Part shown: piece by piece, positions 1-64,000 of the stretch
Layout: each line of letters starts with the position of its first letter
Position numbering within the stretch: the stretch's first letter is position 1
Assembly (NCBI RefSeq): GCF_021134715.1
Contig: NC_060023.1
Location: 8,494,001-8,558,000 of the forward strand
Length of the DNA stretch: 64,000 bases
Direction: 5' to 3'
Origin: Daphnia pulex
Lineage: Eukaryota > Arthropoda > Branchiopoda > Diplostraca > Daphniidae
The notes under the pieces: model-generated
What the model was told of the DNA's origin: nothing
What the model saw: the letters and a program-made list of their open reading frames with translations, nothing else
Database searches by the model: none
Position numbers and translations under genes: made by a program

Positions 1-3000
1 AACCGAATTTATATCTATAGGGAGGGGCGAATGTTATAGAACAGCGGGGAGGGTGTGCTCGCGCACTGTACTCCTCACCCCCCCCCCCTCTCTCTTGTGA
101 TGAGCGGGAGCGAGCAAGCCACCCAGCTGTCGGTAGATTCCAAAATGGCCGACATGTATAAAGTCTATCCTCTCTCTCTCTAGTTCTAGCTCTATACGAT
201 ATGTATAGAAGATATATAGAACGACGCCGGGGTCGAGTATATATATTTTTCTGCTGCTGCTGTCCTGCATGTGCTGGATGAGAAACACGCCAATGGGGTT
301 GAAGCTCCTGCTGGCTGACGGGGCTGCTTATATTCTCCCCCCTTTTTCTCCCTTTTTATCCGCATTCTCCCTTTCATCCTGGTTTTCTCCCCATCCAGCA
401 CCCACTACCACCGCCAGGAACCCGCGACGACGACGACGACACGATAACACGCGTTCACTCCAATGCATTTCAACTTGCCATATCAAACAGCGCAGATATG
501 AGTTCAGACGCCAAACAACACTGCTGCACACAGCATAGCACTATACAAACAGTATATAGACATTGTACATGTATATAGGCTAGAATTATTAGAGGCTGAC
601 CTTATACAATCAAAGATAAATGTATATATCAATCTATTATGTAATATTTCAGGGGGGTGAATGTTGTTCATCCTTTTAGACAGAAAAATGTTAACTGGCG
701 ACAAGCACAAATGAAAAGAAACCCGACAGATGCAAATTACATTCCTCGGATTTCCCTTGTTCCTAGTTGAGACAAAAACAAAAAATGACACACAAAATGT
801 CAAATATACTCTCTCAAAAGATAAGAATGTATTATATAAAACTATGTGTAAACCCCGTCAGCAACATCGTATATTATAAACACACCTGCCCTGCTTGTTT
901 GTGGCTACATTTAGGATTTCAAAATTGGCGCGCAATTTACAATATTCAAACGATCGATGGCATCGATTACAGGAGGAACATAGCATATAGGCAAGGCGAA
1001 TGAATGTTGTAGATGTTTTATTGAATCAATTCTTTGTGTGTGTGTGTGTGTGTGTGTACGGGATATATAGCCACGTGGTTGGCGTCGTGCTGAACGTGGC
1101 GGGAACTTTTGGAAAAGCGTTCGATACTCGGGAGATCGATGGCTCGTCCGTGAGCTCTTCCTCCCGCTCACATATGTAGACGCACGAGAGACTCTCTCTC
1201 TCTCGTATATACATACATACATACACACAGCAGAAGAAAGAAGAAGAGCGTCGGAGAGTTTCGATTATTTTTCGAAGGTCAAGGTGACGCCGCGTCGATT
1301 TCATCATCGATCACATCCACCGACGACTTTGGTCTTGTTTTATTGACGTTCCAGCTATACGTTTGTCGACTATACACTCACAAACAATCATGTATAGCTT
1401 AAAGCACTATAAATTATTCGCGATGGGCTATTTACAGAAAAAAAGATCGACTCGCTCATTCATCCGCATTCATCGCTATATACCGATCATTTTTTAAATA
1501 ACCGAATAAAAATCTGCCCAGAATAAATGGGTTATATAAGTACAAAGTTTTGCGATTCAAGACGTTCTATTTTGTGTGTGTGTGTAGAGGCTCTGCTCTC
1601 TCGAGCGCTGGTGGGCGCTCGCCTGTTTTTTCTCTTTTAGCCGAGTTAAAATGATGACGCGCTCGTTCATTATCGATCGACTCGTCTACAACTCTGCTGC
1701 TGCTGCTCTGGGTATAGCCTCGCCCTACACACGTACGTCGTGCAAGCGGGAGTGTATAGCAGTAGCAGCAGCCGAGCGAACTCGACTGCAGCACAGCGAC
1801 GACGACGACGTCGGCAGCACCGGGAGAGAAAATGGAACGGTAATCGTCATTGGGCGAAATAAGGAGACAAGAGAGAAACTCTATATCCCGACACACACAG
1901 CACTCACGTCCGAATCAAATCCTCGGCTGTGCTGCTGCTGGGCTGTTGGATGTGCTATATGTGTGGACTCTGCTGCAGCTGCAATCACGCATCGACGTCG
2001 TCCTTCTTCCGGACCACAAAGCTTCAACTTGCTGGGCCTCTAACCCAGCACACACCGACTACGGCACACAGGAAATAGACGTCGAATGCGTCCCCAGCAA
2101 AATAATACAAGACCAAATTTTATCTATAACTTTTTAGGCTCTAACTCTTTTTTTTTTTTTTTATTTTGAAAGAGGTTAACTGCCGAATGGCATCACGATT
2201 ATGTCTAGTAAAAAAAAGGGGGGGGGGGTTGTTGCTTATGGCCCTCCCGCTGTGTGTGCGCCGAGCGTCGCAGACGACAACGACGGCGGTAGCGTCGTAT
2301 AAATGATGAGGCCGTTGCGTCGGGTCTACTTTTATTTTATTTTATTTTATATTTCTTCTTTCTTTTTTTTGTGTGTGTGTGTGTTGGGGTTGTTATGTTC
2401 CATTCCTCCTGGCGTTTGTTGTTCCGACGAGGGTTTGTGTCTGTTGTTTTCCATTACACCTGGTCGTCATGACAACGGCGACCACGCCTCTTGAAATATT
2501 ACTCTCTCTCCCCCCTCCTTTTTCTGCTTGTGTGTGTGTCTCTTGACTTGTCAAAAGACAAAGGGGAGAGAAAAAGAAAACGACAAATAAAATGTGTTGA
2601 GACACCTCCGGCCGGAAGAAAAAGAAGAAGAATAATAATAAAAAAAAGGCCATCCGCTTTTGGTGTCGTAATCATATTAAAATGAATTATATTATGCGGC
2701 GCGTCGTTTTTTTTTGTGAAGTATTTGCATACGGCAAACTAGCGACCTCTTTTGTCTGCTTTTATATTTATATTTCAAAAAAGAAAAAAAATAAGATGGG
2801 CTACTTTTTTGTTTGTTTGAGGATTGTGTTTACGATGCCCTGGCACAATGATGATTGGGTTCCTCGGCCAATGGGAATGGCTCCTATTTTTGTGTGTGTG
2901 TGGAGGAGGGTCTATAGTCACGAAATTTCTTAGATTATATTGAAATCGATTTGTTTCGGGTGTATGGCGGTGTGTATACGGCTCTTATTACACCACTTTT

Positions 3001-3607
3001 GAGGCTCTCTCTCTGTCAAATAAACAATCAAGAATGTGGTGGATACCTTTTTGAGCTGCTCTGCTGGCTGGCGTTATAGAGTGCTGCCATACAATAGCGG
3101 CCAGCAGCCATCTGCGTAATAATCAATGAGACCACAGTCCATTTTTGTGACATTTCGGACAATCTATTATTACATGACGTCAATTCTTGGCCCGTGACAT
3201 ACTTAGAGACCTCGCGTATATCAAGCAAAGTGTTTTCTTGTTTCTATTTGGCCACTTTTGTCATTCATTTTAACGCCATATCTCACGGAGAATTCATTTT
3301 TATAAAACGGTTGCTTGGTTACAATAATAGAAAAAAAGGAATAATAACAGGAAGTCTCTTTGTTCTCGGCGATTTGTAACGTGTGACGAGAGAACAGTTT
3401 CTTGAAATGTATGAAAGGAAAGAATTTGATCGATTTTTGGGGATAAGATTATTTGACGTATGCGTTTATCTTGCAATGCTGCTTTATTTACTTCGCCATT
3501 CTATTTTCTACGTCAGTCCACGTAAGAGACGAACAGCTGGGAGATATTCAATTGAATTCATTAAGATAATTTATTTATCAATAGTGTATTAGTGTCACTT
3601 TTCGAAA
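1..3607. other. Non-coding, microsatellite-rich region upstream of FBXL5
   Basis: No gene could be supported here. Open frames are short, overlap on both strands and mostly track simple repeats. Visible elements are C/CT-rich runs near 79-96 and 170-181, a TG run at 1034-1057, an ACAT-type run near 1206-1224, GAC/CGA trinucleotide runs near 430-441 and 1798-1811, a poly-T near 2148-2162, a poly-G near 2219-2228 and TTTTA repeats near 2330-2350. The composition resembles a long regulatory region, intron or UTR of a gene lying outside the window on the left, but nothing here proves that. The last few hundred bases presumably hold the FBXL5 promoter. Confidence 0.6.
1034..1057. repeat. TG/GT dinucleotide microsatellite
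   Basis: An uninterrupted run of about eleven to twelve TG units is visible. It lies in the non-coding left end of the window. Confidence 0.9.
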
Positions 3608-5599
3608 ATGGCTCCGAATAAATTCCCTGATGAGGTCAACGTCTTTTTGGTTCCACATTCTCGAATGAAGGATCTTGTCGGCAATTATATGGATCAGGTA
3701 TCTTTTCCTTATTATTGTGTAGTGCTATTTTAATTAATTGTGTTTATTGTATGCGTCTACTGCTAGCTGTCTACAGCAGATTTTCGTAGCAATGGTGCCC
3801 TGGAACATTTACTTCCTCTGCTGGAGAACACCTTCAGCGAGTTTAAAAGTCACGAACACATTGAGAACCAGTACATTCTGGAACAGCTGAAGCAGAGGCT
3901 CAAATTGGTCAATGTCACCAGCACATCTGTTTGCAATTGCCATGGAGACAGTCAACTAGTTGAGGTGATTTTCATTGCCAAATATTCAACTCTCATTTTT
4001 ATCCTGACCCAACGTCTTTTGGGTAGATCCTCAACTTACTTCGTGATGGATACACCTGCACCAGCAAGCCCATCTCTGAGCGAATCAGTTTTGGTTCCCA
4101 GCTGCAGAAAGTTGTGTCAGATTTCACCCAGCAGTTCATCCCCCACATGCAGGAAGAGGAGGAAATCTTCCAGCCGCTTCTCATGAAGTACTTTGCCCAC
4201 GAAGAGTTGCTGCAGCTCAAACAGCAGGTCATCCAGCAGCACGAGATCTGGAAGGAGAAGCTGGTGGCCCAAAAGGAAACGGCCGAGAACATGCTGGCCC
4301 TCCTCAATACGGTCGCATCAGAGGTCACCGATTACCGGTCGGGCAACGACGAAGAGTACCAAGAGACTCTGCAAACACTCGTGGAATTGACTTGCGAAAA
4401 CTTGACGAAGAATAACAAGATCGAGAGGGAAAATGTTGTGGAAGCCGGCTTCGACAATCTCCCTCAAGAGATGATGCTCCACATCTTCTCCTACTTGAAC
4501 CCGCTCGACAGGACCCGATGCGCCCAAGTGAGCAAACACTGGAATATGCTCATCTACTCGCCGCAATTGTGGAAGGTGATCTACCCGACCAACTGGGCCA
4601 AGGGCCACTGCGATTTCCAGTACCGTGATCCCTACACTCTGGTGGAATCGGAATGGAAAAGCAAGTCCATGATGGAGGATAACGACGATTTAATGAGCGA
4701 TTCCGAAGAACCTTTGTCATCCGAGGCCGAAAAGGAGATTCGATGCTACGAAAAGTGAGAAACAAAATTGGGTGAAAAAACATGAAATGTTTTAAGATTT
4801 TATTTTATTTTTTAATTTTAAATGATTTCAGGTTTACTATGAACGCCTTGGTTCGTATTGGCGATGGTGTTCAACGTCTGGTGGTTGCAGGTGGCCTGAA
4901 TTTGAGTAGCACCATCTTGCGTTCAATGTTGGTCCTTTGCCCCAATATCCAGCACCTCGATGCCAGTTACACCAACATCACCGACTTATCTTTCAAGGGG
5001 TTAGTTTGTGGGCACACAAAGTCCAAAGATTAAAATCAATAACACTTTTGATTGGCGTTATTAGATTGGCTTTGAAGAAAGCCTGCGTTCAATTGGAGCA
5101 TTTGGATCTCACCGGCTGCCGCTACGTCACCGACGTTGGCCTGGAACGTCTAGGCAACTGTTTCAGGTCGGAACTGTCCGGAAGCTTTTACAATTCCAGA
5201 TGCGGATCATGTTGTCAATCGTGCAAAAGCTGCCCGAAATATTCTGATCCGGTGTCGTCCGCCTACAACAGCAATTCCAGTTTGGCGGAAGAAGAGGACG
5301 TTTTTTCGCCTGGATTGCTGTATTTGAGCTTATCCGGCTGCACATCCGTCACCGACTTTGGACTGCAATCCTTGCTGGAAGTCACCATGGAGAAAGAGAG
5401 TCTGCACTACATGGACCTGAGTGGCTGTCCACTGATTTCAGGGCTGGGCCTCCAGATGATCACCGAGCATTCGTCCCGTCTACTGCCGGAAGATCTTTAC
5501 TATTGCAATCGAATCCAGGAGGGGCCCTATCCGGACGAAGCCAACGGATGCCAGAATTTAGAGTGCCCGTTGAGAGGTTGTTGCTGCATCGATCAGTGA
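3608..5599 (+). CDS. FBXL5: F-box/LRR-repeat protein 5 (iron-sensing E3 ligase subunit)
   Basis: Substrate receptor of an SCF ubiquitin ligase that in animals degrades iron regulatory protein when iron is sufficient. Five exons (3608-3697, 3767-3964, 4027-4754, 4832-4999, 5065-5599) give a 572-residue protein in frame throughout. The N-terminal hemerythrin domain (about 1-175) carries candidate di-iron ligands H17, H59, E60, E63, H136 and E140. The F-box is near 239-283, with DNLPQEMMLHIFSYL. Leucine-rich repeats follow (HLDLTGC, YLSLSGC, YMDLSGC). The C-terminus has the YYC, GCQNLEC and GCCC cysteines that match the Fe-S-binding cysteines of human FBXL5. The start gives MAPNKFPDEV, right at the hemerythrin domain, with A-rich sequence before it. 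The acidic linker between F-box and LRRs is poorly conserved. The next gene converges from the other strand. Confidence 0.93.
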
Positions 5600-6093
5600 A
5601 AAAATACTCTACGGATGTTGTGTTTCTTTTTGTTGTTCTGGTTTTTTTGGGTAATGAATTCCTAAAACAAGTTCGTTAGTGTGCCATTTGATTGTGATCT
5701 AATAATTTGGCATGTCGTTTCTTCCTTGTGGGATCGCTTGTTTAATTTATCCCAGATTCGATTTTTTACGGTTTTTCATTTTATTTCTGGTCAAAGTTGT
5801 TCACAAATAATCTGTCGATGGCTCGATGCGGTTAAATATAATTGATTATCATCATGAATATTAGGTTGATAATACTCGAGAACCTCAAATGTTTTAAATT
5901 TCAAGTTTAGATATTACAACAGTTGCTTCTAGGATCACACAAAACTGGTCTAAAAAAAGACAAAATCAAACATCGCTTATTCTTTCTTGGTTTATTGGCG
6001 TTCTTGATTTCCTTCTTCTTCAGAAATACAAAACAAATTAATTAAAGTCATTTTAGCGACAGATATCGATCGGCGAATGTCATTATTGGCCAT
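5600..6093. other. Convergent 3' region between FBXL5 and the GTPase gene
   Basis: AT-rich sequence between two tail-to-tail genes. It should contain both 3' UTRs. No other gene is seen. Confidence 0.6.
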
Positions 6094-7925
6094 TTAGGCC
6101 AACTCCAACAATTCCAGCAAACTCTTGATCCTTTCTTCGAATCCCATTTTACGTTCGTCTCTCTCCGTCTCGATCATCTTCTCGACGTAGTCGCGAGTAG
6201 TCATTGGATTACCGTAGACTAATCCGTTGTGTCTCAGACTTTTGAGCAAGTCTCTGATGATGCCCATTTCGTCTATTATTTTCTCCTTTAGTTCGTCTGC
6301 ATCCCGTCTCAGAGCCGACAGCAGGGCCTCGGCGTCCATCTTCTTTTCCCTGGCCGTTTCGTATTTCTGGCGAACATCTTCCAGCGTTTGAGTCTCTTCC
6401 ACTTGCTGGTAGACCCAGCGATGTTGCTCGTTTCGATGGTCCCAGCTGCTGCACTGGCCGGGGCAGACTTTGCAACCGGCCCCGCGAAATGTGTTCTTGA
6501 ATTTACCAGCGAAATTGGCCCAAAATCCAGCTTCCGGCGGCGGTGCGAATGCTGGGCACCAACCCATCGGTAGAACCCGATTGCACGGGTGGTGACAAGT
6601 TGTTTCGCATTTCGTGCAGTTCACGGCCGACGTCCAGTTGACACCCACTTGAACTTTCCTGGACACGGGCACTTTGATTTCGAAATTCCGGTTGGCGTCC
6701 ACTTCACTTCGGTGCAACTCGATGAATTTTTCCTTCTCCCGCAATTCCTCCATTCTGGTCAAGTGACTCGGGATGGCGGACATCATCCACTGGAGCTTCA
6801 TCTCCAGCTGTTTTCGGTACTCGGTGACTTGTTTAGTCATCTGCAGCGATTTGGTCGGCATGTCGGCCAGTTGGCCGAAGAATAACTCGAAATTCCTGGT
6901 TCCTCTCTTCCAGTCTCTATCGTCTTCATCGTCATCTTCATCTTCACCATCAACTGGGAGACAGCGTGGGAAAATGGCGTCGGTGTTAAATTTCTGGTGG
7001 CAGGGCCAGCCGTCGAGGTCCATCCGGCAAGGAATTTTGGCTTCTTTGATGGCGTCTAGGACGATCGGTCGGTTCCTGTCGGCAAAAGTGACCAGAAAAC
7101 GAATGTTTTCTTGAACGTCTTTGCCAAAAATCGACAAGACAGAATGAAAGACGTAATTCTGCGAGTCCGTCAGAAGAAGTGGCGATTGGACGACGAACCC
7201 AACGGCATCCAGTTCCTATTGATCAATATATTGCCATCATAAAAATGTTTGAATTATTATATAATGAAACATGGATTAATATACCTGAATGCCATTTTCA
7301 TCTTTGAACAAATTCGTTATGTCCGTCGTGATTTCCTCGTCTCTTTGCCTTCCGGTGGTGTCGCCAAATCCTGGCGTGTCGACGATGGTCAGCGAGAACG
7401 GAATGCGGAATCCGTTTTCGTGGTGAATGTGGTAAACGCAGACTTTTCCCGTTTGGCTATGATGAGCTCCCGAGCCTTCTCTGATGAGAGCTTCGTCGGT
7501 GAGCATAAAACGGAATGGATCGTCCCATCTGACTCCCAGCACGTAGTTGACCATCGAGTTGATCCAGGTCGTCTTACCCGATCCAGTGGCACCCACTAGC
7601 AAAATCGTTTTTCTTTCTGTGCTGTTGGTGGCCAACGGGTTGGGTTTGCCCAACGAATATCGGTTGATGGTGCCGGAGATTCTTTCCAAAGGTAACGTGT
7701 AAATCATTTGGTTTCGGACGCATTTGGATTGGCTGCAACGGCTAACGAGTTTGTCCGCGAGTCGTTGATGCTGGTGGCTGTTTGTTTGACCATCACTGGA
7801 ATAGTGGAATAGAACAATAAAAACAAAACGACTTAATGGAGAAATAGCTGTGTCCCAATGGCATCACACGATAGCCCAATTAAAAATAATGCAAAGGTTA
7901 TGAGATTGAATACTAACCTGGCCAT
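6094..7925 (-). CDS. Septin/AIG1-like P-loop GTPase with Cys-rich module and C-terminal coiled coil
   Basis: Three exons on the minus strand (7918-7925, 7285-7795, 6094-7215) give 546 residues. The start ATG sits in an 8-base first exon that splices in frame to the next. A P-loop GATGSGKT is at 71-78, DTPGFGDT (G3) at 142-149 and TFAD, in place of the usual NKxD, at 216-219. A Cys/His-rich segment at about 373-428 (CTKCETTCHHPC then CKVCPGQC) could bind zinc. The tail from about 445 is Lys/Glu-rich and looks coiled-coil. An acidic DE run lies at 264-272. I recall uncharacterised fish and arthropod GTPases with the same TFAD plus CxxCxxxCHxPC layout; their function is unknown. Family placement between AIG1/GIMAP, septin and dynamin types is uncertain. 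No membrane segment is seen. Confidence 0.85.
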
Positions 7926-8385
7926 TTTCGAACGAAATAATAATATCCAGGTGTTTCGACAGAGTCCAGATTAAACGCCTCTATCTTTTCTACCGTCCAG
8001 GTTTGAGATAAATGTCTAGCTGGTTAGTGACTGAAAGAAAGTTACAACCTGATCGTTTTTTTAGAAGGAATATTGGGTAACGTCCAAGAACCGTTGACCA
8101 TCTGGAACTTTGACCGCTGACGGAATTGAAATTTCAATTGCTCAAGGTTAAAACAAAAGTTACTAAACGGTCGTCACCTCAACGACGACGACATGAGCGT
8201 ATTTGTGACGTTAATAGAGCAGAATAAAAAACATGTTTTACATTAACAGTCAGTAGTTATGGATATTGGGTTAATATCCGTACACGTTTTATTATTTTAA
8301 TTTTAAATATTTTTACAGCACTTATTGGGTTTAGAAATAAGTTCCACCAATAACCACACGAAATAATAACTGCTGATGGTCCTAA
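7926..8385. other. Intergenic region upstream of the GTPase gene
   Basis: It holds the presumed promoter and 5' UTR of the minus-strand GTPase gene and the 3' UTR of the next minus-strand gene. I see no conserved element or extra gene. Confidence 0.5.
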
Positions 8386-11036
8386 TCATGTTATTACTTC
8401 AAATCCAGCTTTGACGAGAATGTCGTTGATGCTGTAGTCGAAGAGCTCGAAATCCATCCGGAAGGCATCGTAGAAGCGCAAAATCAAATCTCTCGGCAAG
8501 GAAGAATAATACCTGAAATCAAATATTTTCCGAGTTATTAACAAACATTTCAAAAGACGATTAGATCATTAGACGGCTACTTTTTCTCCAGTGCGATTTT
8601 AGATTTGGACGGAACCGTCTTCCGATTCATCCACGGAACGGGAACTTGTTTGCCCAGTCCCGTTTTTTCCCAGATGTACTGCAATAGAAACAAACAGCAG
8701 AGATTGAAATAAGTTGTGTGTTGGTTTGTCTCCCATATAATAGACTACATATCATTGTCAGATAATTCCCCAATTGTTATATTATGCTCGAGCAGTAAAG
8801 TTTAACCATATAAGGCGTGAATAACAAAAGTCAATTAACCGCGGAAACCGCAATTGCTGGGAAAAGATTTATTTATTACTACAAAAGTTTAATGTCCTCT
8901 AAGGTAAAAACTAATTGGGTGGAACGTATACTGCTACCTGGAAATCGTCGGCTGCCGTTTCCAGCTTGCCAATAACGTGATACGGAACTGAAAATAAAAA
9001 ATGAATTGTCATCATTTAAAAAAACATTGGATCTCTAATTTCTTATTCACTTTTTATAGACATCATAGTGTGCTATGATATTACACACAATTAAATCTAA
9101 AATTACCGCTACAGGGACTGCAATATCGATGGAATGGAACCCAGTGCGAATCGAATCCCATTCCTGATCATAAAAACACGCAATCAATTTAAAATTGCTT
9201 AATTTAATTATTTAATCGTATCTATACCTAACAAGTCCGTGTCCAAGACAAACTCGAGGAATTCTTCAAACGTGGGTTTGGCTTCCGCAGTTGCGTTGAT
9301 CTTAGTTGATGAAGCGTTCACAACAGGTTGACTGCTGCTGGGGATGATAGTAAATTGTGGCGGACGTGGTGGTGGTCCGGCGTGACGGTGTGAAGATCCT
9401 TTTGATTTCCTTCTTCTTTCCGCCACATCATTCACTCGGCCGTCGTATCCTTTTCCGAGTCGTCGATCGTGATGGGTAATTTCACTAATTTGGGATTTGA
9501 GTCGGTTCCAGATCGACGAAGCGCTTATTTCGTGCACCGACAACAGACTCCGAAGGTGGTGCTGGTGGGGCTTGTTATTATGACGACGACGCCGCCGGCG
9601 TTTCATCACGATACGACGCCCTTTATTTCTGACGTAATTCCGGAAATCAGGTAAACTGTGGTGAGGACTGTCGACCATTTTGTCCAGGTAGCAGGACAGC
9701 ATTCGGTCCATCGGATGGCGAACGAACATGAATTTGAAAAAGGTTTGATTGGCAAACTGGAAATCTTCTAGCGACTGAAAAATTCGTTTCAAAGGGATAT
9801 AATATGTTTATAATATCGTGTAAATATTAGAATTATATTAATGAGCTTTAGTACTGTTGGAAGAAGGTGAGACGTCAAACTGTGTGGACTAGAAAAAGTT
9901 GGTCCCAGTCCGTGGACCAAAAGGAAAGCCGAGACCAAAGATGAGGAGGCGACTTTGTTGAGAAAGCAGCCCATCGTCTGGAATGTCGGCGCCATCGAGA
10001 AATGAGATGTGACCGGGTTCTCCACGCTCAGAGAAACTACATAAAAGAAAATTTAAACTTAAATTTATAAGGGAATGTACATAATTTTTTATTTTATCGA
10101 CATGATTGACGTATTCGTCCTTTATTATCAGTTAGCTATAACTCGGATAATTAAACACACAAACAAACTTTTCTTTTTAGTATTCTTGGGAGCTGAATGC
10201 ACAAATTATTCCACTCGGTGCACGTACTAAACTGTACATGCGTTACCGTATGCGCAACGGATGTTAGCACACACGTCCTTTCGGGAGTTTGAATAATCAA
10301 CTACCTCTTATACGTTCGAAAAATCAAAGTGATGTAACCATCGATCGTGTATAACCTATTAGCTCTTTTTTTCTGCTTTTATTACGTAACACATATTTGA
10401 TTTATTTTTGTATCCCCTCTTTTAAAATAAGAAAACCCTTTTGCACTATAATAAATAACGTATAATTTGTGGACGGTAGGCTATTATATCCTTCACGGGA
10501 TTAATTTTCTGATTAACACTAAAAAGGGAAATGATTTAGTTCTTACCTGACAAATTATTCAAATCAGGTGAATTTATTGGTAATTCTTTTTTGCTCATAG
10601 TGAAGATGGGAGGGTTAGAGACAACGCCCCGGCTGAGACAAACTCGTTTGACGCGCTCCGATCGTAGCCGGTACCGTCGCTCTTTTTCTTCTAAACTGCT
10701 GCTGTTATTAACTTGCTCTTTTATCCGTTGATTAGTCTCATCATTTCCGTCGTTATTCTTCTTCGTGGTCGATTGAACTGAGTCCGATTCACCGGTAAAA
10801 ATGGTTGACTTGTTTAAATTGTTCAACTGGGTACTGCTGCTGATCACATTTTCTTGAGTTGTACCTGGCTGGGAAACATCGGTGTCCATTTGATTTTTTA
10901 AATTTGGCAAGAATTTTTCACTTAAGAAGAAGTGGCTCGATGTCAATAAGAATGTTGTCAGGTATAACCATCGCTTCCAGCTACACCAGTGATGCATCCA
11001 CAAACAAACTCTTGCACAAACAGCAGTGAATCTCAT
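8386..11036 (-). CDS. Golgi carbohydrate sulfotransferase (HNK-1/CHST11 family)
   Basis: Predicted type II Golgi enzyme moving sulfate from PAPS to a glycan, probably a chondroitin/dermatan-type or related chain. Seven exons (10547-11036, 9855-10036, 9228-9774, 9107-9163, 8938-8987, 8581-8678, 8386-8512) give 516 residues in frame. A single membrane anchor lies near residues 20-40 (WLYLTTFLLTSSHFFL), followed by a Ser/Thr/Asn-rich stem. The 5'-phosphosulfate loop is NKVASSSLVSAF and the 3'-phosphate motif is FVRHPMDRMLSCYLDK. The family signature HWVPFHRYCSPC occurs in the short exon 4, and the C-terminus has YYSSLPRDLILRFY. Exon 3 contains a long basic, His/Arg-rich insertion (RRRRRRHNNK) and Pro/Ser-rich sequence that is probably lineage-specific. 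Substrate cannot be told from sequence. The exon 2 donor is the least certain junction. Confidence 0.88.
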
Positions 11037-11413
11037 CGCGATTCGAATTTTAACGTGAACAATTTTGGTTTGCGCAATATAGACTAAACTTATTAGATGC
11101 CGGAGTGAAAGTTACTCCGTCAAGCAGGAGTCCTCGACTGTGGTTAAATAATACCCAACTCGGTTTCGTTCATTGGGGAGAGGTGCAGTGCGGGAATGGA
11201 ACGCAACAGCTGATGCTCGGCAGCTGCTGCGGTCCACTATTTAAAAATACAAAGAGTGCGAAATGTGTCCACTGATTTGAATAAGAATTCAAGCTAACCA
11301 AGTAACGGGAAAAAAATCATTACGGTATGTTTATTTGCCTATAAACATTATCGCTTACAAAATTGTGTAACCAATCATTTAATTTAAGGGTCGTGATTAA
11401 TGAAATAAATCAC
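11037..11413. other. Intergenic region, sulfotransferase promoter side
   Basis: The gap between the minus-strand sulfotransferase start and the end of carbonic anhydrase A. It should hold the former's promoter and the latter's 3' UTR. A TTTAAAAATA stretch near 11240 could be a TATA-like element, but support is weak. Confidence 0.4.
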
Positions 11414-13023
11414 TTAAAGGTGTTTATTCAAGTAAATTTTGCGGTTATTACTCCACTGTATGGGACGCCAGTTCATTACCATACGCTCGTCATCAGAATC
11501 GAAAATTTTGAATCTGAAAGCGTTCAACTGCCAAAGTATACAAAAAATGTTACAATTAATTGTGGGTGAAAAATTCGGAAAAATTCGAGTTCTTTTTGAT
11601 AAAATATTCTACCTGGGTTTCAGAGACAGCAATTGGAGTAGTGAAAACAGTCCAGATGACAGTTTCTTCACAGTTGGGGGTCGTCAAGGAACCGTGATAA
11701 CGGTAAAAATCTTTGGTGTTGTCGGGTAGAAGATCACTCAGAATGATGGGACTGGTAAGAAGGGCCTTTTGCTTTTTCATTTTAATTTTTCCCAGTTGAC
11801 TCATGATGTGGCGAAAGATTGGGTTGCTTTGTTTTTCCAACTGAAACGCACAGAAAAATAGTTTTTTTCTTGTAGAATTAACATGAAACAATTTTACGTA
11901 TCCTTTGGGTCTATGAAGTTACGAGTTATTATAGAAAATAATTACGAACTTCAATTAAAATAGCCAAGATAGCAAATCCATCCGATTTTTTGGCGGCGTT
12001 TTCAAATGATCCATATTTATGGTTGTAGTGGGTAATATGTAACTCGGCTGGGAAACTATTATTATAAACAATAAATAAATATTAATACCATCTCTAAAAT
12101 TATTAGAAATAAAAACATGCTTTGTGAAGCCCGTTCTACGCTTATTATTCTCAAACACCGTGACATTACATGCACGATACTATAGGCTATCCTTTCTTGT
12201 ACTTAATACACATAATAAGCCATTACTTTACATAGCATGTATACTTATGTATACTTACTAGACGGAATTGATGGTATGTTCACTACCTCGAGCTGAGTTG
12301 TCACTCCAATGAAAGTGCAATGAGTGAAAGATGTAGGTGTTATTTAGTCCGCCACCTGTAATATAAGGCAGAGATTTCGTTTTCTCTGACAGAGCTGGTT
12401 TAAGCTCAACTATAATTTTTTTTTTTAAATACGAAAATTAACGTGATTAGTTTATAGTTTAGCATATAACAGAAAGAGAAAAAGTTCGAACCAGAATGCC
12501 CGTTGTTCCTAATTTCCATCCTGACAAGTACTTCATAGCCATGAAATTTGAATTCCGGGAAATGCTTCCGTATTGCAGTTGCTACCTTGAGGTCAATCGG
12601 CGATTGTTCTCTACCAGCACATTTATCGAAAGATTTTACCCAGTCATTTGGATCTGTAAAATCATTTTCGTAATCAAATGAAACTTATCGAATTAAAAAG
12701 AAATCTTTTTTATTTACTTTTGTAATTCCAGTCCTCCAAATCTGCAAATTTAACAAGAGGAAATGTTAGTATTACATAAATTAATGGTTTCAATGTTTTA
12801 TCTAATGCTAAATTACTACTATACCTTCTCTTAATTGTCGTATTGGAGGAAGTAGAGGAATTCCATTGGCGGGTTCCATTCCCACGGTGAAGTGACAAAG
12901 CGTTAGGATTAAAGTAATTCCAGCCTTTAATTTTAAAATTATTCAGCTTTATTATTGCGTAAAATTTAATGTGGTAGCTATTTACAATAACTTTGCTAAA
13001 AAACATACCAGCAAGGAATTCAT
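11414..13023 (-). CDS. Secreted alpha-carbonic anhydrase A
   Basis: Zinc enzyme interconverting CO2 and bicarbonate, here predicted to be secreted. Eight exons (13009-13023, 12825-12924, 12718-12741, 12492-12653, 12259-12394, 11950-12055, 11613-11840, 11414-11527) give 294 residues, in frame. A signal peptide spans about 1-20 (MNSLLAGITLILTLCHFTVG). Zinc ligands are H127 and H129 in SLHFHW and H152 in ELHITHY. The proton-shuttle His equivalent is H99 in NNGHS. REQSPIDL and the C-terminal NWRPIQ are family signatures. The enzyme looks active. Exon 1 codes only five residues. Its neighbour at 13405-15097 has matching exon sizes, pointing to tandem duplication. In crustaceans such enzymes serve ion regulation or calcification; the role here is inferred. 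Confidence 0.92.
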
Positions 13024-13404
13024 CGTGTTCGAGTGTTGACTTCTGATTTTAAACTGCTAACAAGTTCCCTTTACAGCAGGCATTTCATGTAATCAAACCA
13101 GGAAACTTAATTTTTGAGGGGGATGTGGAGGGCTTACGAAAATAATTTTTGAATAGAATTTTATCTTATTATTGTGGTCTGTGGCTTTGTTTGGTAACCG
13201 TTGAACTCAAGGAAAATGGACATACCCTTTCCTTATTCTACACATGTGGAAATATAATTTACAATATTTAGATAAGAATTTTCAGTAACGACTATCGTTT
13301 TAAAATTTCCAATTACATAGACATCTTTGGTATATTTAAACAACAAATAGTAAATTAACATGCATAAAATTAAGCGCTAGCAAATAATTCAAACATCACC
13401 ACAG
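13024..13404. other. Spacer between the two carbonic anhydrase genes
   Basis: AT-rich DNA between tandem minus-strand genes, presumably the promoter of gene A and the 3' UTR of gene B. I see no gene. Confidence 0.5.
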
Positions 13405-15097
13405 TTAACTCCAATTAGGAATTTCTAAAGGATTTGTTAATTTATCAAAATGACTGAACGGTCGCCATTTGAAAAATCGTTTCGAGTCGAACTGTGAACT
13501 TTTGAAAAAATCTAAGATGTTTTGCTCCCATGACTGAAGTGGTTCCGAATGAATTTCGTTACCGGAATGATACGTAATAATTCTCCCATGATCCTCTTGA
13601 ATCGGCCGATAATTGTCATAGAGGCCACGCCCTTTCTTGTCGAATAATTTTCTAAATTGATTTAACTTTAAAAGTAAAGCAAATTATTATTAATAAAACG
13701 AAACGATAATCGAATTTAAAATACCTGGTGTTCAGAAACGACGATGGGCGACTCAAAAACTGTCCAGCTAACGACTTCTTGACAAGAGGGTGTGGTCAAT
13801 GAGCCGGTATACCTGTAAAAATTTTGAACGTTGACCGGAAGAAGATCTCGCAAAAGGATCGGACTCTGCAGTCGGGTCGTTTGACCCCCTTTCAGGATCT
13901 CTCCGAATTGCCCTATGATGTGAATCAAGGCATTGTTATCGGTTAGTCCAACCTGTCGCATGCGGGAACGGGAACACAAATTTGTTATTAATAGAAAAAA
14001 AAAATTTAATTCTAAAATTATTACCTCCATGAATATAGCCAAAACGGCGACACCGTCTTTATATTTTGTAGCTTTGGCGAACGAGTCGTATTTTGAATTG
14101 TAGTGAACGAAATGAAGTTCCCCTGAGAATCTAATACAAAACGGAATTTATGTTATGACATTTGAAAATTTAATAAATATTAATAATTGGGCGGAAACTG
14201 ACCGTTTGGATTGGATTAAATGTTCACTACCACGCCCCGAGTCTCCGCCCCAATGGAAGTGAAGTTGCGCAAAGTTAAACTCATCCGGAAGTCCCCCGCC
14301 CCGTATGAAAGGTAACTTGCCGTCGGTAGACAAGTCGAGTAATACTGTAAATGCGAACAAATGACTTGAATATACCTTAACATATAATTCCGTAATTTAA
14401 ATGATCTTACCTGTGTGACCATCGTTGGTGATATTCATTGTCCATGAGTGGTCATAGTTGCCAAAGACCAGATTGGGAGAGCTCTTTTTTATTGCCTTGG
14501 AGGGATCGATGTTGATAGGCGATTGATAGCGGCCGTTACAACTGTCGAAAACTTTGTTCCAGTTATCAGTATCTAAAAATATGATAATTTTAGTGTCAAA
14601 CCATGCATTCAATTAATGTATGCGTCGGGAAAATTAGTCTATTATTACCTTCGTAGTTCCAGGGGAGAGATTCGGAACCTGATTTATTAAAAATAAAAAA
14701 TAAAAATTGTTCGACATTAGATTTTATTTTTATTGCAAATTTCAAAGTATAATTTTTCAATTTGTTTTTCTGAAATTTTCAAAAAGACTAAATGGCATTT
14801 GGTAAAATATTTCAAAGTTCACCTAATTTAATGTTGTCGTCGGGAGCGGATTCAACTTCATTCATATCAATTTCATGATTGATTGATCCACTACTATCTA
14901 TTAAGTTATAATGATAGGCAAATGGCCGGCCATTCACCAACTCCACAAAAAGAAGAAATGAAACAACAAATATCTGAATCTACAAATAAAATAGAAATTA
15001 TTCGTAGATCAAACTTCGTCCGTCTTTCGAACTCAAGCGCAAAAACGATAAGAAAAACGATTAACGTTCTTACCAGCTGAGAGATTTTAAAAATCAT
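13405..15097 (-). CDS. Secreted alpha-carbonic anhydrase B with C-terminal extension
   Basis: Eight exons (15074-15097, 14823-14979, 14649-14678, 14411-14572, 14203-14344, 14025-14130, 13725-13952, 13405-13665) give 369 residues. The signal peptide is about 1-25, split by intron 1 (MIFKISQL then IQIFVVSFLLFVELVNG). Zinc ligands are H153 and H155 (QLHFHW) and H178 (ELHFVHY); the proton-shuttle position is H123 in NDGHT. RYQSPINI is the family signature. Exons 4, 6 and 7 are 162, 106 and 228 bases, exactly as in carbonic anhydrase A, so the two arose by duplication. The last exon is far longer than in A (261 against 114 bases). It adds a polar tail of about 50 residues after NYRPIQ, without a hydrophobic GPI-type end. 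The enzyme looks active. Confidence 0.92.
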
Positions 15098-16235
15098 TGT
15101 ACAATAAATTATTCAGAGTCCTCGTAAAAACAACACGACTACAGAACTTATCAAAGGAGATTCAAAAAAGAGACTGCGTTGATTAAAAGATGAGCAGGGC
15201 TCATTTATATATAGGGCGTTGTGTTCAAAAGAGTTGAACAGCTATATGGACCACTTGATTCAGCAGTGACCTTTCGTATAGGTTTTTTCCCCCCAGCTAA
15301 TTGATGGGTGGTTTAACTGCTTCATAAACTTGCGTCATGAGGAACACGGACTACCGCAAAGAAATCAAAGCGGATCGACAATGCTTTTCTTATCACGATG
15401 TTAAGAATTTATTTTGACTACATATACCGATTCCCACAACATTTGTTGTGCAGACCGGTAGAATTTCCCTATATAGTCTCTGACGTGTGTTCATCTTAAA
15501 GGCGAACCGGACTCGGTTACTTGTTATACTTTTATTTGTGTGTGTCCAACGCCCTAATACTTCAAAGGAGATGTATCCTGTTTCACCGGTATTCAACAAT
15601 GAAGAAATAAATCATCAGGTAGACAAAATTAAGAATGGATGTTTTGTCAGTAGCCATGACGCAGCAGTTACATGGAAAACAAACAAAATAGGGAAACATT
15701 TGTCAGTTTTGATTGCCGAAAAATTGCATACTTTGTTGAAATTCAGGATCAATGACTCATCGAGAACTAATTATTGAAGTTTGAAGGTCACGGTGAAATT
15801 TCAAAATATTTTTCTAGAGCAACAATAACGCAGTAGCCACACCCTGAACGTCCGCAAACGGACACATTCGATGAAAATCTGAAATTCTAAAAAGGGAAAT
15901 TGGTGAGAATTTTAAATTTTAAATTTTTCAAAGCGTTTTCCAGAGAAATTGGAAAATTAAATGAACCCAAATGACAAATAGGATTATATTCGTGTTGGTG
16001 GTCAGGAAATTTATTTGAATGAACCTATTGACCAATCCAAAAGTAACAAACAATTTGTTACAGCATACAGTTTACAAAGCATTACATGAAACATGTATAC
16101 GTGCATGTGGTTGCTGAAACCTACGTCCAGGTGTTTTTGTTGTTGACAATTTTACGTCGTCTGCTTCTCCACTTTTCACGCTAAATTTTAGTATTTTGTA
16201 CTCAATAATCAGGGTAAATTATCTGGTCGGCGAAA
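15098..16235. other. Bidirectional intergenic region
   Basis: The shared upstream region of carbonic anhydrase B (-) and ACAD8 (+). An ATATATAGGG stretch near 15206-15218 lies about 110 bases upstream of the carbonic anhydrase B start and could serve as its TATA box. A 96-codon open frame at 15487-15777 has no recognisable features. Nothing else is supported. Confidence 0.45.
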
Positions 16236-18116
16236 ATGCTGCCTTGCTTTGTTCGCCGGGCTGTATTTTCATTCAACCCCCGTTATAGTCACGCCAAAAA
16301 TGTTCTTCCAAATATCCGCCATCTGGTTACAAGCGTGGATCGTACGTATCAATTTCTGCAGTGTGATGTATTGACTTACTTTTCCTGTTTACTGAGGTAT
16401 GATGTGACTAAATTTTTCAGCTTCGAGTGGCTTAACGGAAGAGCAGCAACAAATTTACAAAACAGCACTAGATTTTGCCCATCTCGAAATGAGACCTCAT
16501 ATGGCTGAATGGGATGAGAAGGTATGTATAACATTTGATTGTTACATAATATTTTGATAGAAAAGAGTTACATAACAAGAAATTCTTGTTTAGGAGATTT
16601 TCCCAGTAGAAACAATGAGAAAGGCAGCATCATTGGGATTTGGTGCTATTTACGCCAGGGAAGATTATGGTGGCACGGGACTTTCACGGCTTGATGCTTC
16701 CATCACATTTGAAGCTCTTTCTCAAGGTTGTGTTTCTACCACTGCCTACATTAGCATCCACAAGTAATGCTTGCATACATTTTTTCAAATTTGTAATTGC
16801 TGAACACCTTATATATCAAAAATTCATTTTTATCATTTCAGCATGTGTGCATGGATGATAGACACATTTGGAAGAGAAGATTTAAGAAAAACTTGGATCC
16901 CACAGTTGGCCAGCATGGAAAAACTAGCTTCATATTGTTTAACTGAACCCGGAGGTATTTATTTCCATTTGAAAATATTATCAAAGAATGGAGGCTAACC
17001 TTAATGTCATTTCAAATTATAGCTGGATCAGATGCGGGCTCTCTGAACACCACTGCCAAGAAATCTGGAAATGACTTAATTCTCAATGGTTCAAAGGTGT
17101 TTTAAACAAAATTTTTTTATTCTTTTAAGCACTATTTTAATGCAAATAATTTGTCAAATAGGCATTCATCAGCGGAGGCGGTGATACCGATGTATATTTA
17201 ATCATGTGTAGGACTGGTGAGCCAGGTCCAAAAGGTATTTCGTGCGTCCTTGTTGAAAAGGGCACACCTGGTCTTAGCTTCGGCAAAAAGGAGAAGAAAA
17301 TTGGATGGAATTCTCAACCTACTAGAGCTGTCATTTTGGAAGATTGCCGCGTGCCTATTAGCAACATTATCGGCAAAGAAGGCCAAGGCTTTAGCATTGC
17401 GATGAAAGGGTTAAATGGTGGCAGAGTAAATATAGGTATTTCAAACTATTTTTAGTTTGTTTCTTAAACATTTCTGTATTACCATGAATTATCTATTTAA
17501 ACAGCATCTTGCTCTTTGGGAGCGGCTCAAGCGAGCCTCGAAATTTCTGCCGACCATCTCAAAGTGCGAAAACAGTTCGGTAAACCACTTGCCGATTTTC
17601 AGGTAATAACAAATTGAATAATTAAATTTAAAGCAATTTAAAAAATTAACGAAATTGTTTTCGTACGCAGCATAGCCAATTTCAAATGGCAAGAATGGCT
17701 ACAAAATTGGTTGCGTCGAGGATGATGATTCGGAATGCAGCTACAGCCCTGGAAGAAAGTCATCCTAATGACGTCACTCTGTGTTCCATGGCTAAACTAT
17801 ATGCTACTGAAGCATGTTTCGAAGTATTCCTATTTTCTTTTCTTTTGTGTGTCCATAAAGCCTCAAATTTGAATTTTTCGTTTCTATTAGATTGTGAACA
17901 CAGCACTTCAGCTACATGGAGGCTACGGTTATCTAAAGGTACAGAATTTTTGTGAACAACTGATAAATAGTAAACATCTATCATATCATCTTATGTAAAT
18001 ACTAGGATTACGCCGTTCAACAATATCTCAGAGACATTCGCGTGCACCTTATCTTGGAAGGAACTAACGAGGTTATGCAAATGGTGATTGCCAAGGATAT
18101 TCTGAAATCGAAGTAA
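16236..18116 (+). CDS. ACAD8: Isobutyryl-CoA dehydrogenase, mitochondrial
   Basis: FAD enzyme of valine breakdown, oxidising isobutyryl-CoA to methacrylyl-CoA in the mitochondrial matrix. Ten exons (16236-16341, 16421-16521, 16594-16763, 16842-16954, 17023-17096, 17162-17435, 17505-17602, 17671-17823, 17891-17938, 18006-18116) give 415 residues in frame, the usual length. A basic N-terminus ([19 protein letters not shown]) suits a mitochondrial targeting peptide. Strong matches to human ACAD8 include [63 protein letters not shown] and [16 protein letters not shown]. The catalytic-base Glu is in [13 protein letters not shown]8 fits better than short-chain or other acyl-CoA dehydrogenases because of the [14 protein letters not shown] motif. 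Confidence 0.96.
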
Positions 18117-18978
18117 ATTATTTTTAATGCGGAAGCACTCGATTTATTATTTTTCGTTTATGTATAACTTTGTTGTAGTTAATACTACACGAAGGAAGTG
18201 AAGCAAATTGAGCTCGTAATAAAAGATACTGCCTGTATAGTAGTTAAGTGATTCATTTGTTAATTGCTACTGTACGAATATTCAAACAGGTGAAAGTTAA
18301 AATAACGGTGGAATGGAGGATTACTGGAAATTTGGATACGTTTCGAAAGTAAAATTTAAATCTGATCGAATGATGCTCGTATGGCTATTTTGTGACTGCT
18401 AACCTGTTTTTGCTTTAATTAATTTAAAATCAAAGGAAAGGATGATTTCTAAAGAAGGAAAATTTTGTCTCGTGAACTTGTGACCGTTATGCATCATAAT
18501 AATTCGGCAAGATTTTTAAGTTGATGAGCTGAAAATAACTTTGATGAGTCTACGTCTGAGTCTACCAACCATAAAACGTAATAAAAGCATTAATTATTAC
18601 GCCAAAGCAAGTCAGCCAAATCAACTTTAACTTCATTGCAGTTTACAGCAAACTAGTAGGCTACATTTCGATGTAAACTAAATGCTAAACGGAAGACATA
18701 ATTTCGGTGGCTCCCTGGTGGCTCCATAACAGCTCACGACATGAAGAAAAATGTTTCCAGTGACTTAGTTTTTTCAACCAAAGACTTTGAGTTTCTATTC
18801 ATTTAAACATATTCAGATTAAAGTGAGAATTAACTTAACTGCAGTTATTTTCCCAAATGCAACGCAAGCTTAGTCTTTCTAGAAAAATTCAAGGCCAAGT
18901 TCCCCTTTCCAAGTATTCTCCAAGGGATAACCCACCGACCGACCAATAGGGAAGGAGACAAGTATTTGTTTTCATTTA

Positions 18979-18986
18979 TCACGTGA
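18979..18986. promoter_or_regulatory. TCACGTGA palindromic E-box (MiT/TFEB- or USF-type)
   Basis: A perfect 8-bp TCACGTGA lies about 30 bases before a candidate upstream ATG and about 500 bases upstream of the Argonaute start. The sequence matches the consensus bound by bHLH-zip factors. Function is inferred from position only. Confidence 0.35.
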
Positions 18987-19009
18987 TCTTAAGAACCGCC
19001 CTTCCAAAG

Positions 19010-19105
19010 ATGGCCGGATGGTGCAAACTGCAATCTTTGTTGCAACGTTTCAACGACAACCCATTCCAGGCATTGTTCTTAGAACGTCGTCACGAGAAAG
19101 ACTGA
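19010..19105 (+). other. Possible upstream open reading frame in Argonaute 5' leader
   Basis: A 31-codon frame begins MAGWCKLQSLLQRF and stops at 19103-19105, shortly before the proposed 5' UTR donor at 19143. If transcription begins before 19010 it would act as a uORF for Argonaute. It is not recognised as a known peptide. Confidence 0.25.
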
Positions 19106-19479
19106 TAGTTGAAGAGCTGCTGATACGATATAGTTATTTTTCGTAAGTTTTCTAAATTGTTAATTGTGGTATCTGTAATTTGCTTTTCAAATTATTGTAA
19201 AACAAATTGTGATATATACTGTGCAAAATTTAGATTTTAAACTTAGAGAGTTGATGTCGAAATAACCAGAATAAGTACTTGAATTTCCGAGATACGAAAC
19301 GATAGAAGATTCATTTTGAAAACTGACCTAAATTCATTGTATTACATTAGACTAATAGTGTCCATGACTTTGCTTAATTGGCAAATTTGCTTCAAACCTA
19401 TAAAGTATTGTTGGCTAACAGTGCAATAAACTTATTTTATAGGTTTTACAAAACAAATATTCACTTCACAAGCTGAAAA

Positions 19480-22400
19480 ATGGGCAGAAAAAGAAAGCAG
19501 ACAAGTGGTAAAGAACAGTAAAAATCTCAATTGACTTTCTAAACTGAGATTGTTCTTACTAAAGATCATGTTTGTTATTTACTAAATAGGTGGGCAAGAA
19601 GGTGCTGAAACACAAGCTGCCACGGAAATGGAGCAGCAACAACCTCCTGCTCAAGCAATGGCACAATTGAATTTAGGTTCTCAACAGCTCCCTGCTGGGC
19701 CTCAAGCCATGCCACAACGTCCTGCTGGACCCCAAGCCATGCCACAACGTCCTGCTGGACCCCAAGCCATGCAACAACGTCCTGCTGGACCCCAAGGCAT
19801 GCAACAACGTCCTGCTGGACCCCAAGCCATGCAACAACGTCCTGCTGGACCCCAAGCCATGCAACAACGTCCTGCTGGACCCCAAGCCATGCCACAGCGT
19901 CCTGCTGGACCCCAAGCCATGCAACAGCGTCCTGCTGGACCCCAAGCCATGCAACAACGTCCTGCTGGACCCCAAGCCATGCAACAGCGCCCTGCTGGGC
20001 CACAAGCCATGCCACAGCCCCCTGCTGGACCCCAAGCCATGCAACAGCGTCCTGTTGGACCCCAAGCCATGCAACAACGTCCTGCTGGACCCCAAGTCAT
20101 GCAACAACGCCCTGCTGGTCCTCCAAATGTACAGCAGCAACGCCAACCCGGACCTGGTCAGCAAGCTATGCAACAGCAGCGTCCAAATGCTCCTACGACT
20201 TCTCAATTTCCGCAAGGAATGGCCCAAAGACCTGGTGCGCCCCAGCAACCACGTCCTGCAGCTCCTCAAACGCAGCAACCACGTCCTGCAGCTCCTCAAA
20301 CGCAACAACCACGTCCTGCTGCTCCGCAGGCAGCTCAACCTCGTTCGATCACGCCCCAAACCCATCGCCTAGTAGCTCAGGGTGCAGCACTTCGCCCCCC
20401 TCCACGCAGTGTTGCAGGTGGTGAAGGAACTTTAGGTCGGCCGATCAAGCTTTCTGCGAATCATTTTGCCGTCATTATGAAGAAACCAATTCTCTATCAT
20501 TACGACGTTGAGGTTAAACCTCTTCCTCCGAAAACGCTTTTCAAGTATTGTTTTTGTGATGGTTTAGTTTTACTTATAGAATGCTAAAATGTTTCACCAT
20601 TATTAACAGAAAAGTCATCGTGCAGTTCCTAGAGAGCGAAGCACGTTTCAAAGACATTTTTCCGGTTTTTGATTTGAAAAAGAACATTTACACAGCTCGT
20701 CGAATTCCGGGCTTGGATTCAAAGGTAATACGAATCACTTGTATAATTGTGTTACTGTACTAAAACAAATCTCAAATGTCCAAGGTTGACATCAAGTTCG
20801 AATTTCAAGAATTGGATCGTGAAACTCCTAGGTTGAACGAATTCATCATCAGCTTGCAACCAACTGGAGAGGTGGAAATTGATGTGGGGGCCCTTGCGAG
20901 TTACTGTCAAGGTGGTTCTGGTTCGTCCGTGGACATACCCCTTCGTCCTATTCAAGCATTGGATATCGCATTAAAATATGGCGCCGCTCAACGGTAATAA
21001 TTTTTAGCTTGTAAAATTCACTTGTCAAATAATTTTCAATTGTGTTACTGTTTGTTCTACAGTCCTACAAAGGTGATGCTCGGAAGTTGCTTGCTTTCGA
21101 AGCCTGTTGGAAGAAGCGAGGATCTCGGAGGAGGAGTTGAGGTCTGGTTTGGACATTTCCAGTCCTTGCGTCTTGGTTGGAAACCGTTTCTTAATGTTGA
21201 CGCAACCCAACGTGCCTTTTTGAAATCCGGCCTAGTTCACGTAATAATGGCAGACATGTTCAGAGCTAGACCCGGTGATAGGTTGGATGATCGTGACTAT
21301 GGTGATTTTCACAAGAAAATTGCCACGTTGAAGGTACGATACCAACTAGACTATTTCCATCACAATATGAGTGTAATAGTATTCTTCATTCTAGGTTTCC
21401 TATAACCGCGGGAAATACATAGCCACGGTTGGATGTAATGGTATTAAAGGAGCTGCCAACACTGAGAAATTTGAATGCGATGGCAAGACTATCACGGTTC
21501 AAGAATACTTTGAAACGAAACTTAATATGAAGTTGAAGTATCCCCACCTTCCCTGTGTCTGGGTAGGAAGTCGCGAGAAAAAGAATTTGGTACCAATGGA
21601 GGTAAATGCACTTCACTATATTTTATTATTTGTTCGTTGCCAGTTGTTAGTTATTAGTAAATTACTAAATTTACGGAAATCTTCTTTTCGATAGTTGTGC
21701 TCGATTGCCGAAGGTCAAGAGTATCGTCGCAAGTTGACTGACTTTCAAACTTCTGCTATGATCAAAGTTGCTGCCACACCCGCTGATGTTCGCAAGAGAA
21801 AGATTCTCGATTCCGTCAATGGAATGCAATTTGCTCAGGATCAATATGCTCAACATTTTGGCATTTCGGTAGATACACAGATGGCCAAAATTCAAGGTTA
21901 GCATATGTTTTCAAAATTAATTTTATCTCAAAACGATTGAGCGTTAAATTACAAAAACCGAAATAATTTTTTTTTCAACCAAAATATTTATTCAGGGCGA
22001 GTACTGCCTACGCCTAAGCTTGTATACGGTGACAGAGAGTGTTCGTCAATCATTCCTAAGGACGGAGTTTGGAACATGAGGAACATGAAGTTTATCGAAG
22101 CTAAGGCGATGAATTCATTTGGTTTAATCAATATCACTAGATGCGGTGATCGTGAAATTAATTTTTTCATTGAAGCATTGACAAAAGCTGGTCGAGAAAT
22201 GGGTAAGTAAATTCTTTTCCGTTGCTCACAAACAATTTACATTAATCTGTTATTTTCAATTGCAGGCATGTCTATGGGCCAGCTACTTTTCAACAGGCCT
22301 TGCGGGGCTCGTGACTTGGAAAGCAATATGAAAATGGCTAAGCAGAAGTTTCCACAACTTCAGATAATTTTTGTCATCATCAACCGCAAAGGCGATCCCG

Positions 22401-23770
22401 CTTACGGTAAGAAAAACTAAATGCTTAATACATTGAGCCCGTTAATAATACATCTCTATTTTTGTAGAAATTGTTAAGCGTGTTGGGGATTTAGATCTTA
22501 AGATCACCACGCAATGCATACAGCAAAAGAACGTGGTTGGAAGAAACGGACCAGATCCGTCAACCATGGCCAATATTTGCTTGAAGCTCAACGCTAAACT
22601 AGGAGGAATCAACAATTTGATTTCACGCGATTTTCGGTAGGATTCGCTTGTGTTTCAGGAAAGGGAGGAAAATAATAAAATCTCAATTTTATAGCCCTAA
22701 GATGTTATTGAACGAACAAGTCATCATCATGGGAGCTGATGTGACGCATCCTGGTGCAGATCAACAAGATTCTGGTAAACCTTCTATCGCAGCCGTCGTA
22801 GGAAGTGTTGATCCCCGCGCCTCGCAATACTGCTGCGAGATCAGAATTCAAAAATCAAAGCAGGAGTACATTGAAGACATGGAGAATATGGTTTACAATT
22901 TGCTGCGGAAATTTAACAGGGCGGCTGGAGCAACTTCAACTGGCAAGCCACAACGGATCATTTTTTACCGTGATGGTGTGAGCGAAGGCCAATTCGCTAA
23001 AGTATGAATCCTTTCATTTTAAGTTATAATTCACTGATTGCCAAAACCATAAATCGGTATTTTTTAGGTTCTTGAATGGGAGCTTAGCGCCATTCGCAAG
23101 GCTTGCATGAAACTGGAAGTTGGCTACAATCCACCTGTAACTTTCATCGTTGTCCAGAAGCGCCACCATACTCGTCTTTTTCCGGAAGATCAGAGGGATG
23201 AGGTATTATTGTAAATGATCAAGTTTAGTGTTGGTACAAATTTGACATTTCTTCCTTTTAAAACAGTGTGGCCGTGGAAAGAACGTCCCACCTGGAACAA
23301 TTGTCGATAACACGATCGTGCATCCCGTTGAGCAAGACTTTTTCCTCGTTTCACACCAAGGAATTCAGGTATGTTATTCGTTTTGGTTGTGTTTCAGTTT
23401 TCTCATTAAGTTTTTTGTTTTCTTTTTATTGCAGGGTACTAGTCGGCCGACGCATTATCACGTTCTCTGGGATGATAGCAAGTTTCAGGCTAACGACATT
23501 CAGATGCTGACATATTACATGTGCTATCTATTTACCCGATGCACTCGCTCTGTATCGTATCCAGCCCCATGCTATTATTCGCATCTTGTTGCTTTCCGTG
23601 GACGCCAGTACTATGACAAGTAAGTATTCTGTATAATCTTTTTTTAAACTGAATGAAAACTGACCTTTTTAAATTTTAGTTTGACTGGAAATCGTCAAGC
23701 TGTGTCTTCAACTGCTCTGCAGACTCATATCGATTCAACCCGTGATTTGAGCTTCATGTTTTTCGTTTAG
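19480..23770 (+). CDS. Ago2: Argonaute, Ago2-like siRNA slicer with tandem-repeat N-terminus
   Basis: Core RNA-silencing effector, predicted to load small RNAs and cut targets. Fifteen exons (19480-19507, 19590-20544, 20610-20724, 20785-20993, 21063-21333, 21395-21601, 21695-21896, 21996-22202, 22266-22406, 22468-22636, 22695-23001, 23068-23202, 23267-23368, 23435-23619, 23680-23770) give 1107 residues in frame. After MGRKRKQTS come about 265 Gln/Pro-rich residues, including 14 copies of a 10-residue [10 protein letters not shown]-type unit. N, PAZ, MID and PIWI regions follow. The DEDH tetrad is intact: D850 (GADVTHPG), E892 (KQEYIEDM), D928 ([11 protein letters not shown]) and H1066 ([10 protein letters not shown]). 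The ending SFMFFV differs from the MYFA ending of Ago1. Together with the repeat-rich N-terminus, as in insect Ago2, this suggests the antiviral siRNA class; the assignment within AGO is by inference. Confidence 0.95.
19694..20113 (+). repeat. 30-bp tandem repeat coding [10 protein letters not shown] (14 units) in Argonaute exon 2
   Basis: Fourteen consecutive 30-bp units are nearly identical at DNA level. Protein variants are limited to single changes (AMPQ, QGMQ, PQPPA, RPV, QVMQ). A shorter degenerate set of [10 protein letters not shown] units follows at about 20250-20330. Low divergence between units suggests recent expansion or homogenisation, so copy number probably varies between individuals. 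Confidence 0.95.
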
Positions 23771-24171
23771 ACTTAAACTAGTCGTTTACTTTTCTTTTCA
23801 CAAGCTAATTTTCTTATTTACTTTTTGTAATATCTCATATTTTGGTGTGAACTAATTTACATTCAAGATGAAGATATAATTTTTTTTTTGAAACAGCTAT
23901 CCAGTTTTCTTTTATGTGATTACCATGCTTATCCTGTTGAGTATGTTGATCAAGACTTTTGTGATGGTTGTCTATATCTGGTGATCTGGTCTCATGAGAG
24001 AAAACATGTTCAAATATTCTGAAGTTCAATATATAACCAAGCTTAATTTTTTATGTGTAATTTGAGTTACGAGTTTTGTTAATTTTTTCTGAACATTGAA
24101 AATGGCGAAAGTTTGAAAGAAACTGTGTAATGATATTTCGTAGGCGAGGTTTGGTTCAAGATTTAAGGGGA
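23771..24171. other. Convergent 3' region, Argonaute and CCDC59
   Basis: AT-rich 3' UTR space between two tail-to-tail genes. No further gene is supported. Confidence 0.5.
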
Positions 24172-24852
24172 TCAACTGTCATTAGCAACCTGTTTTTGAA
24201 TTTTCTGAAGAAGAATTTCTATTCTACCCTTCATTACTGGCTGTCCTTTCTTGGTTTTCTGTGTCAGCTTCTTGATTCGTTCTAATCTCATCTGCTTACT
24301 CTTAATGATGGCAATCTCTCTTTCCTTAATTTTCTGTTCTCTTTCCTGTCTTGCTTCTTCTTTGAGACCTTGAATGCGCTCGTATTCAAGTTTGGCCCTC
24401 TGAAACTCTGACAACCTTCAATAAAAAAAAAACGATAAATATTAAGATGCATATTTTGAAACTAACAGAACTTACCTTTGACGAGGTGGTTCTGAATAAC
24501 CATTAACATTTCCTTCCTCTGCATTGTACAATTGATATGTGGTTTGAACTGTAGAAGTGGATTCATCTTTCTTCAGCATCTTTCTGTATTTCCTTTTCAC
24601 GGCTTCTTTTCTTTTGCTCTCCCATTCCGACACTGAAAGAAAAATGTCAGAAGTATGAAACTTGGGTATGTGAAGCACTCCACAATGGAGTTTGACAGCC
24701 GTAAACCACATTTGACAAAAATCTTAAGTTGTATAACGACATTTTCAAATTGTTTTACCTCTTTCTTTATGACTGTATTGAGTTTCACGCCACTTCTTTT
24801 TATTGAAGTTTCGTTTTCCTTTTCCTTCATGATGTTGTCCTTGTGATTCCAT
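24172..24852 (-). CDS. CCDC59: CCDC59/TAP26-like rRNA-processing protein (Fyv7 family)
   Basis: Small basic nucleolar-type protein related to vertebrate CCDC59 (thyroid transcription factor 1-associated protein 26) and yeast Fyv7, which acts in small-subunit rRNA maturation. Three exons (24759-24852, 24476-24632, 24172-24415) give 164 residues in frame. It is rich in Lys, Arg, Glu and Gln, with FNKKKWRETQYSHKE at the N-terminus. A long helical coiled-coil stretch follows (EREQKIKEREIAIIKSKQ), and the C-terminus has KKLTQKTKKGQPVMKGRIE. The pattern TxKTKKGQPVM is the part I recognise as family-typical. No catalytic domain is expected. The call rests on overall pattern rather than on invariant residues. 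Confidence 0.75.
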
Positions 24853-25439
24853 TTTTATTTTGCCACAATGTGCGACTTTAACTGGTGGTGAGTGGTGACT
24901 GGTGATGCTGATTCGTCTGCTACATAAAGCCTTCCGTTACTTCTGTTCAGGCCTGTAGGCTAGCACATGTATATTGTTGTGCATACTACTAGCGCACTCA
25001 GGCGGTTGGAAAAAAGCTCAAAATTTCAGTTTGACCGGTTTGACTTTCAAGTATTATGACTACAGTTCCATAACAGCACTCACTAAGTCACTATTATCTC
25101 TCAATATTTACCATGTTTACTTTAGATGCCAGAAGTACTGAAGAGACATATCCTGGTATGAGATCACTTCAAAACTTTATCACGTGTCATAGTTTAAGGA
25201 GTTGTTTGGACTCACGTAAACCCGTGATTCAAACAGATCGCAGCAACAGGTATGTTACATGCACAGTGTACAGCTTACAGCCTCTCGGTCTAGCACATGA
25301 ATATGATTTTCCCATATCTACAGTATAATCCTGAACCCCTTAACTCAGTTACGTCCTGTATATAACGTACCCTGGATAACCTCACATTGTGTTCTAGTAC
25401 CGACTGCGTTGAAGTTGCTGAGTTTACGAAAACAAGATC
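24853..25439. other. Divergent promoter region, CCDC59 and vanin-like gene
   Basis: The shared upstream region of two divergent genes. A 71-codon frame at 25113-25328 shows no recognisable motif and is not called. Confidence 0.45.
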
Positions 25440-27459
25440 ATGAATCGTGGTCTAAACGGGATTTTGCTGTTGTTTTGTTTTGGAGCGTTCACAAAACTGC
25501 CGACAGTTCTTGTAACAAATTTATTTATTTTCGTTCAAGAAATTTCATTGCGGTACAAATCAAAAATGTTTTCTAATTAAGGCGCGTCCATACATCGCTG
25601 CTGTTGTCGAATATTCTCCGACAGGAAGCGTGTTCAGCCAAACTCCAGCGGAAGTACTTGGTCAAAATTTGAATAATTACAACCAACTTATTGTCGAAGC
25701 TGCATCTTTGGTAAGATTTACAAGCTATGTTTTAATGAAATATTAAAATTTCGCCTTGGATTTTATTGCAGGGTGTTGACATCATAGTTTTTCCTGAATA
25801 CGGAATAACAACATTAACTCTCTCTTCTTTATCGCGATTGGCTGCACGACCATTTCTACAACAGTTTCCATCCATCAATAGTTCTGCTCCGCAATTGTTA
25901 TGCGATGGGAATGCAACGATTCCTGACCAAGATCTAGTCTTCACAAAGTTGAGTTGCTATGCGCGTCAAAATGCTATCTACGTAGTGATTAACGTTGGCG
26001 AAATAGTAGTGTGTTCTGCAGGCCAGAACACCACGGAAAATGGGGGTAAATTAAAATAAAAACAATATTAATTTCATTGCACTTCAGTATTCTAATATTT
26101 TTTGGCAATTAAAAGTGTGCCCGGATGATGGAGCATTTCAATACAGTAGCGACGTTGTATTTGATCGAAACGGCGTCTTACTTGCTCGGTAAGTAAACCT
26201 TGTATGAAGAGATTTAGAGAAAAGTATCATTTGTTGTATGATTTCTTTTCTTTTGAAGCTATCGGAAAACTCATTTGTTCCTGGAGCCTCTTTTTCAGGT
26301 CCCAATTGCTACTGATCTCACTGTTTTCTCCACCGATTTTGGAATCAATTTTGGGATGATGACATGCTTCGATATAATGTTTTACGAACCTGCATTGACT
26401 CTCTACTACCAACAAGGAATCAAAGACTTTGTCTTTCCTACCGCCTGGGTAGACGAGCTGCCATTCCTTACCGGTAGGGAAATATTTAAGCTAAAGAATA
26501 TTTTTCTTCAGTTAATTTCTTAAACGTTATTATGTAGCCATTCAAATGCAAGAGGGATGGACGCGTTTCCTAGGCGGAACTTTGTTAGCTTCTAATTATC
26601 ATCTTCCAGCCAATGCTCAAATAGGAAGCGGTATATACGATGCTGCTGGTGCAATTAATTACACCTCTAGTCCCGATTCCGGGACACGATTAGTCATCGC
26701 CCAGGTCGGAGGCAATGAAAAAAGTACTCTTGCAAATTCAGTCAGCAGTTCTACCGTAATATATATTTATAACATCGTTAAAGTATTTAGAATGTTATGA
26801 AGAGTAATATAATATTGTTGAAGGCTCGCTGGATGGAACCGCATGGAATGTTGTACGAAGACCTCACCAACTATTCCAACATGGAGTTAATAACTGGCGA
26901 GGCTCAAACCGTTTCTTTGTGCCACGAAGATTTGTGCTGTCATTTAAATTATTCCATTGTTTGCCCCACGGATGAGGTCTGTGATCAGTACCGGTTGTTT
27001 AGTTATAGTGGATTCCGGACACTGGGTGGTGGAACGTATACAATCAACATTCAGGTGTGTGGCTAAATCTATTTTTTTTTTAAATAATTAATTCTGATTT
27101 TTCTGTGCAAGAAATTTCCGTTTGCTAAATTATCTTTCTTTTCCATCACTTTTAATTTGCAGTTGTGCGGTGTTGTTGCTTGCGTCAATGAAAATGTACA
27201 AAGTTGTGCTAAGCCAACAGTAACCCAGATAGCTCAGATAAATGCGCTTGAACTAGCGGGTAATTTTTCATCAGCCCATCAAGTTTATCCTACTTGTATT
27301 ACCAAGGAATTGCAGCTGTTGCCAGTCGGAAGTCTTCAACTTAACATCTACGATGACGGTGAAGTTGGATTGGTTGCTTCTCGATCCTTATCGGAGACTT
27401 TAGCCATTGGTCTTTACGGAAGAGCTTACGACAAAGACATTGATATGGAAAGGGAATGA
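25440..27459 (+). CDS. Vanin/biotinidase-like carbon-nitrogen hydrolase
   Basis: Secreted member of the nitrilase superfamily. Relatives cleave pantetheine to pantothenate and cysteamine (vanins) or biocytin (biotinidase). Eight exons (25440-25511, 25582-25710, 25772-26045, 26116-26188, 26259-26473, 26538-26755, 26824-27054, 27163-27459) give 502 residues, close to vanin length. A signal peptide is at about 1-22 (NGILLLLFCFGAFTKL). The Glu-Lys-Cys triad is present: E76 in VFPEYGI, K186 in RYRKTHLF and C219 in TCFDIMFYEP. The Lys-to-Cys spacing of 33 equals that of human vanin-1. FPTAWVDELPFL and GSGIYDA are further family signatures. The C-terminal domain is Cys-rich (CHEDLCCHL, QLCGVVAC). 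No clear GPI signal is seen, so it is probably soluble. Pantetheinase and biotinidase cannot be told apart here. Confidence 0.9.
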
Positions 27460-28192
27460 CTTCGCCAATAAAACTGTTATAATGGCTGGGAAAGATGAGA
27501 TATAACTTTTGGATTGGCAAGCAATCATTGATTTTGTTTTCCGAAATTTTGAAATACATGTAATGCATGTGTACAGCACCTTTTCATAATTCATCATTGT
27601 CACTAAAAAAATTAGGATTAAAACAATTGTTTAAAAAAAAATAAACAAATATTTATCTTTTCTGCTTTTAAAAACTAACAATAAATCCAACAAACTGTTG
27701 CTGTTTCTGACCACGAATGGCAACACTGAGAATTCACACTCAACACTTTCGAAAGGTGAATTCATAGTGACTTTTTTTGAAAAAAAAAACTGTTATTATT
27801 ATATAAAAATCTGTAAAATAATGTTAATTCATGGTGACTGTTATGCTTCTACACGATTGTAAAAGATATGAGAATGATAAAAAGAGGCGTCGTTGCATAT
27901 CCGATAACACAACTTGATTGAATCCGTCGGACGACTCACGACTCTTTTCCCATCCCCATATAAGAGCGTAGTCAAAGTAATTTTTTAAAAAACTTCGCCA
28001 TTCCAGACATTTCTGGTTCCACTTTCCACATCACTGTTGTAACTTGTAAGTTCTTGTGTTGTGTTCACTTCACAGTATTGAACTCAGCTAGCTAGCAACT
28101 TTTAATCTAATCCAATTTAATATCTATTAATTAATTTCTGATTTCTGACAGATACAAATACAATCTGAAAAATCTGACAGAACCAATACAAA
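27460..28192. other. Intergenic region between vanin-like gene and PTGR1
   Basis: AT-rich sequence with the vanin-like 3' UTR followed by the PTGR1 promoter and leader. No gene is seen. Confidence 0.5.
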
Positions 28193-29679
<1,487 letters not shown>

Positions 29680-30469
29680 AATAAGAAAGTGTTTCCTTCA
29701 TACAGCTTTTCTTCTAATTTTGAAATAGTAGGAGCACATCCTTACTTGTTTTGCGTAGAAAGTTTTATTCTAGTCCATTCTATCAAGATGGGTATTGTTA
29801 TTTGAATTTAAAAATACATTATTTTGTTCCATTAGTTCACGATTTCTGTTGTATTATTCCCTTTGCTTGATCGCGCTTGGTGGTTTCCGCGCTCTGAGTC
29901 TTGACATGGTCTGACATTATCCGCATTATCCCTGGTCCGAGTGATTAGATCAGGTATCAAAGTAACTGGATCCGTTATAGTTCAGTTTCAAAAAAGATAA
30001 AAAAATGTGTAAACTCGCAATCTAATCTGAGAATATCCGATGTTAAAAAAGAGTCTGTTCGAAATATTCGAAGCGTCCCCAACTCCCCGTCTGTTTTCTC
30101 TTTTCCCTGGTCTGATTTTTTTGGAACGAGTTAAATAGGTCAAAATTGGCAAACACGCACTTATCGTCTAGCTCTCTCAGCTGTGTGAAAACAGTGAGAG
30201 TAAATAAAACGTCTGCTTTACCAGTTCTTTGTCTTGTAACAACAAAGTTACTTCATTTCCATGAAAGTGAAGATGTTTTAGTCAGTTTCAAATGTAATGT
30301 TGTATATGTGTGTTGTGTGATTTGCTTCTCATGTGTGTATACAAACAGTAATTGCCTTCCATTTAACTGCAACATTTATTATATGGGACAGTCATTTGGC
30401 AAAGCATACTTATCAAAGTAAGTGAAAGTGTTGCTGAGCCTAAAAACGTCGCAAATTGGCATGTGAACA
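29680..30469. other. Intergenic region between PTGR1 and ATG101
   Basis: The PTGR1 3' UTR and ATG101 promoter/leader lie here. The 91-codon frame at 30146-30421 has no recognisable domain and is not called. Confidence 0.45.
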
Positions 30470-31722
30470 ATGAATGCTAGAACTCAGGTTTTCGAAATGG
30501 TAAATATTAATTCTTCTCATTTCTGTAAATTTTTTTACTGAGATTTTTTTTGCTGTTGAGTTCAATTTTTATTTCTACATCTGCATAATAAGATGAGAAA
30601 AGAATGTATTGTGGTTATATAATTGTATGAAGGTCAGGGCTCAGTTAACATAATAAGGCCCTTAGTGGTAATAATTTACACCCCAAAAGAATGAAGGATA
30701 GATAGGCTACATTAGTTTTACAAGAATTTTGAAATATGTATGCTTTTTTCGCACCTTGTAGAAGTACAAATGTTATGTTGGACTGTTTTTTTCAAAACAA
30801 TTACAGTTTCTGTTGCTATGCTGGGTGTTCTTACACTAGTTTTAATACTAACATTTATTTTACAATTTCAATTAATAGGCACTTGAAGGGAGGCAGGTGG
30901 AAGAAGCTGTTTCAAGTCTATTTCACACCTTGCTATTCCACAGAACTTTGGGAAAGTTCCATTACCAGCAAGATGGGAAATACACTGTAGGAACCGTTGG
31001 CTATGAAGATACGGACTGTGACTTTGTTGACCTCACCTATGTAAAGCTACATTCACTTTATTATTGTATTATGTTCTTTTGAGTAATTTTCTTCGTTTCA
31101 TCAAGGTACGATGTAGTTCTGGTGAAATGCAAAGAATAGTTCACAAAGAAGCGACAGCCTTTAGCGAATGCCTACGATCACAGGAGCGAGAGACCCAAGG
31201 TCAAGCAAGATCTGGTCATATATCTTTGACTTTCTATCAAACAAAAAAGGCCAGATGGCCTTTCCCATCCGAAAATATCCCCTGGGAAGTGTGGAACCTA
31301 CGAATGGAAATTATGACACTTGCTAGCGAAATTGGTATACAGTGCTCAGCTCAACTAATTTACCAAGCATTTGTAAATCACCAGATTAAATATGCGTTTC
31401 ATTATAGAACGGCAACTATACAGGGAAAAGGTTGGCGAATTGTTGGCAGAAAAGATCCTGTACATCGCCGAATCGATGAACCGTCCTTCTTATGTGCCCA
31501 AAATGCCCAACCAACCCGAACTGGATCTCATCTTTGACACAGGTTTTGTTGATATCCAACCCTACTTGTTCAAGGTTAGTATATTATGATTTGGTCTTTG
31601 GAGTAGTTAAGAAGGGTAACATTTTCTCTTTGTAGATATCGTACGGGACATCACCAGTTTTGGGAAGTTTCAACATGGGGACTACCGTACGTCGATTACT
31701 CAAGGACACCCTCTCTATTTAG
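30470..31722 (+). CDS. ATG101: Autophagy-related protein 101
   Basis: HORMA-fold subunit of the ULK1/Atg1 kinase complex that stabilises Atg13 and starts autophagosome formation. Five exons (30470-30499, 30879-31040, 31106-31334, 31408-31574, 31636-31722) give 224 residues against 218 in human. Landmarks are MNARTQVFEM then ALEGRQVEEA, HRTLGKFHYQQDGKYTVGTV, DCDFVDLTYV, SLTFYQTKKARWPFPSE with IPWEVWNLR (the W-F finger region), YREKVGELLAEKI, MPNQPELDLIFDTG and VRRLLKDTL at the end. The first intron is long (379 bp) compared with its neighbours. Of two nearby ATGs the first is used, since only it gives the family start MNxR. Confidence 0.96.
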
Positions 31723-32748
31723 AGTTATTAAAACGATAATTAGGTTAAATCAATATATTGTAAAGATTCAAAGATGCACGAGGCCATAGTTCAATTTAAC
31801 ATGTTCCAGCTCACACTTTTTCCCGATTATCCTTGATATATTGTGTAAATCCTCTTATATCTGATGATGTACATGGATGTTCGATTGATTCCGTGAACGT
31901 GGCTTTTGTAAAAAGTTGTTCGCCCAACAGTCCCATTAATAACAGAAGGAGAATTTTTATTCGCTTTTCTTCTCCCTCTACCTGATGTTTACTGTGCGGT
32001 TTCATGGCTGAAGTCAACGTTAGTCAACACGCGAAAAATAATGTCATGTCATCAAATTTCTAGATTTTCCTGTAGAACCAAAAAGTTTCATGGTGGAATA
32101 TTATAAACGTGCATATTGCAATGCTATCGAAAAAAAGATCGAAATTTATTGCTAAAGCTACATTACCACTATTTCATCGGACAGCATAGAATAACTTGGT
32201 TTGAGATTGAGAAGGGAAAATGTTAAAACCCTACAATTTTGTGCCTTACGATAGGAGGTAGGATTTTGATTAGAAAAAAAAATAGGAAACAAATTGGCAA
32301 AATACAGTTGAGTTAAAACATCGAATTGGTTGAAGCCGCGGGGAAAAAAGACTAGAAAAAAATATTGAAAGCCATGGGTAAATCGGGGGTAAATCAAAGC
32401 GAAACTTGTTGAAAAGTCGAATACTGTTCGCATGCAATTAAGTCTAAAGTGTTACGTATGTAAACACATTAGGGTCATTATTCAGCAAGTCATTTTTGGA
32501 TGGAGCGCTTTAAAAAAAGCGAATATAGGGGAGTTTCGGATGGAAGGATTAAAATTGTCACGAGTGGAACGCACACTCGAAAAACAACAACATTCATGAA
32601 AGACTTCAAGAAAAATACCACCCAAGGCTACAAAATGAAATTTAAAAAAAGTACTTCGGTCCTGCATAACAAAAAGAAATTATTGTTCGTGCGGGACGAA
32701 TTCCCACGCACTTTTGTTCCGAGAGATGAATCTGTTCAGATGAGGCAC
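31723..32748. other. Convergent 3' region, ATG101 and coiled-coil gene
   Basis: Mostly UTR-like AT-rich DNA. It contains one weak small membrane-type frame on the minus strand (31811-32005) and an 89-codon basic frame at 32500-32769 on the plus strand, which overlaps the antisense 3' end of the next gene and is not called. Confidence 0.4.
31811..32005 (-). CDS. Possible small single-pass membrane or secreted peptide (weak)
   Basis: A 64-codon frame starts at an ATG with a good context (CAGCC before it, A after it). The peptide is a polar, basic N-terminus (MKPHSKHQVEGEEKR), one hydrophobic helix (ILLLLLMGLLGEQLF) and a polar tail ending KDNREKV. I do not recognise it. It could be a real small membrane protein, an exon of a larger gene, or chance. 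It lies tail-to-tail with ATG101, with no visible intron. Confidence 0.25.
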   Translation of the reverse strand: MKPHSKHQVEGEEKRIKILLLLLMGLLGEQLFTKATFTESIEHPCTSSDIRGFTQYIKDNREKV

Positions 32749-34014
32749 CTAGTGATATCGGTCATTTGAGGCGGGTCGAGAGAATCCATTCATAGACTGA
32801 TTAGGAGGGGAGTCTTCGCTCATTTGCTGGGAAGCGTTCCATCCCCAACCAGACGACCTGTCATGTTGAGGTTGCATAAATTCTGGACACGTATTACTTC
32901 GCCTGTGCGCATTAACAGCTTGTGAGTAATGTGGATTGTAGGGTGGAGGTTGGCTGGCAGCTTCAGAAGAAAGAGAATTTCTCCTATAACGTTCGACCTT
33001 ATCTTTTGCTTCAAGCACAGCTTTTCGACCCGAAACCGCCCCTAAAAATAAAGGAATTAAATAGATGCATTGTTAATAAGTCATGGTCACAACTGAAAAA
33101 ATTAATGTTTAATGTTTACCTGTATATTTAATATTTTCTACATTGGCATCATGAACATCAGGCAATGCCAAAGCAACTTCTTTTTGTGCTTCAAAAACAT
33201 GAATACACTTATGGGCAAGCTCTAGATAGGATTCAGATATTTTGAGCAAGCTTTGCTTCATTCTGATGAGCTTCACTGCTTCATTCTCTTTTGAGCATTC
33301 ACTCGCTAATGTAAGATAAAGGTATAATGATAAATTGATTAGCGTGGCAGTAAAATATTATTACTTTCTTCCTGGGCCAATTCACAAGCATGAGTTGCTT
33401 GTTTCAATTGAGCTTCAACTTCCTGAATTTCAGAAGGTTGCTCTCTTTTGAAAGCTTTTTTATATTCTTTTCTTAATTTGGCTTCTTTTGCTTCTGCCAA
33501 AGAGAGTTTTTGCTTGCAGTTATCCACCTGATTTTCACCTTCCAACATCAATTCAAACTGTTGCTTGTAGTCTTTTAAATTATCTAAATAATAAAAAGGC
33601 AAATTAGTTTCAGAAAAGTAATATATTAAAAATCTTATACAAACCAGCAAAGTTCTTCTGAGCATCACTCCAAATCATGTTGAGCTCAACAAGTTGGGCT
33701 GCTGTTTCTTGTATTGCTCTATTCTCACCTCGGAGAGACCACTTCAGAAGATCTCCAAGTGCAGAAGTTTGAGAACTCTGAAACCACCTAGCAGCAGCTC
33801 GCATTTCTTTAATTTCTGATATTACAAGCTGCAAGTCAGTGTGCCCACTCCCAGCTGACCTTATTCTTACACTACTCCTATAAATTTCAAAACATAAATT
33901 TCAATTGCAATTAAACAATTCTTAACTGGCAATTTGTTCTGATGATAAAACTATAACTGCTATAAAAAGAATTAACATAAATTACCTACGAAACGCTTTG
34001 CTTGCCTTTTCCAT
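32749..34014 (-). CDS. Coiled-coil protein, possibly BAR/Pil1-like
   Basis: Five exons (33986-34014, 33645-33877, 33365-33583, 33120-33305, 32749-33041) give 319 residues in frame. The N-terminus MEKASKAFRRSSVRIRS is basic. Residues about 25-220 are almost entirely helical and heptad-like, with a highly charged hairpin (SLAEAKEAKLRKEYKKAFKR, then EVEAQLKQATHACELAQEE). The last 90 residues are disordered, rich in Pro, Ser and Asn, with a PPPYNPHY motif. FRRS at the start followed by a three-helix charged bundle recalls fungal eisosome Pil1/Lsp1 BAR proteins, and PPPY could bind a WW domain. This placement is an impression, not a demonstrated homology; a generic BAR or other coiled-coil family is equally possible. 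Confidence 0.7.
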
Positions 34015-35673
34015 TTTTTTCTAATGTTTTGATGAAATAACCGTTGCATTGGCAACCGATTTATAAATAAATTTTTCGTCAAACCTGTCTCCAGCGTTGC
34101 CATTTTATGATAGTTGAAATTCTAATCACTAGATGGCAGCACCAATCATTGTCATTAGCTTATTGTGGTTTTGCCTTTTGGTTTTCGGAGGCAAGAGGTT
34201 TGTCTTTCAAAGGAGATGATTTAATTCGCCGAAATATCGTGAATTCCATTGTAATTAGGCTATATTAACGATTTTTTTGCATATCTTTTTAAACATCAGT
34301 GTGTTAATGTCTGATTCTAGTCAGTCTGTAGAAATTCAATTCTTGCCAAGAGCCATGTGCTCAGAATGTAATGCCTTTTTTGAATTACATCACTTGTTTT
34401 AATGTTTATCAGAATCCCAAAGAATTTAGATTCATGTAAAAATGTTAAAACTGCTTATTTCCAATCATCAATGAAAAGTAGATGTTGACAACAATTTCCA
34501 CCCAAAAAAAAACATTTTTGGTAACTAACAAATGTTATTCTCACAAATAGGCCTACTCAGTTTATTAATTTGTTCCCTCCACCCCCTACTAGTGTTTCTT
34601 CTATCTAAAAGAAAACTGGCTTTGAAGCTTATGAAAATGAACCAAAATAGTATAAGAAAGCTTTTTGGCTGACGAGTAACTTGAAAAGTCATAACATCAC
34701 TTAATTGGAGATAAATTTGTATTGAATGCTGCTGCTGAAGCATGCTTTTCAATGCACACAATTCATTGAACAAATAACAGGTTTATCTCATTTTTATTTG
34801 AAATTCTATTGCTGTAACATTTAACTTTCATTCTTCATATGTGTGAAAAAGAAGATTCTTTAGTCCTTCAAGCAGATGTGTCTTTAAAAGATTAATAACA
34901 TATCCAAGTTGTAGGCCCTAATGAATTCCTGTTTTTGACATGTATGCGTGCATCTGTTTGTTTATAACATTCCGTAAACGGTTGCTACGATATCCAAATG
35001 TAACGAAATAATTATCCCGTTTAAAGAGTAAGTTGAAAAAATGTTTCATGCGTAAACAGACCTTATGCAGACTCTGATGGCCACAGGAGATATCTGATAA
35101 AAAATGTGTATAGCTATATACCCAGCAGTGTTCTGCAGATGTTTTTACTTTACATGAAATGTGTGAGACGAAACGTTGAATGAAAACTGAGTTTTCGCAC
35201 TGCGTAGGCTTATTCAAAGGCTACTAGGAGGCCACCCACATCATACCGGAATCTGATACGCCCGACTATTTCCCTCAACTGATAGCACGTTTTTTCCCAG
35301 ATCCCCTAGCATCTACCCAACCATCTTCTTCAGTCGAGAACATCGAAGGAAGCCGGCCAATCCGCATTTAGTCTTATCACGAGGTCAAATGTCATTTTCT
35401 AAACTGATAAAGGGATAGCTTTGCTCTTTTTTGGGGACGAGCTTTAGTATCTTTCTAGCCACTACCGCATACTCGCGTACAGCTGCAAGACTGAACTATT
35501 CTGTTTTCCGATTTGTTTTAACAAGCTGTTTTTTAACGCTTGCATTCTATTCTTACAATTCACCTTAATTTGTGTCCTATACTTGGCGCTCCTTTAAGTG
35601 TCGTTAAAAAAAGGAATTAAGCTTAATCACTGGCGTGTCATAGCAACAGTTATGCGAGTATTGTGAACGAAAA
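34015..35673. other. Divergent intergenic region upstream of the apolipophorin gene
   Basis: The shared upstream region of the coiled-coil gene (-) and the apolipophorin gene (+). A 99-codon minus-strand frame at 34918-35217 has no recognisable motif. No repeat or RNA gene is evident. Confidence 0.45.
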
Positions 35674-38600
35674 ATGAAACTTTTCAGCTTTTTTTCGTAT
35701 GTGCTAGGAATCATTTTCTTTGTTTGCCACGTCAACGGTTAGCAAAAAATCACCTTAGCATTTTGCAGTTTCTCATGTCTAAAACATTTTCATTTTTTCA
35801 TTTTTTTCCGTGTTCAGCTGTCCCTCCCGGAAGCAGACTAGCCTCGTGCTCCAAATCAGAATGCCCTAGTAAGTTAGTGTGCAGAGTGTGACTCAGCAAT
35901 TTTGTTAGTAACTAGATCTCAATTCATGCCGTAATTATTTGCATTGTTCGATTTTAGAATCTTTAAAATTCCGCTACAGTCCTGGAAAAAGTTACTCTTA
36001 CCGCTATGAAGTTAACGTGGCCTCGTCTGTGGATGGTGTTAGCGAGTCTAAGGAGTCCCGGATTCATTTGACGGCTAAAGTTCACTTTGATGTCCATACC
36101 CCCTGTGACTGGACCTTGAGAGTATGTTTTCTTTTTGCTTATCGTTGAATCAGCTAGTTAGCTGTTAGCTTTTAAAAAAATCGCTCGGCACTTCCTGGAT
36201 GCTATTGCAGCAAAATAAGGAATATCCCTAGAGAATGACCTTTCCAATACAGCTTTATAATTCCTTTGTAGATTATGACAGATATAATTCATTGTTAAAT
36301 GAATGCTGTCTAAATAATTTAAGGCCCAGAGGGTGGTGCCCGCATGATCTACTTTTTTTTATTGTGTGTGTTTCTGTTTTGCTTACGAAAATGGAACATA
36401 AATATTTTGAAATAATTGAATGTTTGACGCAATAGGTTAGAGATGTGTCGCTGCAAGACTCGGAGTTGGCAGACGAGACGCGTAAATCGACCGTTCCCGG
36501 AGAAAAGGCTTTCAAGGAGGCGCTTGAGCTCTTTGATCTGTCTTTCACATTCCACGATGGTGGAGTGCCCAATATATGTCCATCAGTTGACGAACCAGTA
36601 TGGAGTGTCAATATCAAACGGGGCATTCTATCCTCCTTTCAAAATACCATGCCTCGCTTCGACCTGAATCACGAAAGTTTAGATGTAAGGAAATTATCAT
36701 ACAGTTCTTTTCATTTTATATTATATGTTAATATAATCGAAACTTTTGTATTATTTTTTATCCAAATGCAGACCGATGTTATGGGAAGCTGCAAAGTCGA
36801 TTACGTGTTTGATGGTGCAGATGCAAACGCTATCAGAGTGTTGAAAACTCATGATTTCTCTTCCTGCACTAATCGTTATGGATTATCTGATGCGCTATCT
36901 AGCGTACCTTATCGATTCTTTGGGGCGGTGCGTAACATCTTGATTGCCATCAGCATTTAGCATGCACAATTTAACTATCTAAACATTGGCAGGGTTTTGA
37001 ATCTATTCCGCTGACGAATTCGACCAGTTGGTGCGAGCAGACAATCGCTTCTCATCGAATTACTCAATACAGATGCGAAGAAAAGCATCTCGTTCGCCCA
37101 TTTTCTAATGAGGGATCTGGCGCCTCTACCAAAGTCAAACAGTCAATGGAATTTATTGACCAATTTCCAATTGATGAGATCGAAAACAGTGACTCGGTTG
37201 CTAATGAAATCAAACCTCGGAAGAGGTCTTCACTTCTTTTTCAACACTCAAGAACAAGCAGTAGCAGTGGTTCTGATTCGGCAATCACTTTGCCATTAAC
37301 TTTGCAGAGCCTGTGCCAACATACCGAGGTACGTTTAAACAAAAAGCCGTCTCATCAAAGAGTTGCGACTGAAACATTTGGAAAATCTAGGAAGGAGTTG
37401 AAAGTGAGGCAGCCGGAGCTTTCGGTCGATTAGTTAAGTCTTTGAGAACCATGGATTATTTGGCGTTAAGCGAGCTAATGACCGAAGCAGATGCCATGTG
37501 TCGTGATGGCGAAGCTGCGTAAGTTAATAAAACTAAAATAGTACAATCTCCTTTAAAGAAAACTGAAACGACATTTTTTTAAATTATTTGCAGTCGAAAA
37601 CACTTGTTAAACGGATTGATTAGTGCGGCTACGAGTGATGCGATCGCAGCAATGAGAGACGAAGTCACCAAAGGAAAAGTGGACGAGGCTTTGATCGACC
37701 GGTGGATTACATCGCTTGCTTTTATCCCTAGGTACGTTGGGTTTTAGAATGCAATTTTAATTATTAATAATTGATGTTATTCCTCTTTTAGGCCCTCAGG
37801 CAAGCACTTGAATGCTGCTTTGCCGCTATTAGATAATGCAGCCTTTTCTCGTCGAATCAGTTTAAGTATTGCGTCAATGGCGAAAAAAGTTTGCGCTACT
37901 GGTTGCGTCAGTGAAGTCTTTCTATTGGTCGGTAAACTCAGCAAGCAATTGGGAAATTCCTGTCAGACCAGATCAAGAGATGAGCGCGAGGAGGTACCGT
38001 TCACCAAATAATTTGTTGTTTACCTGTAGGCGCTAAAATCCTGTTGTTTAGATCATACTTGCGTTGAAATCTCTATCAAATATTGGAGTGGCCATTTCGG
38101 GAGATCATCTAGACACTGTCAAACAATGCTTTCAAGAAAAAGACAATCCCACTGAAGTTCGAATAACTGCTCTCAAAGCTTTCAGGTGGGTAATTCATTA
38201 AGGGCAACTTTTGGACAGAAAATTTAAAACATTTAAATGTAGTGACATTCCGTGCCACATCCGAGGGAATGCCGCCATGGAAATTCTAGCTGAGAACAGT
38301 GAGGATTCTGAGATCCGCATTGCTGCTTACTTAGGAGTGATGAAGTGTGTTGATTATAAAACCTTTTTAACCATCAAGGATCTTTTAAATCGTGAAGAAG
38401 TCAATCAAGGTTTATAATATTTCATAGAGATTCACCACAATTTTTTCTAAATCATTATTTTCAAATTTAGTTGGCTCTTTCATCTGGACTCACTTGAACA
38501 ACTTGGCTACCACCTCTCTGCCATCCAAGTTGGAAATTCAAGGTCTTATTCTTGATCAGAACATGGTTAAAAAATTTGACACAGATGCTAGGAAATTCTC

Positions 38601-41600
38601 TAGGAATTACGAGAAGTCGATTTTACTTGACCAGTACAACGCTGGTAGGGAAACGATGAAGTCAAATTTATAAAAGTTCACTCATAACTTAGTATGTTTT
38701 TTATTTAGCCGCTAGCTTGGAAAGCAACATCGTTTTCTCTCCAAATTCTTACTTGCCTCGTTCGGCATCGCTTAATTTGACTGTTGATATTTTCGGCCAA
38801 TCTGTTAATCTGCTTGAGGTATGTTACAGATTTTCTAAAAGAATTATCGTTTTCTTGAACGGCTCAAATCTTTTCTTGCTTTTAGTTTGATGGGCGAATG
38901 GAGGGATTCGAACTTTATATCGAGTCACTTTTCGGTCCAGGTGGTCTTTACCACCAGAAGGAAGTAGGATACATTTTGGAATCATTGCGCTCCAAAAGAA
39001 AAGTGACTCCATCTTCCCCTAACCAGCCAGATGCTGGAAAGCTCAAAGTGATGGGCGAGCAATTCGATGCTGCAAGCCGCTTTACAGATGAACCAGAGGT
39101 AAGGAGAAGAGCGCAAACGCATTCTGCAACATTAAATTATGATATTCATATATTACTTATCAATTATAAATTTTTAGATGTCAATGTCGATGAAGGTCTT
39201 CGGAAATGAAATAGGGTATGGACACTGGGAAGGTCGCAACGAGATTTTGGAACGCTTCCGAAAACTCAATCCTACTTCGAAACTCCACAATTTGATGAAC
39301 GGCGAAGAAAATCAGTTTAGCTTCGCGTCCCAGTACATCGATTCGACTCACACTATACCGTTAGGTGTCGGTTTGCCTCTCAACTTGGTGGCACAGGGTC
39401 AGGTGGTTGCTGAGATCCGCGGGAACATGCGGACGGATCTGAAATCAATTTTTTCAAGTGGCAAAGGAGAAGTCGTCTGGAAGGTCCATCCCAGCGCGGC
39501 AGTTATCTTCAACGGAGCGATGACTGTCGATGCTATTGCTGTAAAAAGTATGATTTATTGATTTCTTTTAATGATCAACAGATATTGTAAATTTGTTGGT
39601 CTGTTTTTAGCCGGAGTGACGTTGGAGACAACTCTTCACAGTTCAGTGAGCACTTCTGGTAAATTTTCGCTTGACGGACTGAGGTTATTCGACTTGCAAA
39701 TAGATTTTCCACAAGAGAAAGCCGAGATCATTACGTTCAAGTTAGTTCAGTTGAAATTGCACCGATCGTTATTTACATCACTAATTTTTGTCATTACCAT
39801 AAAGGAGTGATCTTACGCTTACCCATCGTAATGTTAAGACATCCCTGGATGGGATAGTCGAGAACCGAGTGGAAATGTCAGATTGCACAGGTGGTCTGAC
39901 CCAGCGCTATCTCGGCCTGCAGATTTGCTCCAAAGTGGGCTACCCGAACGCATCGGAACAGGAGAGCTTAGCATATTTCCCATTGACCGGACCCAGCCAT
40001 TTGAGTATCGAATTGACCAAACTCGATCCAGCAATAACGTCATATCGTTTCCTTCATAAAGTAGAAAATACCGAGGTATCCATATTTTCACTAGTCATCA
40101 ATAAGCTTGCGGAAAATGTGCAGTGATCATCATAGTCATGTTTATGTTGAATTTAGGCTATCAAATCATGGACTTTGAGTTTCCACCCAGAAGGAGCAAA
40201 AGAGTCGAAGGAAGTTGGACTCAAAGCTGGAATTGAATATAAAGAATCTGATTCCGGCTTTCTTGAATTTAACTTAATGCTTCCTAGCAGAAATTACGAA
40301 ACTAAAGGTAATTACAATTTTAGAACTATTGATTTTATTTTTACGAATAAATAAATGATTTCTTCAGGTACGTTCGTATGGAAGGAGGAGACGAAAAAAA
40401 TTGAAGCGTCTTTAATGCGCGATACCAAAGAAAAGTTGCTAGTAGTGAAGGCTGGTCTGGATCGATCTGCTTGTTCCAAGCAATCTGCTGTGATTTGCTA
40501 TCAGCCCACACTGACTTTGATCCTCAGCAACAAAAAATTAGTTAATCTTGATGGTAAACAACCTAAAGACTGGAAAAACTTATCTTTATTAGCTTTATCA
40601 CCTAAATTTGTATTGATAATAGGAAACATTAAATTGACGGAGAAACAAGGGAAGCGCAATTATGAACTGGGCCTCAATTCAACGATAGGCAGCTGGAGCA
40701 CTGTTTCTAAAGGCTATTACTTAATGGATGAAAAGTCGCATGTATCCAATTTCACCGTCGATTACACGTCCAATCCCAAAACCCGCCCAGAGAGGATTCA
40801 AATCGAAGTACAAGGATCTAATTTTATATTAACTAATCGCCGTCTAATCTTCGATACTTCTGTAATCACCAGATCAAAATGAATAAAGAGTCCTCGCAAG
40901 GATTTCGGCAGTTGGATATACACCTGGGAGTGGAACCATCCGCATATCCGAATCGAAATTTCGTCGGTAACTGGAGATTGCAACGAGGACTGGGGCATTT
41001 CGAAAACGTGTTGATGATGAACATCGGACCGATGCCTCGTGATAATCGCAATTCTTTAACGATTCACCAAGGATTCAGTTATTCTGTCGGCTTGAGTCAG
41101 AATTTGAAATTGAAAAGTCATTTCGAGATGACTCTGCCAGCCAAGGGGCTCAATGTCGGTTTGATTATCGGGCATGAACAGACCGATTACAAGACGGATT
41201 CGCTTTTTATTGGAAGATACGCACCTGGTAGCATTTTTAATTGTAGTATTTATTAAAACGTTACGTAAGTTTAAATTTTCTTATTTGTTTAGACAAGGAG
41301 CTCCAGTGTGGATTGCTGTTTGTGAAAACCCCAGGCGTATTGCTGAAAGCTAGCGGTGCTTTCAATTTAACTCTGCCATCACAACCGGTCATCAAATTGA
41401 ATGCCAAAATCCAGGAGCAATCTAAAAATAATTACAGGGTATAATTCAATTGTTGCTTATAACTTATTGAATCCTGTAATGTTAAACAAATTATAAATTT
41501 TAGGTTGACGCTGACGGAATTTGGGGACAAGACACGGATTTCCAATTAAGCAGTATGTACGATAACCAAGTACAAAGTACGCACTCCATTCAACAACTGA

Positions 41601-44600
41601 CTGTGGAAGTAACCGGTTCAACTATATATCCAACCGAATTCGTTTATACCTATAAAACCAATCACACTGCTTTAGAAGCTAAAGTGCAAGTATGTTTAAA
41701 ATCAATTAACCAAAAATTGGAATCATTTAAATTTTTCCTTTGTCTAGTCGAGTTATGGCAAAGACGCGGTTTCGTTCTATGTCTTGCAAGAAAACCCAAC
41801 CAAAGAAGAATCAAAGATCGCTACTAAAATTGGTTACTTAAACTATCTTCACACTGCTGATGCTTACTGGAAGGATCTTCCAGATGGCAAGAAAGGAACT
41901 CTGGACATTCACGTTGACAAGTATGAATATTTCCGGCTAAACTAACGGACTAAAAAACAAGGAAAATCATGGACGATACTTTTGTTTTAGGGTCATGGAC
42001 GTTAGAAGTGTTTTTAGCACAGATGTAGCAACAAACGGACGCCGTGATGTCTCTCTGGACGTGCAGTGGGACCCCAATCGCAATCCTCAAAAGAAACTCA
42101 TTATCAAAACCACATTCGAACCTTCTAATCTTAATCCTCGAGACTGGACAAGTGCCGTCATTCTCAGTTATCCTGGCTCATTTATCAGAGGAAATTTCGC
42201 CGCTCTTACCCAGAGTACATAATTTTATTATCAAATCAATCAGAAGCATTAATAAAATATTTTTATCTGAATTTTTAGAAAACAACCGTTCCCTATCTGG
42301 CACTGTTGATTTAGGATCAAGGAAAACCATAAGCTTTCTAGCTGCTTCAGTCCGGACGGAAAGCGCATTGATGAATGAGATAGTTCTAGAAACTCCTTTT
42401 GATGGATGGAAATCCAACAAGGCCCTTTTCAAGTAATAGATAAAACATTTCGATATCATATAAAAATGTAACATTTAAACTTTTTTTTTCAATCCTTCAG
42501 GTCGGAGACTAATAATCTGCGTCATAAAACCCAGTTGACTTCAAAGTGGGGAACAAACAGCCATTTTGAAGTTGGTGTGGATGCTCGAATTGAGAAAAAC
42601 TCGGTTTCAAAAAGCGCTGAAGTGACACTTGATTTGAAAAGTAGCTTCGACCAACTTGAAAACTTTAAAATCGCAGCCAAAGGTGAACTTATGCCTAAAG
42701 TATTGGAGAATTCCGTCAAAATTCAGGTATTTATTCTTACATCCTTGTGCGTTTGAGTCGAACGTAAATCACGCGACTTTATTTTACAGTGGGCAAAGAA
42801 TCAGGAAATAGTATTTGGTACGAATTTCGAGTGGAGTGTTGATGGTCAGTTTATGATAAAAAGTAATGCGAGTTTGACGACACCGTTTCCGCAGCTGAAG
42901 CAAGTTAGTATTGAGCTCCATCACAATACGGAATGGGACTCGGCCCAACTCTTCGAAACCAGAGGATCGTTGATTTTAAACGAACTCAAGTACACAGCCG
43001 TGGTCAAAGGTATAACCAAACCATCGAAAGAATACGAATTTCTTAGTTTTCTATCTCATGATGTCTTACAGGAGAAAATCCCGGATCGCACAAGCGCTGG
43101 GAAGCGACAGCAATTTTGACGACCCCTAATCCCACTTATGCCGTGATTGGCTTGTCTTCTCAGTACACTGCTGACGATAAGAAACCTTCATTTGATTTAC
43201 AAATCAACTGGCCCGAAAAAGCGGTTGGAATTCATGTTTCTGCAGACATTTTTAGCGAAGGATATCATCGAGGGCGTTTTCATGTGAAAACTCCCTTTGA
43301 ACAACTTCGAAACTTCTCCGTCGACGGATCTTTCGCGCCACCTTCTGTCGATCCTTACGTAATAATTATTAAGACCGAATTAATGGAAGGCGCATAGACT
43401 TATTTAACTTATTGCTTACAGGTGTTCAAGCTTGACTTGGGAACCAGATGGAATGAAGTGGAATACGTAACGTTTAATACAACTTTCGAAGCTGAGTCCG
43501 CAATCAACGGTGACATATCGGCTGACCTCAAAACGTCGATTCCCAAACATGAAAATTACGGAACCAGATTAAAGCTAAATGTTGATCTTTCTGAACTTCC
43601 GTCTGCCAGCACTGTGATCGTTGTTACTTATCCGTCGAATCGGGTATAAGAGCTCTATTTATTAGTCCGTCTCAAAATAATTACACATGCATACATTTTT
43701 CTTTCAGATTGGATTTAGCCTCAACGGATCCATGGCCGAAATAGAACATGGTTCCTCGACTGACATCATGGCTACTCTTGACATTGCTGATAGTCCGAAA
43801 ATAACGATCAATATCACTCACGAGACCAAGGGCTTAATGGATTTCAAGACGACAACCAGTTTGTCAAAAGGCGAGCAGTTCTATAGTCTAAACAGTTTAG
43901 TGACAACAACGGTGAGAGTCTATTGAAGTTTAGCGCAAGTAAAATTAATAACCATTCAAAATTCGGTGACAGGATGATGGACAATTTGTCGCTTCTTTGA
44001 ACGTAGTGACGCCAATAGAACGACTGAGTGAATCAGAAATTCGAATTCGCTATCTCAAGAAGATTGTTGATGAAGCCAATATAGAACTGGCTTTCGAAGC
44101 AGGTGCCAAATGGAAAGGATTTAACCATGAGAATACAGTATAAAAATCTTTACAATTTCACTAGATGTGTTGGGTGAAATTCATAATTTTTTTATTTGTT
44201 GCTTTTTAGTTATCCGGTCGTATCCATTACTTGAGCTCAGCGGAACAGTTAGAGGACTTTATGGAGAAAACCACGACCAACTTTGAGTTCAAAGTCGTCA
44301 GTCCGTTGGAAATCCTTCAGCGGCTGATACTCAAGGCTAAACTTGTCAATGAAAACTCTGAGATGTTGCCAAAACTGGAGGCGGTGTACAATAATCATAC
44401 CATGACAGTCGGAGGAAGCATTAACGTATAAAATACTTTGATTACTTAGACGCGTTCAATATTTTTAAATGTATATGTTTTTGCGCTTGCAGTTTCTCAG
44501 TGAAAATGCCAACATAGTGATAACCAGGAAAACTCCATATCAGCCAAAGGCGATGAGCATTCGGATGAATTCGACTTGGGCTGTGGAGGACGACAAGATT

Positions 44601-47600
44601 CTAGTCAAGGGAATAGTGTCAACAAATCTGCAAGGATTTAACCGCATTCCATGGAAAATTGATATCACCTTTGTGAATTCTGAAGACGACGAAAACGTCT
44701 GGGAAAGACTGGTGACTGGTGAAGCACGCCTTACCAACTCTCAACTAATTTTATTGAACGCTGCTTGGCTTCCTGCCAAATTGACGGCCAACATAGCTAC
44801 GCCTTTTTCATCGTTTAAGAATGTCAACTTGACCGTCGGCTACGAGCAGTCGATCGATTCGTCAACTTCTATAACAGCTGAACTGTTTATCAACGAAAAT
44901 CTTTCAGAACTGACGGGCACCTTTGATTGGCCGGAGGAGAATACGATACCAGTGTCGACCCAACTAACGCTCAAAACACCTTATGACTACGAACAGTTGA
45001 CACTATCTTGGGAATCCGCTGATCCACGAGTAGCAGCTGAACTATTGGCTTCTTGGAACGAGAAAAGCCAGACGAACAGTTTACAAGTTCGTTACAACTT
45101 GGATTTATCCACTTTGGAGAAGATTGATATCGATTTGAAACTGACTCTCCATGCTGAACCACAGGAGGACGTGTGGGCGTTCCGGTTTAATTCTGATACG
45201 TCCGAAAAATTCACTGGTTTGATGTCACTCACTACTCCGTTGGCGGACTTCAAAATGGCAGAAATATCGGCATCCAACACCGGCAAATCTTACACAGTTT
45301 TGGTGAATCTTGACACGAAGCCCGTCTCGGGTAAACTTCGAGCAAGTTTAGTCGAAGATAATCAAAGTGGCATATCCATTGATACAAGTGTGGAAGTCCT
45401 GCAGTTTTTCCAGTTTGCCTTCAAATTCGCCATTGATGGCAAGTACAGCGACGTAAGCCTCGATACTTCTGCCGTTTGGGATCCGATACTCGTTCAATGG
45501 GGAATTCAATCCAAATTCAAGCGCAGCGGATGGAGCAAATACTCATGGAATACGACATTGTCATCTGATTCCGATCGAAAATGGCTACTCGACGTCGATG
45601 TGGATTTTAAGGATATTTCCAGTTTTTTCAACCACAAGATTCACTACGAGGCCGTTCACGACAAGACCTTGTACAGCACATACGGTTCTCTATCGATAGA
45701 TGACGTCCACTACAAGGGGCAATTAGGAGTTGATTGGGGCGCTTCGAACCCGATCGAGTTGAAATTTAATAATAAGAAGATTGCCAAGCAGCTGGGAAAT
45801 TCTGTCATTGAACTGATTACTCCGTGGTCGAAAGAACCGTCACTCGTCGTCGACGTCACTGTAGATGCTCGTAACCAGCCCGTCGAGTTTAAGGTCAACG
45901 CCGAAGTGGCAGACAGGATCGTGATCGTCGGCATGGACATCAAGTTTAATAGCTTCAGCTCCATGGGAGCCAAAACTAACAGTAAGTGTCATTTATCATG
46001 TGTCATTTATCATAATAAAGTGACGTTCTTATTTACATATATCTCAATATCTAATTTTATAGTAATAACAACTAAACCGTGGCTGCCGATGGCTTCTCTA
46101 AACTTCCATACCGACAGTGGTAGAGATCCGGTTAACCCTCGGTTTAACGGATGTTATGTGCTGGAATGGTCGGGTGGTTACATGCTAGGCATTAGCGTTT
46201 TCCGAGAGGAAACGGACAGAGTTTCCGTCCTTCCAGAGAAAAACGTCAATGGTCTGGTTCAGGTAAATCTTTATAAAATAATCCATTTTTAAAAAGAACG
46301 TCTTTTTAGTATTCTTGGTCATTGCAGGTTAAGTCATCGTGGAACAAGGTACCAGAAGCAAGCATCCGCTACTCACGATTGTCTAGCCCAACTGTAACAC
46401 AATCGGGAATCACAATCAGCCACAATTTCACTGAAAAGATTAAAGTTGCCTACAATTCCACCGACAAATCATCGGCCGGCCACGAATCGAAGGATGGCCG
46501 CTTAGAGTTCAGCGGAACATTGTTCTCTGGGGGATTTGCCTTTGGCCGTCATTTCAAGTACAGTGGAGGCCAAGACGGTGAAAATTTGCCGCGAAGTTTG
46601 CATCGCATTTTAGAGATTTATGAAATTGGAAGCCGAAACCAGTTTACTCTGCGTGCCGAGGTTTTAGAGAAAGAAACATTCACTGGTCAAGAACATGTTG
46701 TCAAGCTATCTTCTCCGTATCGAACCATCGATTTCTCTACCCGTTACGATTTCCCCGACGGAGTTTTCCGACACGGAACTGAATTCCGCTGGAGGCCGGA
46801 CGCCAAAATTGCCTACGACATTGAAATTGAAAACAAGACCACGGCAGCAGCAAATGATTACGTCATGACGACTACGTTCATCACACCCGTACGCAGCCTG
46901 GGTCTTACTGGAACGATGCGCCATACAAAACGCAATTTGCGAGCCGTTAGCGAAATTGTTTGGGATTTGAAGAGAAGAGAAAGTGTGGCAAAGGTTACCG
47001 TCACGTGGGAAAATACCACCAAGACAAGGGACGTTGAAGCTAATCGCGTAAAAGTCGCCTTCTCTCAAGGTAAATATTTTATAGCTTACGGAATAGATAG
47101 ATAGTGGAGAAATAATACTTAAAATTTTGCTTGTTTAGGAAATTTGCCGCAAGAATTGGCGATCCTTACCGAAGTCCATCGCAGTGCAAAGCATCCACTT
47201 ACTATGCACACGGAAATCCAGTACTCCAACGAACCAAAGCGAAATCTTTTGATTGACACTGTAGTCACCTCTCGTAGTGGTAATTACCGGTGCGACATGA
47301 ATATGACTCATCAAGCCACCAAGTTAGAACTTCGTCAGACACTGGAGTATGAGCGCACCGCCACCGGCCGTGCCCAGTTGACGCACTTTTTCTCTCACTC
47401 GAACACCGACTCGGAACTCATGGCCCTCGAGCACAGACTCACAGTTGATCAACAAGATAAAAAAATCATATTCACTGCCTCGTCTCCAGCGATGACGCTA
47501 AGGCATCTCGGCCAGTTTACTCAGTCGGGCAATAATTCCCTCCTATCGTATGAAATTCAGCAGGACGATGGAATGCCAAGGACCGCCGAGTTCTCTTTTG

Positions 47601-50600
47601 GCAACCACATTCCTTACGCCCACTTTGTAGCTCAGTTTGATCCAGAAAATCAAAAGGTGAGAAACGAGTCCCAATTGATTAATGAATTTACATCTTTGCT
47701 CAATTTTCTTGTTATCGAATGTAGGGACTCCATATGAAAGCCGGAATGCCGGATCGGCGTCAAGCGATTTTTGAGCTTTTCAACACGGAAGAACAGGAAC
47801 GCATTCCGTTCATTGATTTTGCATTTCGATTGAATCACTCGCGTTTGGTAACATCCAAAACTCAATGGCCGACTGATTGGAAAAATCGTTTGTACCAAGG
47901 AGTGGGTCGGGTTCGAGGTTCCATCGCATCGACGGCTGATCAGTGGGTGTCAGCCTTCGTGCTGAGTTCCTTTTCCGAGACGGTCGGCTCCATTTTGACA
48001 ATCGGAGATGATATTGCGATTGTGCTGGACACTGCATTGCTTAATTTTAGCGAAGAGATCGACAAATTTCAGGAGGATGCTGAACTGATGAAACAGAACA
48101 TCGTCGATGGCTACAACTCTAACGCTTTCTTCGCCAAACTTGTTGTTGAAATGGGTGGAGCTATTGTTCAAGATATGCCGTTCGGCTCCTACGCTCAGAG
48201 TTTCGTCACGTTCATTGAGAAGACGGGCAATCGGATTTTAAAACCCTTCACCAACGAGGATGACAGCTTTAGTCGTTGGCTAGCCTACGTGGAACAATAT
48301 TTCAGTGCATTATCAGAGACCGTAACAACTTGGATGGGAGAGCAGTGGAAATGGCCGACCGCAGGATCTTCTAAAGTGTTAGCAGAAATCAGCACAGTCT
48401 TCCGCAAAATCGCAGAAGAATACGATCGCGTAATGTTTAATATTATTGTTACTGATTAATTTGTATTTAATTTTGTTTTGTTTTTTTTCGTTGTTAGTTC
48501 GTCAAACATTTTCAGAAGAGCTTCTGGGAGTCGATGCCTGAAATTGGAGTACCGCTGCGTACTTTATTAAAGAACTCTTGGAATGACGTATATCAAGTTA
48601 TCCGCCCTCTTATTTTACGCGGGTTTGTCACCGTTGAAGCAGCAGCATGGAATGTGATGAAAGAAGTCTTGGGTAAACTAATTTGAAGAACGCTTTAACG
48701 AACATTTTTACAAATATATTCCCTCTCCTCTTTGATTACAGATTACTTTTACAAGCATCGAGAAGCTATTGTCGGGTCATCCTACTTTCAAAAGCTTTCG
48801 CTTTTACTGGACGACCTCAAGCAGTTTTATTTAGACATGCAGAGCACTGACTGGCCATCCAGAGTACGAAAATACGTGATTCGTGCAGGCCAGTTTCTCC
48901 AACAAAAATACCTGGACCTGGATGACTACCTTTCTTGGATCATTAAAATCAAATCGGAGATTGCCGTGATTTATCAAGGATTCTTGATGCAAAATCCCGA
49001 ACTACAGAAGGGAGCGGAAAACTGGCAGAAATTCATCGCTTTTATTCAGTGGAGCTACAGCCATCTTGGCATTAACCAAAAAATGTACGATCTGGTGGCG
49101 TTGCTGCGCGAAAGAGGAGCAGAGTTATGGCGACAGACGGTCACAGATGCACAAATGAGACACACTTTACAAAAAACCATGTTCCGTTTCAATCCGGAAT
49201 TGGGATCAATTGAGCTGGAACAGAAATTGCCCTTCCCTTGGATTAGTCTGGATGAAACTCCACTTTTCCATGAACTGCCCGAGATTCAGAAAGTCCGTTC
49301 ACTGTTGTCGCTGTTCAAGTCTTCCAACACCAGCACAATGGACCTGGTTTTCTCCTACTTACCTAGGCAACAACAACTGTCAAGTTTATTACCTCCGTTT
49401 AAGAGTATAACATGATTAAATAATTTTTTAAATCAATTCTTACTAACTTTTTGAAATATTTCATATGTGCAGGTTCTGCTCACTTAGTTGGACTTCAGCA
49501 CTTTACAACGTTCGATGGCCAACACTTTGATTTTGTTGGACCTTGCACGTATCTCCTCGCCCGAGACTTTTTAACAAACAACTTTACACTAGCTGTGCAA
49601 TATGTCAGCTCACGCGGAAAGCCTTACGCCTCAGTCCTTCAGCTGATCATTGATGATGTTCAGTGGGATTTAGATCTAGCCAACCGCACCGTACGCGCTA
49701 ATGGAATCAGCCAAATGCTTCCGTCTTTTGGTTCCTCTACTAACCGTGACACTGCCGCTTTTTACGAAAATGGGAAATTTGTCATCGAATCATTCGCAAA
49801 AGGAATTCGACTGGAATGCATCGCAGCTTATGACTCCTGCACTTTTACATTATCTGGTAATTTAGGAAAAATGTGTTAGCGAAATGTTTGCTAAAAATTG
49901 TCCTTTTACAGGTTGGTACAACAACAAAGTCGCTGGATTGCTGGGTACCATGGATAACGAGCCAACGACCGATCTTATTCGGCCGAATCGTGTCGTGGAC
50001 TTGGATTTAACTTCTTTGGCTCGTTCCTGGGATGTCTCATCTAAAAAAGATTGCAAGACTGTTGACAATTTTGCACGTAAAAGCGTTCCGTCGGACGATG
50101 GTCTGACTGAGATCTGCGCTAGCTTTTTCCAGAGCCAAAGGTTTGCATACAAATTCCATAAATATTATTTCCCTCTATTATTTAATCCTTTGTATATATA
50201 GGTCTACATTGAAAAAGTGTCTATCGGTGATTGACCCATCACCTTACTTAAAAATGTGCCTGATCAAGTCTCGCCCCAGAGGGAATGCCCAAGACGGTTG
50301 TCATGCCGCGGCTGCTTACGCTTCGGCTTGTGCTGCTAAAGGTGTGCTGCTCCGCATTCCCTCGCAATGCGTCCGGTAATACATACGGAGAAGTTAGACC
50401 TTTAGACGTTAGATGACGTAATTTACTTTTTTTTTATACAGGTGCCAGTTGGACAATGAGTTGCTTTCGGAAGGAGACGTGAAGAATATCAACGCGGATA
50501 AGCTCAATCGTCCATCATCTGATGTGGTTGTTCTACTTGATCTGAAAAAATGTAATGAGCCGGATGCCACGTCAGCCCGATTCTTGCCATCGCTAATCAA

Positions 50601-51809
50601 CACTCTTGAGAAGGAACTGATTACACAGAAAGTTACCAAAAACCGTTATTCGCTGATCGTCTTTGGTGGTAAGCCGGAATTAGTATGATTAAGCGCTTCC
50701 ACTTTCTTGAATAATTCAAAATTTTTATCAATAGGAAAAGCTCCATATGACAGTCCTAGAGTCCGTACTGTTAACGGTCAAGAGTTCGTTGCTGCTAAGG
50801 ATACTGCTAATCTTTTCGAAAACCTTCCCTTTGGTACACAGATCCTACGAACACACTTTATCATTTGAAATCTAATGTTTCAATTTAGGAAACGGGCCTG
50901 CTGGAATTATGGACGCATTGCGGTTGGCCTCTAAGCTCAACTTCAGGCCGGGAGTATCAAAGACTTTCATCCTTTTACCCTGCTCTAGCTGCGAATCTGA
51001 TCGCGTAATTATATTGATACATATTTTAAAAGTGTATTTATTTTCTGATTTTGATTAAATCCCCTCTCCGTTTAGGCCCATGAAATAACTTCGCAGTCAC
51101 TACTCGAACAAGATGTGACAATTCATGTTCTGACGAATGCGGAATTCCGTTTCATAAAGGCAAACGTAAGCCGGCAATTCCTCGGTAAATATACACCATT
51201 AAAACGGTTCATGTCAAGCAGCTTTATCCAAAATTGTTTTTCTTTTTCCCAAGGACTGGATGCTACAATGGGATTCACGTCAAAAGAGGTCAAAGGTCGA
51301 TTGATCGGCGATGCAGATCTTCGTCGACAAGCTAGATTGTCACATTCTTTGCTAGGCATGTGTGCCCCTGTCGCCCTTGAGACCAACGGTAAAGACTCAC
51401 CTTTTAAACTGTCTTGTAGACATATTTTTATTTATTTTCCAATTTTAGGGACAATCTTCGCCGTGTCTCGCTTGCGCGAACAGCGCAAAAATTCCGGTGA
51501 CAGCAAACGAGCTGTAAATGTCTGGGTGAAACGCGTGGCCATGACAACCCGCCCAGCTGATTGCCAAAGATGCACTTGCAATCTGAAGAATTATTTTGAA
51601 TCGGTTCTAGACTGCCGTGTTTGCAAAAACAGAGAAACACTTAATGTCGATACCGTAATTTGATACATAATCTTTTTTTTATATATATATAACTGTGTAT
51701 AATCTGTAACGAGTGTTTTTTTTATATCTTTCAGTCCTTTCTTGTCGACGAGGCCACTCTACAAAATTTGAGCAGAAGTACTACCCGAAACCGCTCGAAT
51801 GAAAAGTAG
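35674..51809 (+). CDS. Apolpp: Apolipophorin-type large lipid transfer protein precursor
   Basis: Haemolymph lipoprotein scaffold of the vitellogenin/apoB superfamily. Fifty exons keep frame and give 4200 residues. Exons are 35674-35737, 35818-35868, 35958-36121, 36436-36684, 36772-36927, 36993-37328, 37391-37518, 37594-37731, 37792-37993, 38052-38185, 38243-38409, 38471-38644, 38709-38818, 38886-39098, 39178-39547, 39611-39740, 39805-40075, 40157-40307, 40368-40553, 40623-40807, 40873-41227, 41293-41438, 41504-41689, 41748-41920, 41991-42214, 42279-42432, 42501-42726, 42790-43009, 43072-43358, 43422-43643, 43708-43911, 43973-44137, 44210-44425, 44493-45981, 46063-46262, 46328-47069, 47139-47656, 47725-48429, 48498-48672, 48742-49404, 49473-49856, 49912-50140, 50202-50375, 50442-50668, 50735-50833, 50889-51004, 51076-51184, 51254-51388, 51449-51654 and 51735-51809. 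A signal peptide (MKLFSFFSYVLGIIFF) precedes LPD_N (FRYSPGKSYSYRYE). RSKR at 726-729 matches the furin site that splits insect apolipophorins. vWD (LQHFTTFDGQHFDF) begins near 3620, and a VWA-like segment (VVVLLDLKK, YSLIVFGG) lies near 3890-4060. No SOD domain is present, unlike Daphnia vitellogenins. Confidence 0.93.
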
Positions 51810-52741
51810 AAGTGTTAATTTTAAAGTTGAGAGTGAAGAGAAATAAAGCGAATAATTCAATTGCAAATAAAAAAACAAGGGAATCTTAACAACGGAGCTT
51901 TTCCCAAATTTGCGGGGTAAAGTGTATTGTATTGGCTACTTTTTTGTCTTTAAATCACCTTTGAAAAGGTTATTCGGTGCACATTATACCCGACATTATG
52001 CGACTGTTATGTCAAATGAAATAATATGGAATACAGAATGACCTTTTCCAAATTGATTAAAACACTTTGAGATAATCTAAAACAAGCAAAAGAAATTTGT
52101 TTAAAAATTACGAAAACGACTCACTAGAACGCAGTGATGCAACTAAAATAAATAATAATTCCAATATCAAAATCCGGTGTCCACAGAAAAGATACAATCA
52201 GATTCAATTTTGAAAAGTGATATCGAAATGAACGAATTAACCTCTTTAATTACGTCGTAAATAAATTACTTCGATGGGATTTAACTTTCTATTAAGGTAT
52301 ATATAAGATTACTCTATATAAATAGATAGTTTGACAAGACATTGCATTGCATGGAGAATCTACTACTCCAAGTATAGAAATTGGTTTCTCCTCTTACTAG
52401 ACTGACATTACGTCTAATTAAAATTGGTTCCAAAAAGTAGTAGTATCGTATGAGAATGTTACACGACCTAAAATTAAATGATGATCATACGAAAAGCTAG
52501 TTGCTGCCTTTATTTATATATAGTCAGGGTCATATTGGTGTGAAGCCGAAAGAGAGGGAGATAAAAATTTAAACAAATAAAAAGAGAGAAAAAACCAGTG
52601 AATTTTTTGAAGGTCACCGGAAATATTACGTAAAAGTGCCAGACAGTGGTGTAGAGGGTAGGGTGAGAATGGCAGATCTCATTATCAAGTAGTTTCAATA
52701 GCCGCAAGGCTTAAGAGGTGAATCAGGCTGAGAAAAAATCG
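51810..52741. other. Intergenic region upstream of the Tyr-rich gene
   Basis: AT-rich DNA with the apolipophorin 3' UTR at its left end. No gene is supported. Confidence 0.5.
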
Positions 52742-52776
52742 TATAAAAGGAGAGAGAAAAGGCGGTAGACGTCAGT
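52742..52776 (+). promoter_or_regulatory. TATA box plus TCAGT initiator of the Tyr-rich gene
   Basis: TATAAAAG at 52742-52749 is followed 30 bases later by TCAGT at 52772-52776, the arthropod initiator consensus. The pair sits about 85 bases upstream of the start codon. The same arrangement recurs in the duplicated copies at 58100-60290, intact in one and decayed in two. Confidence 0.8.
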
Positions 52777-52858
52777 CGAGTGAGCATCTCCGACACGACA
52801 ACTACAGAGCACTATTGGTCACCAACTGTATTCTCCATCGTATTACCAGTTCGCAATC

Positions 52859-54296
52859 ATGGGTAAATATTCATGTTTTTTTTTTAGTCGTGAATGAATT
52901 CTATGTTGTATTTAGTTGTTAATTCTCCAGTTCTAATTGAAAATTTATGTTTAAATGTATAAATTGTTTAGTTAATTATGGCGTCGTGCTGCTGTTGGGT
53001 GTTGTATCGTTGATGGCTGGGTCGACCACGGGTGTACCGATGTCTCCTGGGTACGGTGGATATTCTTACCAAACCACAACGGCGAAGGAATACTACCCCA
53101 CGCAGCCGCCCTACTACACAACAACATACGTTACACCAACCTACTACACCGAGGCCCCCAAGTACTACACCACCAAGGCACCTGAGTACTACACCACAAC
53201 GTACGCTGCCCCTAACTACTACACCGAAGCGCCAAAGTATTACTCTGCCCCGAGCTACACCACAAAAGCGCCCGAGTACTACACGACCACGTATGCTGCC
53301 CCAACTTACTACACCGAGTCTCCCAAGTACTACACCACCAAGGCACCAGAATATTACACTACTACCTACGCTGCCCCATCTTACTACACTGAGGCTACCA
53401 CGTATTACGCTGCTCCTAGCTACTACACCGAAGCGCCTAAGTACTACTCTGCCCCGAGCTACACAACCACAACTGAGGCTGCCAAGTATTACGTAGCCCC
53501 AACTTACTACACAGCGGCTGCCCCTTCGTACTACGTTGAATCAAAATACTACACCGAGGCTCCAGTTTATTACACCACAACCTACGCTACACCTAGCTAC
53601 TACACCGAAGCGTCACAATATTATACCACGAAGGCATCAGAATACTATACCACATCTTACGCTGCCCCAGTCTACTATACGGAAGCCCCTAAGTATTACT
53701 CAGCCCCAAGCTACTACACCGAAGCGCCAGTTTACTACACCAAGACCGCAGACTATTACACAACTACCTATGCTGCTCCAACTTATTACACCGAGGCTCC
53801 TAAATATTATTCAGCACCAGCTTACTACACCGAGGCACCAGTCTACTACACTACCAAGGCCCCTGAGTACTATACTACAACTTACGCTGCTCCGACCTAC
53901 TACACCACTAAGGCTCCCGAGTACTACACCACAACCTACGCTGCTCCGACGTACTACACTACCAAGGCCCTTGAGTACTACACCACAACCTACGCTGCTC
54001 CGACGTACTACACTACCAAGGCCGCTGAGTACTACACCACAACCTACGCTGCTCCGACGTACTACACCACCAAGGCTCCAGAGTACTACACCACAACCTA
54101 CGCTGCTCCAACGTACTACACCTACACCACCAAGGCCCCCGAGTATTACACAACTACCTACGCTGCCCCGACTTACTACACTGAGGCTCCAAAGTATTAC
54201 TCGGCTCCGAGCTACCAAACTGAGGCGCCGAAATACTACACTACAACATATGCTGCTCCAATCTACTACACTGAAGCCCCAAAGAAGTATTATTAA
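52859..54296 (+). CDS. Secreted Tyr/Thr/Ala/Pro-repeat structural protein
   Basis: Two exons (52859-52862 and 52972-54296) give 442 residues. Exon 1 holds only ATG plus one base; the splice gives MVNYGVVLLLGVVSLMAGSTTG, a clear signal peptide. The rest is low-complexity repeat built from YYTTTYAAPTYYTEAPKYY and YYTTKAPEYYTT units, ending EAPKKYY. There is no cysteine and no folded domain. Regular Tyr pairs and Pro turns suggest an extracellular structural material such as cuticle, eggshell or adhesive, perhaps cross-linked through tyrosine; this is inference from composition. The promoter is strong and TATA-driven. Repeat units differ at synonymous sites more than those in the downstream 24-bp array, so this copy seems under selection. 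Related decayed copies lie on the opposite strand at 58100-60290. Confidence 0.88.
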
Positions 54297-54860
54297 CCGT
54301 AGCAGCCTTGTTTTAATTCACGCGGTGATGCAGTTTTCAATTTTATTCGCATGTTCATATTCGTTACAAAATTTATCTGAATTATCTGCCTTGTCTATCC
54401 ATTCACAAGTCATTCGGTATGGATTGGTTCCTCTTTCAAATTTTTCAAAAATAAATTATTTATGTGGTTACTTCTTGTATCTGATCAGTTTCGGTAAATG
54501 TCGAAGGTATCGTAATAGCTAGTCGTGTGAAATGGTAATTGATAGGATAGGCTGATTGAACATTAGCACCGACGATTTTACAATCCTTATTGAGCCATTA
54601 GGCTGTCTCTAGTTTCCGCTCTTCTCAGAAACAGTTTGTGGCGTTCTATGGACTGTTCGATAAACTAATGGTCTTTAATATTTGTAACATGTCTGTTTAG
54701 AGGGAAAAAGAAAGAATTTCTGAGATGAAGAGAAAATGCGCTGTATTATCATTGGAGAACACTTGGTACAACAGTAAGATATAGTGTCTGGAGTTCATGG
54801 AATAGTCAAGTGTTTGTATTATATTTTTTAACTCATAGAGAAACAAATAAGTTATATTAT
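54297..54860. other. 3' flank of the Tyr-rich gene
   Basis: AT-rich sequence, presumably the 3' UTR and spacer up to the inverted-repeat block. Nothing else is seen. Confidence 0.5.
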
Positions 54861-55032
54861 AGAATTGTGTTTTATTTTCCCACATCCAACCACAATTCCA
54901 CCACAGTTTATATATTACAACATACACATACAATAATAGTTAACCCGTTGGCTGCCACGCCATACAACCCGTAGGCTGTTTTTCTACTACTCGACGCGCC
55001 ATGTCCCAAGGATCCATTGAAGGTGGGACTTA

Positions 55033-55118
55033 TTGGAGTTCTACTGTCTGATATTTTAAATAATTTTTAAAAATTTCTTTGTATGCGACAGTAGAACTCC
55101 AACGACAGTAGAACTCCA
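55033..55118. repeat. Hairpin and direct repeats of GACAGTAGAACTCCA
   Basis: TTGGAGTTCTACTGTC at 55033-55048 pairs with GACAGTAGAACTCCAA at 55087-55102. A second direct copy lies at 55104-55118, and a shorter GTAGAACTCCAATAA follows near 55146. The stem is 16 bp with an AT-rich loop of 38 bases. Confidence 0.85.
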
Positions 55119-55688
55119 TTTTTACATTAAAAATACCCGACATGTAGAACTCCAATAATTTGAGCTGTGACTGTGCAACCAACTTAGGATTCAAAACGCA
55201 TTACCAGATGTCACTAGTGTTGCCGATGTTGTTCTTACATCGTGAAACGAGGCGAAAAGGGAAAAGGGTGAAACAAATTGCAGCTAATTAATACTTATAT
55301 TCCTGTGATTTCATATACCAAATTGAACTTTGTAACTTATGTAGGTTTATCTTGACATAGCTTCCTTATTTTTATACTGTACCAACTTATTTCTCCAAAT
55401 TCTAGATGCATACTGTCTGTCATTCCAACAAGTTGACTTAGCACTCAGTCACTTTCCCTCAGATTAGACGCTCATGTTGTCAAAAGCCAAAAACTCATGT
55501 TTGAAGCCCACATGTAGTGGAATAGAAATGTGCCCAGTGAAGGTATTTTCCCATTACTGCAACCAGACCATTACAATTTAAGATTTTCTTTTAACATAGG
55601 TATCCTTGCACATGAACCATAGGATCTTTTCTGAATCTCACAATTTTGGTGGTGTACCCTGCAACAGCATGTTTGTTGTTATGGATGT

Positions 55689-55872
55689 TTTTACTTCTGT
55701 TTCGAAGGCAAGAAGAAGAGAAAGGTACAGTTTAATTTCTCATAAGTAAATTTATGTCTATTTGTAAATAATGTAGAGAATTTCCTTTTCCCATTGCTAC
55801 TTAGAGTTTCAGTGACATGAAGAGTGTGGAGTGAATAACCTGCCATGTGTATTGCACATGTACCGGATCTGC
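55689..55872 (+). repeat. Dispersed repeat copy 1 (inverted partner at 60994-61186)
   Basis: About 185 bases match the reverse complement of 60994-61186, with long shared blocks such as GAGAATTTCC, CCCATTGCT, TTAGAGTTTCAGTGACATGA and GTGTGGAGTGAATAACC. The strongest part is about 55740-55870. Both copies code a similar peptide in one frame (MAGYSLHTFHVTETLSSNG), but no intact gene surrounds either, so this is more likely a repeat family than a gene pair. Confidence 0.8.
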
Positions 55873-56833
55873 TTGATGAAAGTCTTACTAAATTCATCAC
55901 CTGCATGATAAAGGTAAGCATCAATACCACCTATCACCCCGCTACTGCAATACTTCATGACACTTTCTTTAGCATCAGGAAATTTATATTAATGTGGAGT
56001 AATGCTGTTGGTTGCTGTGAATTCCATTTTTACGATTTTTTCATCATGAAAATCAGTGTGCTTCTTAGAAAAGGTAAAGATTTAAATTTTTTTTTAAATT
56101 TTTATATTTTCATTAATGTAACACATTTTTTCTACAGAGCACGCAAGATCCCCACGGACATCCTTGAGCTATTGCTGGATTTTGTCCATGACAGAAGAGG
56201 GACTTTCATCATGCTCCATCCTTATCTTCCCGACTTGCGCTCATCCAGCTTCACTGCTTCAGTGCTTCTTATGCTGCAAAACAACTTTTCTTGCTTCACT
56301 GGCGAGTTGGATCACTTCAGTTGCTGTGACACACCTGCAGTCACTCACCACGGGATTATGGCCAGGTACCGGACAATTGACTTATTTTCGTAGATTGTCC
56401 ACTAGTAATCTATTTGCGTAAAACTCTCTGTCTGTGTAATAATTCCAAAATCAGGCCCTTCTTGTGCGTAAAAGACATGTTAGTGTGTTACTTGGACGTT
56501 TCTTTTTTTCTAACGCTAGATGGCTTTTCGAAAATTGTCAGCTGTCAAAACAGTCAGTTTCAGTTACTTTGAAAATCTCTTTAAACATTTATCGGCAGGT
56601 GTTGTGTGGAAATTTTTTTTAGTGGAAACTGACGATAACTATTCCTCCAACAATGCTCACTTGTTAGATTTTAGTCTATGAGTTTTTTTTTCTACTTCCG
56701 GTTTGCTCGTTTCAGTCAGTAGTTCAGTAAATATTCATTCGAGGAGCAAAAGAACCACATAATCGTGATCCTCGTCGAATTTGTGGTAAAGTTCATGTTA
56801 TCTTTTTTACGTATTCGTACTTCCGGTTTCGAA

Positions 56834-56865
56834 AATTTTCCTGAACTATATAGTTCAGGAAAATT
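56834..56865. repeat. Perfect 32-bp palindrome
   Basis: The two 16-base arms meet with no spacer between 56849 and 56850 (core CTGAACTATATAGTTCAG). With one mismatch the symmetry extends to 38 bp (56831-56868). It lies inside the inverted-repeat block. Confidence 0.95.
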
Positions 56866-57308
56866 CTCGATTTTGGCCAAATTTTGGATTTCGTTAAAAT
56901 CACACCTAATCGACCCCAAATTTCATGGAGATCACGAATATGTGGTTTACTTTGACGACAGCTCAATGGTTGAGACGCTGTGGTTACTTCCGGTCTACTT
57001 CCGGAATTTTGAAAAAAAGACTAGCAAGTGAGCTTTGTTCTGTTTACAGTTCTCAATATTGCAAGCTTGATTTTAAGTGTAAAAAATTGCATCTTTAAAT
57101 CTTTGAGCTTATAAACCTGACTATTGTTTCTATCTGTATTATGTAACTTTTATTGGCATGTCACTTACTAAGAATTGTTTTCTCTTTATTTAGGTAATGC
57201 AGAGAAAACGTCTAGAAGATGGACACCAAAACGTCGTCGGTATCTCCAAAATGTCAGCGCGGATCATCATTTGTTGTTGGTATTATATTTGTGTTCGTGT
57301 TAGTTAAC

Positions 57309-57575
57309 CCGTTGGCTGCCACGCCTTTGTTTTCCCCTAGCTCCTTTGCACGGGCCGCGCTGTTCGGTCTCGTGGTTTACAAGCCGCGGGGTCGGAGAGT
57401 CGCCAAGCCCAAAATTTGCCGCAAGGCGCCTGTTTCAGGCAATGCACCATAGTTCCCCCTTTTCAGCACGGACTTGTCAGCAATGGCAAGTCCCACTTGG
57501 TCATGGATCCTTCAGACGTGGCGCGTAGAGTAGTAGAGAGCAACCCACGGGTTGTATGGCGTGGCAGCCAATGGG
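57309..57575. mobile_element. piggyBac-like MITE, 267 bp, flanked by TTAA
   Basis: CCCGTTGGCTGCCACGCC at 57309 and its inverted partner GGCGTGGCAGCCAATGGG ending at 57575 match at 17 of 18 positions. TTAA flanks both ends (57305-57308 and 57576-57579). This is the size and structure of a non-autonomous piggyBac-type element. It has no coding capacity. Its right half is also present, inverted, at 54944 to about 55030. Confidence 0.75.
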
Positions 57576-57674
57576 TTAACTTAATGTATGTAGGCCTATA
57601 TTAGTATGTATGTATGTGACTGTAAAATGTGGTGGAATTGTGGGTGGAGGTGGGACAATATATAACGCAATTCT

Positions 57675-58090
57675 TTAAGTCTTGTTTAGAAATTGTATCG
57701 TTTTTTCACTTGCCTATTACTTATAAGATTTGAAATCATCAACATCCAAATATTTCTTATATTACCCTTGAAACGTCATCGTTCAACCAAAAGAACATGT
57801 GCGTATGCAGAGTAACTAAGGCAGTAATCAAGCATAAAACAATTTACAACTCGGCATACTGGCCTTGAAGAAATTAAACGCCAAAAGACACCTGTCGCAA
57901 TGTTGACAGGCTTGAAGTTACTAACAAAATTCTTAGAAAAGAGTTACCCGTATTAAAACTTTTATTTTCTCATTTAAGATCAACAATTAATTCCCAGAGA
58001 CCAATTACCATGAAAATAACCGATAAATATAAATAACCTTGAGTAGAAATTTCGGCTCTAGAAAATAAGGAATTTCTTTGTAGAAAATTG
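57675..58090. other. Spacer between repeat block and Tyr-rich pseudogene cluster
   Basis: AT-rich DNA in which I see no gene or repeat. Confidence 0.5.
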
Positions 58091-58099
58091 AGGAATCGT

Positions 58100-59150
58100 A
58101 GTTTGGGGTGTTTATTCGGCTGCGTTAGTGGTGTAGTAAGTCGGGGCAGAGAAATGCTTTCAGAGCTTCGGTGTAGGTAGTAACGTAAGTAGTGGTGTAC
58201 TACTCCGCTGCCTTCGTGGTGTAGTACTCCGCTGCCTTCGTGGTGTAGTACTCCGCTGCCTTCGTGGTGTAGTACTCCGCTGCCTTCGTGGTGTAGTACT
58301 CCGCTGCCTTCGTGGTGTAGTACTCCGCTGCCTTCGTGGTGTAGTACTCCGCTGCCTTCGTGGTGTAGTACTCCGCTGCCTTCGTGGTGTAGTACTCCGC
58401 TGCCTTCGTGGTGTAAGCTGGAGCAACGTAGGTTGTAGTGCAGTACTTGGGCGCTTCCGTTGTGTGCAAGTTAGATCCTCGGTGTAGTAGCTGGGAATAG
58501 AATAATACATGGGAGCATTATTATAGTTAGCTGGAACATCGTAGGTTGAAGTCAATACTCAGGAGCCTTTGTGGCGTAGTACTGGAGACCTTCGTATAGT
58601 AAGAAAGTGTTGACGTTATTGTTTAGTAAGCGACGTGGTGAAGGCAGTGAAGCTCGGGGAAGAAAAATACTTCGGAGCTTCTGCGTAGTAACATCGGGGC
58701 AGCACAAGTTGTGGTGTAATACTCTGGAGCCTTGATGGTGTAGCACTTAGGAGCCTTAGTGCAGTAAGCTGGAGCAGCGGAAGTTGATGCTAAATAGTAA
58801 GACGGCACGGCAGTGTTGTGCTTTGGTACCCGCCATACCAAGGAGACATTGGTACACCAGTGGTCGACTCAGCCATCAACGATATAACACCCAACAGCAG
58901 CACTACTCCATAGTTTACTTGGCAATTAATAAATTTTAACATTAATTTTCAATTATGGTACTGGTATATTAACAAATAGAAAAAAGGAGAGTTGATTCAC
59001 TACTCTTTGAAAAAAATGTTTACCTTTATTTAAAACTTGTAATATGACGAAGAAGTTGATGACAAAAAGTGCACGGCAGTTCCTGTTGCTGTAACGGAGA
59101 TGCTCACTGGGCTGCTGAATTCTTTCACCTTTTCGCTCCTTTCATACGAC
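58100..59150 (-). pseudogene. Tyr-rich protein pseudogene, copy A
   Basis: A decayed duplicate of the gene at 52859-54296. Promoter and leader lie at about 59085-59150 (GTGAGCATCTCCG conserved, TATAAAAGG changed to TATGAAAGG). At the exon 1 position near 59027 the ATG has become AAA, although GGTAAAC, the splice donor, survives. Exon 2 begins near 58925 and still encodes VNYGVVLLLGVISLMAEST and TTGVPMSPWYGG, but the frame is lost soon after. Shortened YYTTKAPE-type coding runs in shifting frames continue to about 58100, including the nine-unit 24-bp array. It cannot make the full protein. Confidence 0.8.
58201..58415 (-). repeat. Nine identical 24-bp tandem units coding YYTTKAAE
   Basis: Units start at 58201, 58225, 58249, 58273, 58297, 58321, 58345, 58369 and 58393. 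All are identical except the last base of the final unit. On the minus strand each codes YYTTKAAE. Perfect identity inside an otherwise decayed pseudogene points to very recent expansion, or to an assembly artefact. Confidence 0.97.
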
Positions 59151-59159
59151 TAGATAATA

Positions 59160-60060
59160 AATAATTTGTATATTTATTGGATGCCATATTAAAACTCCAC
59201 ATAACAGAATATTTACCGTGATATGTAGTGGTGTAGTACTCCAGTGTCTTGGTGGTGTAGTGTTGGGGAGCCTCGGTGTAATAAGCTGGAGCAGCGTATG
59301 TTTCAGTGTAGTACTCCGGTGCCTTGGTGGTGTAGAAATTGGTGCCCTCGGTACAGCACTCAGGCGCTTTGGTGTAGAGTCTCGGGGCAACATAAGTTGT
59401 GGTGTAATACTGAGCCTTGACACTGTAGTTGCTGTTGCCGTGTCGCGATAATAGCAATTGATATAAACTCTATGTAACAGAATATTTACCCATGATATGT
59501 AGTTGTGCAGTACTCCGGTGCCTTGGTGGTGTAGTACTTCGAAGCCTCGGTGTAGTACTCGATCCTTTGGTAGTGTAGCTCGGGGAAAAATAATATTGCG
59601 GGGATTCGGTGTAGTAGCTCAGGGCAGCATCAGTGGTGGTATAATAATCTGGAGCATTGGTGCAGTACTTGGGGGCCTCGGTGTAGCAACTGGTCGTGTC
59701 GTATGTAAGGTGGCACCGTTTCGATTTGTTAGTCGCCATACCCAGGAGACATCGGTACACCAGTGGCCGACCCAGCCATCAACGATACAACACAAAACTG
59801 CAGCACGACGCCAGAGTTTGCTAGACAAATAATTATTTGAACATTATAACTGACATTTTAACAAATAAAAAGTTGATTCACAACTCCATGTAAAAATGTT
59901 TACCCATGATATAAACTAGCAATTCGACGAAGAATGCAGTTGGTGACAAATGGTGCACGGTGCATTGCAGTTGCTTTTGCTATATCGGAGATGCTCATTT
60001 GACTGATTTCTTTCGCCTTTTCTTTGCCCTTATGTACGACTAAACAGTAGATAATTAAAC
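59160..60060 (-). pseudogene. Tyr-rich protein pseudogene, copy B (with chimeric fragments)
   Basis: Leader and exon 1 (ATG at 59905-59907, then GGTAAAC) are intact, but the TATA box is degraded to ACATAAGGG. Exon 2 begins near 59829 and reads NSGVVLQFCVVSLMAGSATG then VPMSPGYGD, followed at once by a stop. Tyr/Thr repeat fragments continue in mixed frames to about 59240. Twice (near 59497 and 59220) repeat coding runs straight into exon-1/intron-1 sequence (CATATCATGGGTAAATATTC and CATATCACGGTAAATATTC). These chimeric joints suggest unequal recombination between tandem copies. If spliced, exon 1 would yield only a peptide of about 26-30 residues. Confidence 0.75.
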
Positions 60061-60099
60061 AAATAATATGCAAAAATATCTGGCATGTTAACAAAGAGA

Positions 60100-60290
60100 A
60101 AACAAAATAAAATTGATACATAACTCCATATAACAACAGAAAATTTACCCATGATTGAGAACTGAAAATACGATGAAGAATGCAACTGATGGCAAATAAG
60201 AAATAGTACACTGCAGTTGTTACCATGTCGGAGATACTCGCTCGACTGATCCCTGTCGACTTTTCTCTCGCCTTTTATACAACTTTTTCT
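60100..60290 (-). pseudogene. Orphan promoter and exon 1 of the Tyr-rich family, copy C
   Basis: The reverse complement contains TATAAAAGG (60271-60279), TCAGT (60249-60245) at the right spacing, GAGTATCTCCGAC and an intact ATGGGTAAAT exon 1/donor (ATG at 60150-60152). No exon 2 of its own follows. The next sequence on this strand is the promoter of copy B. The unit boundary falls within intron 1, so the duplication unit broke there. Confidence 0.75.
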
Positions 60291-63200
60291 CACCCCTCCT
60301 CTTATGCCTTGCGGTTATTTTACCTTCTTGATAATGATGAAAAACGTCCCGTTCTCACCCAACCTCTACACCACTGCATGAAACGTTTTGTAATGATCTC
60401 CATGTCCTTCGATTGAAATGCAAACTCGCCTTTCCTTCTGAAAATGACGTTGCTGGGGATGGGTCTACAAAAACCAATATCAAAATGAAAACCAAATAGC
60501 TTGCCCTTGCGGCTATTGTACCTGCTTTGATAATGATGAAACACGTGTCATTCTCCCCCAACCTCTACATCACCGCATGCCAGTTTTACGTAATGTTTCT
60601 CGTGACCTTCAAGCGTGAAGGACATCCTGTCTGGACAAACTGGCCGACCTGTCTGCAGGTTGACGCATGCAAAAAACACAACGAAGACATGCAAAAAATT
60701 TATCAAATCTAAAACTCCTCACATATGTTGACTGCAAAGTTACCTCGAGTATGAGTGAGGATTTCCTAGAGTCCAGAGCTATATTATTCTAAACTGATAT
60801 CAAGACGTCACAAAAGGCCAGTAACAGCAACCAGTGCCAACTCCATTGACCCCAAAACAAATTTAATAACATTCGTGTTTGCACATCTGTTGGAAAGAAT
60901 AAAATGATAATTGGCTGTATGGATTCAAAAAATAAAATTGTTTCCTATTATATATCTCATATCTGTACTCATGTACATATATGTTTTCATGTACAGATCC
61001 AGTACATGTGCAATAAACATGGCAGGTTATTCACTCCACACTTTTCATGTCACTGAAACTCTAAGCAGCAATGGGACAAGGAAATTCTCTATGTTATTTA
61101 CAAATTTACACAAATTTATCTATGAGAATTAAAACTCTACCTCTCTCTTAGCTGGGTTGCCTTCAAAACAGAAGTAATAACAGCCACATTTCAATTATTA
61201 CTAAAGATAACAAACAGCCGCCATGGCAATAACATGAAGTACTTCATGACAATCTAACCTAAACACAACACTGCGCCATCTATTTGCTTTGACTGAAACT
61301 CCCAAAGAACACGCAACCGCCGGATTACCGGATTAATTTTGCAATCACCAGAATAATTTTGAATTATAATGACAAGTCAATTAAAGGATTGATTAAAATT
61401 TTTATTTTAAAATTCTACACTGAAACTTATATCAAGCGCATTGCTATCGCGGCGATTCCTCCAGGCTATTTGACGTGGCTAGAGACCTCGTCTCTAGACC
61501 TCAAAGATTACATCTAGTTGCGTTCAAGAAATTATCTTTCCCGTCGTGAATAAGTTGATGGCCGCCACCTTTCACTTTCTCTCTCCTCTCAGCATCTGCC
61601 AGACATCTTTTAAGCTTAACAACATTTCTAATCTCTCTTGCTTTCTCTATTTGTCTGTCTCTGGGACAGAGTTAAGAGTTTTAGGATTTAGTTTTATGTG
61701 TATTGCGTCATCTAAAAGACGCTACTGCATACCGACACCTTTTGAGCTGACTCTGAGGCCTAAGAGGAATTCCAAAATCTCGTCTTCTACTTATACATAC
61801 AATTTCGATCCAGCTTGTGATGATTGTTGTTGCAGCCATATTAGGACATGGAAGGTCGGAGACTGTAAAAGTAGAGAGAAAGGTAGAGAGAATGCGATGA
61901 ACTAAACTATGTAGCTTCTACTTCTACTACCTGTTGAAGCTCGATTGCGTGTAATCGCATTAACATAAGAAACCGGTTGCTGTGAGAGTATATACGCCGA
62001 ACGATCTGAAACATTAACCAGAAACACGGAAACAAGACCCTCCCGAAGGTGACGTTTGCCGTCTTTAAGATTTAGAAATGAAACCCCTTTTCTGGTAGAA
62101 AGAGAGTAAAATAAGGTCTGGCCAAGGCCGAATCTCCGACAAATAAGACCGGAACAAGTAAATAGGTACACCCAAAAACCAGCCCATAAAAAGAATGAAA
62201 TCAAACAAGGAAATGCAGAACGTCCGTCAACAAAGTTGTCCAATAATAAAAGAAGAAAAACACAAACCTGAACGACGAAGGTTGTTGTCAAGGGCACGGT
62301 TCGTTGTGCTCTACGAGATCTATATGTCACCGCTGCTGGGATATCACGTAATGATTAGATATACACATCCCATCGGAGGTTTGTTCTTGAAATTCTTTGG
62401 ATAAATGTAGCCGGAAATAAAAAGCGATTGTAGCCGTTTATAGGCAATGTACAAGGACACTGTATTCAAGTGCCGAATGTCAAAAAAAAAATTTTCAAAA
62501 ACAAATTGTGTGTGTCATTCCAAGTTATACAATGCAATTCGAATTGGATGGAAATTATAAAGACAAGACGAGGGGAGAGGAGGGGTGAAAAAATAAAGAA
62601 ATATGGAAGCGCAGCACCCAAAAAAAAAAACATTGTTCACGCACGCACATATCAGCAACCCGAGGAAACACGTTTCGTGTTATTAAACAAAAATAATTTG
62701 TTGTGAATTTTCAATATAAAAAAAATGACAATTGGAGGGAGGTGATTTGAAAACAAAATTTGGGTAAAAACATCAAAAAGAGAAAATGAAAATCAACGAA
62801 AAAAAATGTGGGATGGAATTATATAAAAATCTTGTGTGATTACAAAAATCTCGTTTTGCCGGTGTGTGAACGAAACAGAACGCAGTCGTCATTTTTTTCC
62901 CCATGAAATTCGTACGCTATGATATTTAATATAGGTCTCGTCATCTTTAAAAAATAAAATAAATGCAAAACAAAAAAAAAAAAAATTATAAAAAACACGC
63001 ACTCGTCCAACTTGCAGCTTTGCGCCCTGCGCCTCTTCAGCATTTCCCGTGTCTTGACAAAAATGTTTTTTCGTTTCCCTTTATTTTCCACTCTGCTGGG
63101 AGTGTAAATGCCTCATCGGAAAAAAACACCGTTCCTAATTAAATTTATTTGCGTTTTCTCGAGAGAGAAAAAAAAACTAATTGGCCGCACAGATTCGCTT

Positions 63201-63517
63201 TCACGATGGGGGAGAAACGGGGATGGTAATAATAATAATTTCAAAGTAAAAATGTTAACCTCCTTCCATTTTTCCAGGTGAAATGATATCGACCCCAATT
63301 CGACCAAAAGTGGATGGATGGATGGAATCTGCCATGATTGCACTTGAATTCAGAACATTTTCACGACTCGTCGTTGTGTCATCTCTTTCTCTCTCTCTCA
63401 ATTTACTCTATAATTTTAATATCGATCGTCCAGTTCGTTCCATTTTTTTTTGTTTTGTTTTTTGTTGTTTTTATCCTTAGAATTGTCAACATTTCTTGCT
63501 TTTATTTGATCTTGTTA
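60291..63517. other. Non-coding region between the Tyr-rich cluster and the protease homologue
   Basis: It holds dispersed repeat copy 2 (60994-61186) and A/T-rich low-complexity sequence from about 62400. The last part may be the long 3' UTR of the minus-strand protease homologue. A 142-codon minus-strand frame at 61902-62330, with hydrophobic stretches, and a 119-codon plus-strand frame at 61546-61905 are not recognisable and are not called. Confidence 0.5.
60994..61186 (-). repeat. Dispersed repeat copy 2 (inverted partner of 55689-55872)
   Basis: The reverse complement aligns with 55689-55872 across nearly its whole length, with a few small gaps. It ends within GTACAGATCCAGTACATG on one side and ACTTCTGTTTTGAAGGC on the other. 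Confidence 0.8.
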
Positions 63518-63970
63518 TTAACCGGAGAGGGTCTTGAAACTGCGGATGGTTTCGTGGATCCATCCGTCGAAAGCCGAGAGTCGAGTGTAGACGCCTGGCA
63601 AATTGGTCCGCCCACAGCCGATGCCGAAACTGACGACACCCACCTGGAACCACTGACCTTCTTTTTCGCAGACGAGAGGACCTCCTCCGTCTCCCTACGA
63701 CCAGTCAGCGGACACCCAGAAAAAATAGAAGAAGAAATGAAATAAAATGATGTACAACTTTTGACAAATTGCCAACATATAATATAAATAATTAGCAAGA
63801 GAAAATTTCAAATCTTACATCACAAGCGTCTCTGCCTTCTGCGCCGGCGCAGATGGACGTGGACGGCAGGACGAAATTGGGCCCAAATTGGGTCTTTAAC
63901 GCCGCCTGACACTTGGCGTCGTCCCACAAAGGCACCTCGATCTCCTTCAGGATCACCGAATGAGTTCCAT
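63518..63970 (-). CDS. Trypsin-like serine protease homologue, C-terminal exons (partial)
   Basis: Two minus-strand exons (63819-63970, then 63518-63694 to the stop) encode the last about 110 residues of a chymotrypsin-fold protein. The gene continues past the window edge. Visible landmarks are [30 protein letters not shown], the active-site loop [21 protein letters not shown] and [13 protein letters not shown]. The active-site loop should read GDSGGP; here the catalytic Ser codon is GGA (Gly), so the protein is a non-catalytic serine protease homologue. The Asp of the trypsin S1 pocket (GRDAC) is kept, and the usual SWG is SFG. Homologues of this kind in arthropods often carry CLIP domains and act as cofactors in prophenoloxidase activation, but no N-terminal part is present to check this. 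Confidence 0.9.
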
Positions 63971-64000
63971 CTGCGATCATTTCAAAATTCGCGCCATTAT

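Follow-up and report, generated by a model that had tools for sequence, protein, structure and literature searches.

One intact tyrosine-rich gene of Daphnia pulex, facing three related units on the opposite strand, is probably part of a worn palindrome, one of a dispersed family of such gene pairs, the arms of which would be kept alike by gene conversion. The locus lies in a window of 64,000 nt, the whole stretch of DNA analysed here (NC_060023.1:8,494,001-8,558,000, assembly GCF_021134715.1), and coordinates are positions in that window. We label the intact plus-strand gene U1 and the related minus-strand units C, B and A. The features of the locus are as follows.

52604-52741, plus strand: upstream module of U1, left arm, common to other family members
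52742-52776, plus strand: core promoter of U1 as read in the sequence, TATAAAAGG and a TCAGT initiator-like motif (genome position C7:8546742)
52777-52862, plus strand: leader and exon 1 of U1, with the coding part ATGG at 52859-52862
52863-52971, plus strand: predicted intron 1 of U1, 109 bases
52972-54296, plus strand: exon 2 of U1, a signal-like start (MVNYGVVLLLGVVSLMAGSTTG) followed by Tyr-rich repeats and the stop codon TAA
54842-55031, plus strand: left copy of a middle-arm block, with its mirror at 57480-57676
55032-55171, no strand: junction, where the left inner arm is short by about 1.9-2.1 kb relative to four complete palindromes
55172-55230, no strand: approximate palindrome centre
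55227-57676, no strand: right inner arm, including a conserved non-coding block at 56803-57041
57707-59160, minus strand: unit A, right arm, with a TATA-less leader, lost start codon and broken repeat-bearing exon 2
59480-60045, minus strand: unit B, right arm, with a TATA-less leader, ATGGGTAAA kept and an early stop in exon 2
60139-60279, minus strand: unit C, right arm, with TATAAAAGG (60271-60279), TCAGT, leader and ATGGGTAAA donor, and no exon 2 of its own
60280-60713, minus strand: right-arm upstream module, 84% identical to both arms of the palindrome L053+54 up to 60713 among the matches listed

U1 extends over 52742-54296 on the plus strand and consists of a TATA, a leader, exon 1 (ATGG), the 109-base intron and exon 2. 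With splice sites placed by GT/AG and frame, the predicted product is a stop-free 442 residues, exon 2 contributing 438. Tyrosine makes up 26% of the protein, and from this and the signal-like start the product probably works outside the cell, as a structural or cross-linked protein. For the 438 residues of exon 2, neither Pfam nor NCBIfam (E up to 1) gave a match, nor did the PDB sequences (E up to 0.1). Arthropod cuticle proteins with the tyrosine motifs GYR/YLP, in the accessible part of their description (PMC2932725), are likewise extracellular with conserved tyrosines; however, by eye the U1 repeat looks unlike theirs, and its exon 2 is without a Pfam match.

Leader similarity between the strands, on which the first-pass annotation had staked its reading, is found on alignment: the leaders of U1, C, B and A can be aligned from the TATA region via TCAGT and GAGCATCTCCG to the ATGGGTAAA donor. 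At the TATA position U1 and C have TATAAAAGG, B has TACATAAGG and A has TATGAAAGG, only the outer leader of the C-B-A series thus having a TATA. The string ATGGGTAAA is kept in U1, C and B and replaced by AAAGGTAAA in A. Read with the splicing of U1, unit B meets a stop after about 31 residues and the signal region of A after about 43, while C has no exon 2 and is followed directly by the leader of B. The first-pass annotation had described these same losses, of TATA in A and B, of ATG in A and of the exon 2 frame early in A and B and wholly in C, and it was right in each. An additional exon-1/intron fragment lies near 59486. The likeness of U1 to the opposite-strand units is well above chance, since inverted identity inside the locus reaches 80% over 80 nt and 85% over 129 nt, and the whole-genome search for the leader motif that the annotation had proposed returned 225 + 207 = 432 matches, whereas the reversed control gave 0 + 0. 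Its picture of a repetitive, secreted-looking multigene family, represented here on both strands by one intact copy and dead relatives, stands.

The family is spread over 12 contigs, counted on an incomplete union of listed places. This union took 73 of the 100 places of one motif listing (the 27 without a purine-rich stretch were dropped as likely chance) and 39 of the 40 of a second, the 40th being already covered, together with promoter-variant and further places not yet present and new places from the 100 listed of the 432 leader matches, as well as the 40 strong inner-block matches. Close neighbours in this family mostly face each other. Within 25 kb, among all 120 listed places, which cover three promoter variants only, we counted 35 convergent, 1 divergent and 1 tandem arrangements, and the core-promoter strings were identical in 30 of the 35 convergent pairs. 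In a second set, the 150 top-scoring signal exons, 36 of 53 close neighbours were convergent. Opposite, tail-to-tail orientation is the usual state of the family, and what had been called an orientation switch at the window locus is the rule (35 of 37 and 36 of 53 close neighbours).

The three minus-strand units had also been taken as a local series, in which tandem duplicates on the minus strand decay in turn beside a surviving parent. This local form of birth-and-death accounts for C, B and A being broken in different parts and for 135 of the 150 top-scoring signal exons lying in frames shorter than 300 residues; however, the C-B-A series is collinear (81-84% over about 3 kb, among the matches listed) with both arms of L053+54, a palindrome on another contig, C2. 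The layout was therefore inherited and is older than the window locus. Moreover, the right arm of the window is closer to L053+54 than to U1, and we consider a local series largely refuted and very improbable. At the scale of the genome birth-and-death holds up, with frames of at least 300 residues in 15 of 150 top-scoring signal exons, a set scored from 784 candidates and leaning toward the best-kept copies; yet its simple form does not predict the strong arm likeness seen at many loci.

As a palindrome, the window locus can be followed through its whole length. Its right inner arm is 81-87% identical to the right inner arms of L039, L041, L042 and L053+54, and the locus is collinear with these four palindromes except for a missing left piece. 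On the left, the block at 54842-55031 is 80-85% identical to 7 other palindromes, with both arms matched for 6 of the 7 (14 matches listed), and 78% identical to L053+54. Where the window then passes from 55031 to 55172-55226, the counterpart jumps from 2255 to 4154 in L041, from 2431 to 4324 in L042, from 3017 to 5020 in L039 and from 3429 to 5529 in L053+54. The stretch 55134-55600 matches the centres of L039, L040, L041, L042, L043, L053+54 and L055+56 among the matches listed. The region 56140-57200 of the right inner arm has 40 strong matches in the genome, 24 of them counted as inverted pairs 2.3-3.0 kb apart; 12 of the 40 have no listed leader within 10 kb. Between themselves the two arms of the window are about 67-73% identical in long pieces among the alignments listed, below near-identity (about 97%). 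The locus looks like a worn palindrome that lacks about 2 kb of its left inner arm.

Many other members have kept their symmetry. We read 15 convergent pairs, and in 12 the arms were 97.9-100% identical over kilobases; the pairs were picked from match lists mostly for matching promoter strings, which makes 12 of 15 a biased rate, and arms often reached the edge of the sequence fetched, so that their lengths are at least about 2.5-5.7 kb. Arm identity was 100.00% in L049, 99.90-99.97% in L055+56, 99.81% in L044, 99.80% in L039, 99.65-99.77% in L043, 99.64% in L051+52, 99.13% in L041, 98.97% in L046, 98.52-99.50% in L040 and 98.26% in L042. L045 has arms of 99.26% and no spacer among the alignments listed, and L053+54, with 97.9% in total and 99.96% in its outermost 2.5 kb, aligns as a single piece across its centre. 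Arm homogenisation is not universal: L047, L048 and L050, 3 of the 15 pairs read, are not near-identical, nor is the window locus.

Palindromic chimeric reads are a known fault of long-read data, and false inverted copies in the assembly could explain the spacerless L045 and the unbroken alignment of L053+54. Yet spacers of 94-1,202 bases separate the arms at 10 of the 12 near-identical loci and are shared between several loci, 11 of the 12 arm pairs fall short of full identity, worn palindromes such as that of the window exist, and a scan of the 64 kb window with the low-complexity filter on gave no other inverted pair of at least 100 bases. We find an artefact of this kind hardly credible.

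A different account would have each locus arise by its own late inverted duplication, through foldback or template switching, the arms being alike simply by youth. It covers the near-identical arms and the locus-specific outer ends without any gene conversion, but spacers are homologous between loci (80-91% for L046/L049, 82-90% for L040/L041/L042) and the arms of L045/L046/L049 end at the same inner point, even though the inner arms have diverged by 6-11% among L045/L046/L049 and by 10-19% among L039-L042. Because loci with 6-19% inner-arm divergence share spacers and inner ends, the palindromes look older than the identity of their arms. The window and L053+54 also have a common palindrome layout on different contigs, and many independent events with one and the same centre are improbable; separate late duplications accordingly seem unlikely to us. 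Spacer orientation varies between loci, which is no evidence of crossover between arms, as a symmetric locus bears no other mark of orientation.

Dispersal over 12 contigs (in the incomplete union), inverted ends and many copies would also suit a foldback-type or other DNA transposon with captured gene sequence, its arms being terminal inverted repeats, and the related loci L022 and L033 do end at a common outer point, about 404 bases ahead of the TATA. However, in the four palindromes with outer ends read, arm likeness ends at different points with no common terminal sequence, the longest strings common to both flanks measure 3-5 bases and lie away from the ends, and target-site duplications were found in 0 of 4. 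The start of best-match homology between loci varies, among the matches listed, between 11 and about 1,400 bases upstream of a TATA, and the one central ORF examined had no Pfam family. At the window locus, best BLAST matches of other loci to the U1 side start at 52587-52609, upstream similarity reaching about 136-155 bases from the TATA in the five that extend furthest, and on the C side it reaches about 382-434 bases (382-384 for five loci), all among the matches listed. We reject an ordinary transposon, given that common ends and target-site duplications are missing at the four loci read and that homology starts vary; a foldback-type or other element we hold to be quite improbable.

The reading we favour is that of palindromic gene pairs homogenised within each locus. 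A complete unit, as the sequences show it, consists of inverted arms, each at least about 2.5-5.7 kb, meeting at a short spacer or none. From the outside in, each arm holds the upstream module and the TATA/TCAGT promoter with its leader; exon 1 (ATGG) follows and, after a short intron, exon 2, in which an intact or broken frame encodes a signal-like start and Tyr-rich repeats; the remaining part is a non-coding inner arm of about 2 kb. Arm-to-arm gene conversion is the likeliest cause of the likeness of the arms, and it would copy an intact or a broken frame onto both sides; no tract of such conversion was seen. In the window, the left inner arm lacks about 2 kb and the arms belong to different subfamilies, which leaves an intact gene facing a dead arm.

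Over the first 60 codons, aligned intact copies (L005/L006, U1, L010, L015, L028 and L029; L013, with 395 residues, is left out of this set) had a pN/pS of 0.17-0.56 between themselves and of 0.51-0.77 when paired with the broken L019/L020. The pooled value is 0.49, but the broken L019/L020 enter into it and one divergent locus is counted repeatedly. Three loci on C7, that of the window among them, had suggested that lost symmetry shields an intact gene from conversion with a dead partner. This is ruled out, as symmetry is not linked to intactness over the 150 signal exons: frames of at least 300 residues occur in 7 of 73 exons in equal-score opposite-strand pairs and in 8 of 77 others (Fisher p = 1).

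In the broken palindromes L044, L045, L046 and L049, the likeness of core promoter and leader (0.987-0.991) surpasses that of exon 2 (0.961) and of most of the inner arm (0.908-0.929 in bulk), although one 200-base inner stretch equals it (0.985-1.0). Five broken palindromes of the other type have promoter windows at 0.84-0.85 and an inner non-coding block at 0.83-0.975 in most windows, both above most exon 2 windows. We rejected the idea that the conserved inner block holds a known RNA or tRNA, as L039, L041, L042 and L049 gave no Rfam match at gathering score and no tRNA was found in these four and L046. It is conceivable, though we think it doubtful, that the palindromes are regulatory rather than coding units. 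Conserved promoters facing inward on two almost identical arms would then yield long RNAs that overlap or fold into hairpins, and siRNAs made from them would adjust the few Tyr-rich genes that are still intact. In Drosophila, hairpin-RNA loci carry inverted gene copies related to genes elsewhere. They likewise consist of inverted copies of gene sequence, in the accessible parts of PMC10292708 and PMC10317233, whereas in the present family promoters point inward from both arms.

A GC bias has been reported for other palindromes. Here the inner arms of ten loci have a GC of 0.354-0.393 and the window as a whole averages 0.399, and such a bias was not seen. Mammalian sex-chromosome palindromes, in the accessible parts of PMC3723533, PMC8981503 and PMC6790999, likewise have inverted arms of very high identity with genes inside, and gene conversion from arm to arm maintains their likeness. 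Arms of at least about 97% around a short spacer or none, as in that type, occur in 12 of the 15 non-randomly chosen pairs, and another mark of the type, a palindrome that predates the present sequence of its arms, is suggested indirectly by the shared spacers and inner ends. In contrast to those palindromes, the present ones occupy many loci on 12 contigs (incomplete union), belong to one gene family, have few-kb arms and mostly broken genes, and show no GC rise. Palindromes of parthenogenetic animals (PMC7953838, accessible part) are likewise inverted gene-bearing blocks, with gene conversion proposed as their role; the table given there has at most 19 per genome, and D. pulex was among three genomes that could not be screened for want of annotation, whereas here one family alone makes up dozens of convergent pairs. 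Among the open-access papers listed, none gave an account of either the palindromes or the protein family.

To our knowledge, large palindromes with arms that stay alike are found chiefly on sex chromosomes. Some parthenogenetic animals have them in small numbers (PMC7953838, accessible part). One family with dozens of palindromes on many contigs of a small animal genome would amount to a set of natural replicates, in which arm-to-arm conversion, its decay once symmetry is lost, and whether genes are preserved or broken ones merely copied could be measured. The window locus, which has kept the palindrome layout with arms no longer alike, would be a useful end point of such a series.

The description of a plus-strand gene facing three minus-strand leaders was borne out by leader alignment and sequence reading. 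With the predicted splicing, the intact Tyr-rich gene U1 encodes 442 residues with a signal-like start. Among the related minus-strand units, C retains TATA, leader and ATGGGTAAA and its own exon 2 is absent, B has lost TATA and meets an early stop within exon 2, and A has lost TATA and the start codon and its frame is broken. The features of the locus are listed here.

Features of U1 and the inner-arm block (window coordinates)
52742, plus strand: TATAAAAGG (TATA) of U1, read in sequence
52772, plus strand: TCAGT of U1, read in sequence
52859-52862, plus strand: ATGG, coding part of U1 exon 1, predicted splicing
after 52862, plus strand: U1 intron 1, 109 bases, predicted splicing
ending at 54296, plus strand: U1 exon 2, up to stop, predicted splicing
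56803-57041, strand not given: non-coding inner-arm block, 93% alike to family locus L042

The window locus, which has strong inverted similarity within it, is probably a worn member of a family of palindromic gene pairs dispersed in the genome. The first-pass annotation had taken C, B and A for local duplicates at graded stages of decay, and this part of its interpretation gave way: the right arm (57707-60713) and both arms of a palindrome at C2:0.90 Mb (L053+54) align collinearly at 81-84%, C-B-A order included, which makes the series an inherited layout. Four palindromes are collinear with the whole locus apart from one left-inner-arm gap, where W55031 passes to W55172-55226 and the four have ~1.9-2.1 kb more. 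Its centre (56140-57200) has 40 strong genome matches, own place counted, 24 of them inverted pairs 2.3-3.0 kb apart (counted by reading) and 28 within 10 kb of a leader, among the leaders listed. Over the gene, the left arm best matches L029, L013 and a C1 pair (70-76%), and seems by sequence to represent a different subfamily.

The inner-arm block carries CCGGAAGT motifs, which we take to be ETS-like, and a strong dyad TTTTCCTGAACTATATAGTTCAGGAAAA; folding of 56790-56905 is well below shuffles (z -4.7), and Rfam gave no match for the inner block in four relatives. TTAACCCGTTGGCTGCCACGCC and its near inverse occur at 54940-54961, 57304-57325 and 57558-57579, in both arms, and as read resemble a small TTAA-flanked inverted-repeat element. 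Elsewhere in the window, ORFs at ~36400-49900 would by eye pass for exons of a single, very large protein of lipid-transfer type with a von Willebrand D-like stretch at its end, and ORF 19628-20587 holds a long run of a 10-residue repeat, the opposite strand also having open frames.

The genome searched comprised 133.19 Mb in 13 contigs (window, C7:8494001-8558000). A 21-base leader motif with at most one mismatch gave 225 + 207 matches (reversed control, 0 + 0), and searches with three promoter patterns found 120 places, against 0 for their controls. Neighbours of these places less than 25 kb apart were convergent in 35 cases, divergent in 1 and tandem in 1, with a spacing of 6.3-20.2 kb (median 10.1 kb), and variable promoter strings were identical in 30 of the 35 convergent pairs. 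A weaker convergent bias was seen among signal-exon neighbours (36 convergent, 15 tandem, 2 divergent). The sole divergent promoter-pattern pair, L005/L006 (C1:4614650-4615700), has promoters ~400 bases apart and two open copies of 347 residues whose first 60 codons are identical. At least 170 collapsed loci are spread across C1-C12, the list being incomplete; in its dense runs they are spaced more evenly than chance (CV of gaps 0.59 vs 0.83 simulated), with gaps below 60 kb in 7 of 121, where 2,000 simulations averaged 22.8 and never gave fewer than 10, and a smallest gap overall of 41 kb.

Fifteen convergent pairs, chosen mostly for matching promoter strings, were fetched, and in 12 the arms are 97.9-100% identical over at least ~2.5-5.7 kb. 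Spacers measure 94-1,202 bases in 10 of these 12; L045 has none, and in L053+54 the alignment continues across the centre. The other three (L047, L048, L050) are diverged, and the centres of L047 and L048 hold long simple repeats reading as KKDRM, KKDDR or FFHSI runs. An ordinary transposon is disfavoured, despite one outer end common to L022 and L033: in the four loci read, the outer ends are locus-specific, lie upstream of TATA by ~400-1,300 bases and show no target-site duplication, and between-locus homology has widely varying upstream start points and includes a repeated module. As to the age of the palindromic gene pairs, inner arm ends coincide in L045, L046 and L049, and spacers are homologous between L046 and L049 and among L040, L041 and L042, while inner arms of different loci diverge by ~6-19%; the palindrome therefore seems older than the divergence of the loci, its arms having apparently been made alike later. 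Arm-to-arm gene conversion would be the simplest cause; no conversion tract was seen, and no rise in inner-arm GC was found.

Among 150 scored signal exons (the best 150 of 784 candidates), 15 have frames no shorter than 300 residues, and 10 of the 15 are on C7; symmetric-pair and other copies show no difference (7/73 vs 8/77). For the intact copies aligned, pN/pS across the first 60 codons is 0.17-0.56. The U1 exon 2 protein had no matches in Pfam, NCBIfam or PDB sequences; tyrosine motifs of cuticle proteins have been discussed elsewhere (PMC2932725), and the Tyr-rich repeats, signal-like start and arthropod host suggest a possible role in cross-linked extracellular material. Across the broken palindromes compared, likeness is greater in promoter plus leader and in inner non-coding stretches than in most of exon 2; on this basis the palindromes might, though we think it improbable, be regulatory units whose inward promoters would yield overlapping or hairpin RNA, and thereby siRNAs tuning the intact Tyr-rich genes.
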